This document shows, piece by piece, positions 1-60,468 of a stretch of 60,468 nt of DNA. The notes under the pieces are model-generated. The model did not search any database, was not told where the DNA came from, and saw only the letters and a list, made by a program, of their open reading frames with translations. Source of the stretch: a virus; the IMG/VR virus record IMGVR_UViG_3300025428_000005, positions 1 through 60,468 of that record, one strand, 5' to 3'. Made by a program: the position numbers and the translations under genes. How positions within the stretch are numbered: the stretch's first letter is position 1; each line of letters starts with the position of its first letter.

Positions 1-3000
1 ATCACTATCTATAGACTGTGGAGATATAGTAGTAACTGTATTACCTTTATTATCTACTACTGTAAATGCATGCTCTGTAGACTTATCTGAAGCTCTTAAA
101 TAAGCACTTCTACCGTGTAATAAGATATCATTTATTTCTTGTACATACTTATCACCTTGTGATAACTCTTTTGTAGGAAGTTCTAACTTATTAACATCTG
201 TACCAGAGATCATACCATCTTTAATATCTAACTTGATAGTATAACCTTCTTTCTTAGTAGTTAATTTACCTGACTCATCTTTGTTAAATATTGAAGATAA
301 CCAGTAACTATTCTCAGCTGTAACAGATTTTAAGTGTGGTAACTTAACGCACAACTCATCAAATGTCTTAGCTGTATTAATTGCAGATGTTATGATAGAT
401 AATCCGTTATGATAACCTATTGGATATACAGATTTCTTAGTAGCTGATAAGAAAGAAAGGTCTGTCACATCTTTTGTATGCCTTAAAGCTAAAGAGATAA
501 ACTTATTTATATCTGTTTTATTATCTGAGGTTTCACCATATAATGAAACTATGTCACCGCCATTTTGTAGGAGAGCTTGTTCTATACCACCTAATGCATT
601 AGAATACAATGAGTAGTCTTCTTTTAATTCATCTAAAGCTTCTGGAGATAAAGATATACCTATTTTATCTAATAACTCAGCTGTATTAAGGCTATGGTTT
701 GCTATAGCATCTAAAGTACTTTGGTCTAGTTTAAATTTACCATTTTCATCTAACGTAGATAAATATTTAGCTTGAGCTTTCCAATTATCTTTAATTATAT
801 TAGCCGCTGTTTGCTGTGTAAGATTGATTGAGTAGATCTTACCTGGCTTTTCTATACGAGTTGCATAAGAGCTAAACTTATTCTTAGCAAAATCTTGTCT
901 AAATTGAAGTATTTGTTGTAATTGTTGGTAAGAAGCATTCTTAATTGTACCTAATTTATCTGCTAATTGTTGATATACAGGACGTTCTTTAGCTATATTA
1001 GCTAGACCTTCAAGTATTTGTTCAGGTGTAGTTAATCCTGCTAAGTTGTTAAGTAGGTAATTATATGTCTGTTTGAAGTTAACTATATAAGGTAATCCTA
1101 AAGAGTTAAGTTTTAAAGTGCCATCTTCATTCATATCTAGCATAGATTGAATAAGTAGTTTAGTACTTAAACTTGTAGTGCTAAATGCACTCACTTCATT
1201 AGCTTCTATACCATAGTTTAAAGCTTCATCTCTAGTAACATTATCTTCTGCTTCTAAGTCTAATTCTTCTGTAGAAGCTTCTGCCTTTTCTTCTTTAGTA
1301 TATTCATCTTTAATAGTTTTACTAAAGTCAAGCATGTTAACTTTCTTCAACCATTCTTTAGTAACTAAATCCCAGTTGTCTAATACGTACTTAAATGTAC
1401 CTACTTTATCTGCCCAATCTGCATCTGTAGGATCTTGCTGATATAACTCAAACCATTTGTCGTACTGTTTCTGGATTCTTTTCTTAAGGTTGTTTATTAA
1501 AGCGCTTTGTTTAGTAGGAATATCCTCAATAGATAAGTCATTTTGGAATAAAGTATGTAAAAAAGCACCTGTCATGTAGTCTAACAAGTCTTTAGTCTTT
1601 CTAACAGATAGTCTACCTATACGATCTAAGGTTTTAAACTCTGTTTGACTTTGTACTCTTGCAGATTTATAATAACCTTTATCTAAACGTTTGTATAAAT
1701 CTTCAATAGTTCTTGGTGGTAAGTTTAATATTTGTCTAATCTTTTCTATTATATCATATAATTTCTTAAATAATATACTACGATTAGGAGCTCCTGGAAT
1801 AGGTTTTCTATCTAATTTATATTGAGCAAATTCTTCAGCTAAGAATTCTTCAGCATCTTTACTTGTAATTAAGGTTTTATTTAACTTCTTAGCTTCTGCA
1901 TATAATCTATTACGTTCTTCAGGTTTTAAGTACATCTGAGTTACAGCATGGAATGCTTCATGGTACAAAGTACCTCTAGCTGCTATATCAGATAATAGTA
2001 TCTTACCAGAAGCTAAAAATCTACCAAATGACTGACTGTCAATTAAGCCTTTTACGAGCTCTACAGGTATATCTGAAGGCATATTAGCTTCAAACCAATC
2101 GCGCTCTTCCTGAGTGATTAGAGACGCATCTACAACGTCTTTAGCTCGCCTATTTAAATCTTCATCATCTTCTAATGCTGCATCTTCAAGACTTGCTTTA
2201 AATGCACTAGCTAAAAGTTTAGCTTTTTCTTCAGGGCTTAAAGGGGCTTTAGGTTTAGCTTCTACTTTAGGAGCTTCATCAGCCATACTATCACTACTTA
2301 ACTCAGGGGCTATAGCTATAGTAGCTGGTGTATTACCTTCTTTAACCTCTTTTATTACTTCTTTTTTAGTAGGTTCAGTTGGTTTAACCTCTTCTTTTAC
2401 AGAAGGTTTTTCAACTACTTTACCAAAGTTTCTAACATAAGATAAAATAACCTCTTTACTAGCTATAGGAAATGCATCAAATTCTGCAAAATCCTCAAAC
2501 ATAGTAGATATACTATCTAAAGTAGCTTGTTTTCTACTAGGATTTTTTACTAAGGCTTTAAGTTTATCTTTTAGTACAGCAAATGCTTGTTTAACATCTG
2601 AGGGTTTAGTGCCAAATTGTTTAGCATCTGCACTAATAGTCTTTGGGTCAAAGTTATCTATTACAGATTCTACTTCAGCAGGTAGTGCTGATGGAGTTGT
2701 ATCTTTTGTAGACTCTGCTACTTCAGGATTATAAGCTAACGCGCTTTTTCTATAAGAATCAAAACTTCCAGTATTTTCTGTAGGTTGTAAGAATTGTTCT
2801 ATATCTAAATTAAAATTCTTTAAATTAGACGCTTTAATGAGGTTTTGTACTTGTGAGTGTGTTTGTATTACTACAGCTCCTGGAGCTTGTATAGCTATTT
2901 TAAATGATTTTATAATACGATTTTTAAAGGTATTAAAAGATTCACCTGTTTCACCTATTCTTTCATCCCATCTTGAAGGGTCGCGTACTACTTCTTCTTG

Positions 3001-6000
3001 TAATTTTTTAAGAGCTTTACTATCTGTACCTTCTAACTTACCTATATCCCATGTAGAGAAGTCTGCTTTTTTAGTAGTACTTTCTACATCTAAATTAGGA
3101 AATATAATCTTTAATGTATCTTTAGCTCTACTAAGATATGAACAAAATACACTCGCCGGAGTAGTTAATACTTTAGCGAATTGCTTATGTAATTTCTCAG
3201 CATCTTTTCTACCTTCTTCATTGATGGTAGGTGTCAAATTTGTAGTACCTCTAGCTAATCCTTGGTTGTTAAAATCTACGTCACCATGTCTTATTACATG
3301 CACACCATCTTCAGCTAAAGCTTCAACTTCAGAAACATCTTCAACTAAAGCTGTTTTACTATTACTTGCACTTTTAGCTAAAGCTTGTTTAGCGCTAAAT
3401 GTCTCTGTATCTAATTTTTCATAAGGTGGTTCTGGGGCAAAATGTAAGTATTGTTGTACTACAGAAGGCTCTCCTGCATCATTAGGCATTACTTTAGTAG
3501 TGAATAAAGGACTTTCACCTGCTACTAAGAATTCAGTATATGTAGTAGATTTACCCGTAATAGGGTTTACAAAAGCTTGAGAGTTCATGTGCTTACTTTT
3601 AGCACTAACTAATTTATTCTCTTGTAACCATTGGCTTATACGAGACTCTAACTCTTCTCTACTTTCTTCTGTAACATCACTCTTATGAATAACATTACCT
3701 ACATCAGTACCTAGTACTATAGAATCTTCTAAGTAAGATATAGTATGTGCTTTATACCCTTTCTTATTAGTACCAAGCATTATAAACTTCTCTATATCTT
3801 CTTTATCTGCTTCTGTAAGACCATTTGGTGACTGCAATGCACTCACTAAACGTTTAGCTATAAATGCAGCTTCAGCAGAATTAACAAAACGTGCTTGTAA
3901 AGGCATTACTTTTTCATTCTTTATAACTGCATATAGCGTACCTACTTTACCAAATACATCATCTGTAATACGCGCTAAGCCATTAACACCTGTAGCAGGT
4001 AGTACTAAGTTAAACCTATTAGGATAGAATAATTGATTAAAGCTCTTAACTAAACTACCTATAACACTAAACCTAGGTATTTTACCTTCTACCGCTTCTC
4101 CATCATTTGGTATACCTGCAGAACGTTTAACTATAGGTAGGTAGTATTTACCTTTCTCTGCAGTACACGCTCTTTTAAACTTAACATAAGCCTCTTTTCT
4201 AGGAAGTCTTTTTGAATCGCTCATTACGATACTTCCATTTATGCTACCTACATTCTCAACAGAAGGTATTGTAGACCAAACTATTTTACCATCTGCAGCA
4301 CCTTTAATAGGTGTACCTTCTTTATCAGTTATAACTAGCCAAATACCTTTAACATCAGGCTTCTCTTTATCTGCCTTTTGTTTAGCTGCTAACTCTTCAG
4401 GAGTATAATCAGCTAGTATTTCAGCCATTAATTTTTTAACTAATGTATCTTCAGAACTCTCATGTACAACAAGTAGTTTATTATTCTCTGTAGGCGAAGA
4501 TAAACTTTCTACAGTTCTGAAGAATCTATTTCTAGATACTGATTGACCATCATCTAATCCAGATGCAGTAGTGAACTCATTTCTTTTTCTACGAGTAGAT
4601 AGTATAGTTGAAGGTTTTTCTGGGTCATATTCTCCAGTGAATAATTCTTCATCAGAATCTATTAATTCTAAGCTATGATTCTTATATAAGTCCGCAGGAT
4701 TATCATTTGTGCTATCTGATACTTCTATTTTAGGAGCTTTAGTAGATTCCTCTTTAGATTTTTCAGCTTTTTTGGTAGCTTCTTTTACTATAGTTTTTTT
4801 CTGCTTTTCTAATTCTTTTAACGCTTCTGCATGCTTATCCTCTATCTGTTTTAATTCTTCAGCTTTTGCCTCAGGATTTAACGTAGTGTCTTTAGAATAT
4901 TTATCCTCTATAGTTTGCGCATCTTTAGCTTTTTGTTCTTCTAAAGATTTTTGTTTATCCTCTATATCTTTTAACTTAGTATAAGTAGGGGTTAGTTCTT
5001 TAACCCTCTTAGTTACTTGCTTTACCGCAGAAATAATATTTTCAGGGTTTAGTACTTTAGTATAAGAATCTTTTACTAGTTTTAACTCTTCTTGAGAAGA
5101 TTCGTATAACTTCTTTAATTTATCTATAGTATCTTTATCTGCAGGTAACTCTGAACTTTCTGCTTCACTTAAAGCTTTAGATAATTTCTCAGATTGGGTT
5201 TGCCAAAAAGTCATTTTAGAACCTAATCCAAATAACACAGCTTTAGTTTGTGCTATAGAATTACCTACTTGAGCTTTCTCTTCGTCTGATAATTTATCAG
5301 TATTTACTTTTATATTAGCGTTCTGAATTCTAGTATTAATACGCTCTAATCTTTTTACAGTTTCTAGCATATTATTTAAATGCTGTTCTACTGTAATCTT
5401 TTTTCCTGTAGTTTTATCTAAAACTTCTTTCTCTGTACCTTCTGTACTAAGTAATTGCTCATGTTGAGCTTTAATCATATCAGTTAAAGCTTTAGCTCCT
5501 CCTGGTTTATTTAACCATTCATAAGCTAAAGATTCTATAGTATTATGGTTAGATAGGTCAACTAACATTTGCCCAGAAGGGCCTTCTAAAGTTTGCCCTG
5601 CTTCATTAAGCATTTGATTTAACTTAACTTGGCTTTCTTTTGATGCACTAATCGCGGCTTTTACACCATCTATTCTAGGTTTTACACCATCTACTTTTGT
5701 AGATCCATCAGGATTTTTAGCTAAGAACCCATCAGTTAAACCTTGTAATAAATGTAAATGACTATCGTATAAACTATGTAAGTCTTGTATTTGCTCTCTA
5801 GTAGTTTTTTCACCGTTAGCTAATCTATATTGATGCATAGCTACACCAGCTAAAGAGGTTATAACACCTTGTACAGTACCTAATACTGTATTAGCCCCCA
5901 TGTTTTTATCATCACTAGACCACCAATCTTTAGTAATAGATTGTATTGTAGAAGGTAGGTTTTCTTCATCACTTTTACCTTCATAAAGTTTTTCAAAGTA

Positions 6001-7110
6001 ATTACCTATAGCTACTTGATATCTTTCATTCTGACCATGTTCTAACCCTGTTAAAGCTGCTTTACCTATAGTAGTACCTACTTTGCTAAGTAGAGAAGCT
6101 TCTTCTGGTAATGCTTTTTTACCTACTTTACCCGCAGTTGTTTCAAAGGCATCTTCTAATAGTTTAGAGGTGCCTTTAAATGACCTATACAGCTGTGGAA
6201 ACTCTACAACCATATTAAGCAAAGTAAGTGGTATATTCGCTTTAAACGTAGCCACAGCAGCTTCTGCAGACTTTGTCTCTATTTCTTCATCAGATAAACC
6301 ATTCTCTGACTGATGCTCTTTTAAATAGTTTTTTACAGCTACTTGAGATTCTCTACCAGATAACGCTGGTTGTGTAATTACACCTTGAGCGATCATCTCA
6401 CCTCTTGTAAGATTCTTAGCCCAACTTATTGCAGCTTTATCGACAGCTGCATCTAAAGTACCCATTTTACCTGCAGCAGCCATAACTTTCATACCGTCAG
6501 CTAAAGATGTAGCACCTCTAGCTTCTAAAACTTTAGCTAAACCACCTGCTAAACTAATACCTCTTTCAGCCAACATACCTGGAGCTAAAGTAGCTACAGT
6601 TAAAGCAAGCCTATCTATACCATCATCTAACCACCAACCAGTATGCGCTAGTTTACCAAACATACTAGCTTCATCATAACCTCTACTCTTATATATAGGA
6701 AATTCTTTAGATACATAATCTTTTAATTCATCTGAAGCTTTAACTGCCCAGTTATCAGTCATACCTGATATACCTTCAAAAGGTACAGTTAAAGCGCCAC
6801 CTAAAAAGCCTGCAGTTTGTCCTAGATATGCAGCAGTTTTACCTATTAGGTTAGCTCCTGCATTACCTAATTGGTCTAGTGCAGATTGTCTATCCTCTCT
6901 TAAGTAATCATTATTTATATCATTCTTTAATTGGAAATGGTAGTCATTTGGATTTACACTAGAAGTAGTACCTTTACCAAAGGCTCCTGCAGCATCACCT
7001 TGTACCTCTTCTTGTGTAGGTAAACTAAGCTTAATTCCAGTAGATGGTGTTGTATTTTTAGGGGTATTACTAGTTGAATCTTCTTGAGAAGGTAGGGTAA
7101 TTTTAGGCAT
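1..7110 (-). CDS. Giant internal virion protein with histidine-phosphatase and HExxH metallopeptidase domains (partial)
   Basis: One reading frame stays open from the ATG at 7110 to the left window edge (2370 codons without a stop), so the C-terminus is missing. The N-terminal third has Gly/Ala-rich hydrophobic stretches; a charged coiled coil lies near the middle. A histidine-phosphatase (phosphoglycerate mutase-like) domain spans about residues 1270-1425, with the RHG triad at 1274-1276 and a THS histidine at 1418. A zinc peptidase motif HEAFH is at 1717-1721, with Glu1759 and Glu1760 placed as a possible third ligand. It is the last of three very large genes at the end of the structural block, the place where crAss-like phages encode proteins packed in the capsid and ejected with DNA. 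Ejection and roles of the domains are inferred. The unseen C-terminus could hold more domains, such as a virion RNA polymerase. Confidence 0.8.
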   Translation of the reverse strand, partial: MPKITLPSQEDSTSNTPKNTTPSTGIKLSLPTQEEVQGDAAGAFGKGTTSSVNPNDYHFQLKNDINNDYLREDRQSALDQLGNAGANLIGKTAAYLGQTAGFLGGALTVPFEGISGMTDNWAVKASDELKDYVSKEFPIYKSRGYDEASMFGKLAHTGWWLDDGIDRLALTVATLAPGMLAERGISLAGGLAKVLEARGATSLADGMKVMAAAGKMGTLDAAVDKAAISWAKNLTRGEMIAQGVITQPALSGRESQVAVKNYLKEHQSENGLSDEEIETKSAEAAVATFKANIPLTLLNMVVEFPQLYRSFKGTSKLLEDAFETTAGKVGKKALPEEASLLSKVGTTIGKAALTGLEHGQNERYQVAIGNYFEKLYEGKSDEENLPSTIQSITKDWWSSDDKNMGANTVLGTVQGVITSLAGVAMHQYRLANGEKTTREQIQDLHSLYDSHLHLLQGLTDGFLAKNPDGSTKVDGVKPRIDGVKAAISASKESQVKLNQMLNEAGQTLEGPSGQMLVDLSNHNTIESLAYEWLNKPGGAKALTDMIKAQHEQLLSTEGTEKEVLDKTTGKKITVEQHLNNMLETVKRLERINTRIQNANIKVNTDKLSDEEKAQVGNSIAQTKAVLFGLGSKMTFWQTQSEKLSKALSEAESSELPADKDTIDKLKKLYESSQEELKLVKDSYTKVLNPENIISAVKQVTKRVKELTPTYTKLKDIEDKQKSLEEQKAKDAQTIEDKYSKDTTLNPEAKAEELKQIEDKHAEALKELEKQKKTIVKEATKKAEKSKEESTKAPKIEVSDSTNDNPADLYKNHSLELIDSDEELFTGEYDPEKPSTILSTRRKRNEFTTASGLDDGQSVSRNRFFRTVESLSSPTENNKLLVVHESSEDTLVKKLMAEILADYTPEELAAKQKADKEKPDVKGIWLVITDKEGTPIKGAADGKIVWSTIPSVENVGSINGSIVMSDSKRLPRKEAYVKFKRACTAEKGKYYLPIVKRSAGIPNDGEAVEGKIPRFSVIGSLVKSFNQLFYPNRFNLVLPATGVNGLARITDDVFGKVGTLYAVIKNEKVMPLQARFVNSAEAAFIAKRLVSALQSPNGLTEADKEDIEKFIMLGTNKKGYKAHTISYLEDSIVLGTDVGNVIHKSDVTEESREELESRISQWLQENKLVSAKSKHMNSQAFVNPITGKSTTYTEFLVAGESPLFTTKVMPNDAGEPSVVQQYLHFAPEPPYEKLDTETFSAKQALAKSASNSKTALVEDVSEVEALAEDGVHVIRHGDVDFNNQGLARGTTNLTPTINEEGRKDAEKLHKQFAKVLTTPASVFCSYLSRAKDTLKIIFPNLDVESTTKKADFSTWDIGKLEGTDSKALKKLQEEVVRDPSRWDERIGETGESFNTFKNRIIKSFKIAIQAPGAVVIQTHSQVQNLIKASNLKNFNLDIEQFLQPTENTGSFDSYRKSALAYNPEVAESTKDTTPSALPAEVESVIDNFDPKTISADAKQFGTKPSDVKQAFAVLKDKLKALVKNPSRKQATLDSISTMFEDFAEFDAFPIASKEVILSYVRNFGKVVEKPSVKEEVKPTEPTKKEVIKEVKEGNTPATIAIAPELSSDSMADEAPKVEAKPKAPLSPEEKAKLLASAFKASLEDAALEDDEDLNRRAKDVVDASLITQEERDWFEANMPSDIPVELVKGLIDSQSFGRFLASGKILLSDIAARGTLYHEAFHAVTQMYLKPEERNRLYAEAKKLNKTLITSKDAEEFLAEEFAQYKLDRKPIPGAPNRSILFKKLYDIIEKIRQILNLPPRTIEDLYKRLDKGYYKSARVQSQTEFKTLDRIGRLSVRKTKDLLDYMTGAFLHTLFQNDLSIEDIPTKQSALINNLKKRIQKQYDKWFELYQQDPTDADWADKVGTFKYVLDNWDLVTKEWLKKVNMLDFSKTIKDEYTKEEKAEASTEELDLEAEDNVTRDEALNYGIEANEVSAFSTTSLSTKLLIQSMLDMNEDGTLKLNSLGLPYIVNFKQTYNYLLNNLAGLTTPEQILEGLANIAKERPVYQQLADKLGTIKNASYQQLQQILQFRQDFAKNKFSSYATRIEKPGKIYSINLTQQTAANIIKDNWKAQAKYLSTLDENGKFKLDQSTLDAIANHSLNTAELLDKIGISLSPEALDELKEDYSLYSNALGGIEQALLQNGGDIVSLYGETSDNKTDINKFISLALRHTKDVTDLSFLSATKKSVYPIGYHNGLSIITSAINTAKTFDELCVKLPHLKSVTAENSYWLSSIFNKDESGKLTTKKEGYTIKLDIKDGMISGTDVNKLELPTKELSQGDKYVQEINDILLHGRSAYLRASDKSTEHAFTVVDNKGNTVTTISPQSIDSD

Positions 7111-7120
7111 AAATTAAATA

Positions 7121-9316
7121 TTATTTATGTGTATTCAACTTAGACATAGCTGCGATAGCATCTGCTCTAGTGTTGTAGTAGTTAGTAGCTCCATTTAAAG
7201 TTAATGCATATCTATCAGAGTTACCTGGAGCATTCGCTACATTACTTTCTGGAATTCTGGTAATAGTTAATGGATTTTGCCCATCTGGTGTTAATTGAAG
7301 TACACTTGTACCGTTAGGATTAGCTTCTGCTTTAGAGATTTCTTTATTAGCTAAATATTGTTGTACAGGTACTTCACCGTGTAGTAATAGATAAGATTCT
7401 ACTCCTTCAGGAGCTTTAACACTTATATAATCACCTAATGAAGCTTTTTCACCTTTAGATTTCTCTCCTTCAGCGCGTAGTATAATTCTCAACTCACCAT
7501 TAACATAAGAGTATCCTAAGTTTTCAGGTGATACAGCTTTTATTTTACTATAATCTTCATCTGATTCTAATGGTTTACCTGTAGCTAAATAATTAGCTCC
7601 TAATGCCCCATTTGTATTTAAATGTGTAGACATTATATCTGCAAGACCTTTAGCTACATTTTTATCTTCAAAAGTAGTGACACCTAAAGTTTGTGTTTTA
7701 GTTTTAGCGTTTTCTTCTAACGCACCCATGTACTTTTTATAGTTCGGGTCTTTACCTTTTAAATAAAGAGCTTTTTGTTCCTTTAGCTTTTTATAATCAG
7801 CCTCTATAACTTGTATTTCACTTTCTTGATTATATGGTGAAAGGCCAAGAGTCATATTTTTGTGCATATCTTTAACATTGGCTAAGGCATATTTATACGC
7901 ATCATCTAAAGACGCTTGTTTACCAGAATTAATTAATATGTCTTGTGCAAATTTTAGGTATTCACTAGCTCCGATATAGTTTATTACAACGTTGTCTGCT
8001 TCTTTAACTAAGGCTTGTGGAATTTGGTAGCCTTCTAACCCTGCAGCACGTTTTATCTTATCATCATAAGCTTGGGTATCTTTAGCTACTTTATTATTCT
8101 GATGTATCTCCATTAAGTATTGAGATAATGCATCAGCTTGAGCGCCTGTAGCATAAAATTGAGATAACTTGTAATCAGTTAACCCATCTGACATAGCTTT
8201 AAGCATCAATAATTGACCATCAGTAAATAGTTTTTTACCTTGAGGATCTTTAAACTCTAATGCTTTTTGATATACACTTTGATTTGCTTCTTTAGAAGCT
8301 TGTACTTTATTTGCTATATCTGTAGGAGTTTTAAACTCACTACCTGCTACAGCGGCTTGTACTGGTACTGTGAAAGGTATTTGTAAAGCATCTGCCTTAT
8401 GTTTAGCCATTAACTTAGCTTCTTCAGACTCTTGTAGATCAGTTATTTCATGGTCTACATTTTTGTAAGCCATAGCATTGGCTACATTATGTACTGTATT
8501 ATGGAGTAAGTTTTGTATATACTCATTTCTAACTAGATCTTTAGGTTTTCTTTGTATTGCAAATCCATTAGCATCTACACCCATTTCTTGGTAACCTCTA
8601 GTAGCTAAATCTGCATCTTGTTTAACGTAAGACATAGCTGCGGGATCAGATAATACATATTGTAAACCCATCTCTCTAAGTCTATCTTCTGTTAAGGTTT
8701 CTGTACCATCTTTAGACACATAGATATAATCACCACTAGGAGTAATTTTAGACTGAAGATTTTTCTCAGCTTTAATTTTCTCCATACCTTTAGCAGCTAA
8801 TTCTGCTAAGTTAACATCTTTAGCCGCTGCTATACCATTAAACCCACCTTTATCTGCACCTTGGTAATCTTCTAAACTAGCTGCAAATAACTTATCTCTT
8901 TTTTCTGAGGATATAACTTGCTTATCATATAGAGAATCTAGCTCTTTCTTATAAGACATAGCCGCATCATAGTTACCTTGCAATTTACCTATAGTACCAT
9001 TTTGCCCAAAGCTATCTAATATTTCTTGTTTAGTTTTATGAAATTGTCTTCTTACATTAGGGTCTGTCAAATCTACATTAGGATCTCCAAAGGCTTCTAA
9101 TTTTTTATGATAATCAGCTTTAGCTTGTTCAGCTAATTCTTTATCTTTAGATAAGCTATTAAATTGTTTACCCATTAACTCATTATACGAAGCTTCTTCA
9201 TTATCATGAAGTTGTTGTTTAACAGCTCCTGCATGAGCAATCATATTAAGATCTAATGGTACAAATTGATCTACGTATTGTTGAGATCCTGGTCTTGTAA
9301 AACTATTAACTGCCAT
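7121..9316 (-). CDS. Large internal virion (cargo) protein, helical
   Basis: A 731-residue protein rich in Lys, Glu, Gln and Ala and predicted to be mostly helical, with no signal peptide, membrane segment or catalytic motif that I recognise. It starts at ATG 9316, only 1 nt after the TAG stop of the upstream gene, so the two are translationally close. Position between a GG-repeat protein and the giant peptidase/phosphatase protein, at the distal end of the structural operon, matches the cargo proteins of crAss-like phages. Function is inferred from position, size and composition only. Confidence 0.7.
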   Translation of the reverse strand: MAVNSFTRPGSQQYVDQFVPLDLNMIAHAGAVKQQLHDNEEASYNELMGKQFNSLSKDKELAEQAKADYHKKLEAFGDPNVDLTDPNVRRQFHKTKQEILDSFGQNGTIGKLQGNYDAAMSYKKELDSLYDKQVISSEKRDKLFAASLEDYQGADKGGFNGIAAAKDVNLAELAAKGMEKIKAEKNLQSKITPSGDYIYVSKDGTETLTEDRLREMGLQYVLSDPAAMSYVKQDADLATRGYQEMGVDANGFAIQRKPKDLVRNEYIQNLLHNTVHNVANAMAYKNVDHEITDLQESEEAKLMAKHKADALQIPFTVPVQAAVAGSEFKTPTDIANKVQASKEANQSVYQKALEFKDPQGKKLFTDGQLLMLKAMSDGLTDYKLSQFYATGAQADALSQYLMEIHQNNKVAKDTQAYDDKIKRAAGLEGYQIPQALVKEADNVVINYIGASEYLKFAQDILINSGKQASLDDAYKYALANVKDMHKNMTLGLSPYNQESEIQVIEADYKKLKEQKALYLKGKDPNYKKYMGALEENAKTKTQTLGVTTFEDKNVAKGLADIMSTHLNTNGALGANYLATGKPLESDEDYSKIKAVSPENLGYSYVNGELRIILRAEGEKSKGEKASLGDYISVKAPEGVESYLLLHGEVPVQQYLANKEISKAEANPNGTSVLQLTPDGQNPLTITRIPESNVANAPGNSDRYALTLNGATNYYNTRADAIAAMSKLNTHK

Positions 9317-9317
9317 A

Positions 9318-12203
9318 CTATTTAGGTTGTGTTAAATCTAATTTTTTACCAGTATACCTATGTACCCAATCACCTGTTTGTTCATTATAGTCAAAATCTG
9401 GGTACATACCAGCTATAGTTTTAAGCATTAGATTTTGGTTAGCATTTTGAGTATAATTTCTAGCTTGACCCATAGTATTTTGTCCTATAGCGTTAAGCTT
9501 ATCATAATACTGTGTAAGAGCTTGACCTTTATTACCAGCTTCTTGCTGCATACTTTGTATATCTAATCCTTTATTGTATTGTGCAAATTGATTTTTAATA
9601 TTTGATATATTATTTGCTGAATTTTCATCAATACTAGCTAAAGCTTTATTTGTATTACCTTGAACACCTTGCACACCACTCATATAAGCTCCAGCATTAC
9701 CATTAGAGTTATGCTTTAAATAATATGAAGTTGCAGCACCTTGATCTCTTACATCTTGTCTAGCTCTATTATATTCAGGTAATACAGGATTAACTTGACC
9801 GTAGTTTACTCTATCATAGTTCTTACCTTGATCATTCAAGTAAGCTAAATTACCTACATTACTTCCTAAAAAGGTTGCGGCTTGACCTAAACCTTGAGAG
9901 GCATACTTACCCCATATATTAGGTTGCTGTGTAGGAGGTGTATTAGTATTAGGACTTGCAGAATTTTGAGACATTACACCTTTGTAGAAGTTTTGATTTG
10001 CTATATCATCAGGTGTTGGTTGATTATAACCTGTATCTCCGTAATGTCCTTGTAATATTGTAGGGTTTTGTATTGCATTAGCATAAGCAAATCTATCATC
10101 ATCTGTCTGATCTACCATAGTGTTTTGCCCACCATCCCAGAACATAGGCAATTGACCACCTTTCTTATACTTACCTAAGTAAGGATTAACACTTCCTATA
10201 CTACCTTCTTTGAAGTATGTACCGCCTAGTTTAAATTGGTCTTTAGCATTCTTTTGAGCTTTCATAGCTTCTTGTGTTTCAAATAACTGGTCTAAAGCTT
10301 GTTCATTATTTTTACGCATTAAACTAGCTGTTTTCTTTTGTAGATCATCTGATTCTTTAGAGTCTAATATCTTATCCCACTTATTATTTTTAAATTTCTC
10401 AGCTACTTTTGCAAATGTTTGTTTAGTATTTGGGTCTTTTAAATGATCACTAAATATCCTAGTACCTGAAGGTAAGTTTAAGTCTATACCTCCTTGTGCA
10501 TGTGAAGGTGCATTTACTTGATCTGTACCTCCATTAGGATATTGCATTACTTCATTCTTTTCTAATTGAGCGTTAGCTCCTGGTTGGTCTTGTGTAAGAC
10601 GTTGTGTACCTCCTAATTCAAACATCTGCCCACTAGTACTCATAACTGGAGTCTCTCCTCCAAACTTATAAGCACTCCACATCTTACCTCTATCTTTATA
10701 TTTTAATCCTGTAGAAGGATTAACTCCTACATTATATTTTGTTGTATCACTTGTAGTATAAATAGGTTCACCGTATGAATTATTTGCATCATCTGGTAAA
10801 GTATATTTTGTTTTAGGCTCTATACCATAACCTGTGTTAGGATTTATAGTGTTATTTGCTGAAGATTGGTGGTAACCACCGTTTGCGTATTGTGGTACTA
10901 CATAGTTAGGATTGTTGTATGGATGTCCTGAAGGATCTATACTATTGTTTACATTAGTACCTGTTTTATATCCATTTGCAGCAAACCAATCACCTTGTTT
11001 ACCTCCTTGTAGTTGAATACCTGTACCTGTCTTTTTAGCATAATCCATTGCTTCATACTCTGTCTTAAATGGCTTTAATTGACCATTCTCTCGTACTATG
11101 TAAGGAAATACATACCCTTCACCATTATCACCCATTAAATGAGTTGATCTTTCAGGTTGGCCTTTAACTTTAATAGATGGTGCATTTTTTTCATATAAAC
11201 GTTTAACCCAATCTAAATTCTGGTTAGCATTTAATACGCTATCTACATAAGCTTTTTTGTCTGTGTTAAAATAATTTGTAGGTACATCTCCCCCATCTGA
11301 ATAGATTATAGGAGTATTTAACTGCATATATCTATTATCTCCCCAAGTATTTAACATACCTCCATTAGAAAATGTACTCATAGCTCCTTTAGAAGTATCT
11401 AAACTCATAGGGCCTAAATGCTCACCACCTTCTTCGTAAATTAACCCACCATTCTCATGTTTCCATGATTTTGCATTCTTTGCGAATTGCGCCATCTTAC
11501 GTACATGAGAATCTTTAGAATGTAAAGCTTCTTCTGTAGTTTTACCTGTACGTTTTTTATAATCTGTAAATCTACCTTTATGTGAAGATTTTATATGTAT
11601 ACCACCATCTTTATATTTCTCAGTAGATTTATCATACAGCACACCATCAGGATAGTTAAGTTTACCTACTTTATTAGGTTGGTAATCATTATAACCTCCC
11701 CAATAAGCACCTTGAATACCTCCATCTTGAAAGTATAGTTTAGCGTTATTCTGTAGATCCTGATGTTCATTATAATGAGTCATACCTCCATTACGCATTG
11801 TAACAGGTGTATTAGGTTGCATACCAGACATTACACCTTGACCTACACCTTGTGTTGCAGATCCTATAGTACCCGGTGTAACTACACCAAATGCCATATC
11901 TCCTACTGCACCAGCAGCTTGACCATAACCATATATAGACTTCTGCTGATTAGTCATAGGTCCTGCAAACTTTTGTATTGCATTACCTACACCTGGTACA
12001 AATCCACTCGCTATACCTCCAACTGCACCTAATGTACCAGCTTCTATATCCCCCCATGTACCCCCATCTAAAAACATAGGCATGAATCCACCTCTCCTAA
12101 ACTGGGTAGGGTCATTTGCGTATGCTAAATCAGGGCTTAAAGGAGGGGTTTTACGGGCTGCCTGATTGCGTTTAGTAGGACGAGAGGTGGATTTTTTAGC
12201 CAT
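9318..12203 (-). CDS. Large internal virion (cargo) protein with many GG motifs
   Basis: A 961-residue protein with a basic N-terminus. About nineteen Gly-Gly doublets, many as NGG or DGG, occur every 30-60 residues through the first 700 residues. A block PMFxDGG occurs near both ends (about residues 42-48 and 690-705). The motif HIKSSHKGRFTDYKKRTG lies near residue 200, and a segment reading SHAQGGIDLNLPSGTRIFSD near residue 565; as I recall, both types recur in crAss-like cargo proteins. The last 250 residues are Gln/Asn-rich and helical. It ends in TAG immediately before the next ATG. It has its own promoter (12216-12247). GG motifs may be processing or packing sites; this is a guess. Confidence 0.75.
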   Translation of the reverse strand: MAKKSTSRPTKRNQAARKTPPLSPDLAYANDPTQFRRGGFMPMFLDGGTWGDIEAGTLGAVGGIASGFVPGVGNAIQKFAGPMTNQQKSIYGYGQAAGAVGDMAFGVVTPGTIGSATQGVGQGVMSGMQPNTPVTMRNGGMTHYNEHQDLQNNAKLYFQDGGIQGAYWGGYNDYQPNKVGKLNYPDGVLYDKSTEKYKDGGIHIKSSHKGRFTDYKKRTGKTTEEALHSKDSHVRKMAQFAKNAKSWKHENGGLIYEEGGEHLGPMSLDTSKGAMSTFSNGGMLNTWGDNRYMQLNTPIIYSDGGDVPTNYFNTDKKAYVDSVLNANQNLDWVKRLYEKNAPSIKVKGQPERSTHLMGDNGEGYVFPYIVRENGQLKPFKTEYEAMDYAKKTGTGIQLQGGKQGDWFAANGYKTGTNVNNSIDPSGHPYNNPNYVVPQYANGGYHQSSANNTINPNTGYGIEPKTKYTLPDDANNSYGEPIYTTSDTTKYNVGVNPSTGLKYKDRGKMWSAYKFGGETPVMSTSGQMFELGGTQRLTQDQPGANAQLEKNEVMQYPNGGTDQVNAPSHAQGGIDLNLPSGTRIFSDHLKDPNTKQTFAKVAEKFKNNKWDKILDSKESDDLQKKTASLMRKNNEQALDQLFETQEAMKAQKNAKDQFKLGGTYFKEGSIGSVNPYLGKYKKGGQLPMFWDGGQNTMVDQTDDDRFAYANAIQNPTILQGHYGDTGYNQPTPDDIANQNFYKGVMSQNSASPNTNTPPTQQPNIWGKYASQGLGQAATFLGSNVGNLAYLNDQGKNYDRVNYGQVNPVLPEYNRARQDVRDQGAATSYYLKHNSNGNAGAYMSGVQGVQGNTNKALASIDENSANNISNIKNQFAQYNKGLDIQSMQQEAGNKGQALTQYYDKLNAIGQNTMGQARNYTQNANQNLMLKTIAGMYPDFDYNEQTGDWVHRYTGKKLDLTQPK

Positions 12204-12215
12204 AATAATATTTCA

Positions 12216-12247
12216 CAAATATAATAAATAATCTTCGTTATTCCAAA
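12216..12247 (-). promoter_or_regulatory. Bacteroidota-type promoter before the giant virion proteins
   Basis: On the minus strand TTTG (12247-12244) is followed after exactly 20 nt by TATATTTG (12223-12216). This matches the Bacteroidota primary-sigma form TTTG / TAnnTTTG. It lies 13 nt upstream of the start codon of the 961-residue gene, in a 94-nt gap that otherwise shows only AT-rich sequence. It would let the last three genes be transcribed separately from the tail genes. Confidence 0.6.
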
Positions 12248-12297
12248 TAATCTTTTATGAAAGTAATAACTTTATATGTTATATTACTTGCAAATTC

Positions 12298-15200
12298 TTA
12301 ATACGGCGCAGGAGTGTATCCTGTATATACATCATGTAGTACAAACTTCTTATTTGAGTTGTTTTGGAACCACAGTTCTACATACATATATTTATCCCTT
12401 AACCTAGCCTGTAAAGCCGGACTAACGCCTTCAGGTTGAGTAGTTACATCTCTACCTACCTCTAAATACCAACTTCTAAACTTACGTCTTAAATTAGTGC
12501 CTACAACTAATGGTGTAGGAGCTCCAGTATTCTGATAATCAGTAGAATACCTTACAGCAGTAACTGATTCTTGTAAGAAGTTAGGTGCGTAAGAAGTATC
12601 TACACCTGTTATACTTACTTCAGTTTGTAGTATTAAATTGTTAAATGTTTTAGTAGTTTCTGCTGACTCGCCTACTAAGAACTTAATATACGCTGCAGTA
12701 TAAGTACTTTGGTTGTAGAACTGCCCATAGTTACCATAATCATGTACGTAGAAGTTACTTGGATTACTAGGATCTGATGACAAAGCAATATACTTATCTG
12801 TCACGTAGAGGCTAGGAGTTGCACTATAAAAAGTAGTGTATCCATCAACATGATCACTATATGCAAGTGTTTTTTTAATCCCATTAGTACCATCCAGGTA
12901 TGTGTGTATAGCTTCATTGTACTTGTAGTCATAGTAGCAGGAAATCCCAGTTCCATTTAAAGGGTTATCTGTTTTAAGTATATCGTATTTTATGTTTTTA
13001 TCAAAAAATGAGTGCATTCCTTTAGTATCTGATAGAGGTACTACACCTTCACCAGTATATCTTATTTGCTTATTAGATAGTACATCATACCAATAGAACC
13101 CTTTATCTGTAGTTAATATACTCCATTGATGTTTAGATCCATGTTTAGTTGAGATATACTCATGCTTATCTAACGTACTACCTGTACCTAATACAAGCTC
13201 TGTATTTGAACCATCAGGTTGTAATACTTTACGGTTAACAGGTTGGTAACCAAATGCGCTATCTTGCCAGAAGAATAGTCTATTAGAAGATACAGATAGG
13301 TTGTTTATCGGTCCATAGATACTATCTACATCATGATATGCATTAGGTTTAAATATACTCCAACTATCTGTTAATTCACCATTTATCTTAACTTCTGAAT
13401 TAGCTATACGAGAATCAAATGTATCCACTTCTACAAAAGGTATAGGTGTAGGTATGTAAGAAACTAAGTCATTCTCGTTTAAGAAGCTTGTATTGTAGTT
13501 AAAGTTTTCTGTGTAGTTTAAGTATCCAGAAAAAAAGTCTTTATTTGGGGTAGTTATTTGATAATTACCACTACCATCTACCCAGAAAAACTGATTGTTT
13601 ACGCCTGTTACATTAAGACTTGAATTAAAAGAACCATTCTTTTGACGTAAATTTGTGTTTATACAAGTTTCTGTTACGTAAAAATAAGATATAGAAAAAC
13701 TACTTCCACCTGGATTACTTAAACTTTGCACGTATGGTTGTGTATCTGTACCGCCTCTTAATGCTTTACGCTTAGTATTTTCATCTACTAAATTAACATA
13801 TGTATCACCACTAAATATCGTATTATTATATACACCTACTGAAGTAACAGGTTGGTACTGGTTACAAGATATGTAGGTATTATTAGATTTAGCTTGATTT
13901 GTATTACCACCATATTGATTAGTGACTTGTCTATTATAGGATATTAAAGGTCTAGCTGATAATTCGTTTACACCTAAAAGTGTAAAGTAATTAGTACTTA
14001 CTACAAAGTTATCGTATGAGTAGAATCTATTGTTTAAAGAATCTACGTAAGAAACTTTATCTTTACCTACAGAATTGTTGGCTAATCGTAAACCTTGTAC
14101 AGGACCACCTTGTATAGCGTATCTTTGGCTGTATGAACCTAACCCATTTGTATTATAAGCTGTTTGTAGGTTAGGTATAGGATTAATTCCTGAAGAGTTT
14201 AAATCCCAACCACCTGTATTTGGATTATCAAAAAAAGAACTTATTTTACTTGTGTTATTTACAGTTATACAAGTATTTAAATGTGACGCTGTGCCAGCTC
14301 CATTAGCAAATACTGTATTATAGTATTTAGCTATATATCCATAAGGTTTTATATTCTGGCCGCCTCCTGTAGCACCATATGTAGGCTGTCCAAAGAAAGC
14401 GCCGGTATTATAACCTCTTATGTCTCCACCTTTTGGTAAATCTGAACTTACATAATTTACATCTTGTAAGCAATCTATTACTTTAATATAATCATTTTGA
14501 GCCCAATTAATACCGTCAAATACTCCATAAGTAGTTTCAGGTGAAATTAAAGAAGCTACAGCCATATGCGTAGCTTTAGGTATACTATAATTAATACTTT
14601 TAAAGCTTTGTAGGTAAGGTCTAGCTACAGAATTACCTGATACACTCATATCATCAATAAACGTCTCTGCAGGTTCTAAAAGGCCTACAGCTAGTACAGT
14701 TTTATCTTGTTGAGATCTTTTAACGCGTACTATAGAATATCCTGATACGTAAGGTAACAGTTTAGAGGTTACGTTTATTTTAAAGTTTATGTTTAAAGAG
14801 TTTAATGAGTATGTAGTTGCATTTGGATCATATTGCGATAAAGGGAAGGCACAAGTTAAATTACTTGTATTACCTACAGGCATGTAAATACTAGGCATCT
14901 TTATATCACCAATCCATTGTACGAAGTAAGCATATCCTGATTTGTCAAAGAATTGTATACCAAATCTATATGTCTCATCTCTTTGGAAACCTCTTAAAGT
15001 GGTTGATAGATAAGGTGACCCAGAATCTATTACATGCACATTAGAGTCTGAAGCTACGTAAGTTCTACCATCGTAAGTTAATTGAGTACCTGTTACAGTT
15101 TTAGACTTAAAAGTATCTGATGTAGTACCTAATGAGAAACCTTCCCAATTAGTAGCTGAAGCACCTCTCTGTACGTATGGAGGTCCTGTTAAGCCTTTAG

Positions 15201-16836
15201 CTCCGGGGAAGTCAAAAGGTATTTTAGTCATGCTAAATGTATACGCTACATCGCATGTAGTAAATGTAGGATCACCTCCACCTAAGGTTACACCATCTGA
15301 TTGATATAAGTAACTACCAGCATTAGCTGTTTGGTTAGGGTTTATATTATCTACATTTGAATATGTTTGCTTATTATAGTTATAACGTAAAGCTATAGGC
15401 CTAAAAACACTATTTATAACTGTTCTATTAGAAGCTTTTACATTACCTAATAATAACATATTATCTTTAGATACAAGTGTTTTAGCTTGTCTTATAGTGG
15501 CTGTAGGAGTAACTATTTCTGTTAAAGTAATAGGAACTTCTTTATTAGTTGAAGAAGTTCCGCTATGACTAAATGTATAAGTACCTGATGTTTTATTAAT
15601 AGGTATATCAGTTAGAAACATTGCAGTATTATCTGCCGTAGCTTCTAACGATTGTTTTCTCGCGTAGGCTATATTTATTGTATCGTAAGATGTGTCTATA
15701 TTTGAAATATAACCATTTATTGTTTTAGTAGTTATAGTAGTTACTAAAGTACCAGTTTGTGTAGGGTAGTTAACGTCTATAGTTGTATCTGCAACGATCT
15801 CAATACCTGGACTAAAAGGTGCCCAAGGTGTAGATGTACCTTCTAACTTGTTAAGTTGATATGTATAGTAATATATACCACACGGTAATTGTCCACCAGA
15901 TGTTATACCTGTAATTACAGGAATATCTAATGTAGTTTTAGATACTATAGAGAATAGACTAGGATCTATAAAAAACCCATTAGGATCTGCTATATTAAAG
16001 GATCTTATGTCGTAGTAAAAGTCACACCAATATATCTTTTGTATTGTAGGCTCTTCATAATTAGCTACTATAGCATTAGGTGCTACAGGAGATGCTGTAC
16101 TAAAGTCTAATAAGTTGTTGTACTTAAGAGTTAAAGTAAATATACCATTTGGTGTACCTGGTACATTTGTAGGTTGATTTATATTTTGTAGTAATGCTTT
16201 ATCGTAAGTTACAGTCCAGATTTGTGAAGGGTTTACACCTGTGTGAATATTAACTAAACTGCTTGTAGTAAGTAATATAATAGTATCACGTAATACAGTA
16301 TACCCTATAGGCACTAAATTAGTTTGTGCTGCTATTATTTTATTTGTAGAACCTAACGTAATACCTGCTGGGCCTACAGTAGAAGATAGGAATAAAGTAG
16401 TTATATCAATAAGTGTACTAGAGTATAAAGTAACAGATACTTGATTGCTATAAGCTACAATACCTAATGAGGTATAATTAGTATTTAGATATACAGCTAA
16501 ACTATCATAGATATTACCTATAACAGGAACTATCCAAGGTGTAGAAGCTTTAAAAGTATTTATAGCTACAGCTATACTAGAGTATCCAGTTGTAGGAAAA
16601 TTAGTTATTTGCCAAACACTACCTGTATTAGGTATAGTGAATGCATAGCTATTACCTCTAATATTAGCTACTGTACCTGTTGAAGTACCACTGTCTGTAA
16701 CTAATCTAATATCTAAAGCATCGTCATAATACTCACCGTAAGATGTTACAGATTTTGCTGTAGATTGATATGCTTGTAACTTAGTTTTAGCTAAATCTTT
16801 ATTTAAGCATCTAAATATGTTTCTTGATTGTGGCAT
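12298..16836 (-). CDS. Large tail protein (crAss-like tail stabilisation/muzzle type)
   Basis: A 1512-residue, beta-rich protein full of Thr, Ser, Asn, Tyr and Gly, with no membrane segment. The N-terminus contains a short basic helical stretch followed by long predicted beta regions. It follows the P22 gp4-like tail tubular gene by 26 nt; in crAss-like phages this slot codes for the large tail stabilisation or muzzle protein forming the distal tail. The call rests on size, composition and gene order. Receptor-binding segments cannot be excluded. Confidence 0.65.
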   Translation of the reverse strand: MPQSRNIFRCLNKDLAKTKLQAYQSTAKSVTSYGEYYDDALDIRLVTDSGTSTGTVANIRGNSYAFTIPNTGSVWQITNFPTTGYSSIAVAINTFKASTPWIVPVIGNIYDSLAVYLNTNYTSLGIVAYSNQVSVTLYSSTLIDITTLFLSSTVGPAGITLGSTNKIIAAQTNLVPIGYTVLRDTIILLTTSSLVNIHTGVNPSQIWTVTYDKALLQNINQPTNVPGTPNGIFTLTLKYNNLLDFSTASPVAPNAIVANYEEPTIQKIYWCDFYYDIRSFNIADPNGFFIDPSLFSIVSKTTLDIPVITGITSGGQLPCGIYYYTYQLNKLEGTSTPWAPFSPGIEIVADTTIDVNYPTQTGTLVTTITTKTINGYISNIDTSYDTINIAYARKQSLEATADNTAMFLTDIPINKTSGTYTFSHSGTSSTNKEVPITLTEIVTPTATIRQAKTLVSKDNMLLLGNVKASNRTVINSVFRPIALRYNYNKQTYSNVDNINPNQTANAGSYLYQSDGVTLGGGDPTFTTCDVAYTFSMTKIPFDFPGAKGLTGPPYVQRGASATNWEGFSLGTTSDTFKSKTVTGTQLTYDGRTYVASDSNVHVIDSGSPYLSTTLRGFQRDETYRFGIQFFDKSGYAYFVQWIGDIKMPSIYMPVGNTSNLTCAFPLSQYDPNATTYSLNSLNINFKINVTSKLLPYVSGYSIVRVKRSQQDKTVLAVGLLEPAETFIDDMSVSGNSVARPYLQSFKSINYSIPKATHMAVASLISPETTYGVFDGINWAQNDYIKVIDCLQDVNYVSSDLPKGGDIRGYNTGAFFGQPTYGATGGGQNIKPYGYIAKYYNTVFANGAGTASHLNTCITVNNTSKISSFFDNPNTGGWDLNSSGINPIPNLQTAYNTNGLGSYSQRYAIQGGPVQGLRLANNSVGKDKVSYVDSLNNRFYSYDNFVVSTNYFTLLGVNELSARPLISYNRQVTNQYGGNTNQAKSNNTYISCNQYQPVTSVGVYNNTIFSGDTYVNLVDENTKRKALRGGTDTQPYVQSLSNPGGSSFSISYFYVTETCINTNLRQKNGSFNSSLNVTGVNNQFFWVDGSGNYQITTPNKDFFSGYLNYTENFNYNTSFLNENDLVSYIPTPIPFVEVDTFDSRIANSEVKINGELTDSWSIFKPNAYHDVDSIYGPINNLSVSSNRLFFWQDSAFGYQPVNRKVLQPDGSNTELVLGTGSTLDKHEYISTKHGSKHQWSILTTDKGFYWYDVLSNKQIRYTGEGVVPLSDTKGMHSFFDKNIKYDILKTDNPLNGTGISCYYDYKYNEAIHTYLDGTNGIKKTLAYSDHVDGYTTFYSATPSLYVTDKYIALSSDPSNPSNFYVHDYGNYGQFYNQSTYTAAYIKFLVGESAETTKTFNNLILQTEVSITGVDTSYAPNFLQESVTAVRYSTDYQNTGAPTPLVVGTNLRRKFRSWYLEVGRDVTTQPEGVSPALQARLRDKYMYVELWFQNNSNKKFVLHDVYTGYTPAPY

Positions 16837-16862
16837 GTAAATGCTTGATTATCAATTAATTT

Positions 16863-17786
16863 CTAGTATTTCCTACCAAACAACAATCGTTCTTTAGAAC
16901 CTAAAGTAGCGTAGAAATTATCGTGTAAATTAATCTTAGGTATAAGTCTTAGGATATTTTGAGCTATACTTTGCATTTGGTCATACGTAGGTATTCTACC
17001 TTTAGTAGTAGCTGCACCACAATACCAAGCCCACTCTCTTTCTGAATGTTCATAAACATCTTTAGGTACTAGATTTCTCCTCCAGGCAATGTAATCTAAC
17101 TTCATTGTAATATAGCATTTAACAGCCATCTTAAACTTAGTATCATCTGGAATCATAGGAAAGCCTTTTTCATCAATTGGAAAAGCTTTATAGGCCATTA
17201 TAACACCATAACCATCTCTAAATGAAGTAAAGATATAGTTATCGTTTATCCTGTATGTAGCGTCTGTTAAAGAGCTTGTAACACTAGCTGTACCTGCAAG
17301 ATACTTAGACAAAGTAACATTCTCATCATTCATAAAGTTGAATGTTGGATTACCATTCGCATCTTGACCTATAGGTGTATTTGTATCATAGTATTGTGAA
17401 TCTACAGCAAATGTAGAATTACCGTAAGGTGAATTATCTATATCTGTTGCAGGTGTTAAAGGTGCTATAGTTTGATGTGGTCCTAACTTACATTCAAATA
17501 CTGGATGTAATGAATCATTGGTATGCCTCATAGGAAATAGTAATCCTCCTTTAGTGTACCCTGCTACTTGTGTAACATAACGTAGATCACAAGGTAAATC
17601 ACCTCTGTAATCATTAACACATATTATAGCTACTTCATCTCTGTATGTTTGAGGTATACCGATTAACTCTATACTTTCAAAACACCATTCTACGGCATCT
17701 TGCCAGTTAAGATCTGTTGTACCTGTATCCCTGAAAACATTACGAATCACCTCGAAGCAAGATACATATTTACCATTTAAGGCCAT
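16863..17786 (-). CDS. Tail tubular / head-to-tail ring protein, P22 gp4-like
   Basis: A 307-residue protein whose N-terminal helical segment (residues 5-50, with NWQDAVEWCFESIELIG near 26-42) is followed by a beta-rich middle. The pattern is that of the crAss-like tail tubular protein related to P22 gp4, which extends the portal channel. It sits between small neck genes and the giant tail protein, with 10 nt to its upstream neighbour, in one operon. No enzymatic motif is seen. Confidence 0.65.
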   Translation of the reverse strand: MALNGKYVSCFEVIRNVFRDTGTTDLNWQDAVEWCFESIELIGIPQTYRDEVAIICVNDYRGDLPCDLRYVTQVAGYTKGGLLFPMRHTNDSLHPVFECKLGPHQTIAPLTPATDIDNSPYGNSTFAVDSQYYDTNTPIGQDANGNPTFNFMNDENVTLSKYLAGTASVTSSLTDATYRINDNYIFTSFRDGYGVIMAYKAFPIDEKGFPMIPDDTKFKMAVKCYITMKLDYIAWRRNLVPKDVYEHSEREWAWYCGAATTKGRIPTYDQMQSIAQNILRLIPKINLHDNFYATLGSKERLLFGRKY

Positions 17787-17796
17787 ATACTAAGTA

Positions 17797-18078
17797 TTAA
17801 ACGTTTAAATTACCTTCAAATCCTGCTAAGCTATCCAATAAACCATTCATTCCTTTAGCTAATTTCTTAGTTTTTTCTTCCTCTGCTTCTTCCTCTTCTT
17901 CCTCTAACGGATTAGTTTTAGAGAATACCTTTGAAGTATTTGATTCGTATTTATCGCCTGAATAGTCTGTAACACAAGTAGTTACTAAGTAACCATTGTC
18001 TATTCTTTCTACTGTAATATCTGTAGTCTTCTTACCTTCTGTACGAGTAATAGATGTTCTTTCTTTTTTATCTTCCAT
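17797..18078 (-). CDS. Small acidic structural-region protein
   Basis: A 93-residue protein with a charged beta-like first half, then a run of Glu residues (near 56-68) and a basic helical tail. It lies 3 nt from the preceding gene and 10 nt from the following one, inside the neck/tail operon. I do not recognise a family. A chaperone or assembly role is possible but unsupported. Confidence 0.6.
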   Translation of the reverse strand: MEDKKERTSITRTEGKKTTDITVERIDNGYLVTTCVTDYSGDKYESNTSKVFSKTNPLEEEEEEAEEEKTKKLAKGMNGLLDSLAGFEGNLNV

Positions 18079-18081
18079 GAG

Positions 18082-18654
18082 TTATGCGTTGTAATATGTT
18101 TTACCTTCTTTAATTTTAGCTACTACTAATTTCTTTAAACCTCTACAAGGTACAAATTGATAAGACCTTGCATGCACTATCATAGTTCTACGTTTATGCC
18201 ACTTAATAAACCAGGTATTCTCTGATGTATTATATATTAATTTCTTCTGTTCTCTTAGGTTAGGATTAGCTTTCCACAACTCTAATGTCTTCTTATAATC
18301 TACAAATGCTTTCTTAGACTTATCTATCTTACCTTCAGGTGTTATTGAGGCTTTTTGTTTAAATGCTACAGGACTAATAGATCCTAATCTGTAAGGTAAT
18401 TTAAGTTCTAATCCATCTGCAATTAATTCTGCTAATCCTTGATTAAGTTTTCTTGCTACTTTTTTATATTTTGCTCTATCTAAATTATATCCACAATAGG
18501 TATAACCTGTACCATCTAATTTCTTTACTTTAGTAAGTTTAGATCTATAGTACTTGTAACAACCATGTACATCGTACTGTGTACTAAATCTATTCTTACT
18601 ACCTTTTCTACTATTTATTTGTTGTTGTTGGGTGGTAATCTGTTCTTCCATCAT
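18082..18654 (-). CDS. Neck ring-type structural protein, basic
   Basis: A basic, Lys- and Tyr-rich protein of 191 residues. The open frame begins at a TTG (18666), but an ATG four codons later (18654) followed by another ATG is a more likely start; either way it overlaps the upstream gene by over 40 nt. Its place between two neck genes suggests a ring or connector protein, as in the crAss-like neck, or a DNA-contacting protein given its charge. No motif decides this. Confidence 0.6.
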   Translation of the reverse strand: MMEEQITTQQQQINSRKGSKNRFSTQYDVHGCYKYYRSKLTKVKKLDGTGYTYCGYNLDRAKYKKVARKLNQGLAELIADGLELKLPYRLGSISPVAFKQKASITPEGKIDKSKKAFVDYKKTLELWKANPNLREQKKLIYNTSENTWFIKWHKRRTMIVHARSYQFVPCRGLKKLVVAKIKEGKTYYNA

Positions 18655-19327
18655 TTGATGTATCAATAGGTTCTTTATGTTCTGGGTCTATAAACATCTT
18701 AATAACTGTAGAAGTTATAGCACTAGCCATCCAATTCTTAATAGGGTAAGGTGTTGTATCATCATTAAAGCAACTTGTACCATCACATTGGTTAAAAGAT
18801 GCTGCAGCGCTAGGATCCTCTAATACACCTTGTATATTAATCTTATTAAGAGATTTGGATAATATATTATCATTAGCTATAGCTAAATACAAATAACCTT
18901 TAGAATTCATTAAATAAGCCTTTACTTCATTACGAGTAAATTGGTTATAGAATTCAAAGGGTATTCTTTCGTAAGGTATTAACTGGAAAGGTCTAGAAGT
19001 TTTATTGATAGGTCCTACTCTTGTAAGAGCAGGCTCGTGATAAAGCTCTATAAATCCTGGAATAGGTACGGCTGTACGTAAGAAAGTACAACCTATAGGT
19101 GTATCACAACATTCTGATACATCTGCTTGTACTAATGGGATACAACCTAAGTCTTGAATTATCTCATTATCTATAGAACGATTTTTATTCAACTCATTCT
19201 TAATGAATTGCGCTCTAAGATTCTTAATATGATATTTTATAATATCAAGTGTAATAGGTTCTGTAATTACTGCTTTAGGAGTTACAGTTTCTATTATTGA
19301 ATAGGCTAGTTGATTAAGAGTATTCAT
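18611..19327 (-). CDS. Neck ring protein, crAss-like
   Basis: A 238-residue protein with an N-terminal helix and the segment LRAQFIKNELNKNRSIDNE near residues 33-51, followed by a Cys-containing beta region (ECCDTPIGC near 71-79). I associate this arrangement with crAss-like neck ring proteins. It opens the neck/tail tubular gene run after a 138-nt gap with a long hairpin, so it may have its own promoter; a TTATAAT stretch is present in the gap but is not decisive. Confidence 0.6.
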   Translation of the reverse strand: MNTLNQLAYSIIETVTPKAVITEPITLDIIKYHIKNLRAQFIKNELNKNRSIDNEIIQDLGCIPLVQADVSECCDTPIGCTFLRTAVPIPGFIELYHEPALTRVGPINKTSRPFQLIPYERIPFEFYNQFTRNEVKAYLMNSKGYLYLAIANDNILSKSLNKINIQGVLEDPSAAASFNQCDGTSCFNDDTTPYPIKNWMASAITSTVIKMFIDPEHKEPIDTSNDGRTDYHPTTTNK

Positions 19328-19409
19328 TTTACAAAATTAATGATTTTACATTATATTTCCTAGTAATTAAGTAAAATAATAATAACTAGCCACATTATAA
19401 CACCAATTT

Positions 19410-19456
19410 GCCCTTAGTGTTCATCTGTAGTACAGACAGATCTACTAGCTAAGGGC
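19410..19456. other. Long stem-loop between the patatin gene and the neck genes
   Basis: GCCCTTAG (19410-19417) pairs exactly with CTAAGGGC (19449-19456), and an inner stem ATCTGT/ACAGAT (19423-19428 with 19436-19441) closes a short loop. It lies just after the patatin stop in the direction of transcription. No U-run follows on the minus strand, so it may be an mRNA processing or stability element rather than an intrinsic terminator. Confidence 0.55.
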
Positions 19457-19465
19457 TCCTTGGGC

Positions 19466-20326
19466 TTAAGATAAGTACTTTATTGCTGCAGAATAACCTG
19501 ACAAATAAAGCGATTCTTTTTCTATAGAAGTTATTTTAAAATCTGTAGCAGATATACCTAACGAATCTACTAGGATAGTACGTTGTAAATCTTGCTTAGA
19601 TTTGGCTAATACACTATTTTGAGCATTCAAAGACATATTTACTAGAGCTATAAAGTACTTTTTAATGTTACCTTTACCTATTTTATCTAGAGGTTGTGGC
19701 TGCCCTAAGTCACCAAAGTGTACTCCTAAGGTCTCAGGATTTGGACCATCTTCATCAAATGCTCCTATAGGGTAATTTAAGGACACTCCTGCATCTACAT
19801 AAGTCTTACCTGTGTTAGGTATTACAAATGCTTGAAAGAAGCCTGGAATAGCCATAGAGGCTCTTATAGCGTAGATGATAGGCATACTAGGTGTAAGATG
19901 TGCATCAAATTGATCTACAGATTGTGTATCTAAACAAGATGCAAATACAGTTAGTTCTTTATAGCCTTTATCTTGTAAGTCTTTGAAGGTAGTTAACTCA
20001 TTACCTGTTTTATCTTTAACTAATTTCTTAAGCCAGTTTAAGAATGTACTACCAGGGTTTACGCCGTAATTTAGTATAATAGATGGTATATTCCACCAGC
20101 TACCATCTTCAAAGGTAGAGAAGTCTGTGTTACCTATTATTGTTTTAATCTCTAAAGGAGTATAACCTAGGCATATTAAACTACCTACAATAGATCCTGC
20201 GGAACTACCACCAACTCTTTTAACGTTAGATGATAGCCCCTTTGAATCTATGGCAGCCCATGCCCCAGCTTCTGCAATACCCCTTATACCACAGCCTACT
20301 AGTACTAAATTACGTATAACTACCAT
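19466..20326 (-). CDS. Patatin-like phospholipase
   Basis: A 286-residue patatin-family acyl hydrolase. The catalytic pair is visible: nucleophile Ser42 in GGSSAGS (GxSxG) and Asp178 in VDAG. The oxyanion-hole loop is GCGIRG (11-16). Length is that of a bare patatin domain. No signal peptide is seen, so the enzyme is probably made in the cytoplasm and would need membrane damage to reach outer lipids. It follows four small membrane or membrane-associated proteins with 4-nt spacing and sits between the fibre/lysis region and the neck genes. A role in breaking host membranes at lysis is inferred; a role during entry as a virion enzyme is the alternative. Confidence 0.85.
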   Translation of the reverse strand: MVVIRNLVLVGCGIRGIAEAGAWAAIDSKGLSSNVKRVGGSSAGSIVGSLICLGYTPLEIKTIIGNTDFSTFEDGSWWNIPSIILNYGVNPGSTFLNWLKKLVKDKTGNELTTFKDLQDKGYKELTVFASCLDTQSVDQFDAHLTPSMPIIYAIRASMAIPGFFQAFVIPNTGKTYVDAGVSLNYPIGAFDEDGPNPETLGVHFGDLGQPQPLDKIGKGNIKKYFIALVNMSLNAQNSVLAKSKQDLQRTILVDSLGISATDFKITSIEKESLYLSGYSAAIKYLS

Positions 20327-20330
20327 ACAG

Positions 20331-20600
20331 TTATTTTTTATCTACGAGAGGTTCTACTACTTTTTTAACTTCTGCGGTTAGCAAATCTGCATTAGAGTTA
20401 GATAACCAAGTGTGTGCTAAGTAAGGTACTGCTGCAAATACTACAGCAAATAAAACAGGTTTAAACTCTACTAGAGTAGTTGGGATGTGTTGTGCTTGTT
20501 CCCAAGACAATACAAATCCACTAACTGCACCTATTACAGCTAAACCTAAGCCTTTAAGCCATTCTTTTTTATTTACTTTGAATAATTCTGATGGTTCCAT
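20331..20600 (-). CDS. Small membrane protein, holin-like topology
   Basis: An 89-residue protein with two hydrophobic segments (about 14-33 and 50-66), a basic N-terminus and a charged C-terminal helix. It is 2 nt from the upstream gene and 4 nt from the patatin gene. Topology and place fit a holin or membrane anchor working with the patatin enzyme. A different holin-like gene overlaps the endolysin at 25.4 kb, so its exact job is unclear. Confidence 0.6.
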   Translation of the reverse strand: MEPSELFKVNKKEWLKGLGLAVIGAVSGFVLSWEQAQHIPTTLVEFKPVLFAVVFAAVPYLAHTWLSNSNADLLTAEVKKVVEPLVDKK

Positions 20601-20602
20601 GA

Positions 20603-20896
20603 TTAGTTAGTTTTAGGGATTATTGATTGTGCTACATTGATAACTGCTTCTGCGGCTAATGCAATAGCTTTAGCATCACCTGATAATGCAGGTACTTGTG
20701 CTAATAGTTTAACTACAGTTAGGAAATCATCTTCTACTGCATTACCTGTCTTAGGTAAGTCTTGACCTTTAATAGCTAATTCTGTGTTAACTAAGAAAGG
20801 TATAATTGCTTCAGCATCTTTTACTAAGATAACTACCTCATGTTCTACTGCAGTTATAACTGCTTTAATCTTTTGCTCAAATTTTAATAAGCTCAT
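20603..20896 (-). CDS. Small amphipathic helical protein
   Basis: A 97-residue protein of alternating hydrophobic and charged helices (AVITAVEHEVVILVKDAEA near 12-30; an Ala-rich helix near 70-90). No clear transmembrane segment or family. Its ATG overlaps the stop of the lipoprotein-like gene upstream. Being in a row of membrane-related genes before the patatin gene suggests a membrane-surface role, which I cannot prove. Confidence 0.6.
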   Translation of the reverse strand: MSLLKFEQKIKAVITAVEHEVVILVKDAEAIIPFLVNTELAIKGQDLPKTGNAVEDDFLTVVKLLAQVPALSGDAKAIALAAEAVINVAQSIIPKTN

Positions 20897-21093
20897 TTTA
20901 TTTGGTTTAAAAGGTTTAATTCTAATTGTGATTGTTTTACAAAAGCAATATCTACACTATCTGTGCTGTGATATGATAGCTGTCCATGCCTAATATGTTT
21001 CTTAGGTGTACAACCCATAGTAAATATAAAGAATATAAATACTACTATAACTATAAATATAATAGCTATAAAATCTCTTAAGTCTCTATTCAT
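20893..21093 (-). CDS. Small lipoprotein-like membrane protein
   Basis: A 66-residue protein with one long hydrophobic segment (9-26) ending in MGC, with Cys28 as a possible lipidation site though the lipobox (FTMGC) is not canonical. The rest is a short soluble tail. It overlaps its neighbours by 4-8 nt on each side. An outer- or inner-membrane spanin-like role in the lysis region is a reasonable guess. Confidence 0.55.
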   Translation of the reverse strand: MNRDLRDFIAIIFIVIVVFIFFIFTMGCTPKKHIRHGQLSYHSTDSVDIAFVKQSQLELNLLNQIK

Positions 21094-21160
21094 CGTATTC
21101 TAAGGCTTTAACTATTACTGATCCAATACCTAAACAAATGGCTATAACTAGTACAGACAT
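21086..21160 (-). CDS. Tiny membrane peptide
   Basis: A 24-residue reading frame (ATG 21160, TAG at 21088) made almost entirely of one hydrophobic helix (MSVLVIAICLGIGSVIVKAL) and an acidic tail. It fills the otherwise empty space between two genes, overlapping the next by 8 nt. Coding is supported by packing and composition only. Confidence 0.4.
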   Translation of the reverse strand: MSVLVIAICLGIGSVIVKALEYDE

Positions 21161-21161
21161 G

Positions 21162-21521
21162 TTAAGGATGAGTTTGAAGAAGTCTGTGCACATTCTTTGC
21201 GCTATCAACTACACTAGCATCTTGCTGAAATAAGGCTCTAAGCATCTGCCCTACTTGTGAAGATTGAAGTGTGTCGTATTTAGTGCCATATCGTGAGTAA
21301 AAACAATCTTTACCCAATGCTGCTAGTTTTCCATTAGGGCCAATTTTATCAATAGCATAGGTTACAACAATTACGTTATCTTTTGCACTTACTTTGAATT
21401 CCCAAATGTCTAATCTTTGAGTTGTTCCAGTAGTGTCTGTGTCAATAACTTTAGAAGCGATTGGCGCTTGTGCTGTTGCAAACAAAGGCAAGAATAGCAC
21501 TAATAATAATAGTTTTTTCAT
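21162..21521 (-). CDS. Secreted protein with Bacteroidota-type signal peptide
   Basis: A 119-residue protein starting with a clear signal peptide (MKKLLLLVLFLPLFATAQA) of the Bacteroidota type ending in AQ. The mature part is a mixed alpha/beta domain without a motif I know. It follows the signal-peptide-bearing fibre by 2 nt and precedes the small membrane genes. Export to the periplasm or cell surface of the infected host is predicted. It could act in superinfection exclusion or envelope change; the sequence does not say. Confidence 0.7.
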   Translation of the reverse strand: MKKLLLLVLFLPLFATAQAPIASKVIDTDTTGTTQRLDIWEFKVSAKDNVIVVTYAIDKIGPNGKLAALGKDCFYSRYGTKYDTLQSSQVGQMLRALFQQDASVVDSAKNVHRLLQTHP

Positions 21522-21523
21522 TT

Positions 21524-24025
21524 TTAGTAAGGTCTAATGATGTGATAAGTTAAAGTTGAGTTGTCTGTTGTTACTGTACTTCCTGCTGTGTTTATGGCGG
21601 TTATTGTTAGTGTATTTGTGGTACATACTGCGGTGTAAATACCACTTATTGTTCCCGATGCTGATGTTATCTGAACAAATGCCCTATCTGTGGAAGCGAG
21701 ACCCGATATAGTTACGGCTACCGTACCACTTGATAACGTTGCATCACCAAACATATCCCCTGCTGACCCCTTGTGAAGCCTTAATGTGTAACCTACCGAT
21801 GCGCACGCAATATCTCCACCTTTGACATCAAGCAAATATGAGCCTGTGGTTTGTCCTATCACAACGTGTGTAACAGAGGTGTTTCCAAGTACTATGGTGT
21901 TGGATGCTCCTATGGTGATACCTTGACCAAGGCATGATGAGTTGGCTATTGACCCACTCGATACGTCCGATGATGCACCTACTATTGTGTTGTTGCTTCC
22001 TGTGGTAAGTGTTGAACCTGCCGTTATGCCTAAGAGGGTGTTGCTTGAACCTGTGGTAAGATTATATCCACCTTGGTAGCCATTAACGGTATTATTACTA
22101 CCTGTAAATCCTGTATTACCTGCTGACGAAGTATACAATGCTTGTGCACCCACTGCAGTATTATTTGCTCCTCCTGTTACATTATATCCACTCTGGCAAC
22201 CGGCAAATGTGTTGTTGCTTCCTGTTATGCCTGCTGAATAGTATGCCGATTGCGACCCTAGGCAAGTGTTGTTTGAACCTGTTGTTGGCCCTCCAGCTTG
22301 AAAACCGAGCGTAAGATTATAAGTAGATGAACTGTTTGTTCCAGCAGTTGAGTAATCGCCAATTGCTATATTATAGCTACTTGTACCTACGTTTGATTGA
22401 TAACCTATACAAATATTATGAGAACCTGTCACAACTGCATTATCAAACGCTTGACGACCAATGCCAATATTGCTTCCTCCTGTTACATTCCTGCCAGCTT
22501 CTACACCAAACATTGTATTATAACTACCTGTGGTGTTACCATACAAAGCGTAGCTACCAAAAGAAGTGTTTGAATATGTTAAATCAATTGAACCTGATTT
22601 AATACCGTTGGTTTTAAACATCAATCCTACGTTGTCCGTAGTACCTATGAAGTTTGTACCTACTGTTGTACCGCTATTGCCTGTTAACCCCCAGCCTGAA
22701 CTACCATTCTGCTTAACCCAATATTGTGTTGCAATCCTTGCACCATTGGAATTGCCTGTTGTTGTGTCGACTTTAAAGAGACGTGGTTTGGCGGCCGTTA
22801 TTTTAAGACCCCATGAGTTTGCTATACCGCTATCCCCTACAAGTGTTCCATAGGAAAAAGTACCACTACCATTATTGTATAGATACCCTGTTGAGTTGCT
22901 TAACGAACCGATAGAGGTAAGGTTGGTATATGCCGCTTGATATTGAGGTACATTAAGCGTGTTGCTTGAAAATGTCGCAGCACCGCTCGTTCCTGTTGTT
23001 GTGAGGCTGATATTCTTTTGATAAGGATATAAAGCACTTGTGAGCCTACCTTTACTCACCAACCCTGTTGATAGTGTGGTATCTGCCTTAAACACCCTTG
23101 GTTTAGAGGCTGTTATTCTTATTCCATAGCCTGATGCAGCACCGCTATCACTTGAAGCAGTTGTCCAACCTAATGTACCTGCATTATCTGTACTGTATAA
23201 TACTTGACCTGTTGATGCTTGAGTTGCAGGTAGAGTAAGTGTTAAATTACCTGATGGAGAACCTGGTACAATAGTATTTGTATAGACATTATTTCCATTG
23301 TAAAATATCAATGAACCATTGTAATTTGAAGCACTTCCTGTGGATAAACTAACGTCACCTAATACTCCTGCGGCTTCAAGTGTATTACCAAGTACAACGC
23401 TTTTTGTAGCACCTACATAAGGTACAAATTGCTTACCTGCCCTTGTTTGACTTTCTATAACTGTGGTATCTGCATACAAAGTGATTTTAGTACCGCTTGT
23501 GCTTTTCTTTAATCCATATCCATTAACAACAGCACTATCCACATAAATAGGAATGTTCAGAGTACTACCAACTAATGTAGCAGCACCACTTGCGCCTGTT
23601 GTTGTAAGACTAATTGATTTTTGATAAGGTACAAGTGCTTTTGTTAACCTTGATTGACTCGCTGCAATTGTCGTATCTAGTGTTACTACACGAGGTTTAG
23701 CTACAGATATTCTTACACCATACCCAGAAGTTACGCCAGAGTCACCACTAGAAGTTATAGGTGCCCATGTAGCATTACCTACACCATCTGAAGTCATTAC
23801 GTAACCATTAATTGGTGTACCATAACTATACTTCAATTGACCACTCATAGTACCACCTAACTTCCATGCATTGTATAATGTGTAGAAGCTATTGGTTAAA
23901 TTAGTTCCTTTAGGTACACTACCTGTACCCCATAAAGTATCTATTCTACCTAAAGAAATATAACTCTGCGAATACCCTAAAGTACTAAGTAAGACAAATA
24001 ATACTATATATAAATACTTCTTCAT
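21524..24025 (-). CDS. Repeat fibre / trimeric adhesin-like protein with signal peptide
   Basis: The frame is open from 24106, but the ATG at 24025, 2 nt after the upstream stop, begins an evident signal peptide (MKKYLYIVLFVLLSTLGYSQ), so this start (833 residues) is chosen. The shaft has four related modules containing YGxxI...KPR...DTT and SLTTTGxSGAAT. Next comes a long array of GSNNT and TAxGxxA repeats like those of YadA heads (trimeric autotransporters), then a C-terminal beta domain. Such repeats form trimers in phage fibres. A signal peptide is unusual for a phage fibre and would place the protein outside the host. The second half looks less AT-rich than its neighbours, consistent with recent acquisition. 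Confidence 0.8.
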   Translation of the reverse strand: MKKYLYIVLFVLLSTLGYSQSYISLGRIDTLWGTGSVPKGTNLTNSFYTLYNAWKLGGTMSGQLKYSYGTPINGYVMTSDGVGNATWAPITSSGDSGVTSGYGVRISVAKPRVVTLDTTIAASQSRLTKALVPYQKSISLTTTGASGAATLVGSTLNIPIYVDSAVVNGYGLKKSTSGTKITLYADTTVIESQTRAGKQFVPYVGATKSVVLGNTLEAAGVLGDVSLSTGSASNYNGSLIFYNGNNVYTNTIVPGSPSGNLTLTLPATQASTGQVLYSTDNAGTLGWTTASSDSGAASGYGIRITASKPRVFKADTTLSTGLVSKGRLTSALYPYQKNISLTTTGTSGAATFSSNTLNVPQYQAAYTNLTSIGSLSNSTGYLYNNGSGTFSYGTLVGDSGIANSWGLKITAAKPRLFKVDTTTGNSNGARIATQYWVKQNGSSGWGLTGNSGTTVGTNFIGTTDNVGLMFKTNGIKSGSIDLTYSNTSFGSYALYGNTTGSYNTMFGVEAGRNVTGGSNIGIGRQAFDNAVVTGSHNICIGYQSNVGTSSYNIAIGDYSTAGTNSSSTYNLTLGFQAGGPTTGSNNTCLGSQSAYYSAGITGSNNTFAGCQSGYNVTGGANNTAVGAQALYTSSAGNTGFTGSNNTVNGYQGGYNLTTGSSNTLLGITAGSTLTTGSNNTIVGASSDVSSGSIANSSCLGQGITIGASNTIVLGNTSVTHVVIGQTTGSYLLDVKGGDIACASVGYTLRLHKGSAGDMFGDATLSSGTVAVTISGLASTDRAFVQITSASGTISGIYTAVCTTNTLTITAINTAGSTVTTDNSTLTYHIIRPY
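21960..22540 (-). repeat. Degenerate tandem repeat coding for YadA-head-like motifs
   Basis: Within the fibre gene, the DNA coding for (T)GSNNT-type motifs recurs roughly every 40-80 bases with variations. It codes for left-handed parallel beta-roll repeats of the kind found in trimeric adhesin heads. Such arrays favour recombination and change in repeat number. Boundaries are approximate. Confidence 0.65.
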
Positions 24026-24027
24026 AG

Positions 24028-24414
24028 TTAAGGAATTAAAGTCCAAGTACCTTGTACTAAACAAATAAATGAGGCAGTATTGCCAGTTGCTAAAGGATAT
24101 ACCCAAGGTTGATTAACAGACTGTCCGTAGAATGTTTCACCTGTAAAAGGGTATACATTTAAATCTTTAGTGCCTCTATTCTGTACTACCATAATCATAT
24201 TAACTATACTAGGTAATAATCTTACAGAATCTTCATTATTAGCTACTGTATCTACAAAGTTATACACAGAAGTTAATTGTGTAGCACTTGCTTGACCACC
24301 ACCTGCATAAGCTGTAATACCTGATGTTTGTAGGCTAGTAATATAACCTGACATATAAGTATTATTACTTGTAATAAGTAAAGCTCCTGTACTATCAAAT
24401 ACTTTCCAAGCCAT
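24028..24414 (-). CDS. Fibre-region structural protein
   Basis: A 128-residue beta-rich protein without signal peptide, ending 3 nt before the chosen start of the signal-peptide fibre. Composition (Thr, Ser, Asn, Tyr) resembles nearby fibre parts. It may be a fibre tip or adaptor; no motif is recognisable. Confidence 0.6.
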   Translation of the reverse strand: MAWKVFDSTGALLITSNNTYMSGYITSLQTSGITAYAGGGQASATQLTSVYNFVDTVANNEDSVRLLPSIVNMIMVVQNRGTKDLNVYPFTGETFYGQSVNQPWVYPLATGNTASFICLVQGTWTLIP

Positions 24415-24416
24415 AA

Positions 24417-25010
24417 TTACTGTATTAAATTCTCTACACCATTAATAGTATAATCTACACCACCATCTACAGAGCTTATAGCTACTATAGAATCACCGCT
24501 ATTTAAAGCTACAATACCATCCTCTTGTGCGAAGTGACTTACATTCAAAGCCATATTCACAGGACTTATAGCGTAGTTATTACCTGCAACTTGTTTATAT
24601 ACTGTCATGTAAACTGGTGAACTTTGATTATTAGAGAAAGTCATTAATCTAATAGAAGTTGTATATCCAGTAGGTACAGTATATAATGTAGTAATTGCAG
24701 CTCCTATAACTCCTGTACCTAAGTCTTTTTGTGCCATTGTGTCTTCTGAATTAGCTGTTAGATCTATAATTAACTCATTACCTGAAGATCTAACACCATT
24801 ACCTACGTAATGTATTACATTTGTATCACCTTGATTTGAGAGAACTTTACCATTATTCTTAATTGCAAACTTCTGATGCTTCGTATCATACAAAGATAAT
24901 GTACCATCTTTGTTACCTATATATGATACATTGTTTGTTGTATCTGTATATATAGTATTGTATGAGGCAAGTCTCTTGTAGTTAAGTTGAGTTATTTGTT
25001 CTCTAGTCAT
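24417..25010 (-). CDS. Fibre-region structural protein
   Basis: A 197-residue protein with a short polar N-terminus and a beta-rich C-terminal domain. It begins 1 nt after the endolysin stop and ends 2 nt before the next gene. Likely an appendage component by context; family unknown to me. Confidence 0.6.
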   Translation of the reverse strand: MTREQITQLNYKRLASYNTIYTDTTNNVSYIGNKDGTLSLYDTKHQKFAIKNNGKVLSNQGDTNVIHYVGNGVRSSGNELIIDLTANSEDTMAQKDLGTGVIGAAITTLYTVPTGYTTSIRLMTFSNNQSSPVYMTVYKQVAGNNYAISPVNMALNVSHFAQEDGIVALNSGDSIVAISSVDGGVDYTINGVENLIQ

Positions 25011-25011
25011 A

Positions 25012-25494
25012 CTAAGGTATTAATATATACCCACTATCATCTACTTTACCTGATGTTTTAAGTTCTAAGGCTTGGGCTAATGTTAAACCAAGCATCTTTT
25101 CTACGTGATCATTATCTTTAAATGTAGCCCAATCACCACCCCAAACCCACCCTTTATACTTGAAACTATTAACTACTTCTAACCAATCTGAAGTAGCCGC
25201 ATGTCCTAAATGCTCGGTCATATCAAAGCTTACAGAGCCATCTTTATGATGTAAACAAAAATCTATAGCTAACCCAAAATTATGAGGTGATTGCCCTCCT
25301 TTAGCTTGTGTAACTATCTTACCTGGAGCAGTTCTACCTTGTGCATATAAAGCATCTTGTTCTGCAAATGTACGTAATCCTTGAGTAATACGTATATCTA
25401 CTCCTGTAGCTTCTATAGAGTTAATTATCTCTGAAACTTCAGCTCTTAGCTTTGGATGTAAAAGCGCTAAACGGGCGATACTTATTGTGTCCAT
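25012..25494 (-). CDS. Endolysin: M15-family (VanY-like) zinc peptidase
   Basis: A 160-residue peptidase cutting peptide cross-links or stems in peptidoglycan. The family signature is complete: GLRTFAEQDALYAQGR (39-54), the SPHNFGLAIDF block (69-79) with zinc ligands His71 and Asp78, and a WGGDWATFKDNDH block with third ligand His130. No signal peptide, so a holin is needed for release. Its start overlaps the holin-like gene upstream by 56 nt, the usual holin-endolysin arrangement. Confidence 0.9.
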   Translation of the reverse strand: MDTISIARLALLHPKLRAEVSEIINSIEATGVDIRITQGLRTFAEQDALYAQGRTAPGKIVTQAKGGQSPHNFGLAIDFCLHHKDGSVSFDMTEHLGHAATSDWLEVVNSFKYKGWVWGGDWATFKDNDHVEKMLGLTLAQALELKTSGKVDDSGYILIP

Positions 25495-25693
25495 AAATTC
25501 TGTTTCTTCTGCGTCTTACGGCTGGTTTAGTAAAAAATCTGTCATATATTTCAAATGACCACTTCCAAATAGTATAGAATATAGTAAGCACTAAAGCTAT
25601 AACTCCTAAGTAAGCTTGTATACTACCTAATAAAGCACTAGATATGAATGCTAATAAAACATCTGTCTTGTCTATTACTTTATGTACGCTCAT
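25439..25693 (-). CDS. Holin-like membrane protein
   Basis: An 84-residue protein with a 30-residue hydrophobic region (about 12-43, one or two membrane segments) and a strongly basic C-terminus with RRRR near 60. Overlap with the endolysin start and this topology point to the holin that lets the endolysin reach peptidoglycan. Confidence 0.7.
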   Translation of the reverse strand: MSVHKVIDKTDVLLAFISSALLGSIQAYLGVIALVLTIFYTIWKWSFEIYDRFFTKPAVRRRRNRIYGHNKYRPFSAFTSKAKS

Positions 25694-25712
25694 AGGTATC
25701 TGTAGTTATAAG

Positions 25713-26087
25713 TTAGCTAGCGTAAAAATAATGTACGTGAATAGTGTGTGTTTTACCTGAAGTTACGCCTATGATTTGTGCATTCTGAATATTAGTTACA
25801 TTTGTAACAACTAATACTTCTTCATCATTCAAAGGAGAACCTACAGAACTAGTTGGTGCTGTGCCATCTAATCTGAATCTAACTACTTTAAGACTCGCAG
25901 CTTGGGAAGCATCTGCCTCTATCCTAATAAGTGCGTATGTAGCATGGCTAGGTGCAGTAGGTAAACTAACTGCAGCAGAGTTTGTTACAGTTGTATAAGC
26001 ATAAGATATACACTGTTTACCTTTGTCTTGTGATATTGAGAAACTTAATTGGCTTTGTAAAAGCTGCTCTGCTCTTGAATCTATCAT
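25713..26087 (-). CDS. Fibre-region structural protein
   Basis: A 124-residue beta-rich protein with a short N-terminal helix. It lies 11 nt after the repeat fibre gene and 19 nt before the holin. Probably a small fibre or baseplate piece; no catalytic or binding motif is seen. Confidence 0.6.
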   Translation of the reverse strand: MIDSRAEQLLQSQLSFSISQDKGKQCISYAYTTVTNSAAVSLPTAPSHATYALIRIEADASQAASLKVVRFRLDGTAPTSSVGSPLNDEEVLVVTNVTNIQNAQIIGVTSGKTHTIHVHYFYAS

Positions 26088-26098
26088 GATATTTTAGT

Positions 26099-27466
26099 TT
26101 ATCTGTTAACTAATACTGGGATATGTATCCATGCCTTACCTGCAGTTAAGTTAGCTGTACCTATAGTTATAGTTACGTTAGCTACTCCTACTAAGTTTAA
26201 AGTGTTTCCTATAGTACCTAATTTAAGAACTCCTGCAGCTGCGTTATAAGGTGTTGCTGAAATAGCTGTAGCTGTATCAAATGCTGTGTTATAATTTGAA
26301 CCTCCAGCTACATTAATACCCCAAGATACTGTAGCACTTCCTCCTGATGTAAATACAGTAAGTGTTTCTATAATAGCTTGTTGTGATCCTATAATAACTC
26401 CAGAAGGTATTGGAGCGCCGGATAAAGTAATAGTACCAGTAGCACCGCCTATTGAACTAAAGTCATATAAATAAGAATACCATCTTAAATACATGTCAGG
26501 TCCATAACTATTATGTGGTAAATATTTAGGCGATATATAAACTGATGTACCATTAGTAGCATCTTGCTTATACTCAATAGCTTGTGTTAAATGTAACCCA
26601 GGTTGATAAACAGGTCCTGGATATTGGTAAGTAAGTGTATATCCAGTAGATACATTTAAACCTGCTTGATATATTGTAAAATGTTGATCGTATGTAGTTG
26701 AAGTAGCTACGTTAATTGTCTTACTAGAACTTGCGCTGTAAGAATTAAATACTTGAGTACTTTGCGAGGTACCTGGTGTAAGTGTTAAAGAACTACCTGA
26801 TATAGTAGATATTAAACCATAGCCTACTCTAGAATCCCAATTAGCTTGTTCGGTTAAATAAAGTTTAGTAACTGCGTCTTGGTTAGATACAGGGTTAGCT
26901 AAGTTACTTGCAAGTTGTGAATTAAATCCTACCGCACTGGTTGGGCTAGGTAAAGTAGATAAAGTTAAAGCATCTACGTAAGCTTTTGTAGAAGCATCTG
27001 TAGAAGCAGTAGGTGTTCCAAGGTTAGTTAATTTATAACCACCCATTGACTGTGCTGCAGTGAATGCATTAGTCCCAGCTGCCAATATGGCAGTATACCC
27101 ATTACCTCCGGCTGCAAGGAGCACTTGATCCCAGTTAACTGAATCACCTGTAGCACTACCTGCACCCATACCTGTATGCTTATATCCACCCATAGGTTGA
27201 TTAGCTGTATAAGTAACAGTACCTGTAGGCTGTATAGACCCATTAGCTAAAGTTGTTACAGTTGTAATAGCACTAGATCTATTAGATGTTTCTGTGGCTA
27301 TAGCTGAAGTAAGTGTACTATCTGCACTGGCTCTTGCGGTAGCTTCTAAGCTATTAATTTGAGTAATAGTCATTTTTGCAGAAGTACCACTTTGGCTAAC
27401 TTCTAATACATCACTTGCGTTAACTGTACTAGCTGCGTTTAATTGATCTATAGTTTGGAATGACAT
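26099..27466 (-). CDS. Tail fibre protein
   Basis: The frame is open from 27526, but the ATG at 27466, directly after the upstream stop codon, gives a better start and a 455-residue protein. It holds the phage-fibre repeat MGGYKxTxxG followed by AS(T)DAxTKxYVD, seen twice near residues 90-170, as in many fibres that join shaft segments. A long beta-rich C-terminal half is the likely host-contacting part. Confidence 0.75.
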   Translation of the reverse strand: MSFQTIDQLNAASTVNASDVLEVSQSGTSAKMTITQINSLEATARASADSTLTSAIATETSNRSSAITTVTTLANGSIQPTGTVTYTANQPMGGYKHTGMGAGSATGDSVNWDQVLLAAGGNGYTAILAAGTNAFTAAQSMGGYKLTNLGTPTASTDASTKAYVDALTLSTLPSPTSAVGFNSQLASNLANPVSNQDAVTKLYLTEQANWDSRVGYGLISTISGSSLTLTPGTSQSTQVFNSYSASSSKTINVATSTTYDQHFTIYQAGLNVSTGYTLTYQYPGPVYQPGLHLTQAIEYKQDATNGTSVYISPKYLPHNSYGPDMYLRWYSYLYDFSSIGGATGTITLSGAPIPSGVIIGSQQAIIETLTVFTSGGSATVSWGINVAGGSNYNTAFDTATAISATPYNAAAGVLKLGTIGNTLNLVGVANVTITIGTANLTAGKAWIHIPVLVNR

Positions 27467-27467
27467 A

Positions 27468-28232
27468 TTAAGGTGTATAAGTGTTAAATACTCTATTAGC
27501 TCCTGTAGATGTTTGTCTATAACCACCTGTAGAAGCTGCTCTACCTACTACACCTATTGGTGCATTTAGTAGTGGTGCTGTATAAGTATAACCTAAAGGT
27601 TTAAAAGCTACTTTAATATCTTTTGAAATATCTTCAAATATTTTAATGTACTGTGCATCTGTTAAACAGTTGCTAATACTTGATGCTGTAACAGCTGTAA
27701 TTCCACCTACAAAGTAAGAACCTAATGTAGGAGCTACAATACCTGGTTTAGAAGAACCCACAGCTGTGAATGTAATATACCATACATTATTTGGTGTACT
27801 ACCTTGACCTACAGGGGCTTGCACATATATAGCTTGATTAGTTAAATCTAATGAACAAGTTAATCCTGTTGTAGTATCTGCATTAATTAAGTTATACAGG
27901 CTAGTCATTGCTGCACTTATACTAGCACTTGTAGATGAAGTATAAGTAGGTAATGTACTACCTGTAAAAGTCATTACTAATTGAAAGCTAGTCCCTGGAG
28001 TCCAGCTAGAGTAGTCATACTTACTATGCGCTCTAACTTCTGTAACAGGTGTTTTTATATCTTCTAGTACTCGTAATCTATTAATTAAAGTTTCTAGTTC
28101 ATAAAAACCTTTAGTTATACTATCACCACCATAAGACAATTGAGCTACTAAAAGTTGTGTTTTTAATGCAGCAACTTTAGCACCTAATTGTAATCTAGTA
28201 GTAACATCTGTATTTAATAGAATAGTGCTCAT
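27468..28232 (-). CDS. Appendage structural protein
   Basis: A 254-residue protein with an N-terminal helical region (10-60) and a Thr/Ser-rich beta domain. Its ATG overlaps the last base of the upstream collagen-like gene. Likely an adaptor between the head or tail and fibres, inferred from place and composition. Confidence 0.6.
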   Translation of the reverse strand: MSTILLNTDVTTRLQLGAKVAALKTQLLVAQLSYGGDSITKGFYELETLINRLRVLEDIKTPVTEVRAHSKYDYSSWTPGTSFQLVMTFTGSTLPTYTSSTSASISAAMTSLYNLINADTTTGLTCSLDLTNQAIYVQAPVGQGSTPNNVWYITFTAVGSSKPGIVAPTLGSYFVGGITAVTASSISNCLTDAQYIKIFEDISKDIKVAFKPLGYTYTAPLLNAPIGVVGRAASTGGYRQTSTGANRVFNTYTP

Positions 28233-28807
28233 TAGTTATTTATAGTATAATATAAACAAGCTAGGTTACCTAAAGAATCACCTACTATACATTGTATAGT
28301 TAATACACACATTGAAGGGTATAGTGGGTTTGTAGTAATATTTGGTGTATTTGCTATAGGGTTAATTACATTAGTTCTATAAGGTAGATTAACAGTACAT
28401 ACTTTAGAAGTCTGTCCAGATGCTATATACGGTCCATTATTTACATTGTTTATAAAACTTTGCACTACCCAATAGTAAGTGTATCCGGCACCAGAACCTC
28501 CTGTAGCTGTTGCAGCTAATGTATAACTATTATTACCATTAGCTACAGCTCCTATATAACCTCTAAGGTTAGCAGGTTTAACTATAGCTAAAGTACCAGT
28601 CTGCAACCACCCTGAAGCAGTCTTAGTCCATAATGTAGTATCTGTAGAACACAAGTAGTTATCTCCTACGTTACCTAAAGTAGAGCTTGGAGGGTTAGTT
28701 GTACCAGTTAAAAAGTTAGTACCATTTGTTCCATTTGTACCATTTATACCTGAAGGCCCTTGTGGTCCGTAAGGTATTGTGGCTGAGTTTACAGTATTAC
28801 AATTCAT
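28232..28807 (-). CDS. Collagen-like fibre protein
   Basis: A 191-residue protein with a short collagen-like Gly-X-Y run (GPQGPSGINGTNGTNGTN, residues 14-31) that can form a triple helix, followed by two beta-rich domains, the second Ig-like in spacing. Such proteins form trimeric head or tail fibres in phages. It lies 10 nt after the Cys-rich structural gene. Confidence 0.65.
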   Translation of the reverse strand: MNCNTVNSATIPYGPQGPSGINGTNGTNGTNFLTGTTNPPSSTLGNVGDNYLCSTDTTLWTKTASGWLQTGTLAIVKPANLRGYIGAVANGNNSYTLAATATGGSGAGYTYYWVVQSFINNVNNGPYIASGQTSKVCTVNLPYRTNVINPIANTPNITTNPLYPSMCVLTIQCIVGDSLGNLACLYYTINN

Positions 28808-28817
28808 ATCTTATATA

Positions 28818-29420
28818 TTAACTACATGAAGTACACCCTGATACATTAGGGTTTGAACTACACATACTGTTTAGTATTGCTAGGTTATTTGCAAAGGTAC
28901 TAGTTAATCCGTTTAGTGCAGAGTATTCTAATCCTTTAAGTAATAAAGAAGCTTGATTAAATTCATTAATCTTTGCCTCATTACATTTGCATTGGAAATC
29001 ATCTATTGCTGCACACATCTGTGTAACACAACATTTACAAACTGCGTAGAATAACTTTACTAGAGTTTGAGTATAGGTATAACCTGTACTTGTAACTACT
29101 TGATATACAAAGGTATATTGACCATCAGGAATTTGAGTGCCTGTAGTTATAGCTGTATAAGGTATAGTATATACTTGTTGCGTGTTATTTGTTGGGTAAG
29201 ATGGTGCAGTAGCGAATAAGTTTATAACTAATGGTGTAGTTGAGTAAGTGCTAGTTACAGTTAAAGTAGCAGAAGTAGCTACTCCAATTGTATCGTTAGG
29301 AGCACCCCAACCAGTTGTGTTAGTTAACAGGTCATAAACTCCTGTAAGTTCTTGAAAGTATAATTGCGATGCATCTGGGGATTCCCATACATCAAATTGT
29401 AAGACTACTCCACCTGCCAT
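28818..29420 (-). CDS. Cys-rich structural protein
   Basis: A 200-residue protein with a beta-rich first 125 residues and a helical tail carrying many Cys (CKCCVTQMC near 128-136, CKC near 144-146 and several at the C-terminus). The Cys pattern suggests metal binding or disulfides. It is the first gene after the terminator at 29.46 kb and probably begins the appendage cassette. Family not recognised. Confidence 0.6.
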   Translation of the reverse strand: MAGGVVLQFDVWESPDASQLYFQELTGVYDLLTNTTGWGAPNDTIGVATSATLTVTSTYSTTPLVINLFATAPSYPTNNTQQVYTIPYTAITTGTQIPDGQYTFVYQVVTSTGYTYTQTLVKLFYAVCKCCVTQMCAAIDDFQCKCNEAKINEFNQASLLLKGLEYSALNGLTSTFANNLAILNSMCSSNPNVSGCTSCS

Positions 29421-29454
29421 TTGATATAGATTTAAGTTGTTTAAAACAAAGAGA

Positions 29455-29481
29455 AGTTAGGGGCTTTTTACACCCCTAACT
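29455..29481 (-). terminator. Intrinsic terminator after the abundant virion protein gene
   Basis: On the minus strand AGTTAGGGG pairs with CCCCTAACT (9 bp) around a 9-nt loop, followed by a T-rich stretch (TCTCTTTGTTTT). It lies 18 nt after the stop of the 484-residue gene, separating capsid genes from the fibre cassette. Confidence 0.75.
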
Positions 29482-29498
29482 AATTACTTAATCTATTC

Positions 29499-30953
29499 TT
29501 AAACGTTACCTACTTGAGTAGCGAATCCTGGAGCATTAGTACCAGTAGACAACCAAGTGTCAAGTACTAATACAGTTGAAGTTGCAGTACCTGAAGCGTA
29601 GAAGCTAGTGTTTACACCACCTGCAGTTCCTGGGGTTTCAGTGATACCTGCCAAGATCAACTCTTTACGAGCCGCTTGAGTTTGACCTACACCACCAAAT
29701 GCTGCATCATAGTATTGAATATATACCACAGAGAATGCATAAGGTAATACTACTTGGTTAACTGTGTTTGTTCCTGCTGCAGTAAGGTAGTTAACTACGT
29801 TAGCACGTTCTACAAAAGGAGGAACAGATACACGGTAGATGTTTCCATCTTGTGACAACCATTCGATATCTTGCAGTTCTTCAGTAGTTCCAACACCTTC
29901 ATTAGCACCTTGTGCAGGAGCTAAAGTTCCGTATGTAGTAGTAGAAGTTGCGTTAGTATAAGTTACAGGAGTAGTTCCAAATGAGTTAGACAAAGGAAGT
30001 ACTTTAAACCTGTTTTTGTAGTAACGGAATTTACCAGCTGCATAAGACTTAGGTAGACCAGTGATTTTTACACCGAAGTTACCTGCAGTTGCAGTGGCAG
30101 CAGTTGCGTAAGCATGTGCTTTGTTTGCTACAGTGAAGGTATAAGATGTTCCTGGATTACCTTGGAATGGAGCATTCAAAGTAATAGTTGTAGTAGTAGA
30201 GGCTATTACAATGTAAACTGGGGCAGTTACGTTAGTTGTAGCTACAATTGTGTTATTTGCGGTAGCATCTAAACGAATGTAAGTTCCTACAGGGTAATCA
30301 GTAGATGCTGCAGAACCAGAACAAGTTAATACTGGGGAACCTACAGTAGCTGTGATAGTTCCTGTGTTAGTAGTGCCTACAGTGTAAGTTGCAGAGTTAA
30401 CTACTTCAAACTTAGCATATGCATCAGGCATACGGAAGAAGTTAGCAATCAATGAAGCTTGCAAACCAAATGCAATACCTGATTGAGTATCATTTGCACT
30501 AGAAAAATAATCAAATTGTTTGTACATATCGCGATTACCAAAAGTGTTTTGTTCACCTTGTAACAAGATACGTCCAATGTAATCTGTATTGTTGTTTACT
30601 GCAATAGCATTGGTAGAGGTATAACCATCATATCCAATGTAAGTGATTTGTTCTTGAGCGTAAGTACCAATAGCCGCTTTGTAATTGATTACTTTATTAC
30701 GTTCGATAATATCAGACTTAATAGCTGGTTTACCTGCACCTTGTGATTGCATTACAACTACAGCTGGCTCAGACACTACAGTGGTAGTATTCAATACAGT
30801 TCCTGCAGCTACAGCTCCACGGCCAGTTGCGATTACTACTATTTCTCCATCTACAGCATATGTAGAAGCTGATTGATTAGTTGCTGTAACAGAGGCTGTT
30901 CTGGCAACATATTTACCTACTAAGAGGTTTCTTGCAAAAGTATTTGCTTGCAT
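29499..30953 (-). CDS. Abundant virion protein, probable auxiliary capsid protein
   Basis: A 484-residue, Ala/Thr/Val-rich protein without membrane segments. Its codons end in C or G more often than those of neighbours, as in highly expressed genes, and a terminator follows it. A beta-sandwich-like insertion rich in Thr and Ala (about 190-280) interrupts a more conserved frame. Between a decoration-like protein and the fibre cassette, in a crAss-like order, it best fits an auxiliary capsid or head-decoration protein; a tail role is possible. Confidence 0.6.
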   Translation of the reverse strand: MQANTFARNLLVGKYVARTASVTATNQSASTYAVDGEIVVIATGRGAVAAGTVLNTTTVVSEPAVVVMQSQGAGKPAIKSDIIERNKVINYKAAIGTYAQEQITYIGYDGYTSTNAIAVNNNTDYIGRILLQGEQNTFGNRDMYKQFDYFSSANDTQSGIAFGLQASLIANFFRMPDAYAKFEVVNSATYTVGTTNTGTITATVGSPVLTCSGSAASTDYPVGTYIRLDATANNTIVATTNVTAPVYIVIASTTTTITLNAPFQGNPGTSYTFTVANKAHAYATAATATAGNFGVKITGLPKSYAAGKFRYYKNRFKVLPLSNSFGTTPVTYTNATSTTTYGTLAPAQGANEGVGTTEELQDIEWLSQDGNIYRVSVPPFVERANVVNYLTAAGTNTVNQVVLPYAFSVVYIQYYDAAFGGVGQTQAARKELILAGITETPGTAGGVNTSFYASGTATSTVLVLDTWLSTGTNAPGFATQVGNV

Positions 30954-30995
30954 GTTGTTTGGTTTTTAATTGTTTATTAGTTTATTGTTTTAAGA

Positions 30996-31610
30996 TTATC
31001 CTGCGAATGGTGTAGCTAAAGTTCCTGAACCGTATAAAAGACCTCCTGATATAGCCCATTTGTTTGCTGCAACACAAGTCAATTCGTAAGTAGTTCCTGC
31101 TAAACCACCAGTAGTAGTTCCATTAGAGGCTATTTTATAGTTACTAGAACCATTAGCTGTAAATGAGCTAGGAGTAGTTGCTGATGCTTTATCCATCAAT
31201 ACAGCACCTATAATAAGGTCAGATGAACTTGCTGCATCTACTTCATGAGCATTAGAGGTTACAGCAGTAGTTACTACAAATAAGAATGTTACACCAATGT
31301 TTGCAGTAGTTGCTGCGGGTAAAGTGTACTTTACACCAGTAGCTGCATCAAATAATACTGTAGATCCTGATTGAGCTGCAGTTAAAGTAGCGGTAGCACC
31401 TACACCACTAATTACAGAAGCTTTAAATACGTTAGGAGTAATAGCATTCAATACGTCAGAAATAGCTGCAGTTTGAGATACTAAGTTGTTAAATTGTAAA
31501 GCACGTACAGGAATAACATTTAAGTTATTGTAAGTATCATGTGCTGTATTTACTGATGTTTGAGAAACCAGTAAATTGTTAAGTGAAGAAGAGGTTGTAG
31601 CTAGTGCCAT
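30996..31610 (-). CDS. Head decoration / head fibre-like protein
   Basis: A 204-residue Ala/Thr/Ser/Gly-rich protein with a short helical N-terminus and a beta-sandwich-like C-terminal domain. It lies between the neck adaptor gene and the abundant virion protein. Composition and place suggest a trimeric decoration protein on the capsid. No decisive motif. Confidence 0.6.
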   Translation of the reverse strand: MALATTSSSLNNLLVSQTSVNTAHDTYNNLNVIPVRALQFNNLVSQTAAISDVLNAITPNVFKASVISGVGATATLTAAQSGSTVLFDAATGVKYTLPAATTANIGVTFLFVVTTAVTSNAHEVDAASSSDLIIGAVLMDKASATTPSSFTANGSSNYKIASNGTTTGGLAGTTYELTCVAANKWAISGGLLYGSGTLATPFAG

Positions 31611-31631
31611 TTAGTTTATGTGTTTAAGTTA

Positions 31632-32378
31632 TTATTCTTTAAGTGTATTTAGATTAACTTGTAAGCTAGGATCTTGTACATCTGCTTTAGCTATTTCAAC
31701 TGTTCTGTGTAAAAGTTCTCTATGGAAAGAGTCTGCTAGTTGAGATACTTGATCTGTTAAGTTTTGAGTTAAATCTATTGGTAAAGGTTTTTTAATGTAA
31801 CCTATCTTGTAGTTCTGTAATCCGAACGTACCATCTGTTACTAATTCATGTGTAAATCCTGAAGTACGTAATCTAAATACTCTTCCGGTATTACCTTTAA
31901 CATAAGGCTTTCTAAAAGGATTATCTACTGCTAAGTTATATTGATCGTGTGTTACTTCTACTACATAGGCAGTTACTACCTTAGTAGTATTACCTGGTAT
32001 AGTGCAATCTATTACGTTAGTTAATACTTCTTCAAATACTGTGAACCAAAATACATTACTAAAGTCTGTACCTTTAGGTAGAGTTGTTAATAAAGTATTA
32101 GGTAAAGTGTAGGTATAACTGTTATCTAGAAACCCAGGGCCAGTAGGAGTCAATGATGCATAGACCATTAACTCCCCTAGTTCCTGTGTTCTTTTTTCAC
32201 TCTCTTCAAATCCTTCTTTTAATCTATTAGAATTAGGTCCGTATTTCTCTATTACTAAAGCTTCTTGAGCTTCTGAAGCAATTATAGACAATTCTGCAGC
32301 AGTATAACCAGGAGCACCTAAGGTAGCTACTTTGTCATACTCTATGAAGAACTGATCTAAAAAAGCTTGTTTAGTCAT
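31632..32378 (-). CDS. Head-to-tail ring protein, crAss-like
   Basis: A 248-residue protein with an N-terminal helix region (residues 1-70) and a C-terminal helix FHRELLHRTVEIAKAD (about 218-233) that I associate with a crAss-like ring protein bound to the portal. It follows the conserved head gene by 6 nt. Confidence 0.6.
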   Translation of the reverse strand: MTKQAFLDQFFIEYDKVATLGAPGYTAAELSIIASEAQEALVIEKYGPNSNRLKEGFEESEKRTQELGELMVYASLTPTGPGFLDNSYTYTLPNTLLTTLPKGTDFSNVFWFTVFEEVLTNVIDCTIPGNTTKVVTAYVVEVTHDQYNLAVDNPFRKPYVKGNTGRVFRLRTSGFTHELVTDGTFGLQNYKIGYIKKPLPIDLTQNLTDQVSQLADSFHRELLHRTVEIAKADVQDPSLQVNLNTLKE

Positions 32379-32384
32379 AATAGA

Positions 32385-33221
32385 TTATTTTGCAGCTTTA
32401 ATTCTTTCTTTGATTACTAGGAATTCTTCAGAATGTTCTGGATTGTACAACCAATCAATTGCTTTCTCAGCTACACCAATATTCAATCCACCTGGCAATT
32501 CGTAAGTGTTATTTCCTTTCTTTACAAGAGCTTTAACAGCTACTGCTTCTGCCAATAGAATCTTATTATCAAAGTGTGTATCTTTAACTATAGCTAAGAA
32601 ACCTTTTAAATCATCTTCTATTACAAGGTCTATTTCAGCAATCAACCAATCCTTAGTAGCATCAGCTGGTACTTTCTTACCATATACTTTAAAGAAGTTT
32701 CTAAGTTTAGTTTCTGATACTTCTAGTTTACCCAATTCTTTATAAGCTTCTTTCTTATCATCAGTGGTCTTACGTTTAGCAGCTGCACGATCTTCTTCAT
32801 CTACTAAAGCAAATCTGTAAGTTCCTAAGCCTAAACGTTGATCGTATGATGGTGCGATAAACTGTGAATTAGCTTTCAATATAGCGTAGTTGATAAAATC
32901 ATTTGGATCAGATAGATCTAAGATTGTTTCCATCTTGTCTAACTTTACCTCACGGCCTGCCCAAAAGTTGTCATCACCTACTTTATTGATATTCAAATCT
33001 TCTAAAGAGATAGCTAATCTGTCAGCTAAATCTTTCTTTTCTTCAGCAGTAAGATCTTTTAAAGGATCTATTAACCTACCATTATTAGGATTAATTGGTA
33101 CACAGTAAGTTGCCTTAGTACCTGTATACATAAATCCTCCATCATGTTCAGGTTTTAGCCAACCACCACTTCTGGTGATTGGCATAACCCGCACTTTTTT
33201 ATTCTTCAATGCTGTACTCAT
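32385..33221 (-). CDS. Conserved head protein downstream of capsid gene
   Basis: A 278-residue charged protein, beta-rich at the start and helical in the second half (many Lys, Asp, Glu). In crAss-like phages a conserved gene of this size follows the capsid gene. Function unknown; head completion or capsid interior is likely from position. Confidence 0.6.
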   Translation of the reverse strand: MSTALKNKKVRVMPITRSGGWLKPEHDGGFMYTGTKATYCVPINPNNGRLIDPLKDLTAEEKKDLADRLAISLEDLNINKVGDDNFWAGREVKLDKMETILDLSDPNDFINYAILKANSQFIAPSYDQRLGLGTYRFALVDEEDRAAAKRKTTDDKKEAYKELGKLEVSETKLRNFFKVYGKKVPADATKDWLIAEIDLVIEDDLKGFLAIVKDTHFDNKILLAEAVAVKALVKKGNNTYELPGGLNIGVAEKAIDWLYNPEHSEEFLVIKERIKAAK

Positions 33222-33248
33222 ATCAGATATTTAATATTAATTATTTAA

Positions 33249-34724
33249 TTATAGTTCACCACCAGCTAAGATGTTCGGGATGATTTGAATACAACGCATT
33301 GGATTCTTAATCATAGCACCTGCAACACTCATACGGTGAATGGTATATCCATCAGTTGAATTAGCCATGATATTGTTTTTACCATCTAAAGAGAATGGGT
33401 TACGCAATCCTGATACATATCCAATGATGTCTTCTTGACCTTTAACGTATACTTTACGGATATTTGGTTCTCCATCAGCTTGACCTACGTCTAAGATATC
33501 GTAACGGTAAGATTCAGCTAAACCTCCATTTGGGTGGTAGATTTTGTTACGTTCTGGATCATCGTACATTGGTTCATGAGACAAGGTTACTTCGATACCA
33601 TTTGGACCCATAAACTCAAGGAATTGTCCTCTGAAGCCCATTGTGTTATTTTTACCCAAGTAAACACGGTTAGTGTCAAACAATGGAGTATACAATGAAG
33701 CGTAAGATTCCAAAGCTGCAGAGAATTGGTACATACCCCACTCACCTGTACGGATCACAAACTTACGTCTGTCTTGAGATAATTTACCAACTGATAAACC
33801 TAACAATTGTTCGGTCAACCATTTGATGTTAAAGGTGTTGTAATAAGCTACGTTAGATGGGGCCATTTGAGCACGGATACCTGCACCTTGACGAATTTCA
33901 TAACCTGATTTACCTTTATTCAAATAAGTTCCTTGGGCTGTTTTATTAGCTGTAGAGAAGTACAAAAGTTTGTTCTTTTCTTCACGGAATTGTGCTTCAA
34001 ATTCATAGTCAGCGTATTGCATCCAAGTTGTATGAACTTTACCGTTCTCATCTGCGAAAGAGAAATTCACAGGACGGTTAATCATATTACCTGGACGAGT
34101 ATCTTCCATACGGATAGTAGAGAAAGAGTTACGCATTTTGAAAGGTGAAGTGTAATGAACTCCTCCGCCTTTTTTAGACAAAGTGTGTTCAACAGCAGAC
34201 CATTCTTTAGAGAACCTCTTACCAGCAGCTAATTGTGCAGGAGGGAAGAACAAAGTTGGGTCACCAGTCATAAGTTCTACTTCATACTCCCAGTTACCAC
34301 CAATTGAAATTGGATCAGTAGTAATACGCAAAGGGTAAGCTTCATTCATTTCACCCACGATCAAGTTCACATCAGTGAAGTATTGCTCAGGGAATTGTAC
34401 ATAGAACCTTGTGTTGTTAATACCTGGAAGGTCTGTTGCAGCTACTGCAGAACCTCCTGAAGTAAGACTAGCTTGTACGATAGGTACGTTCTTACGTCCT
34501 GACCCTTGCAAATCCCACTCGAAGTCATCATCAGACTCAAGGTATAAAGGTTTAAATTGATTCAAGTATGAATCTAAGTCCATACCAAAGTTTACATTGT
34601 AAATACGAGTAAGCAATTGGCTAGCTTTTTGCGGCTCGATATTAAACAATGCACCCAAGTGATTAGAGGTAGTAAGTCCTGACCAGTCGGTTGACTCATA
34701 CATCTGTAGTGGTGAAATTTTCAT
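33249..34724 (-). CDS. Major capsid protein (crAss-like, HK97 fold expected)
   Basis: A 491-residue protein that builds the icosahedral shell. The N-terminal region (SPLQMYESTDWSGLTTSN near 4-21), the GxNNTRFYVQFPEQYF stretch and the LMTGDP segment resemble crAss-like capsid proteins. Position after the scaffold-like gene and before the head completion genes supports this. Codon use is richer in C and G than in the surrounding genes, in line with very high expression. The fold cannot be shown from sequence alone. Confidence 0.85.
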   Translation of the reverse strand: MKISPLQMYESTDWSGLTTSNHLGALFNIEPQKASQLLTRIYNVNFGMDLDSYLNQFKPLYLESDDDFEWDLQGSGRKNVPIVQASLTSGGSAVAATDLPGINNTRFYVQFPEQYFTDVNLIVGEMNEAYPLRITTDPISIGGNWEYEVELMTGDPTLFFPPAQLAAGKRFSKEWSAVEHTLSKKGGGVHYTSPFKMRNSFSTIRMEDTRPGNMINRPVNFSFADENGKVHTTWMQYADYEFEAQFREEKNKLLYFSTANKTAQGTYLNKGKSGYEIRQGAGIRAQMAPSNVAYYNTFNIKWLTEQLLGLSVGKLSQDRRKFVIRTGEWGMYQFSAALESYASLYTPLFDTNRVYLGKNNTMGFRGQFLEFMGPNGIEVTLSHEPMYDDPERNKIYHPNGGLAESYRYDILDVGQADGEPNIRKVYVKGQEDIIGYVSGLRNPFSLDGKNNIMANSTDGYTIHRMSVAGAMIKNPMRCIQIIPNILAGGEL

Positions 34725-34764
34725 GTTTAATTGTTTTTGTGTTTGTTAATTGATTGAGTTGTAT

Positions 34765-36012
34765 CTATTTTAATTTGCCTAGGAACTTACTAGCTGCAGA
34801 TAGGATATCTCCACCTTTAGCATCATCATCATAAACATTTGTTCTACCACCAGTTAATCTAGCTGTATTAGCCGCTTTACTTTCTAACTTACTAATCGCA
34901 GCTGTATTAGCTTTCTTAGTAATCTCAGAGAAATCAGTAAAACCTTTAGTCAACCTAGAAAGATAGTTTAGTTTAATTTCAAACCCAATTGGATCTGCAT
35001 TACGTAGTTGTTGTATCTCACTAATAGGTGCACCTGTTTGTTTATCATAACCTACAGGAGTAGTTAGTGATTTATGTATAGCTTTAGTTTCTACTTCTGT
35101 AAGCTTTAAACCAGGTACTATCTCTTTACCTTTATATTCTTCAGCACGTTTCTTAATCTCTGCTACTTGAGCTTCCTGTGCTTTCTTTTGAGCTTCTCTT
35201 TGAGCTTTAGTTTGGTCTTTAAGCTGTGCTTCTTTCTGTTTCTCAAATGCAATAAGCTCAGGTAATGCTTCACCAGATTCAGAGGCCAAGTCTCCAATAT
35301 CCTCAAGTTGCTGAATCTTTTTATCAATCTTTGCATCACTGAACGAAGTAGTTTCTTTTAGATAACGTCTATAAACTTCTTTTTGTAGAGAAACATCTTC
35401 AGCTAATTTATCTTGATCAATAGATGAATACCTAATCTCATTAGACTTGATATTTATCAACTGATCCAAAGGTACACCTTCTTCATAGTTATCTGCTAGA
35501 TACTTAATGATAGGAGGTAAAGCCTCTTTATATTCTTCAACCATAGCATTAGCTTTTGCTACAGCTTCATTTGTAATAGCTTGTGTAAGTCCTTCTGGTG
35601 TACCATCAAACTCTTCTTCATTTAAAGACTCAAGAGCTCCTGCATTCTTAAGAGCAGAAGCAAACTCTTTAAGAGCTTGTACTGAATCGTCAGTTTGATT
35701 ATTGCCAGTTTGATCATCTGTAGAGTTTTGAAGTTCTATTTCATCTGTATCTAACTCGTCTTTAACTACTTTATTACCTTCGTTAACTGTCTTAGTAGAT
35801 GTAGGAATCTCTACATCATCTACTTCAATTAGATTAGAATCTTCTACTACAGGAGTAGTTGCTTTCTTTGTTGCCGCAGCTTTAGTTACTGCTTGAGGTG
35901 TTTCAATAACAGTTGAACCATCGTCATTTAATTCGATGGTACCTTTAGAGTTTAGCAATGCAATAGAGTCTAAACCACTAAAAAAATCGTTACCTGATGT
36001 ATCGTTTGGCAT
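34765..36012 (-). CDS. Capsid scaffold-like protein
   Basis: A 415-residue very acidic protein with long coiled-coil stretches (Lys/Glu/Ala/Gln-rich around 260-300) and a low-complexity Asp/Glu/Asn/Thr N-terminal third. Placed directly upstream of the capsid gene, this is typical of a scaffold. No protease motif is visible. Confidence 0.65.
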   Translation of the reverse strand: MPNDTSGNDFFSGLDSIALLNSKGTIELNDDGSTVIETPQAVTKAAATKKATTPVVEDSNLIEVDDVEIPTSTKTVNEGNKVVKDELDTDEIELQNSTDDQTGNNQTDDSVQALKEFASALKNAGALESLNEEEFDGTPEGLTQAITNEAVAKANAMVEEYKEALPPIIKYLADNYEEGVPLDQLINIKSNEIRYSSIDQDKLAEDVSLQKEVYRRYLKETTSFSDAKIDKKIQQLEDIGDLASESGEALPELIAFEKQKEAQLKDQTKAQREAQKKAQEAQVAEIKKRAEEYKGKEIVPGLKLTEVETKAIHKSLTTPVGYDKQTGAPISEIQQLRNADPIGFEIKLNYLSRLTKGFTDFSEITKKANTAAISKLESKAANTARLTGGRTNVYDDDAKGGDILSAASKFLGKLK

Positions 36013-36050
36013 AATTTAAATGTAAAATTAATATATAATTGATTGAAAAT

Positions 36051-36078
36051 CAAGTATAGTTGGAAATAACTACACTTG
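36051..36078 (-). other. Hairpin in the mRNA before the scaffold and capsid genes
   Basis: CAAGTATAGTT and AACTACACTTG form 11-bp arms around the loop GGAAAT; in minus-strand RNA every position pairs if one G-U is allowed. It lies in the 102-nt gap upstream of the scaffold gene. No long U-run follows, so mRNA processing or protection of the capsid message is more likely than termination. Confidence 0.55.
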
Positions 36079-36114
36079 CCTATGACTTTTTACAGTCAAA
36101 AGTAATTAAAATTA

Positions 36115-36384
36115 TTACTTCTTTTTGCCGTAATTCCAGAGATCACAGCAATATTTTTCATCTTTTTTAGGTAATTTATCATCACCTAACCACTTGATGA
36201 ATACTTTATTTGTACAATGTTTATGGTCTTCAGATAGGTACTTACAATTAGCACAGTGCGAACCTTCCTCAGGAACTTCCATACCTAACTTATGATCTTT
36301 GGGGTACTCAAATTTGTTACCACCAAACATCTTTTCTTTTGGCTTAATAGACTTTACAGCTTCTTTTACTTTACTATAATCCAT
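36115..36384 (-). CDS. Small Cys-cluster protein
   Basis: An 89-residue basic protein with Cys at C-x2-C (CANC, 43-46), then single Cys and a CC pair (79-80), likely binding zinc or an iron-sulfur cluster. Its start overlaps the portal stop by 1 nt. A small Cys-rich gene in this place is shared by many crAss-like genomes as I recall; function unknown. Confidence 0.65.
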   Translation of the reverse strand: MDYSKVKEAVKSIKPKEKMFGGNKFEYPKDHKLGMEVPEEGSHCANCKYLSEDHKHCTNKVFIKWLGDDKLPKKDEKYCCDLWNYGKKK

Positions 36385-38894
36385 TACTTACCTTTAGGTT
36401 TAGATTTTGCTATAGATTTCTTAGCTGCTATCTCTTTTTCTTTAAGCTTAGCTTCTCTAATAGAATTCTCTTTCTCTTGCTTAGTACGTAAGTTCTCAGC
36501 TTCTGTCTTCATTTGTTCCATTCTTTCTTGAGACTCTAACTTCATATGTTCTAATTCCAACTTCTCTTTATGCATTCTAAGTTTGTTCTCTTCTACTAAG
36601 TGTTTAGTCTCTGCCTCAGATAAATGTTTCTTCTCTTCTAAAGATAACTTAGATTGTGCTAAGATATCATCTGTATCTTTACTAAACCCTAATGCAGTTA
36701 TAGTAGCTACTTGAATCTTAGTTTGTGCTTCAGTATCTATTTGATATTGTTTAAGCTGCCTATCTAACTCTCTTTGTTGTAACTCTTCCTGGTGCATTCT
36801 TTCAGCTAAATCTTGTTGCTGTTTCTGAATCTCCTGCTCATGCTGTACTTGTTGTTGTTGAGCTTGTTGCTTAGCTTCTTCTGCTTCTTCTAGCTTAGCT
36901 TTGATAGAAGACATAGAACTATTAGCATATATATTTATCATTTGAACAAAGTCTACTGCACCACTTTGTACCGCAGCTTGAACACCTTGTTGCAATGCTT
37001 GTAAAGTTCTTTGATCTTGTGAAGCGTCAGATACTAGTATACCATACTCTGCTTCATTAACTACATTACCATCTATTGTGTAAATAGCTGTAGTCATACT
37101 GTCTATTACATTCTGAATCTTCTTATTACCATTACGTACTGAATACTTAGCTACTTCTAGTAAGTGTTTTAGTACTCTAACCTTAGTAGAATCATGTAAT
37201 TTAAAATACCATTCAGTTATTGTAGCACTAGCTTCTTTAGCTTCTTGTGTAATACCTAATCCTGCTTCAGATGATATCTGGCCTTGTCTCTGCCTATTAA
37301 TACCTGTAATAGAAGCTAATTGCTGATCAATATATTGCAACATCTTTAGACCTTGGTCTATCATAGCACGTTGCTCCATATCCATTACTCCACTGCTAGG
37401 ACTAGATACTGTGCCTACAAGTTTACCTGTAGCAGCACCTTTCTTAGACTCTTTAAAAGAATCTTTAATCCTAAATCCTACCATAGTAGCGTAGTATAGA
37501 TACATGTCTTCAGACCATCCGTCAGGAATCTCTGCAAGATCTAATTCACCTATTCTACCGTATGATTTGATGTTAGCTAATTCTAACCTATATGCGTATG
37601 CATTATAGCTGTACTGGTAAGGCTTACATATATCGTAAAAAGATAATACTCTATTAGAATTTGTATTACATAAGGTACCTACATAACCTAAACTACATTT
37701 AGAGTAGTTATCTAACTCTCTAAACTGCACTTTACGTGGCTCCATCTTTACATAGATGTGCCCTGCAATCTTAGTACCTTCCCAAGCTTCATTAATCCAA
37801 ATCCACTTGATTGTGTATCCCATTGCTTTAAACTCAGGTGATATAACAAACTCTTCAGATACTATGTCTTTATCTCCATTAGGATCTGTTAGAATACCTA
37901 CCTTACGCATTGATCTCCAACATACACGTACTACACGTACATTACCTTGGTTATCATAAGCTCCACCTATTGTAGCGAAGTTTACGTTATCTGTATCTAT
38001 ATAGTTATTAGCACCTACTTCAGTATCTAAGAACGTCATAGGCTTATTAGAATAGCCTAGTACAGAATCATTTGTTGCAGTAGGACCCTGCTTCCTAGAG
38101 ATCATCTCTATCTCATCTGCACTAAGATACTCGTAGAATGCATCAATTACTTTACCTAGTGGCTCGTAATTCTCTTCTACAACTATGTCTGAATCTTCTA
38201 CCTTATTTGTATTAGGAGCTGTTAGGAAGTAAGTATTCAATGGATTACATCTTCTTACGTCTGGTTCTCCATTAACTTCATCTACAGCATATATCTCTTC
38301 ACCTACTAACAAGAAGTCTTCCCAACCTCTAGTATATAGTTCTTTGATATTTAAATGTCTTGTATAGTACTCAAGTAATCTAGTAGCAGATAGCTCACGC
38401 ATATCTCTATAGTTATACTTCAAGTACTTAATCTTTTTATCTATCTCTTCGTCAGGAACTTTCTGACCATTTAGTTCTTTCTCTACAACACTCTTCAGAT
38501 AAGCTATAATTTGCCCTCTAACCTCTTCTTCTTTATCTGAAATAGCATCACTGTTTATTGTAACACAATCCCAATCAAAACGCCTCTTAATTTCTTCACC
38601 TAGTAAAGTCTTAACATACGGATTGATTATATTGTAGTTTCTAGGCTCTGTAGGAAACTCATCTATCTTAATCCCAAAAGGATTAACTATACGCTCCATA
38701 TCTGCCTTATTAACTATATCATTATACAGATCGTAGTTAACTTTCTTTTGAAGCCTTCTTTGTCTTATACCAGAGTTCTGGAAAAAGATTAAAGATTCAG
38801 CAGCATCTACACACTCTTTTCTCCAAGCTATATCTTTCTCTTTAAGAGTTTTCTTCTGTGAAGGGAATTCTTTTATCTGCGCTCCAAATAGCAT
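36384..38894 (-). CDS. Portal protein (crAss-like)
   Basis: An 836-residue protein forming the dodecameric DNA gate. Size, order after TerL, a central alpha/beta region, and a long Gln- and Lys/Glu-rich coiled C-terminus (about 660-830) fit crAss-like portals. A Bacteroidota-type promoter sits 18 nt upstream, giving separate transcription from TerL. Confidence 0.85.
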   Translation of the reverse strand: MLFGAQIKEFPSQKKTLKEKDIAWRKECVDAAESLIFFQNSGIRQRRLQKKVNYDLYNDIVNKADMERIVNPFGIKIDEFPTEPRNYNIINPYVKTLLGEEIKRRFDWDCVTINSDAISDKEEEVRGQIIAYLKSVVEKELNGQKVPDEEIDKKIKYLKYNYRDMRELSATRLLEYYTRHLNIKELYTRGWEDFLLVGEEIYAVDEVNGEPDVRRCNPLNTYFLTAPNTNKVEDSDIVVEENYEPLGKVIDAFYEYLSADEIEMISRKQGPTATNDSVLGYSNKPMTFLDTEVGANNYIDTDNVNFATIGGAYDNQGNVRVVRVCWRSMRKVGILTDPNGDKDIVSEEFVISPEFKAMGYTIKWIWINEAWEGTKIAGHIYVKMEPRKVQFRELDNYSKCSLGYVGTLCNTNSNRVLSFYDICKPYQYSYNAYAYRLELANIKSYGRIGELDLAEIPDGWSEDMYLYYATMVGFRIKDSFKESKKGAATGKLVGTVSSPSSGVMDMEQRAMIDQGLKMLQYIDQQLASITGINRQRQGQISSEAGLGITQEAKEASATITEWYFKLHDSTKVRVLKHLLEVAKYSVRNGNKKIQNVIDSMTTAIYTIDGNVVNEAEYGILVSDASQDQRTLQALQQGVQAAVQSGAVDFVQMINIYANSSMSSIKAKLEEAEEAKQQAQQQQVQHEQEIQKQQQDLAERMHQEELQQRELDRQLKQYQIDTEAQTKIQVATITALGFSKDTDDILAQSKLSLEEKKHLSEAETKHLVEENKLRMHKEKLELEHMKLESQERMEQMKTEAENLRTKQEKENSIREAKLKEKEIAAKKSIAKSKPKGK

Positions 38895-38911
38895 TTGAAT
38901 AGTTTAATGTA

Positions 38912-38943
38912 CAAAGATAGCTAATAAGTAGTTTAAAGTCAAG
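38912..38943 (-). promoter_or_regulatory. Bacteroidota-type promoter before the portal gene
   Basis: On the minus strand CTTG (38943-38940, in CTTGACTTT) is followed after 20 nt by TATCTTTG (38919-38912). It matches the TTTG / TAnnTTTG pattern with one change at the distal box, and shares CTTGACTTT with the promoter at 45.1 kb. Confidence 0.6.
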
Positions 38944-38974
38944 TATTTATTTTAATAAAAGATAATTTAAATTA

Positions 38975-40978
38975 TTATCTAAACTTAAGATACTGGTCCG
39001 GTAAGGTTAAAGCTTTCCTGAACTTTCTAGTAAAGAAGTTATCAGGTACTACTACTTTCTTAGTAGATTCTAATTCTACCTGTATCTTCTCTCTATCTTT
39101 CTTAAGTATAAACAACATACCTAGTGCAGATACTCTATCAAAGTTACCATCTATATTCCAGTAGATCAATTCCTTAAGCAATGTATTACTTCTAATCTTA
39201 TGTAGGTTAAGTAATTGTCCGTCATCATCTTGACCACTAGCGCGTTCTGTTAACCATTCAGCAATCAAAGTTCTACCAAATTGGTTAATCTCTTTACTAG
39301 GTGCTGTACCTTTCTTACGATTAGTCTTTGTAGTTTGATAGATGTCATTAACTATCTTAGGAGGATCGCAGAATAAATACATAGAATTCTTACGTTCAAA
39401 GTAATCTAATATACCCTTATTATGATTCTCCGGGTTACCTACTGCATTGTAATACAATAATATACGCCTACAAGTCTCGTAGAAGTCTTCTGATCTAGGT
39501 CTACCTGTATATTCGCACACTAGCCTATCTGTAATAGTGTTTAATACCCAGATACTTCCTAATGAAGTAGTTTGTGACTCATCATGGTCATAGCTATCTA
39601 ATCCAGCTATGTACATTCCATAAGGTGTTCTATCTTCATTATTCTTATAAGGATGTTCCCATATAATAATACCTCCAGGCATATTACGGTTATCTTTATG
39701 TGGGAACTGATAGATAGGTTCTATATCATGATCTAAAGCCCATACAACTTCACCTTCTCTGTTTATCTCTAGTTTACCTACATGGTCTGCTTGCTTATAT
39801 CTATGCGGGTTACCTTCTACTTCTGCTAAATGCGTAGTTAAATCTCCTACTGGAAACTTACTACTTGTAATACGCATCATAGCTTCTTTAGGTGTAATAG
39901 GTATTTCCGCTTTACGTCTTGTTAGAGCGTGTGGATCATTACCTTGTGCTACAACCTTTCTATCTTCTTCTATTAGCCTAATAGCTTTCTCTTTATCTGT
40001 AACACCAGTCTTTAAGTCATAGGCACCATCGTAGTTTTTCCATGCCGGAAAAAAGAATGCACACTCTGTATTCTGCATACCATCATCCCACTGATTAGGT
40101 ATTGGATATACATTATAGGCTCTAGGCTTATAGAATATTTCTTCCATAGCCTCAAATGCTGTGCCTACCGTGCCACCAGTTCCCAAAGCTAGTATTAAAC
40201 CAAATGTATTCTTACCTTGCTCCATACTAGGACGTAAGATATTCCATCCAGTCATACCTCTAGGGAAGTTACCAAACTCTTCTAATATAATAAGCTTACC
40301 ACGCTTACCACGAAGTTTATCTATATTATCTCCTACTGTTACACCAATTATCTCTGACTTATAACCTACCTCAGACTCAATACCTTGAGCATTTGTTTCT
40401 TTAACCGAAGCTCTCCTATGCAGTTTAGAGTTCTCATACTGCCTTCTTTTACCCCAAGGTGTATTGATATCTATAAAGTCCATAGTGGACCAAGCCTTAG
40501 TTATTATACCGTCATTGGTTAAGTACTCTTCTGAAGCTGCAAAACAATAACTACTAGACCCCTTTAAATGGTGGTAGTTTCTCACGCACATACTACCAGC
40601 TATTAGTGACTTACCCTTACCGCGGCTACCTAACTGTAAGGCATGCTTACCATCTTTCTCTGCTTCATCTATGTATTTGAATAAATCAAAGTGACCATCC
40701 CAAGGGTTTGGAAATCCTAATACACGCTCTGCCTGGTTCTGCCCTTCAGCATTCTCTTTAACTACCTCTGTCTTTAAGATAGGTGTATAGTTTAAGAAGT
40801 GATAGTTATAACCTGTAATATAATCACTACCTATATGTACACCATTTATACACCTTTCTTTCTCTTGTTTCCAAAAGTTAAACCAGGCTTTAGACCCAGT
40901 AGGTTCTTTAGTGTATACCTTATAATCGTTAAAGTGTTGTGCTGTAGCAGTAAGCTCTTGTATCTCTCTATAGTTCAT
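38975..40978 (-). CDS. terL: Terminase large subunit
   Basis: A 667-residue motor that packages DNA. Walker A is GSRGKGKS (117-124), Walker B is LIILEE (229-234) ending in the catalytic Glu, and the nuclease domain begins near GLDSYD (459-464) with Asp461. It overlaps the upstream gene by 1 nt and is followed by the portal gene, as expected. No intron or intein is seen in it. Confidence 0.95.
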   Translation of the reverse strand: MNYREIQELTATAQHFNDYKVYTKEPTGSKAWFNFWKQEKERCINGVHIGSDYITGYNYHFLNYTPILKTEVVKENAEGQNQAERVLGFPNPWDGHFDLFKYIDEAEKDGKHALQLGSRGKGKSLIAGSMCVRNYHHLKGSSSYCFAASEEYLTNDGIITKAWSTMDFIDINTPWGKRRQYENSKLHRRASVKETNAQGIESEVGYKSEIIGVTVGDNIDKLRGKRGKLIILEEFGNFPRGMTGWNILRPSMEQGKNTFGLILALGTGGTVGTAFEAMEEIFYKPRAYNVYPIPNQWDDGMQNTECAFFFPAWKNYDGAYDLKTGVTDKEKAIRLIEEDRKVVAQGNDPHALTRRKAEIPITPKEAMMRITSSKFPVGDLTTHLAEVEGNPHRYKQADHVGKLEINREGEVVWALDHDIEPIYQFPHKDNRNMPGGIIIWEHPYKNNEDRTPYGMYIAGLDSYDHDESQTTSLGSIWVLNTITDRLVCEYTGRPRSEDFYETCRRILLYYNAVGNPENHNKGILDYFERKNSMYLFCDPPKIVNDIYQTTKTNRKKGTAPSKEINQFGRTLIAEWLTERASGQDDDGQLLNLHKIRSNTLLKELIYWNIDGNFDRVSALGMLFILKKDREKIQVELESTKKVVVPDNFFTRKFRKALTLPDQYLKFR

Positions 40979-41520
40979 TAGTCATTCTCTAGTAATCCAC
41001 CTGTAGTACCACCTCTTGCTTTACTACCTATAGTTTGTTCTTTCTGTACTTTCTCTTTTAACTTCTCTATATTATCTATAATACCTCCTGCTTGTTTAAC
41101 AGCATTAGATACTTTAGTTATATCATACTTAGGTTTACCATTCATATCTTCTTGATCCCAATCTATATCTCTAAAGTATTTACCCATAGATTCCATAGCT
41201 GATATATTATCTTGTAGGAATCTCATAGTAGGAGTATTCTGTAACTCTCTATACTTTCTAATCCCATCTGCAACATCTTTTGTAGGTTTGTACTTATCTA
41301 GATTAAGATAATCTTTAGCCACCATATCTGAACGCAGTTCTTCTGGGTAGGCTAAGTATAATGATTTGTAGTCAGCTATAAAGTAGATATAACAAAGTTT
41401 ACCAAATGCTTCTTTCTTATCTTTAGACTTATCAGCTTTCCAGATAGCATTAAACTCTGGTATAAGCAAACCCTCAGTAGTTACCGAGGGCTGATTATTA
41501 ATTATTTCAAATATCTTCAT
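40978..41520 (-). CDS. Conserved protein upstream of TerL
   Basis: A 180-residue, mostly helical, charged protein. It overlaps TerL by 1 nt and the preceding gene by 4 nt, so it is translated with them. In many tailed phages this slot encodes the small terminase subunit; helical content agrees, but there is no recognisable HTH, so this is a guess. Confidence 0.6.
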   Translation of the reverse strand: MKIFEIINNQPSVTTEGLLIPEFNAIWKADKSKDKKEAFGKLCYIYFIADYKSLYLAYPEELRSDMVAKDYLNLDKYKPTKDVADGIRKYRELQNTPTMRFLQDNISAMESMGKYFRDIDWDQEDMNGKPKYDITKVSNAVKQAGGIIDNIEKLKEKVQKEQTIGSKARGGTTGGLLEND

Positions 41521-41912
41521 ACTACTTCAATAACTTCATTACGTAGCTTATTATTAGATGCTACTATATTCTTTTCAAACTGCGTAGGTTTAAATCCATA
41601 CCCTTCAGGCTCTAACTTCTCAACTATCAAGGCATCAGTTACAGCCTTCATAAACTTTGCAGCTTCTGAGTCTGGCACTTGAGCAATTTCAAAACTCAGT
41701 CTATAAGATTTAATCATTAACTTAGTTAATTTCAAATCTAAAGACTTATTACAACGAACCTCTAGTAATCCATGCTTATACCTAAAAGATGAACTATCTT
41801 TACCCTTTCTCACTATAGCTTTGTATAAGCTTAAAAGAATGTACACTAACATCTTTGTTGTGTAATATATTAGAAGTAATCTCCTACCACTTCTCTTGAG
41901 GGCATTTACCAT
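41517..41912 (-). CDS. Membrane-anchored hypothetical protein
   Basis: Up to 131 residues with one hydrophobic segment (about 12-35) and a charged soluble part. A start at residue 21 (ATG 41852) would remove the overlap with the upstream gene and keep most of the hydrophobic segment. Family unknown. Confidence 0.5.
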   Translation of the reverse strand: MVNALKRSGRRLLLIYYTTKMLVYILLSLYKAIVRKGKDSSSFRYKHGLLEVRCNKSLDLKLTKLMIKSYRLSFEIAQVPDSEAAKFMKAVTDALIVEKLEPEGYGFKPTQFEKNIVASNNKLRNEVIEVV

Positions 41913-42102
41913 TGCTTCTTATTTTATACTTTAAAACACAACCACAGATTCCACAAGTACTATTATTATCTTTAATGTTTGGGCATTCTAGGCAGATGGT
42001 GTATCGTCTTACGGCTGTGCTCTCTATTACACTATTAGATATTCCTAAATCATTCTTAGTAGAATTGTAGAATCCTATGGCTATGTTTTTAAAGTCTAGC
42101 AT
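41884..42102 (-). CDS. Zinc-ribbon protein
   Basis: A 72-residue protein whose second half has CLEC, a TCGICGC segment and a later Cys (KCPQEKW at the end), forming a four-Cys zinc knuckle. Common in Bacteroidota phages. It starts 4 nt after the GroES-like gene. Role unknown. Confidence 0.65.
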   Translation of the reverse strand: MLDFKNIAIGFYNSTKNDLGISNSVIESTAVRRYTICLECPNIKDNNSTCGICGCVLKYKIRSNGKCPQEKW

Positions 42103-42106
42103 TTAT

Positions 42107-42427
42107 TTACTGAATAATTGTTGTTTTATTTTTAGGCTTTGGTGAGTAATTAACTACTTTACCTAGTACACGGTAGTCTGGTATGAGCATATATCTTTGG
42201 TCTTCAAATAGAAATCCTGTAATAGCATGCGCTTCTAATAGTACATAATCACCTTCTTTGTATAAGCAGTCTTCTGCTGAATGAATAACTAATTGCGGTT
42301 CACTTAGATTAGCCAACAAGTTATCTTGGGCTGTTTCAGATAATAGAATACCACCTTCTGTCTTCTCAGGTACTGCTACTATAAAGTTCTTAGCACGTGG
42401 TGTAAAATTCTTAATTGTTTTGTTCAT
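42107..42427 (-). CDS. GroES-like co-chaperonin-type protein
   Basis: A 106-residue protein with the layout of chaperonin-10: PRAKNFIVAVPEKTEGGILL (11-30, first strand plus the start of the mobile loop), a YKEGDYVLL strand and a final DYRVLGKV strand. Phage co-chaperonins such as T4 gp31 help the host GroEL fold the capsid protein. Location among late genes before the head genes fits. Sequence similarity is modest, so a GroES-fold protein with another job remains possible. Confidence 0.55.
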   Translation of the reverse strand: MNKTIKNFTPRAKNFIVAVPEKTEGGILLSETAQDNLLANLSEPQLVIHSAEDCLYKEGDYVLLEAHAITGFLFEDQRYMLIPDYRVLGKVVNYSPKPKNKTTIIQ

Positions 42428-42430
42428 ATA

Positions 42431-42838
42431 TTAATTGTTTATTAACCAGTTATATAATTGTTTGTAAATACCATCAACTTCTTCTCTACGTAATTCAAAT
42501 GCTAATGGTGTAGCAGATGATTGTAGTTCTATTGATGGGTAAGTATCCTCATCTTCAGGATCTACTGTATTCTCTTCGTACTTAACTATAGCCTGTATAT
42601 TCTTCTTCCACATTAAACCTTCTTCAAGATGTTTAAACCTTTTAGGAGTCTTAGTACCTAACTCTTCATTAACTAAGTTAACATCGTAGGTATAATTAAT
42701 GTAGTACTCTATTCTATCAGGATATAGTAGTACCTTTGTCTTCTTCCCCCGAACATTCTCTTTCCCTAGGTTGGATGGAGTTATCTCCAGTTTCAAAGGT
42801 AGGTTTAACTCTTGTGGGTAATCGCTGTTCTCTTGCAT
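42431..42838 (-). CDS. Hypothetical late protein
   Basis: A 135-residue protein, acidic in its middle, with no motif I know. Its ATG lies inside the upstream HU-like gene, giving a 122-nt out-of-frame overlap. The first 40 residues are read from the overlap, and no later Met would avoid it (next is near residue 76). Confidence 0.55.
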   Translation of the reverse strand: MQENSDYPQELNLPLKLEITPSNLGKENVRGKKTKVLLYPDRIEYYINYTYDVNLVNEELGTKTPKRFKHLEEGLMWKKNIQAIVKYEENTVDPEDEDTYPSIELQSSATPLAFELRREEVDGIYKQLYNWLINN

Positions 42839-43052
42839 GATATTTTGTTAAGTCTATTGTAGGATCTAAATATATTTTCTTCTTAGGTATAAACTTGCCT
42901 ATAGCAAATACTTTAACACCTTCTAAGTAACCATCTCTAATTGTATCAGCTACTAAATGGAATTGCTCCATGTATATCTTCTCTACAATAGCCGGCTTTA
43001 GATTAAACTCCTTAGCTATATTATTGATTAATGTCTGGACTCTCTTCTGCAT
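42717..43052 (-). CDS. HU/IHF-like DNA-binding protein
   Basis: A 111-residue protein with two N-terminal helices and the segment LEGVKVFAIGKFIPKKK (43-59), which corresponds to the beta-turn (VQLxGFGxFxxxx) of HU/IHF proteins. IHF-type proteins are part of the crAss-like conserved late set. DNA bending in packaging or transcription is likely. The C-terminal 40 residues, overlapping the next gene, are low-complexity and polar. Confidence 0.55.
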   Translation of the reverse strand: MQKRVQTLINNIAKEFNLKPAIVEKIYMEQFHLVADTIRDGYLEGVKVFAIGKFIPKKKIYLDPTIDLTKYHAREQRLPTRVKPTFETGDNSIQPRERECSGEEDKGTTIS

Positions 43053-43230
43053 CTTGATCTTTAAATACGCTAAAGTGTACCACAGTTTCTAACCCAGGAA
43101 TAAAATCTATTTCACAATAGTAGTTGTTATGCTTCTTAATAAAGTAACCAAACTCTTTCTTCCACTGTCTAGACTTTTCAACACACTTATCAAACGTTCC
43201 TTTATATCTTATTTCCGCTACTTTGATCAT
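43021..43230 (-). CDS. Small hypothetical protein
   Basis: A 69-residue protein of mixed charge with aromatic residues spaced like a small beta-sheet. It overlaps both neighbours by about 30 nt. No known family. Confidence 0.55.
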   Translation of the reverse strand: MIKVAEIRYKGTFDKCVEKSRQWKKEFGYFIKKHNNYYCEIDFIPGLETVVHFSVFKDQDAEESPDINQ

Positions 43231-43585
43231 TAGTTACTTTTAAATTGTAATGTATTTGTAATCCTCCATCAACTAAATCTATATCCATATTTAAAGACTT
43301 ATTACTTATCATACCTTTCTTACGTAGGGAAGTCATGATATTATTGTACGAATACTTGTCTTTATTATCTAAAGATATTCTAATACGTTCTTTAGTATCT
43401 CTGTGGAATAGTATTTTATCTCTATCCTCTTTTAGGTAAGTGCTATACTTAGAGTTTAAATACAATAGCTTAGCAAGTACCTTAATCTCCATAGAAGTTA
43501 ACTTCCTGGTACCTAGTAGAGGGTTTAATATCTCTAAGTACTTTTCAAAGATCTTATCTTGTGTAGTATTGATATTTATTACCAT
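43202..43585 (-). CDS. Winged-helix-like late protein
   Basis: A 127-residue basic protein whose middle (LTSMEIKVLAKLLYLNSKY, 29-47, and YSYNNIMTSLRKKGMISNK, 78-96) looks like a winged helix: a helix, then a recognition helix followed by a beta hairpin. It could regulate late genes or bind DNA for packaging. Motif is weak. Confidence 0.55.
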   Translation of the reverse strand: MVININTTQDKIFEKYLEILNPLLGTRKLTSMEIKVLAKLLYLNSKYSTYLKEDRDKILFHRDTKERIRISLDNKDKYSYNNIMTSLRKKGMISNKSLNMDIDLVDGGLQIHYNLKVTNDQSSGNKI

Positions 43586-43593
43586 AGTATATG

Positions 43594-43842
43594 TTAAATA
43601 AATTCTTCCTCACTTATAGAGAAGTCTTCATCTTCATCTATTACTATTACATCTGTAGTAAGAAGCCAAGCCCCTCTACGTCCAGCTGTCTCATCGTATT
43701 TAAACTCTAGCTCGATACCCCCTGCCCATATAAAGCAAGGAGTATCTTTAGGGTGCCCTTCTTTTGCAAGATTATGAACACTATCATAAGCTGAGTTTAA
43801 AACACTACAAGATATCTCTTTATGTGTCTTACGTTTAGTCAT
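43594..43842 (-). CDS. Small hypothetical protein
   Basis: An 82-residue protein with a helical first third, a beta-rich middle and a very acidic end. It overlaps the upstream stop by 1 nt. Family unknown. Confidence 0.55.
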   Translation of the reverse strand: MTKRKTHKEISCSVLNSAYDSVHNLAKEGHPKDTPCFIWAGGIELEFKYDETAGRRGAWLLTTDVIVIDEDEDFSISEEEFI

Positions 43843-44072
43843 TACAATTCAATTGGATGTGCTGCTACTTCAATAGTGTGTTCTACTCGTCCGGCCACTA
43901 CTTTATATACCGGAATTAAGTTACAGTTAAACTTAGCAGTAGCTTCACGAATAGCTGTCAAACAAGCATCAGCTCTTTCTTGAATCTCTAACTCTGTTTC
44001 TTCTTTAAACTTCTTTTCTTGTTTAGGCTTATCCATAGATAGTACCTTTGTTTCTTCTTTCTTCTTAGCCAT
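43842..44072 (-). CDS. Small Lys/Glu-rich protein
   Basis: A 76-residue protein with a strongly charged N-terminal 30 residues and a short alpha/beta C-terminal part. It overlaps neighbours by 1 nt on each side. Family unknown. Confidence 0.55.
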   Translation of the reverse strand: MAKKKEETKVLSMDKPKQEKKFKEETELEIQERADACLTAIREATAKFNCNLIPVYKVVAGRVEHTIEVAAHPIEL

Positions 44073-44311
44073 TATTTTACTTCTATAATTAAATTCTTTT
44101 TAAGTAAGATCTCTACTTCTTTTAACTCTTCTGGATTAGCATGGTCAAACCTAGAGATAATTCCCATAGATTTAAGTAGGTTAACCAGGTCTAGTACAGT
44201 TATGATATTATCCCAATTAGGTACATAAGTCCTAATATCTTGTGGGAACACCGTAGAGTGGTGTGCTAATTGGGTATTACCCTCTTCTGAATGTAAATGT
44301 TTATCTGACAT
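44072..44311 (-). CDS. Small hypothetical protein, first gene after a promoter
   Basis: A 79-residue protein with a polar N-terminus and two helices. It is the first gene after the promoter at 44330-44361 and begins the tightly packed run to TerL. Family unknown. Confidence 0.55.
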   Translation of the reverse strand: MSDKHLHSEEGNTQLAHHSTVFPQDIRTYVPNWDNIITVLDLVNLLKSMGIISRFDHANPEELKEVEILLKKNLIIEVK

Positions 44312-44329
44312 ATTATATATTTAGTTATA

Positions 44330-44361
44330 CAAAGATAGTATATTGCTCCCATAAATGCAAA
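44330..44361 (-). promoter_or_regulatory. Bacteroidota-type promoter for the late head operon
   Basis: On the minus strand TTTG (44361-44358) is followed after 20 nt by TATCTTTG (44337-44330), a full match to TTTG / TAnnTTTG. It drives the gene run from 44311 towards TerL and is the only element in the 86-nt gap before that run. Confidence 0.7.
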
Positions 44362-44397
44362 CTATTTATACTATTTTTGAATAATAAATATCAGATA

Positions 44398-44790
44398 TTA
44401 CTTGTTTTCTTTAAATTTATTTAATGCTCTATTAAGAACTTGCTGTAGTGTATGGTAGTGTGTCCAGTTAAGTCTCCACATAGTAAACCCTTTCTCCTTA
44501 CAATAATCATTCTTTATCTTATCTCTCCTCTGTTGCTCTAACACTAACTCCCTACCTCTAATAGGGTCATCACCATGATACTTAGGTGTATACCTAAAAT
44601 GCTGCCTACCATCATACTCTATTACTATACCATAATCAGGTAAAAAGAAATCTACTCTTAAAGCTTTACCAGTAAGTGGATTAACTAAATCCTTTAACTC
44701 TGCTTCTCTCACATACCTAATACCATGCCCTTGTAAGAAACCTATTATCTTAACTTCTGCTACACTAGGTGTTATTATATTATTATTCAA
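44398..44790 (-). CDS. Vsr/DUF559-like endonuclease, probable free-standing homing endonuclease
   Basis: A 130-residue nuclease of the Vsr-like group: RVDFFLPDYG with Asp47, IEYDGRQH with Glu58, Asp60 and His64, a RRDK helix and a WRLNW strand. Relatives in phages are homing endonucleases, including the EDxHD type. The frame has no ATG at its start: the first possible start is TTG at 44790, and the next Met is near residue 104. A strong inverted repeat lies just upstream and may hide the start. The gene stands apart from the operon that follows. Confidence 0.7.
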   Translation of the reverse strand: MNNNIITPSVAEVKIIGFLQGHGIRYVREAELKDLVNPLTGKALRVDFFLPDYGIVIEYDGRQHFRYTPKYHGDDPIRGRELVLEQQRRDKIKNDYCKEKGFTMWRLNWTHYHTLQQVLNRALNKFKENK

Positions 44791-45070
44791 TATCTTATAT
44801 ATTATTTCATTCTATCTAGGATATATTTTCCCCTAGGTAGAATAACTAAGTTAACTACTTATCTCTTTAAATATCTATACTTCCTCATTGCAGTTAGTCT
44901 TTAGCCCCTGTGCCCTAGTATTAACTTTGCGTAACTTTCCGCTCTAGGTCCTGCGAGTTTTCTAGCTATTCATTTGCGCCTTATTGGAGAAAATCTCACC
45001 TCTATTTGAGGTTACCAACCCAACTTCTGAAGGTCTTGTTAAACCCTGTAACTTGTTATTACACAAGTAG
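44791..45070 (-). ncRNA. Structured 5' leader RNA of the minus-strand block
   Basis: This region has no gene. From the promoter at 45.1 kb the minus RNA would begin with a 6-bp hairpin (45051-45068), then two touching hairpins (ACCTC/GAGGT, 44998-45012; GAGA/TCTC, 44987-44997), then a mixed-composition stretch, and end with 12-bp arms (44809-44820 with 44832-44843, one mismatch in the minus RNA) 19 nt before the endonuclease start. The density of hairpins suggests a regulatory or processed RNA. Class unknown. Confidence 0.5.
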
Positions 45071-45076
45071 GCACTA

Positions 45077-45108
45077 CAAAGTTAACACATAAATGAGCAA
45101 AAGTCAAG
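45077..45108 (-). promoter_or_regulatory. Bacteroidota-type promoter at the divergent centre
   Basis: On the minus strand CTTG (45108-45105, in CTTGACTTT) is followed after 20 nt by TAACTTTG (45084-45077). Same spacing as the three other minus promoters. It would start transcription near 45070. Confidence 0.6.
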
Positions 45109-45162
45109 AGAAATCTTTAATTAGGCAGTTAACTCATTGTGTATCAGGTAGATTAATTTTAA

Positions 45163-45191
45163 TTGACTGGCATGTTAAAATTTTTTATATT
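45163..45191 (+). promoter_or_regulatory. Weak candidate plus-strand promoter
   Basis: TTGACT, 17 nt, TATATT resembles a general bacterial sigma-70 promoter and points towards the gene at 45418. Bacteroidota do not normally use this form and the region is AT-rich, so a chance match is quite possible. Confidence 0.25.
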
Positions 45192-45196
45192 ATATA

Positions 45197-45230
45197 TCAA
45201 GTTATTTATTAGGTTGCAAGTCAAGTTATT
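45197..45230. repeat. Direct repeat in the divergent region
   Basis: TCAAGTTATT occurs at 45197-45206 and again at 45221-45230, a 24-bp period, in AT-rich sequence between the two transcription blocks. It may be a protein-binding or origin element. Confidence 0.45.
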
Positions 45231-45241
45231 AGATGAGAAAT

Positions 45242-45256
45242 AACCCCCTGGGGGTT
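45242..45256. promoter_or_regulatory. Perfect 15-bp palindrome
   Basis: AACCCCC-T-GGGGGTT has exact 7-bp arms. A G/C block in a very AT-rich region between divergent blocks is a candidate operator or replication-initiation site. As RNA its 1-nt loop would not fold fully. Confidence 0.5.
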
Positions 45257-45371
45257 GATAGGGTAGAAATTTTTTTGGTAAAATTTTTAGGGTTTTAATA
45301 GGGTGTTTTAAAAAGTTGTTTATATGTAGTTAAGGGGGGAGGTCCACTTAGTAAACCCGGTCTTGGTCTTA

Positions 45372-45392
45372 GCGGGAGGAATAGTCCCCCGC
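45372..45392 (+). other. Leader hairpin before the gene at 45418
   Basis: GCGGGAGG and TCCCCCGC form a GC-rich stem with one mismatch, ending 25 nt before the ATG. A G-run at about 45333-45341 could compete for the same C-run, so two leader folds are possible. Confidence 0.45.
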
Positions 45393-45417
45393 ATTAAACC
45401 TTAAACCCTTAACAACT

Positions 45418-45882
45418 ATGAGCAAATCTTTCAAATCGTTTAGCAATGCAGTAACTGTAGTGCTTAACCCAGAAACAAAAACCCTTATCACCCCAATGAA
45501 AGTTGAGGCAGGTAAAACACCAAGGTCTTACATTAGATTAGAGCAAAGTGCTCTTGATGCCAATGGTAACTTTCGTGCACGTGTAGCCTTGATGAAAGGT
45601 GACCACACGTTCATTGAGGATATGGTATCTTCTATGGCTTTGGTTGCAGGTGACATTCTTCCCGGCAAAATCATTCGACAAGAATCGTTTGAGCCTTTCA
45701 CGAAGAACCAGAAGCCTGTTACAGAGGGTAAAGACGGTGCAATCTCTAAGATTGCCGGTAAACCGTACTACATGCGCTATGTGTACACAGAGGATATGTC
45801 CGCTGTAGATACATTGTTGCCTCGTAATGCTGTTGCTGTTGCAGAGCCTACTACACAGCCTGCCGCAGAGCAGATTGCATAG
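45418..45882 (+). CDS. Highly expressed early protein, possibly single-stranded-DNA-binding
   Basis: A 154-residue protein with beta-rich first 130 residues and a flexible Ala/Thr/Pro tail (AVAEPTTQPAAEQIA). A beta barrel plus disordered tail fits an SSB-like protein, but no OB-fold motif proves it. Codons ending in C and G (such as ATC, GGC, CGT) are more common than in neighbours, a sign of high expression. It stands alone between a leader hairpin and a terminator. Confidence 0.6.
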   Translation: MSKSFKSFSNAVTVVLNPETKTLITPMKVEAGKTPRSYIRLEQSALDANGNFRARVALMKGDHTFIEDMVSSMALVAGDILPGKIIRQESFEPFTKNQKPVTEGKDGAISKIAGKPYYMRYVYTEDMSAVDTLLPRNAVAVAEPTTQPAAEQIA

Positions 45883-45908
45883 TACATTACCGAAGTACAT
45901 TACCGAAG
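45883..45908. repeat. Perfect tandem 13-bp repeat
   Basis: TACATTACCGAAG is repeated twice without a gap directly after the stop codon of the gene at 45418. It may be a protein-binding site or a slippage duplication. Confidence 0.6.
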
Positions 45909-45911
45909 TTC

Positions 45912-45943
45912 TTCCCTGCGTATCTTAGGATACGTGGGGGGAA
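45912..45943 (+). terminator. Hairpin terminator after the gene at 45418
   Basis: An inner stem CGTATC/GATACG with loop TTAG lies inside an outer TTCCC/GGGAA pairing with bulged bases, followed by TTTCTT. It would isolate this transcript from the downstream early genes. Confidence 0.55.
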
Positions 45944-46028
45944 TTTCTTAAAAATGGTAGAACAATTTAGTCGTGAAATACAGATGATTTAATAACTCAC
46001 TAGTTAATCCAATTTAATACCTTATAAT

Positions 46029-46139
46029 ATGACACACAATCTAATCTTTACAGGTATAGTTATCCTCACAGTTATAAGTGGAGGTTATCTATTAGTAAAT
46101 AGTGTTAAGTTATTTAGAGAGTTATTTGATGAGTTATGA
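46029..46139 (+). CDS. Tiny membrane protein
   Basis: A 36-residue frame with one membrane helix (about 5-23) and a charged tail ending FRELFDEL. It follows AT-rich leader sequence. Small size makes this tentative; small membrane proteins are frequent among early phage genes. Confidence 0.4.
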   Translation: MTHNLIFTGIVILTVISGGYLLVNSVKLFRELFDEL

Positions 46140-46172
46140 AGAGTCAGATAGATGTTAGTATAGGATATAGCA

Positions 46173-46185
46173 TGACATTTTGTCA
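46173..46185. promoter_or_regulatory. Operator-like palindrome 1
   Basis: TGACA-TTT-TGTCA, exact 5-bp arms, in the 284-nt non-coding region before the early gene run. Its centre is 21 bp (two helical turns) from palindrome 2. Confidence 0.6.
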
Positions 46186-46193
46186 GGTATGTA

Positions 46194-46206
46194 TGACAGT
46201 TTGTCA
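46194..46206. promoter_or_regulatory. Operator-like palindrome 2
   Basis: TGACA-GTT-TGTCA; arms extend to 6 bp (ATGACA/TGTCAT). It is next to palindrome 1 on the same face of the helix. Confidence 0.6.
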
Positions 46207-46266
46207 TGTTTTTATTCTAAATTAGTTAAAATTTGGCAGATTTTGGTTAGGTTTTGATGAATTAAC

Positions 46267-46279
46267 TGACAGATTGTCA
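46267..46279. promoter_or_regulatory. Operator-like palindrome 3
   Basis: TGACA-GAT-TGTCA; arms extend to 6 bp (CTGACA/TGTCAG). Spacing to palindrome 2 is 73 bp, close to seven helical turns. The rest of the 46140-46423 gap is AT-rich leader without a gene. Confidence 0.6.
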
Positions 46280-46423
46280 GGTACAACCCTCAAAACCTTA
46301 TCTCAACTCTAAAAACATCTCAAAAATCTTTCATTTCCCAAAAAAAGCACATTACATAACTTTATAACTACACTTCACTAAACTAACCAACTAACTAAAC
46401 ATTTAACCTAACACAATTAACCT

Positions 46424-46678
46424 ATGGAAACACAATATACTCCTAAACTACATATTTTTGAGCATTTAGTAGAGAAATACACAATTGCAATAGAGCAAGT
46501 TAGAAAAACTCTTAAAATTTGGGCTAATATAGATACACCTGACGCGGCAGATCAAATCAATGGATATGAAAATTTACTTCAAGACTTAATTGAAGAAAAA
46601 GCTGCATTAGAAGATATAGTTAAACTATTCTCTGGTAAGTATACGATTACCAGACAAACCTATGATGATGAACTTTAG
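46424..46678 (+). CDS. Small helical early protein
   Basis: An 84-residue, acidic, almost fully helical protein, first clear gene after the three palindromes. The leader is free of Shine-Dalgarno sequence and rich in AACTAA. No family recognised. Confidence 0.6.
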   Translation: METQYTPKLHIFEHLVEKYTIAIEQVRKTLKIWANIDTPDAADQINGYENLLQDLIEEKAALEDIVKLFSGKYTITRQTYDDEL

Positions 46679-46704
46679 TAACTAATAATTACACAAGAAA
46701 AGAT

Positions 46705-46923
46705 ATGACACTAGAAGAAGTTAAATCAAGGTTATGTTTTTACGATCCAAGGAACCCCTATTCTTTATTTGACCCATGCGACCCAGAATCACAATCTAGA
46801 GATTGTAGTTGTGATAATTGCTTTTATGGCAGAGCTAAATTAGCAGAAGAAATACTTATGTTAAAAGCAGAGTTATCTGCAATACAACAATCATTAAAAA
46901 ACATATGTCTAAGCATCAAATAA
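46705..46923 (+). CDS. Small Cys-rich early protein
   Basis: A 72-residue protein with Cys at 11, 25, 34, 36 and 39 (CSCDNC near 34-39), probably a small metal site, then a helical tail. No known family. Confidence 0.55.
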   Translation: MTLEEVKSRLCFYDPRNPYSLFDPCDPESQSRDCSCDNCFYGRAKLAEEILMLKAELSAIQQSLKNICLSIK

Positions 46924-46932
46924 GAAAATAAT

Positions 46933-47213
46933 ATGGAGCCAAAATTAAAAAAAAATAAAACAATATTTGATAAAGTAAAAAAATATGAAGATGCATTAGA
47001 TGTTTTGGATATAACAGGAAATGGAGATGCTTCTTATCGAATTGGAATTATTGCAAAGGCTTTAAATGAAGGATGGAAACCAGATTGGGAAAACGGAAAT
47101 CAAAAGAATTAGTAAAACATTTAAATAAAATAGCAAAAATTGATTTGGAAACATTTTTTAATATTGAGAAAGATTATTCTAAATTAAAGAAAAAATTTTA
47201 TTATATAAAATAA
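46933..47213 (+). pseudogene. Broken shortened copy of the gene at 47225
   Basis: The first frame codes for 59 residues (ATG 46933, TAG at 47112) starting MEPKLKK and containing IIAKALNEGWKPDW. Past the stop, another frame continues with KELVKHLNKIAKIDLETFFN, ending near 47213. Both parts match the next gene in order (MEPKFK, IIVKALNEGWVADW, SEELAYHLIKIAEKELLEYF). The copy has lost the N-terminal domain and a middle segment and is shifted in frame. The short first part may still be translated. Confidence 0.65.
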
Positions 47214-47224
47214 AAATAAAACAT

Positions 47225-47920
47225 ATGGAACCAAAATTTAAAATCGGAGATAAAGTAAGAGTTAATTACAGCGGAAAAGACTCAATTTTTACTATTGATG
47301 AAATTGTTTATTTCGACAACTGCATGAGATATGGAGTTGAAGAAGCATTTCCATTATTTAATGAAGATGACCTTAAATTAGTCCAAGAAGAAGAACCACG
47401 CAAAATTATTGGCTACAAAGTACCATTTGATATGTTTGGTGGAGACTGGAAGAAGGGGGATGTAGTAACAAGTATGGATAATATACTATATCATATACCT
47501 GGTATTACATTGTGTTCAATCCCTAAAGAAGTTGTAGAAACTTGGGAACCAGTCTATGAAGAAGTGGAAAAACCTAAAATAATCTTTGAGAGAGTTACCG
47601 ATCTTCGATCAGCATGCAAGGAATTAGGTATAGAGCACAGCGAGAAATTCTTCAACAAAGAAGATTATGGTTCAGTAGGAGCAATGGCACGTCTTGTGAT
47701 TATAGTTAAAGCATTGAATGAAGGATGGGTAGCTGATTGGGATGATGATGAACAAAATAAATGGAGTTTAGCATATAACACTAGAACTAAAAAACTATTT
47801 GCTGACCGTAATATAAGTTTACTTAAAATGCCAAAATCACTATACCTTAAATCAGAAGAATTGGCATATCACCTAATCAAGATTGCTGAAAAAGAATTGT
47901 TAGAGTACTTCAATAATTAA
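47225..47920 (+). CDS. Two-domain early protein with SH3-like N-terminus
   Basis: A 231-residue protein. FKIGDKVRVNYSGKD (5-19) starts a small SH3/KOW-like barrel. The second domain carries KALNEGWVADWDD and a KWSLAY strand, a domain found on its own in many Bacteroidota phages and prophages. Function unknown. A broken copy lies just upstream, a sign of duplication. Confidence 0.65.
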   Translation: MEPKFKIGDKVRVNYSGKDSIFTIDEIVYFDNCMRYGVEEAFPLFNEDDLKLVQEEEPRKIIGYKVPFDMFGGDWKKGDVVTSMDNILYHIPGITLCSIPKEVVETWEPVYEEVEKPKIIFERVTDLRSACKELGIEHSEKFFNKEDYGSVGAMARLVIIVKALNEGWVADWDDDEQNKWSLAYNTRTKKLFADRNISLLKMPKSLYLKSEELAYHLIKIAEKELLEYFNN

Positions 47921-47923
47921 TCT

Positions 47924-48033
47924 AATATTACCACAGTTGAGATGTACAACTCACGAAAGAATAAGCTTATAGTGCCTATTCAAAATATCTGAATAACAAT
48001 GAGAGATAATTCGGTCAGATACTGTGGTATATT
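47924..48033 (+). ncRNA. Multi-stem intergenic RNA
   Basis: AATATTACCACAGT (47924-47937) pairs with ACTGTGGTATATT (48021-48033): 13 bp with one bulge. Inside are further stems, TGAG/CTCA near 47938-47953 and TATTCA/TGAATA (47977-47995). This fills the 130-nt gap between genes with a closed multi-branch shape. It does not match tRNA, and I see no hammerhead core. Class unknown. Confidence 0.5.
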
Positions 48034-48050
48034 ACAAAACAACTAAACCT

Positions 48051-48212
48051 ATGAGAAAAGTAAAACATTTAATTAACTACGTATTTAACAAGCACTTAGG
48101 CTTCTGTAGAGAATGTCATTCAGATATATACTACAGAGATAAAGTATTTGTATTTCCTATATGGGAATGTTCCAAATGCCATCATCCACATAATAAATTC
48201 GATCTACAATGA
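48051..48212 (+). CDS. Zinc-ribbon early protein
   Basis: A 53-residue basic protein with CREC (19-22) and CSKC (40-43), a two-knuckle zinc ribbon. The frame is open from a GTG at 48024 inside the upstream RNA stem, but the ATG at 48051 has the usual ACTAAACCT leader and is chosen. Confidence 0.6.
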   Translation: MRKVKHLINYVFNKHLGFCRECHSDIYYRDKVFVFPIWECSKCHHPHNKFDLQ

Positions 48213-48301
48213 AAGTCTTTAAATACATACTTTACAAAGTATTAGATATATTTCATTATAAACAACTAAAAGTTTTAAGAAGTGACACTACTAATAAATA
48301 A
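48209..48301 (+). CDS. Tiny basic protein
   Basis: A 30-residue frame overlapping the previous stop in ATGA, rich in Lys, Tyr and Phe. Translational coupling supports it; size makes it uncertain. Confidence 0.35.
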   Translation: MKVFKYILYKVLDIFHYKQLKVLRSDTTNK

Positions 48302-48401
48302 TCCAAGACAACCAGATAGATTCGATAGAATACTTCTTATGGTACTATTAACTCTTCTTTTATTTGTCTTTAGTACAATTATTTACATTTCAACTCTTTA
48401 A
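48282..48401 (+). CDS. Tiny membrane protein
   Basis: A 39-residue frame starting at GTG with a single membrane helix (about 18-37). It overlaps the previous tiny frame by 20 nt and ends 2 nt before the next ATG. Tentative. Confidence 0.35.
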   Translation: MTLLINNPRQPDRFDRILLMVLLTLLLFVFSTIIYISTL

Positions 48402-48403
48402 TT

Positions 48404-48634
48404 ATGAACATGTTAGAAGCAGAACAAGAAGTAGCTGATCTAGAAGATAAAGGTAAAAAATCACATGATACTATAGTATTAAATGATTCACGCACTGCTG
48501 CTATAACTTATGGTAGTAATGTTGAAGGTAATTTTTTATACATTTATAGCTATGTAAATAGAGATAACCATTTAGTTACTTGTAGTAGATTAGAATTAAT
48601 CAAACATTTAGCCTATAAACTAATAGGTAAATAG
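48404..48634 (+). CDS. Small hypothetical early protein
   Basis: A 76-residue protein with an acidic helix followed by a beta-rich part (TIVLNDSRTAAITYGSN). It lies 6 nt before the tRNA. No family recognised. Confidence 0.55.
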   Translation: MNMLEAEQEVADLEDKGKKSHDTIVLNDSRTAAITYGSNVEGNFLYIYSYVNRDNHLVTCSRLELIKHLAYKLIGK

Positions 48635-48640
48635 AATTAA

Positions 48641-48714
48641 GGGCCTTTAACTCAGTTGGTTAGAGTAAAACACTCATAATGTTTAAGTCATAGGTTCGAG
48701 CCCTATAAGGCCCA
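48641..48714 (+). tRNA. tRNA-Met (anticodon CAT)
   Basis: Full cloverleaf of 74 nt: acceptor GGGCCTT/AAGGCCC, D-stem ACTC/GAGT, anticodon stem AAACA/TGTTT with loop CTCATAA, T-arm ATAGG-TTCGAGC-CCTAT, discriminator A. CCA is not encoded. CAT may be Met or, if modified to lysidine, Ile. It supports AT-rich codon use or replaces a host tRNA lost in infection. Confidence 0.93.
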
Positions 48715-48757
48715 CATAATAAACTAAATTATAAACTAAACCTAAACTAAATTATCT

Positions 48758-48832
48758 ATGTACAACAATGTAATTATTATTGACAATACAACTGGATTAG
48801 TTGTAGTAACTAAACAATCTAAACTAAACTAA
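48758..48832 (+). CDS. Tiny hypothetical peptide
   Basis: A 24-residue frame (MYNNVIIIDNTTGLVVVTKQ and four more) after an AAACTAAAC leader. Support comes from the leader and spacing only. Confidence 0.3.
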   Translation: MYNNVIIIDNTTGLVVVTKQSKLN

Positions 48833-48834
48833 CT

Positions 48835-48918
48835 ATGGAAAACTTCTATTTAGAGGACTTAAATGTAGAGTATTTTACTCTTACATTGAATGATTTTAAT
48901 GTAATGTTAAACAATTAA
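48835..48918 (+). CDS. Tiny hypothetical peptide
   Basis: A 27-residue acidic frame after a CTAAACTAAACTAACT leader, with the next ATG 11 nt beyond its stop. Tentative for the same reason as its neighbour. Confidence 0.3.
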   Translation: MENFYLEDLNVEYFTLTLNDFNVMLNN

Positions 48919-48929
48919 ACTAAACAATT

Positions 48930-49154
48930 ATGACAAGTACTACAACATTAAAACCTGTAACTGGATTTGCAGGTGTAATATCTAATGATATTAAAGACTT
49001 CAAAGATAAACAAGATATGATCTTTCAACAAAAGATGTTAAAAGCTTATATACAAGGTGCTGAAGCATTCCGTTGGGGTTATAGAACTACAGCTGAAGGA
49101 TTAAGAGTTCCTGCGTGGTTTGAAGTTAAAAGACGTGTAATAAATAAAAACTAA
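48930..49154 (+). CDS. Small conserved phage protein
   Basis: A 74-residue protein with a central helix KMLKAYIQGAEAFRWGY and a short beta end with VPAWFEVKRR. Similar small proteins occur in Bacteroidota phages as far as I recall. Function unknown. Confidence 0.55.
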   Translation: MTSTTTLKPVTGFAGVISNDIKDFKDKQDMIFQQKMLKAYIQGAEAFRWGYRTTAEGLRVPAWFEVKRRVINKN

Positions 49155-49158
49155 AGTT

Positions 49159-49521
49159 ATGGGATTAGATCAGTATGCTTATAGAAGAAGGCAAGATGCA
49201 GTAAATAATGATGAAGACATACAGTTAATGTATTGGAGAAAACACCCTAATTTACAAGGCTTTATGGAGAATCTTTGGAGAATTAAGAATCCAGAATTAG
49301 CTACAGAAGGTGTAGACTTTAATTGTGTATATGTAGATCTAAACTTAAGTGATATTTTAGAACTAGAAAACTCAATTAAAGAAGATAAATTACCTCATAC
49401 AGAAGGATTTTTCTTTGGTGCATCTAGTGAACATCACAAACAATCAACTTTAGAGTTTATAGATTATGCTAAAGAAGCATTATCTGAAGGCGATAAAGTA
49501 TTATACTACTCTTGGTGGTAA
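49159..49521 (+). CDS. MGLDxY-family phage protein
   Basis: A 120-residue protein of a widespread phage family: MGLDQYA start, YWRKHPNLQGFM (25-36), a FNCVYVDL strand, LPHTEGFFFG (78-87), and a C-terminal LYYSWW. Several Trp, His and Tyr positions are conserved-looking, so an enzyme is possible, but the role is unknown to me. Confidence 0.7.
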   Translation: MGLDQYAYRRRQDAVNNDEDIQLMYWRKHPNLQGFMENLWRIKNPELATEGVDFNCVYVDLNLSDILELENSIKEDKLPHTEGFFFGASSEHHKQSTLEFIDYAKEALSEGDKVLYYSWW

Positions 49522-49532
49522 ATTAACAATAT

Positions 49533-49604
49533 TAAGGTATAAGTAGACAAAAAACCGTTCTTTATTAGATTAGCAGCCCCTAATTTACGTCTACTTGTAC
49601 CTTA
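49533..49604 (+). ncRNA. Long stem-loop between early genes
   Basis: TAAGGTATAAGTAGAC (49533-49548) pairs with GTCTACTTGTACCTTA (49589-49604), 16 bp with one G-U. The 40-nt loop contains a further ATTAG/CTAAT stem. It fills the 121-nt gap. No U-run follows, so a regulatory or processed RNA is more likely than a terminator. Confidence 0.55.
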
Positions 49605-49642
49605 TACTTAACTAAATCAATAAACAGTTAAACTAACTAACT

Positions 49643-49837
49643 ATGTTTCCAAAATTCAATGACAGTTCTATGAATTCAGATATTCTAGGACTAGACTTAC
49701 CTAAATCTGTGACTAAAACACAAGGTATAAAGCACAAAACATCTATTGCAATATCTAATGTATATAATAAAGTAGATATATCAGTGCAAATCAATCCTTA
49801 CAGTAAGGATAGAACAGTAAGTATTAAGTATTATTAA
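49643..49837 (+). CDS. Small hypothetical early protein
   Basis: A 64-residue protein with a polar N-terminus and two or three strands at the end. Leader contains AAACTAACTAACT. No family recognised. Confidence 0.5.
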   Translation: MFPKFNDSSMNSDILGLDLPKSVTKTQGIKHKTSIAISNVYNKVDISVQINPYSKDRTVSIKYY

Positions 49838-49839
49838 CC

Positions 49840-49892
49840 TAATTAGTTCCTGATAAAAGTAGAGATATAGTACCAGGACTCTACACTAATTA
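49840..49892 (+). ncRNA. Compact nested pseudoknot RNA
   Basis: Three helices interlock with almost no unpaired junction: TAATTAGT/ACTAATTA (8 bp, outer), TCCTG/CAGGA (5 bp) and GTAGAG/CTCTAC (6 bp). Order is A-B-C-B'-C'-A', so B and C form an H-type pseudoknot inside A. Loops are ATAAAA and ATATAGTAC. It ends 14 nt before the next ATG, like a translational operator. B and C could instead be alternative hairpins, making a switch. Confidence 0.55.
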
Positions 49893-49906
49893 CAAAATAT
49901 TAAGAC

Positions 49907-50131
49907 ATGCATTTAACAGGTAAAGTATACGAATTACAATTAGTTAAGGCTAAAAAAGTCAAAGAATTAGAGGATTTAAGCACTCTTATATGGAATAGTA
50001 ATAAAACATATTCCGGTATGGAGAAAAGCTCTTTAATGCAAACTAGACACCTTCTAGTGGCAGAATTAGATAGTTTGACAGATAGAATTCAATCGTTAAT
50101 AGAAGAAATAGAACAATATGATGGCTGTTGA
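49907..50131 (+). CDS. Small coiled-coil early protein
   Basis: A 74-residue protein, mostly helical with heptad-like Leu spacing. Its start follows the pseudoknot. It overlaps the next gene by 14 nt. Family unknown. Confidence 0.55.
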   Translation: MHLTGKVYELQLVKAKKVKELEDLSTLIWNSNKTYSGMEKSSLMQTRHLLVAELDSLTDRIQSLIEEIEQYDGC

Positions 50132-50315
50132 TATATTTAATGCATATTGTGTAGAATGTTGTACAAAGATACTTATTAATACAGAGCAGAGTAGCTTACA
50201 TAAGATATATGTATGCCCTAATTGCGGGTATTACCACACATTCGATGATCTAATGATAGATCCTTGCGATTTACAATTTTATGATATGATAACTAGAACT
50301 AAAACAAATGACTAG
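50118..50315 (+). CDS. Zinc-ribbon early protein
   Basis: A 65-residue protein with CVECC (11-15) and CPNC (33-36), a zinc ribbon, then an acidic tail. It starts with two Met codons in a row; either may be used. Confidence 0.6.
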   Translation: MMAVDIFNAYCVECCTKILINTEQSSLHKIYVCPNCGYYHTFDDLMIDPCDLQFYDMITRTKTND

Positions 50316-50514
50316 AGAAGAAGTATTAGATAAAATAGACACAGTCGAGGAATTCTTGGTTAGGTCTTTAGAGCAACTTGATAGTGAAACTACTATACTA
50401 GAGTATGGTGAGATGGCTCTATTACAGTATCAGGTTGAACAGAGTAGAAAAGAGCTTAAAAGGTTAAATTCACTAATAAAAGTAATTAAAGATGATGAGT
50501 TTATTCAGGAATAG
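50308..50514 (+). CDS. Small helical early protein
   Basis: A 68-residue acidic helical protein that overlaps genes on both sides (8 and 23 nt). Family unknown. Confidence 0.55.
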   Translation: MTREEVLDKIDTVEEFLVRSLEQLDSETTILEYGEMALLQYQVEQSRKELKRLNSLIKVIKDDEFIQE

Positions 50515-50866
50515 CACAGATGAAGCTACAATAGAGGCTCTAAAGCATAAAGTAAATGCACTTGAAAGAAGCTTACAACATGTATATACTACGTATAGTA
50601 GGCTTAAAATTAAACAAGATGAAGCATTTAGTAGAATAGCTTACCTATCTACAGAAAAGCCTAAATTTGAAGTAGGAGATACATTTACGTATAAAGGTGA
50701 TGTATATTCTATTATAAGTAAGTGTTTAGCCTTAAATACTATGAATAATATAGAGTGGGATTATACTCTACTGTATAAAGATATAGCAGGAGCTATCATA
50801 TGTCACAAATTTCAAAGTGAATTAGAAGATAACTGGGTATTAACAAAACAAACTAAAACTAAATAA
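50492..50866 (+). CDS. Coiled coil plus small beta-domain protein
   Basis: A 124-residue protein with a coiled coil (8-50) and a C-terminal barrel-like part beginning PKFEVGDTFTYKGDVYSI. The next gene has the same layout, so the two are probably diverged copies. Function unknown. Confidence 0.55.
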   Translation: MMSLFRNSTDEATIEALKHKVNALERSLQHVYTTYSRLKIKQDEAFSRIAYLSTEKPKFEVGDTFTYKGDVYSIISKCLALNTMNNIEWDYTLLYKDIAGAIICHKFQSELEDNWVLTKQTKTK

Positions 50867-50867
50867 T

Positions 50868-51383
50868 ATGTTCAACAACAAATTAAGAACACAAACTTAC
50901 GAACTATTTAAAGATGTAAATGATTTATTATCTATTTCACATAGGAAGATTACTTCTGTAAGTAAAGAATTAGACGCTTTAACTATTGCGCACAAAGAAA
51001 CAAAGTATGATGTTAATGCTTTATCTGCTAAGTTAAAAGATATAGATTTTTCTAGCTTTGCACATGAGGCAAAATTAAATAAATTAATCACACTTATGGA
51101 TAGTAGATTAACATCTGCAGAAGAAGAAATAGAACGTTTAAATTGGACTATACTTAATCCCCCAAAGTATCGTAAAGGTCAGATAATCAACTATCTTGAA
51201 GTACCTTCATCTATAGTAAATGTTTACATAGGTAAAAATTCAGATAAAGATAATTGTTATGAATGGCTTGCGGATGTATTACGCCAAGATGGCTTTACTG
51301 GTACACGTGTACCTGAGGATGTGTTAGATTACTACACTAAATCAGAACCAAATAAAACAGGTAAAACATCACGTAAGAAGTAA
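50868..51383 (+). CDS. Coiled coil plus small beta-domain protein, longer copy
   Basis: A 171-residue protein with a long coiled coil (15-100) and a beta part starting PKYRKGQIINYLE, then a basic tail. It begins 1 nt after its paralogue. Probably an oligomer; role unknown. Confidence 0.55.
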   Translation: MFNNKLRTQTYELFKDVNDLLSISHRKITSVSKELDALTIAHKETKYDVNALSAKLKDIDFSSFAHEAKLNKLITLMDSRLTSAEEEIERLNWTILNPPKYRKGQIINYLEVPSSIVNVYIGKNSDKDNCYEWLADVLRQDGFTGTRVPEDVLDYYTKSEPNKTGKTSRKK

Positions 51384-51393
51384 TTAAGTAAAG

Positions 51394-51466
51394 TAGTTAG
51401 TCGTATAATGGTAATACAGTATGTATACAAGCATGACAATGTAGGTTCGACTCCTACTTAACTACC
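51394..51466 (+). tRNA. tRNA-like element with irregular anticodon arm
   Basis: Acceptor TAGTTAG/TTAACTA (one wobble), D-arm GTAT-AATGGTA-ATAC and a perfect T-arm GTAGG-TTCGACT-CCTAC are tRNA features. The anticodon arm is irregular: GTATG/CATGA pairs four of five positions with an 8-nt loop TATACAAG. The amino acid cannot be assigned. It may be a decayed tRNA, or a tRNA with an enlarged loop. Confidence 0.5.
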
Positions 51467-51512
51467 TCTATTTTCATAGGTAGACTGTAGAGATACAGAA
51501 GTTTAGTTTAGG

Positions 51513-51541
51513 CCCTAGGGAGTAGTTACCCTAGGGTTTTT
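51513..51541 (+). terminator. Intrinsic terminator after the tRNA-like element
   Basis: CCCTAGGG, 8-nt loop AGTAGTTA, CCCTAGGG, then TTTTT. A strong GC stem and T-run make this a clear plus-strand terminator at the end of the run from 46.4 kb. The gap 51384-51563 otherwise holds only the tRNA-like element. Confidence 0.85.
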
Positions 51542-51563
51542 ATATTAATAAATAACATATCTT

Positions 51564-51767
51564 ATGGAAAACCCAATAACACCATTACCTATTACTAAAG
51601 ATTTAGTTATAGGATTAGTTTATAGCGCAGCACATAAAAAATACATAAGTTCTACAACAGTACTTAATATAATAGAACTATGCCACGAATTTCCAGCAGA
51701 TGATAACGAGATATTAGTAGCAATTCATAAAGGTTTAATTAAAATAAAGATGTCACATGATAACTAG
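51564..51767 (+). CDS. Small hypothetical early protein
   Basis: A 67-residue mostly helical protein, first after the terminator. It overlaps the next small frame by 11 nt. Family unknown. Confidence 0.5.
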   Translation: MENPITPLPITKDLVIGLVYSAAHKKYISSTTVLNIIELCHEFPADDNEILVAIHKGLIKIKMSHDN

Positions 51768-51930
51768 AGAAGAATTAATTAAAGTAATAGAAGAAAATAA
51801 ATTAAAGCCTATTTTTAAACTTGATGGAAAGACAACCTTTTTGTATATATACTTTATTAATGGAGATTTATATGAATTAATTGGTGCATCTGATGAGTTG
51901 AGAGCATATTGTTGTATACCATTAGACTAA
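51757..51930 (+). CDS. Small hypothetical early protein
   Basis: A 57-residue frame (ATG 51757, TAA at 51930) beginning MITREELIKVIEENKLKPIF, with a helix then a small sheet and a CC pair. Overlap with the upstream gene suggests coupled translation. Confidence 0.5.
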   Translation: MITREELIKVIEENKLKPIFKLDGKTTFLYIYFINGDLYELIGASDELRAYCCIPLD

Positions 51931-51940
51931 ATTATAAACT

Positions 51941-52726
51941 ATGAAAATCAAAGACATTAAAGACCCAAAAATACAGCAGATGGCTATAGTGGAAGCAATC
52001 AAGCAACATCCAGACTCTACATTGGAGAACATAATGGATGGAGCTCTAATTAATGAAATAAACTCTTTTGACTGAAATAAGACAAGTCAAGGAATAAAAT
52101 TCTGGACTAAGTTATACAATAAAAAAATTCCAGTATACTACACAGATAAGGGATTATGGTATATAAACACAAGTGATAACCAAATAATTCAATGTAAAAC
52201 CCACTATGATACAGTATCTCTTGGTGAGCTATGTGTAAGACTTGCGACTCCAGAAGAAGTGTATAACCATTTGAAACAAAAAGATAAACCTATGGAAGAA
52301 CCAATAATATATCATGCTAATCTAAGACCAACACCACAACAAGTGGACCAAATAAGATTAAAGGATGAAAATCAGAGATTGAAAGAAGAGATTGAAGATT
52401 GGAAAAAACAAATCAAAGAACTTGAAGAAGAAATAAAATCTTTAAAAGAAAACAACAATACCACATCATGTATCAATCTAGAACAAGAATATATGTTAAA
52501 AAATAAAATCAAAGAACTTGAAGAAGAAAACGATAAGTTAAACAAACTGGTGGATGCTATTTATAATGAAACTTATAGTATTAAACCATTTAATCATGTA
52601 ATTAGCGACATTAATAATATGATTAGCAACTACCGCAACCCATCCATAGTAGGCACCACCCAAACGGTTGAGATTGATGGCAATAATTATGAAGTACAAG
52701 TAATAAAAAAAGCTAAAAAGTTATGA
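51941..52726 (+). pseudogene. Coiled-coil phage protein gene interrupted by an in-frame TGA
   Basis: The frame starts at ATG 51941 (MKIKDIKDPKIQQMA...), meets TGA at 52073-52075, and continues without other stops to 52726 in the same frame. The stop falls in NSFD-stop-NKTSQGIKFW, where related phage proteins as I recall have a Trp (FxW...G..FW). The rest holds a beta segment with PVYYTDKGLWYI and a long coiled coil. A GTG at 52259 could restart translation of the coiled-coil half. A recent Trp-to-stop change or rare read-through are both possible. Confidence 0.65.
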
Positions 52727-53232
52727 AAGAACTACTAATTAGACTAAACGCTTGTCAAGAAGCTAAAGAATGGGCTGGTGATAAATCATGGGAAGAGATT
52801 TACAACACTTGCCATAGAGGTGACTGGTTGTTGTGGATGCACTTCAGAACCAATAAAGAAGATTTAAAAATCAGAACACTTGCTAAAGGGCATTGTACCA
52901 ACACGGTTAGACACCTCATGAAGGATGAAAGAAGCTTAAAGGCTATTGATACGGCTATAGCATTTGGGGAAGGTAGGGCGACACGCGCAGAATTAGATGC
53001 TTCTTATTCTTCTTCTTTTTCTGCTGCTTATGCTGCTACTAATGCCGCTGCTTATGCTGCTGCTGCTGCTGGTGCTTATGCTGCTACTGCTTATGCTGCT
53101 GCTAATGCAAAAACTAAGAACCAAAAAGAGACAGCTGACATAGTCCGGAAATACATTCCTATTGAACTATGGAATGTTCAAAAAATGATTGATGAAGTTA
53201 AATTAGAAAAGGAGGTAAACAATGGAAATTAA
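52723..53232 (+). CDS. Ala/Tyr-repeat protein resembling Imm-5-type phage proteins
   Basis: A 169-residue protein: N-terminal EAKEWAGDKSWEEIY and a CHRGDWLLWM helix, then an Ala-rich AAYAA repeat (about 98-126), then QKETADIVRKYIP. Phage and bacterial proteins with this plan are grouped with putative immunity (Imm-5-like) proteins, though real function is unknown. The DNA repeat makes length change easy. It overlaps the coiled-coil gene by 4 nt. Confidence 0.6.
   Translation: MKELLIRLNACQEAKEWAGDKSWEEIYNTCHRGDWLLWMHFRTNKEDLKIRTLAKGHCTNTVRHLMKDERSLKAIDTAIAFGEGRATRAELDASYSSSFSAAYAATNAAAYAAAAAGAYAATAYAAANAKTKNQKETADIVRKYIPIELWNVQKMIDEVKLEKEVNNGN
53022..53108 (+). repeat. GCT-rich trinucleotide repeat
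   Basis: A run of GCT codons broken by TAT, ACT and AAT codes for the AAYAA stretch. It is much richer in G and C than its surroundings and prone to slippage in multiples of three bases. Confidence 0.7.
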
Positions 53233-53605
53233 CCCAACATACGTAAACTTTAAACAAGCAAAACTGCTTAAGGAGAAAGGATTTGATGTAAGATTAAAAA
53301 AGGTTTACAATATCCTAGGTGAATTATGGGATAGTCACTATCAATATATGGAAAACTCTAATCCTGACTGCGGAGCGGTTTGTGTTGCACCAGAGCAATG
53401 GGTTGTAGTTGAATGGTTGAGAGTAAATCACAATATTTTTATTGAAACAACAATAGCAATCCTTCATGAATATGAATCTGCTATTTATGATATTGAAAAA
53501 ATAAAAAATTACAAACTTTTGAGTGTTTCAAAAATTAATCATTTTAAAACACCTCAAGAAGCCATAGCATCAGCAATAGATTATGTATTGACTAATTTAA
53601 TTTGA
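53222..53605 (+). CDS. Conserved (pro)phage hypothetical protein
   Basis: A 127-residue protein with FKQAKLLKEKGFD near the start, APEQWVVVEWLRVNHNI (56-72) and a PQEAIASAIDYVL helix at the end. This family is common in Bacteroidota prophages. An AGGAGG Shine-Dalgarno-like sequence sits 8 nt before the ATG, unusual in this window. Function unknown. Confidence 0.65.
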   Translation: MEINPTYVNFKQAKLLKEKGFDVRLKKVYNILGELWDSHYQYMENSNPDCGAVCVAPEQWVVVEWLRVNHNIFIETTIAILHEYESAIYDIEKIKNYKLLSVSKINHFKTPQEAIASAIDYVLTNLI

Positions 53606-53611
53606 GAAAAA

Positions 53612-53881
53612 ATGAATAGAAATTGTGATGAATGCAAGTTTGAGCATACTCCAGCAAATAGCCATCCTTGTTGTGGTTGTATGGATTTTGAACATACTCA
53701 ATGGCAACCCAAAGAAACGTATCAAAATTTCATAGTTCCACCCACCTACACTAGGGAGGAAGTGTTGGAGTTGATGCATGAAGCAAGAACTGAAGGATGC
53801 AAAGAATATTGTGGTGAATACAATATTGACAACGAAACAGTGCTTGACAATTTTGACAAACTTAAAAACCAAAAGAAATGA
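53612..53881 (+). CDS. Small Cys/His zinc-knuckle protein
   Basis: An 89-residue protein with CDECKFEHTPANSHPCCGC (5-23), a zinc-knuckle motif common in phages, and a helical C-terminus. It overlaps the next gene by 4 nt. Role unknown. Confidence 0.65.
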   Translation: MNRNCDECKFEHTPANSHPCCGCMDFEHTQWQPKETYQNFIVPPTYTREEVLELMHEARTEGCKEYCGEYNIDNETVLDNFDKLKNQKK

Positions 53882-54165
53882 TTGACAAAAAAGAACGAGA
53901 AAATAAGGCATTTGGTAATTGGTTATTAGGTGTTATTATGGGTGCAGGATTCGCAACATTCTTATGGTGTATATGTTACAATCCGCATATATCTAATACT
54001 GAGACAGTAAAATCAGTTGAAGAATGGTCCAACGGTTATTATAAAGTAGAACTTAAAAACAATTTTGTCAAAATTATGACAAAGTATAGAGATTACAAAG
54101 TAGGTGACACTTTAATATTAACAAACAAACCTGTAGTACCTGCCTTTTTGCAGCAGGAGAAATAG
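53878..54165 (+). CDS. Membrane-anchored protein with small outer domain
   Basis: A 95-residue protein with one membrane segment (about 13-33) and a beta-rich part likely outside the cytoplasm. Similar small anchored proteins can block superinfection, but nothing here proves that. Confidence 0.55.
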   Translation: MIDKKERENKAFGNWLLGVIMGAGFATFLWCICYNPHISNTETVKSVEEWSNGYYKVELKNNFVKIMTKYRDYKVGDTLILTNKPVVPAFLQQEK

Positions 54166-54213
54166 GTGCAAATCGTAAATAATAGGCGCAAATAACACAA
54201 TTAAACTAAAACT

Positions 54214-54453
54214 ATGGAAATAAATGAAATTATATTAGAAGAATACTTCAGTTCATGTGCTGACGGTTGTTGCTCTGATTATGGTACAATAGTTACTGTA
54301 AATGGAGTAGAGTTAAAATCACGTGATCTATCTACAGTAGTTATCTTATGTGAAGTATTAAAAGCTTTAGGAGTTAAAGCAGATATTATAGTAAGAGATT
54401 GGGAGACTAAAGAAGTTGCATTTATAGAACAATCATATGAAAGCAGTAATTAG
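54214..54453 (+). CDS. Small hypothetical early protein
   Basis: A 79-residue acidic protein with CADGCC near 15-20 and an alpha/beta rest. Leader has the AAACTAAA motif, marking a return to the phage's usual style after the cargo genes. It overlaps the next gene by 17 nt. Confidence 0.55.
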   Translation: MEINEIILEEYFSSCADGCCSDYGTIVTVNGVELKSRDLSTVVILCEVLKALGVKADIIVRDWETKEVAFIEQSYESSN

Positions 54454-54703
54454 ATTTAACTTAGATGATTTTGATGACCAAGTGGCGCATCAAAGATGCA
54501 TGAAAGCTTTAGATATGACTTTTATGCTGTGGGAACTGGCTAATAATAGCCGTACTTCATTGTATAAAGAAGACTCAGTAGACTTTGATGAAATGCAAGA
54601 GTCTTACAGAGTAGGGTATAATGATGGTGTGGATGCAGTATATAAGAGAGTATTTGAATTACTAGAAGAACATAACATTAGTATTGATAACTTAATAATA
54701 TAA
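54437..54703 (+). CDS. Small conserved phage protein (MKAxxxFNL type)
   Basis: An 88-residue protein starting MKAVIRFNLDDFDDQVAHQR, with an MLWELANN helix. It resembles a small family common in phages that begins MKAxxxFNLP. Function unknown. Confidence 0.6.
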   Translation: MKAVIRFNLDDFDDQVAHQRCMKALDMTFMLWELANNSRTSLYKEDSVDFDEMQESYRVGYNDGVDAVYKRVFELLEEHNISIDNLII

Positions 54704-54706
54704 ACT

Positions 54707-54940
54707 ATGATTATAACATTTATTAAAGAAAATGTAGAGTTAGGAGAAGAATCTTATACACTACATATCAGAGAGATATGTACACCAGGTAGAAGAACTC
54801 TATCTAATGGAGATCCAGGATTTCCTGATGAGTACGACCAAGAAGTAATGAGTATTACACATGATGAAGGTAATGTAGAAATAGATCCTTCATCAGAGTT
54901 ATACGATAAAATCTTAACTGCATACTATGACCAGTTCTAA
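54707..54940 (+). CDS. Small acidic early protein
   Basis: A 77-residue acidic beta-rich protein. It overlaps the next gene by 14 nt. Family unknown. Confidence 0.55.
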   Translation: MIITFIKENVELGEESYTLHIREICTPGRRTLSNGDPGFPDEYDQEVMSITHDEGNVEIDPSSELYDKILTAYYDQF

Positions 54941-55340
54941 GAAAAAGAAACACTTTACTCTAAAGATAGACTTTTATGAGTATTCTTTTCTACTAGAAGC
55001 GTGTATTCCACCAAGACCTATCGCAAGAAGTATGTTTTGGATAGCATCTATAGATGAGCATTACCATCAGATGTCACCTGAAGAAAGATCTATTCTGTTT
55101 AAGTGGCTAATTACTAACCCCTTATTTGAAGATAGATTTGAAAAAGGTAATGAAGATGTAGTAGCTTGGTATAATAGATATAATCCAGATAATCAATTCA
55201 GAGTATCTACTAATTTTAGAGGTATTAGATCAGAATTTGAGGCATTCTTACATAATGGTAAATACCATAGATCTATGTCAGGACATTTAACGCCGGAGTT
55301 TATAACACATATAGAACAAATACACTATGAGAAGAGCTAA
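54927..55340 (+). CDS. Hypothetical early protein
   Basis: A 137-residue protein with LLEACIPPRPIARSMFWIASI (22-42) and a helical middle. The Pro/Arg loop between helices looks conserved and could be functional. Overlaps the next gene by 14 nt. Function unknown. Confidence 0.6.
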   Translation: MTSSKKKKHFTLKIDFYEYSFLLEACIPPRPIARSMFWIASIDEHYHQMSPEERSILFKWLITNPLFEDRFEKGNEDVVAWYNRYNPDNQFRVSTNFRGIRSEFEAFLHNGKYHRSMSGHLTPEFITHIEQIHYEKS

Positions 55341-55578
55341 AATATCCAAAATAGAAGATTATTTTGAAGGTGGGCATCCTAACATACAAACAGGTTTTGA
55401 ACGTTATGGATTTGAGAAAAACCCACCTAAAGTAGGAGAATCTTATAAGTTATACATAGATAAATTAAGCCCTTATGGCTTATTTACTACACCAGTAACA
55501 GATATAATAGATGAAACTACATTCAAAACGCGTAATAGCTTATACAAATTAGAATATGAAGAAGACATTAACAAGTAA
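55327..55578 (+). CDS. Small hypothetical early protein
   Basis: An 83-residue protein with PPKVGESYKLYIDKLS (34-49), resembling a small beta barrel. Overlaps the next gene by 23 nt. Confidence 0.55.
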   Translation: MRRAKISKIEDYFEGGHPNIQTGFERYGFEKNPPKVGESYKLYIDKLSPYGLFTTPVTDIIDETTFKTRNSLYKLEYEEDINK

Positions 55579-55783
55579 AGACAAACAAAAGATGCAAACT
55601 TTCTACGATACAAAGTACGATGAATACATTAAATTACCAATAGAAGACCTTAAAACTCGTTCAGAGAAGAAATTAAGCTCCACAGAACGTAAAGCTTTAT
55701 TTGATGCTGCACTATTTGTTAAAATGAAAGCTTACGAGAAGTATAAATTAATGAAAGAATCATTAGAAGACGATGGAAATTAA
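55556..55783 (+). CDS. Small basic helical protein upstream of the polymerase
   Basis: A 75-residue Lys/Glu-rich helical protein overlapping the polymerase start by 11 nt, so the two are probably co-translated. It might bind DNA or the polymerase; no evidence beyond position. Confidence 0.55.
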   Translation: MKKTLTSKDKQKMQTFYDTKYDEYIKLPIEDLKTRSEKKLSSTERKALFDAALFVKMKAYEKYKLMKESLEDDGN

Positions 55784-56957
55784 GTATATAGGACCTAAAG
55801 AACTATATACAAGTACACTTTACACAGAATCTACAATTGAAGAATGCTTAGAATGGTTACATACTTTGAGTATGGTATCTCTAGATACTGAAACACAAGG
55901 TTTGTTTGACCATAAAAACCACATAGTAATGCTCCAGTTGTACGATAATCTATCAGATGTAGCATTTGTCATAGATGTAAGACAACAGTCTATAATGCCT
56001 TTAAAAGAGCGTTTAGAGAGTATTATAGTATTAGGGCAAAACCTTAAATTTGACTATAAATTCTTAAAGCTGCATGGTATAGAGTTGAATTACATCTATG
56101 ACACGCTGTTAGGTGAGGCTATCTTAACTACAGGAGTAGAAGATAGAAGGCTTAACCTAAAACATCTTGTAAAGAAGTATTGTGATGTAGAACTAAGTAA
56201 GGAACAACAGACTTCCTTTGTAGGTATGAGTAATGAGCCTTTTACAGAGGCTCAAATAGTTTATGGTATAAAAGATGTCACATATTTGCATAAAATTCGT
56301 GACAAACAACTAGAAGAATTGACTAAATTAGACCTATTAAACCTTGTTAAACTAGAAATGGAGACATGTTTAGTATTAGGTGATATAGAGTATAATGGAT
56401 TTGGTTTAAATGTAGATAAATGGAAAGAATTAGCTAAAAAAGCATTGATAAATGTAAATACTTATCAATTAGAACTAGATTCATTAGCTAAATCAGAGCC
56501 TAATCTACAACAATTTATTCTAAAAAAGGTGCAAGGTAATCTATTTGAAGGTATTGAAGAAGGTTATACAAGAGAAAGAGATGTAAATATTAAATGGACT
56601 AGTGCTAAACAAACACTTAAAGTATTCAAAGAATTAGGATTACCTGTAGATAAAGCTAATGAGAAAATATTAAGTAAATTTCAGAATAATTACCCACTTG
56701 TTAAGAAGTTTATAGACTTTAAAAAACAGACTAAGTTAACAACTACTTATGGTACTAAGTTTTTAGATAATATAAATAGTGTAACAGGTAGAATACATAC
56801 TGAATTTTGGCAGATACTTAATACAGGCAGGATATCTTCAGGTAATAAAAACTCTAAAGGTGCACCTAATATGCAAAATTTGCCTGCTAATAATGATTAT
56901 AGGAACTGTTTTATACCTGCAGAAGGTAATAAGATAGTATCTTGCGATTTTTCTGGT
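55773..56957 (+). CDS. polA: DNA polymerase family A, exon 1
   Basis: First 395 residues of a 628-residue replicative polymerase. The 3'-5' exonuclease is complete: DTE (38-40), NLKFD (90-94) and YGIKD (164-168). The polymerase part starts later, with RISSGN and APNMQNLP, and breaks off inside motif A after CDFSG (Asp392 is a catalytic metal ligand). The next codon in the unspliced message is TGA. Joining to exon 2 restores DFSG-QELR. There is no 5'-nuclease domain. Confidence 0.92.
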
Positions 56958-57923
56958 TGACTAAATAAATTGGTATGATTATTGTGGAGTGTACACAAGA
57001 TCTCATACTATATAAATGAAAAAGAAATTTAACGAAGAATACATTGTTGCTGAATACTTAAAAGGTAGACATACTGTAGATATTGCAAATGAATTAGGAA
57101 CTTATAATACATCTATTAGAAGAGTGCTGCTAAGAAATAATATTACGCTTAGAACTTCCTATGATTACTGGAAGCAAAGAGAAAATTCTTTTAAAGATTA
57201 TACTGATAAAACAGTACAATATTGGTTAGGGTTACTTGCTGCAGATGGTAATTTGTCAAAGTCTAGTAATAGAGTTGTATTAGAGCTTCAAGAAAAAGAT
57301 GCTTATCTAGTTAAAAAATTTGCAAAATTCACTAACTCTAAAGTAAAACAAGTGTATAGTAAAGCTTTTGATTGTTATGAGTGTAGATGCTCCTTTAAGG
57401 ATAAAGATATACATACCACTTTGTCAGGTTACGGAGTAGTTCCTATGAAAAGTAAAATTTTAGAAATGAAAATTCCTATAACATTTGACTTTATAAGAGG
57501 AGTTATTGATGGTGATGGTTCTGTAGGATCACAGCCTAACAATAGAGTTAAAGTTACAATAGCAACAGCTTCTACTATATTCAAACAACAAATAGTAAAC
57601 TTTTTAGAAGACAATAATATACATTGTACAGTATACTCTAATAAATCACTACATATTATAGGTGTTTATTCACAAGATGCTATACTAAAGTTGTACCATC
57701 ATTTATATAATGGATCTTCTCTATATCTTAAACGTAAGAAAGAGAAATATGGCCCTCTTTTAAAGAAATTTAAAAAGATGCAACATCCTCAAATTCAGGG
57801 AACTTGATCGAGAATCCTGAGCCAAGACTAGAAATAGTAAGGTGCAGAGACTAGACGGGGATGGTCTAAGTAGGTAATAACCTATATGATTAAGGTATAG
57901 TCCAACTAGAACAAAACTAGTTG
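56958..57923 (+). mobile_element. Group I intron in the DNA polymerase gene
   Basis: A 966-nt insertion between GGT (Gly395) and CAG (Gln396). Exon 1 ends in T and the intron ends in G, as group I introns require. The 3' part has the conserved R and S elements: GTGCAGAGACTAGACGG near 57840-57857 and AAGGTATAGTCC near 57892-57903, which form P7. A GGTATGA/TCATACT stem is near the 5' end. An endonuclease gene fills the middle. The P1 guide pairing could not be placed by eye. Confidence 0.9.
57016..57807 (+). CDS. LAGLIDADG homing endonuclease with N-terminal HTH
   Basis: A 263-residue intron-encoded protein. Residues 8-45 look like a helix-turn-helix (AEYLKGRHTVDIANELG then SIRRVLLRNN). Two LAGLIDADG helices follow: WLGLLAADGN (70-79) and IRGVIDGDGS (160-169), each with a catalytic acidic residue, so it can act as a monomer. 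It should cut intron-free polymerase genes at motif A and spread the intron. The gene ends within the intron before the catalytic core. Confidence 0.9.
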   Translation: MKKKFNEEYIVAEYLKGRHTVDIANELGTYNTSIRRVLLRNNITLRTSYDYWKQRENSFKDYTDKTVQYWLGLLAADGNLSKSSNRVVLELQEKDAYLVKKFAKFTNSKVKQVYSKAFDCYECRCSFKDKDIHTTLSGYGVVPMKSKILEMKIPITFDFIRGVIDGDGSVGSQPNNRVKVTIATASTIFKQQIVNFLEDNNIHCTVYSNKSLHIIGVYSQDAILKLYHHLYNGSSLYLKRKKEKYGPLLKKFKKMQHPQIQGT

Positions 57924-58625
57924 CAGGAATTAAGAATCGCAGCATTTGTATCAAAAGAACCATTTTGGATAGATGCATTCATTAACAAAAGAGATTTGCA
58001 TGAAGAAGTGGCATCTATGGTGTTTGGAGTTGACATAAGTGAAGTAAGATCTAAACCTGATTTTCTACGTGGTAAATCATACCGAGATGTAGCTAAAACA
58101 GTTAATTTTTCTTTATTATATGGTAGCTCTAAATTCAAACTAGCAGATACCTTAAGTATATCTGTAGAAGAAGCAGATTCTATCATGAAAAAATACTTTG
58201 TTAACTTACCAAAAATAAATGAATACCTTACAACAGCATCTACTGTAGGATTAAGAGATCTTCAAATACGTACTTGTAAACCTTTTAGAATGATTAGATT
58301 CTTTAAAGACCCGCAAGGAGATAAAAAAGCTATAGGTACTATAGAAAGAGCTTCTAAGAATACAGTAATTCAAGGTACAGGCGCTCAAATGACTAAACTA
58401 GCAATGTGTTATATACGAAGGTATATTAAACAGCATAACCTACAAGATAAAGTAAAAATAGTTATGACTGTACATGATCAAGTAGATTGTGAAGTAGCTG
58501 CGGATTATGCAGAAGAATGGTCTAAAATACAACAAGGTATAATGCAACAAGCAGGTCAAGTTATAGTAGGTAATGTATTACCTATTACATCTGACATAAC
58601 AATTGGTGATTATTGGCAAAAATAA
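57924..58625 (+). CDS. polA: DNA polymerase family A, exon 2
   Basis: Last 233 residues, starting QELRIAAF, the rest of motif A. Motif B is R449-x3-K453-x3-F457-x3-Y461-G. The Phe at the fourth position (like E. coli Phe762) predicts discrimination against dideoxynucleotides. Motif C is VHDQVD with catalytic Asp580. The frame can also be read from a TTG at 57921, which is intron sequence. Confidence 0.92.
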   Translation, partial: QELRIAAFVSKEPFWIDAFINKRDLHEEVASMVFGVDISEVRSKPDFLRGKSYRDVAKTVNFSLLYGSSKFKLADTLSISVEEADSIMKKYFVNLPKINEYLTTASTVGLRDLQIRTCKPFRMIRFFKDPQGDKKAIGTIERASKNTVIQGTGAQMTKLAMCYIRRYIKQHNLQDKVKIVMTVHDQVDCEVAADYAEEWSKIQQGIMQQAGQVIVGNVLPITSDITIGDYWQK

Positions 58626-58630
58626 AACAT

Positions 58631-58909
58631 ATGGATCAAGATTTTGAAGATACATTAGGTAGAGCTATAAAGAAAGGAGATATCTTAGTAGTAGCATGTG
58701 GGAATAGTTTAGATGTAGTAGTATTTATATGTTTAAGAGGTAGGAATATGGTTAACTATAACTTAAGATGGTATTCTATTAATCAGAATAAATCACCTAG
58801 TAAAAAGACTTATCTATCTCATCATCTGCATAAACTATTAATAGTATCACCTGATACTTTAAATGAAGAAAAACGTAAAGAGTATGAATATATAAAACAA
58901 TATTTATGA
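58631..58909 (+). CDS. Small paralogous protein 1
   Basis: A 92-residue protein. The open frame begins at a TTG (58613) overlapping the polymerase, but ATG 58631 is more likely. GDILVVACGN resembles the GDLIAY and GNLFIK segments in the next genes. The family is likely a small beta barrel; role unknown. Confidence 0.55.
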   Translation: MDQDFEDTLGRAIKKGDILVVACGNSLDVVVFICLRGRNMVNYNLRWYSINQNKSPSKKTYLSHHLHKLLIVSPDTLNEEKRKEYEYIKQYL

Positions 58910-59166
58910 AACTAGACATGTTTAATAGAGAAATACACGTAGGAAATTTGTTTATCAAATCTTCAGCGTATAGTGCAGAACCTGGTATATACATAGGTAA
59001 TAATTGTTGGTATAACCTAAAGTTTGGATCTGTAAGAGCTAATGGTATACCTAGGAAATACGCACTTAATAACGTAGGTACTAGTAGATTAATTAAAATA
59101 GATAAATCTATGTTAACAGGTGATTATCTTAAAAAATATGAGCAATGGATAAAAATGGTCAAATAG
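58906..59166 (+). CDS. Small paralogous protein 2
   Basis: An 86-residue protein starting MKLDMFNREIHVGNLFIKSS, then YIGNNCWYNLKFG. It overlaps both neighbours (4 and 22 nt). Member of the tandem family; function unknown. Confidence 0.55.
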   Translation: MKLDMFNREIHVGNLFIKSSAYSAEPGIYIGNNCWYNLKFGSVRANGIPRKYALNNVGTSRLIKIDKSMLTGDYLKKYEQWIKMVK

Positions 59167-59426
59167 ATGTGTATGGTACACCTATTATGCCTGGAGATCT
59201 TATAGCATATGCTAATGGAACAGATCTTAAATTTTCTATAGTAGTGAAGCATACTAATTGCGGAATGACTGTACAGAACTTTTACACTAGTGTAGGTTTA
59301 AGCTTAAGTAATATTAAAAGATTTTCTACAGATTTAATACGTCTAGACGTAAATAAACTTTCGTCAATTTATAAAATGTTTTACAATAATACATTAACAT
59401 TTCTTAAAAAAGAAGGTAAGTTATGA
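59145..59426 (+). CDS. Small paralogous protein 3
   Basis: A 93-residue protein with IDVYGTPIMPGDLIAYANG (7-25), the best example of the family's first segment. It overlaps the next, broken member by 4 nt. Confidence 0.55.
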   Translation: MDKNGQIDVYGTPIMPGDLIAYANGTDLKFSIVVKHTNCGMTVQNFYTSVGLSLSNIKRFSTDLIRLDVNKLSSIYKMFYNNTLTFLKKEGKL

Positions 59427-59725
59427 ATAATATACAAATTAAAGATTACTTTGAATAAGTATGTCAACCTGGAGATTTGATCGCTGTATGTAAAAAAACT
59501 TATCTAATTGCTGGTATATTACACAGTCAAACAAAGAGCGGTAAGCCTAGATTCTATAGTTTAAGTAATTATAGTAAAGAAAGGTTACATGGTCCAATAA
59601 ATGAGTATCTTAAAACATCTTCTAATGAAGAGTTTGTAAGGTTAAGTGAATTCAACTTTCCGTTAGACATTCAACATGTTGTAATAGACAGTCGTAATTT
59701 TTTAAAATCTAAACAATTATTATGA
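59423..59725 (+). pseudogene. Small paralogous protein 4, broken by in-frame TAA
   Basis: ATG 59423 (MNNIQIKDYFE) is followed by TAA at 59456-59458, and the same frame then continues VCQPGDLIAVCKKTYLIAGIL to the TAA/TGA region at 59725. QPGDLIA aligns with PGDLIAY of copy 3, so the stop breaks what was one gene. Restart downstream would remove the first segment. Confidence 0.6.
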
Positions 59726-60468
59726 GTTTAATAGACATAGAAAAAAATAAAGTAAATGGTGCTGAAGGCATTAAACGTGTTATAGATGAGAATGCTTATA
59801 GTTTAATTATAGACACTGTAAGTATAGACCAATATAAGTACGTAGAGGCAAGTATCGTACGAGAATTAAGCTCGAATGCCGTAGACTCACAAAAAGAAAA
59901 GCTACAAGCTGTTGATATATTAACAGGTAAAGCTAAAGTAGAAGATTATTACATTACACGTGATGATCCTAAATATAAATCTAGTAATTTTGATCAAACT
60001 TATTACGATCTAAATCATCTTAATCTACAAAATAATGTTGTAGAATTAGAGTATGTTTGTGATCCTAAAGGTATGGGTTGGTGTGATAAGTTTATAGTTA
60101 GAGATTACGGTGTAGGATTAGGTGATAGTAGATTATATGGATATACAAGTATTGGCTTTTCTACAAAGCGTAACAATACTACTCAACTTGGGGCCTATGG
60201 ATATGGGGCCAAGGTAGGATTAGCTTTACGTAATGATTATTATCTTACAACAACTGTACATAATGGTAGGAAGTTTAAATTCCAATCGTATAGTTATAAG
60301 ATAGTAAGCCTTATAGATAGGTTTAATTCTAATGGTACTGAAAATCCACATATTGTGTTTCCAGATGGATCACAAATCTACTACGAAGTTACAAGTGAGT
60401 TAAACTTCACTGAAATAACTGTACCTTGTAAAAGACATCACAAAGAGAAATTCATTCAAGCTGTACAA
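59722..60468 (+). CDS. GHKL-fold ATPase, rIIA-like (partial)
   Basis: The first 249 residues are in the window; the 3' end is cut. GHKL/HSP90-type ATP-site motifs are clear: N-box ELSSNAVDS (Glu48, Asn52), G1 box DYGVGLG (Asp128), and G2-like QLGAYGYGAKVGLAL (155-169). Phage rIIA proteins have this domain and crAss-like phages carry rIIA-like genes. Start overlaps the upstream stop by 4 nt. Rather than a kinase or MutL, an rIIA-like protein is favoured because no later domain can be judged. Confidence 0.8.
   Translation, partial: MSLIDIEKNKVNGAEGIKRVIDENAYSLIIDTVSIDQYKYVEASIVRELSSNAVDSQKEKLQAVDILTGKAKVEDYYITRDDPKYKSSNFDQTYYDLNHLNLQNNVVELEYVCDPKGMGWCDKFIVRDYGVGLGDSRLYGYTSIGFSTKRNNTTQLGAYGYGAKVGLALRNDYYLTTTVHNGRKFKFQSYSYKIVSLIDRFNSNGTENPHIVFPDGSQIYYEVTSELNFTEITVPCKRHHKEKFIQAVQ

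Follow-up and report, generated by a model that had tools for sequence, protein, structure and literature searches.

The gp47-type locus of a crAss-like phage

We analysed a 60,468-nt stretch of viral DNA (the window; IMG/VR record IMGVR_UViG_3300025428_000005, positions 1 to 60,468), which by its sequence is a contig of a crAss-like phage and in which profile searches found crass-like marker genes for the muzzle, ring proteins, capsid protein, portal and terminase. Few viruses of the human gut are as abundant as crass-like phages. The left end of the window is occupied by a giant ORF (Table 1) that lacks its C-terminus because the reading frame leaves the contig at position 1. In relatives the missing part is the RNA polymerase core; the polymerase DxDxD motif lies at ~2616-3163 in the crass-like contigs L105, L107 and L033, and the window ORF ends at 2370 aa. 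The gene order muzzle - gp45 - gp46 - gp47 was common to the contig and crAss001, with the giant ORF in the gp47 position. Sequence similarity to crAss001 gp47 was limited to ~120 aa around a zincin-like metallopeptidase domain, which carries the conserved YHExxH and EExxAExF motifs of gp47-type proteins; Y-H-E..H and EE..A..F were invariant in nine crass-like giant proteins. A whole-protein scan returned no near relatives. A plus-strand ORF at 2837-3424 was rejected as a gene candidate, being the antisense of the histidine phosphatase (HP) domain described below and having no support of its own.

Mass spectrometry of crAss001 virions detected gp45, gp46, gp47, gp49 and gp50, and gp47, which belongs to the RNA-polymerase block and is carried as cargo in virions, has been modelled as ejected (PMC10172136). 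From the synteny with gp47 we infer that the giant ORF product is probably packed in the particle and ejected into the bacterium.

Table 1 Giant ORF, its domains and residues, and neighbouring genes in the window
Feature	Position	Strand	Basis or remark
Giant ORF, at least 2370 aa	1..7110	-	Positional counterpart of crAss001 gp47; BLAST to L033, L105-L107
Zincin-like metallopeptidase domain, HEAFH 1717-1721, EEFLAEEF 1754	1621..2043	-	Conserved motifs
Variable linker slot, residues ~1231-1652, holding the HP module	2155..3420	-	BLAST segments, alignment
Predicted histidine phosphatase branch 1 domain, residues ~1264-1471	2698..3321	-	PF00300; family HMM; fold
H1418, second catalytic-pocket histidine (THS)	2857..2859	-	His in 16/17 aligned sequences
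T1353 (FSTWDIG), site of the Glu general acid in canonical HPs	3052..3054	-	Alignment to PhoE 1h2e, family table
R1328, second phosphate-binding arginine (YLSRAKDT)	3127..3129	-	Invariant in 17/17 aligned sequences
RHG motif, R1274-H1275-G1276	3283..3291	-	H1275 is the predicted phospho-accepting histidine
Conserved N-terminal region, residues 49-639	5194..6966	-	29.8% identity, E 2e-60 to L033 (closest)
gp46-like ORF	7121..9316	-	By position, synteny with crAss001
gp45-like cargo protein 1	9318..12203	-	Synteny; weak similarity, 42% over 69 aa, E 7e-6
Crassvirus muzzle protein	12298..16836	-	PF25731 E 5.5e-121
Crassvirus tail ring protein 1	16863..17786	-	PF24228 E 7e-63

Fold and catalytic residues of the HP domain

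The initial annotation had placed an HP domain at residues ~1270-1425 of the giant protein, with RHG at 1274-1276 and a THS histidine at 1418. Both motifs were found exactly as numbered; the domain was present but longer than proposed, the family HMM matching residues 1264-1471 (iE 1e-55, with a profile that includes the window sequence itself). PF00300 (His_Phos_1) matched residues 1271-1430 with an E-value of 1.8e-19 (70.6 bits versus a cut-off of 21.7) and reached 5.5e-22 in a six-frame search. The AlphaFold2 model of the domain (pLDDT 81.7, pTM 0.79) showed the HP fold, aligning by VIA-align with PhoE (1h2e) over 179 residues at a Z-score of 18.4 and an rmsd of 2.8, and other solved HPs matched as well. 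The pattern RHG...R...[TS]H at HP spacing occurred in 1 of 2000 shuffles of the giant protein. By profile and predicted fold, the proposed domain is confirmed as a branch-1 histidine phosphatase.

The nearest solved structure, PhoE/YhfR of Bacillus stearothermophilus (1h2e/1ebb), shares with the domain the fold over ~180 residues, the RHG nucleophile, the second Arg and the second His. However, identity to PhoE is only 19%, the Glu general acid is lacking, and whereas PhoE is a free metabolic enzyme, the HP here is one domain of a giant phage polyprotein. The nearest NCBIfam model, TIGR03162 alpha-ribazole phosphatase (CobC), scored 55.5 bits, below its cut-off of 162.9. All 17 aligned HP sequences matched PHROG_12933, a phage family with no assigned function that gives no hint of giant-protein or permuted HP forms.

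In the AlphaFold2 model R1274, H1275, R1328 and H1418 were all in place. Across the 17 aligned sequences, at ~25% overall identity, the nucleophilic His and the second Arg were invariant and the second His was kept in 16. The conservation of the catalytic residues, which the initial annotation had proposed to check, extended to all four core positions (R, H, R, H) in 14/17 and broke down at one position each in three eroded members, an R having become H in L002 and S in L025 and the second His being lost in L031. The Glu general acid was absent in 17/17, with Thr, Pro or Val instead (Thr1353 in the window); the domain lacks the Glu of the LxExxxG segment that marks PhoE/CobC-type phosphatases and was therefore not filed among them. 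The description of the domain as an intact phosphatase thus stood for the nucleophile and the phosphate-binding residues but, with the usual general acid missing, is unproven as a whole. Some active HPs, such as SixA, likewise lack the Glu general acid.

Insertion, distribution and permuted relatives

The HP module lies in a variable linker slot upstream of the conserved zincin. Colinear BLAST segments against the closest relatives, L105-L107, stop at ~1228 and restart at ~1653. The slot measures ~426 aa in the window, ~290 aa more than in two of the three (L105/L107, ~132-139 aa); L106 has a slot of ~337 aa. The HP domain was absent from L105-L107, whose slot sequence is non-homologous, indicating that the module was inserted. 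A phosphatase domain in the giant protein, as initially annotated, is therefore present here, but as an optional inserted module and no fixed feature of the protein class.

Within crass-like phages the module is sporadic yet recurrent. The HP domain was found in 1 of 80 sampled gp47-type contigs, a rarity indicating that crass-like phages do not generally need it for their life cycle; the polymerase DxDxD motif was present in the same ORF in 57 of these 80. The HP of L033 is colinear with that of the window, and its 4049-aa ORF encodes a zincin and the polymerase motif DFDID as well. In L142 it is appended at the C-terminus, and a 39%-identical relative (L174) lacks it. The domain occurred nowhere in crAss001 or the other reference crass phages tested, and PF00300 was absent from 37 capsid-relative contigs, most of which stop short of gp47. 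A tblastn search of INPHARED phages with the window HP domain gave no match; matches of its relatives to "Listeria phage LM", "Staphylococcus phage SA" and similar records were set aside as suspected bacterial contamination. Bacterial genomes scanned with a strict HP-family motif contained no relative, a strictness that leaves bacterial absence unproven, and PADLOC returned only weak, irrelevant matches. In the HP tree only the L002+L033 grouping was resolved (93/97) and the window sat on a long branch, so that single and repeated acquisition are indistinguishable.

About ten other crass-like contigs, L142 and L032 among them, carry the HP in circularly permuted form, with its halves swapped. 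The R, H, R, H core was kept in 9/9 aligned permuted sequences. Nine loci shared a common junction, and, once rotated, six of the nine sequences scored as a single uninterrupted domain; the common junction and these scores ruled out half-domains from a broken tandem pair. The AlphaFold2 model of the permuted L032 domain reached a pLDDT of only 54, because the alignment contained relatives of the first half only. We are aware of no description of a natural permutant in the histidine phosphatase superfamily; the permuted form, conserved in about ten crass-like phages, would be an unusual example of such a rearrangement arising naturally in a textbook enzyme fold.

Outside the giant proteins, several contigs have HP relatives that stand alone in head modules, between the genes for terminase, portal and major capsid protein; others are fused to XkdF-type prohead protease, DUF2213 or polyvalent-protein domains; one relative (L020) is combined with LPD23 and a metallopeptidase. 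As a separate observation, the Lactococcus garvieae prophage PLg-TB25 encodes a 198-aa protein annotated "histidine phosphatase".

Proposed role of the HP module

On balance, the HP is probably an accessory phosphatase effector module in a gp47-type cargo polyprotein, delivered together with the virion polymerase. As proposed for crAss001 gp47, the polyprotein would be packed into the particle and be ejected before the DNA or together with it, and the zincin, possibly a polyprotein-processing protease, may free the HP module from it. Early in infection H1275 would then accept a phosphate group from a small molecule, nucleotide or phosphoprotein of the host, and the phosphohistidine would be hydrolysed either by means of an acid that replaces the usual Glu or with no acid at all. 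The module would thus behave as an optional effector cassette carried along with the virion transcription machinery. A broader version is rather unlikely: canonical and permuted HPs together would form a mobile crass-like cassette. Inserted or appended at varied sites in the ejected virion-polymerase polyprotein and released by the zincin, it would in the opening minutes of infection destroy a phosphorylated host signal by Glu-less chemistry, for example a nucleotide used in defence or a phosphohistidine/phosphoprotein relay.

To our knowledge, roles of the crass-like giant ejected proteins beyond transcription are largely unknown. An HP with its nucleophilic centre kept, on the polypeptide class of the virion RNA polymerase, would offer a concrete, assayable early-infection activity. 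Polyvalent proteins, described from phages and conjugative elements (Iyer et al. 2017, PMC5512222), are likewise very large multidomain proteins combining a zincin with a further enzymatic domain, and the window ORF shares this build, with HP and zincin in one ORF; crAss001 gp47 shares gene order and zincin motif with it, but of the two only the window ORF has an HP domain. The words phosphatase and crAss are absent from the polyvalent-protein paper, and the open-licence literature yielded no description of HP domains in crass-like or polyvalent proteins, in agreement with the earlier remark that no case was known in this protein class.

Doubtful, but the first alternative to weigh, is a pseudo-phosphatase: having lost the general acid, the domain would turn over little or no substrate and would keep the HP fold to bind a protein or a phosphate ligand. 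The substitution of Glu in every aligned sequence and the loss of a further core residue in 3/17 fit such decay; retention of the nucleophilic His, the second Arg and, in all but one sequence, the second His at such low identity argues against it, as do the complete cores of the nine permuted sequences and the activity of Glu-less HPs such as SixA.

The head-module setting of the relatives is fitting for a particle-carried role, and a part in the assembly of particles would be consistent with it too. It is quite improbable that the HP acts as an assembly or maturation factor in the producing cell or procapsid, with portal, prohead protease or scaffold, as the stand-alone copies among capsid genes and the fusions to prohead protease or DUF2213 might suggest: the crass-like HP sits on an ejected-cargo/transcription polypeptide, and products of capsid-adjacent genes are often injected themselves, for example MuF-type proteins (PMC5512222). 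Very improbable is a service to the phage polymerase, with the HP controlling the enzyme's phosphorylated state or local nucleotide pools and having no host target. HP and DxDxD motif do share one ORF in L033, L142, L190, L192 and L196, but most crass-like polymerase polyproteins lack an HP, its place ranges from mid-protein to the C-terminus, and L032 encodes it on an ORF separate from the polymerase motif. A chance motif in a linker is virtually impossible, refuted by the PF00300 E-value, the Z-score of 18.4 and the independent relatives.

Fold and active site of the phosphatase domain

The initial annotation placed a histidine phosphatase (HP) domain, recognized by RHG and THS motifs, inside a giant internal virion protein, and both motifs lie where it put them. 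His_Phos_1 was the sole Pfam match of the window giant protein and PHROG_12933 (function unknown) its sole PHROGs match, while the three-part motif arose at HP spacing in 1 of 2000 shuffles of this protein. An AlphaFold2 model of the domain (pLDDT 81.7, pTM 0.79; input alignment of 17 sequences) bore out the predicted fold: Foldseek matched it to solved histidine phosphatases (best E 1.1e-9), and PhoE (1h2e) was both the top VIA-align match (Z 18.4, 179 residues, rmsd 2.8) and the first match for a profile built from HP relatives (E ~1e-31).

All four superfamily residues are present (R1274, H1275, R1328, H1418). Their conservation held in 14 of the 17 aligned sequences and failed in three, which carry HHG (L002) or SHG (L025) or have lost the second His (L031, possibly a pseudo-enzyme). 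The invariance of GESFNTF is by construction, since this string seeded two of the searches for relatives; neither of those two was seeded with RHG, the second Arg or TH. Thr1353 aligns with the general acid Glu of PhoE, a position occupied by Thr, Pro or Val in 17/17 sequences. Loss of this acid suggests an easy leaving group or a protein phosphohistidine-type substrate, or else another acid or slow turnover. The nearest models were small-molecule phosphatases (PhoE, alpha-ribazole phosphatase), whose equivalog cut-offs the HP did not reach. The window HP is a single sequence without close relatives, and branching in the HP tree was unresolved.

Features of the window and arrangements of HP domains in related viral contigs (L numbers)
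Feature	Source	Position	Remark
Giant ORF	window	1-7110 (-)	at least 2370 aa, open at contig end
His_Phos_1 match	giant ORF	residues 1271-1430	E 1.8e-19
RHG	giant ORF	residues 1274-1276
THS	giant ORF	residues 1417-1419
Patatin-like phospholipase	window	19466-20326 (-)	PF01734, E 5e-31; inside the crass-like phage's tail gene block
M15/VanY-type D,D-carboxypeptidase	window	25012-25494 (-)	probably endolysin
RIIA-like protein	window	59722-60468 (+)	right contig end
Stand-alone HP, portal upstream	L031	8432-9124	head module; CS replaces TH
Stand-alone HP, terminase-HP-portal	L016, L010
Stand-alone HP, portal-HP-capsid	L027
Stand-alone HP, portal then HP	L019
HP fused to XkdF-type prohead protease	L022, L025
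HP fused to ChaB	L022
HP fused to DUF2213	L030
HP fused to LPD23 plus metallopeptidase	L020
Permuted HP in crass-like giant proteins	L032, L142, L188, L189, L190, L192, L194, L195, L196		shared junction, core residues kept

The giant protein and its insertion slot

The contig encodes crassvirus muzzle, ring 1, ring 2, ring 3/4, major capsid, portal and terminase proteins, and its order of muzzle, gp45-like, gp46-like and giant ORF is that of crAss001 gp44-gp47. Nine crass-like giant proteins, among them the window giant ORF and crAss001 gp47, have a zincin in which YHExxH and EExxAExF are invariant; BLAST similarity between gp47 and the window ORF spans only ~120 aa, at the zincin.

The 4049-aa giant protein of L033 (contig of 147,916 bp, encoding muzzle and terminase of crass type) aligns with the window over its N-terminal 620 aa (30% identity, E 2e-60) and continues with an HP placed as in the window, the zincin and a polymerase motif (DFDID at 3163). 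Judging from this architecture, a polymerase core probably follows in the part of the window ORF that lies past the contig end. Over the zincin part, L105-L107 are closer to the window than L033 (34-38% over ~700 aa); by alignment, the window protein thus has a mosaic appearance, resembling L033 in its N-terminal part and L105-L107 in the zincin part. The L105-L107 alignments reach residue ~1228 and resume at ~1653, with nothing aligned between; the linker, which holds the HP in the window, has ~426 aa there, against ~337 aa in L106 and ~132-139 aa in L105 and L107. Because the flanks align and the linker does not, the HP is, on this comparison, a module inserted in a variable slot.

Particle association and possible role

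Mass spectrometry found gp45, gp46, gp47, gp49 and gp50 of crAss001 in the virion as cargo, and these proteins are ejected in the model for that phage (PMC10172136); zincins of this kind are thought to process polyvalent proteins (PMC5512222). By analogy with crAss001, the giant protein would be packed and ejected; the zincin might then free the HP, which would use phosphohistidine chemistry on a host target. Stand-alone HPs of the family lie within head modules, others are fused to the proteins listed in the table, and in L021 the HP starts a 2268-aa protein. This company of particle genes supports a particle-carried role for the HP in general; it is also compatible with action in particle assembly.

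Recurrence and circular permutation

Searching viral contigs for the conserved zincin yielded 213 related stretches. Among the best 80 of these, PF00300 occurred in one contig, L142 (116,928 bp, with a crass-type terminase at E 1e-98), solely in its giant ORF; it was absent from nine reference phages (crAss001 and eight Crassvirales or crass-like by capsid protein) and five long viral contigs. In L142 the HP follows the polymerase motif and is C-terminal; the L174 protein (39% identity to L142 over 3900 aa) stops before reaching it. L173 (98,692 bases) has a crass-like giant ORF of >5,400 aa with zincin and without HP.

In L032 and L142 the profile order is swapped (positions ~77-199, then 7-87), the halves being fused directly at ...SDNGIL.(I/V)ARHGETEDN. 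With both as queries, eight further crass-like contigs were found, all with a crass-type terminase match except L192, which has a clear muzzle. Nine permuted sequences align across one shared junction, and in 6/9 rotating them back gave a single uninterrupted match where there had been two partial ones (for example 80 to 135 bits for L142, 66 to 103 for L032). The permuted-set profile matched PhoE in two pieces of reversed order. The RHG Arg and His, second Arg and second His are invariant in 9/9, RHGETED having been one search seed. The predicted structure of the permuted domain was of low confidence. HP counts are contigs rather than independent events, because several contigs come from one and the same phage or from nearly identical ones (L187=L142, L191=L032, L197/L198, and the L009-L018 and L022-L029 groups).

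Polymerase motif and HP share one ORF in L142, L190, L192 and L196, and L197/L198 carry a canonical-order relative with RHGETEDN in an ORF of 665-738 aa. In L193 (contig 2651869516_000092) there are 12 TGA codons in the terminase frame, and stops break the permuted HP under table 11, which suggests that this phage reads TGA as a residue.
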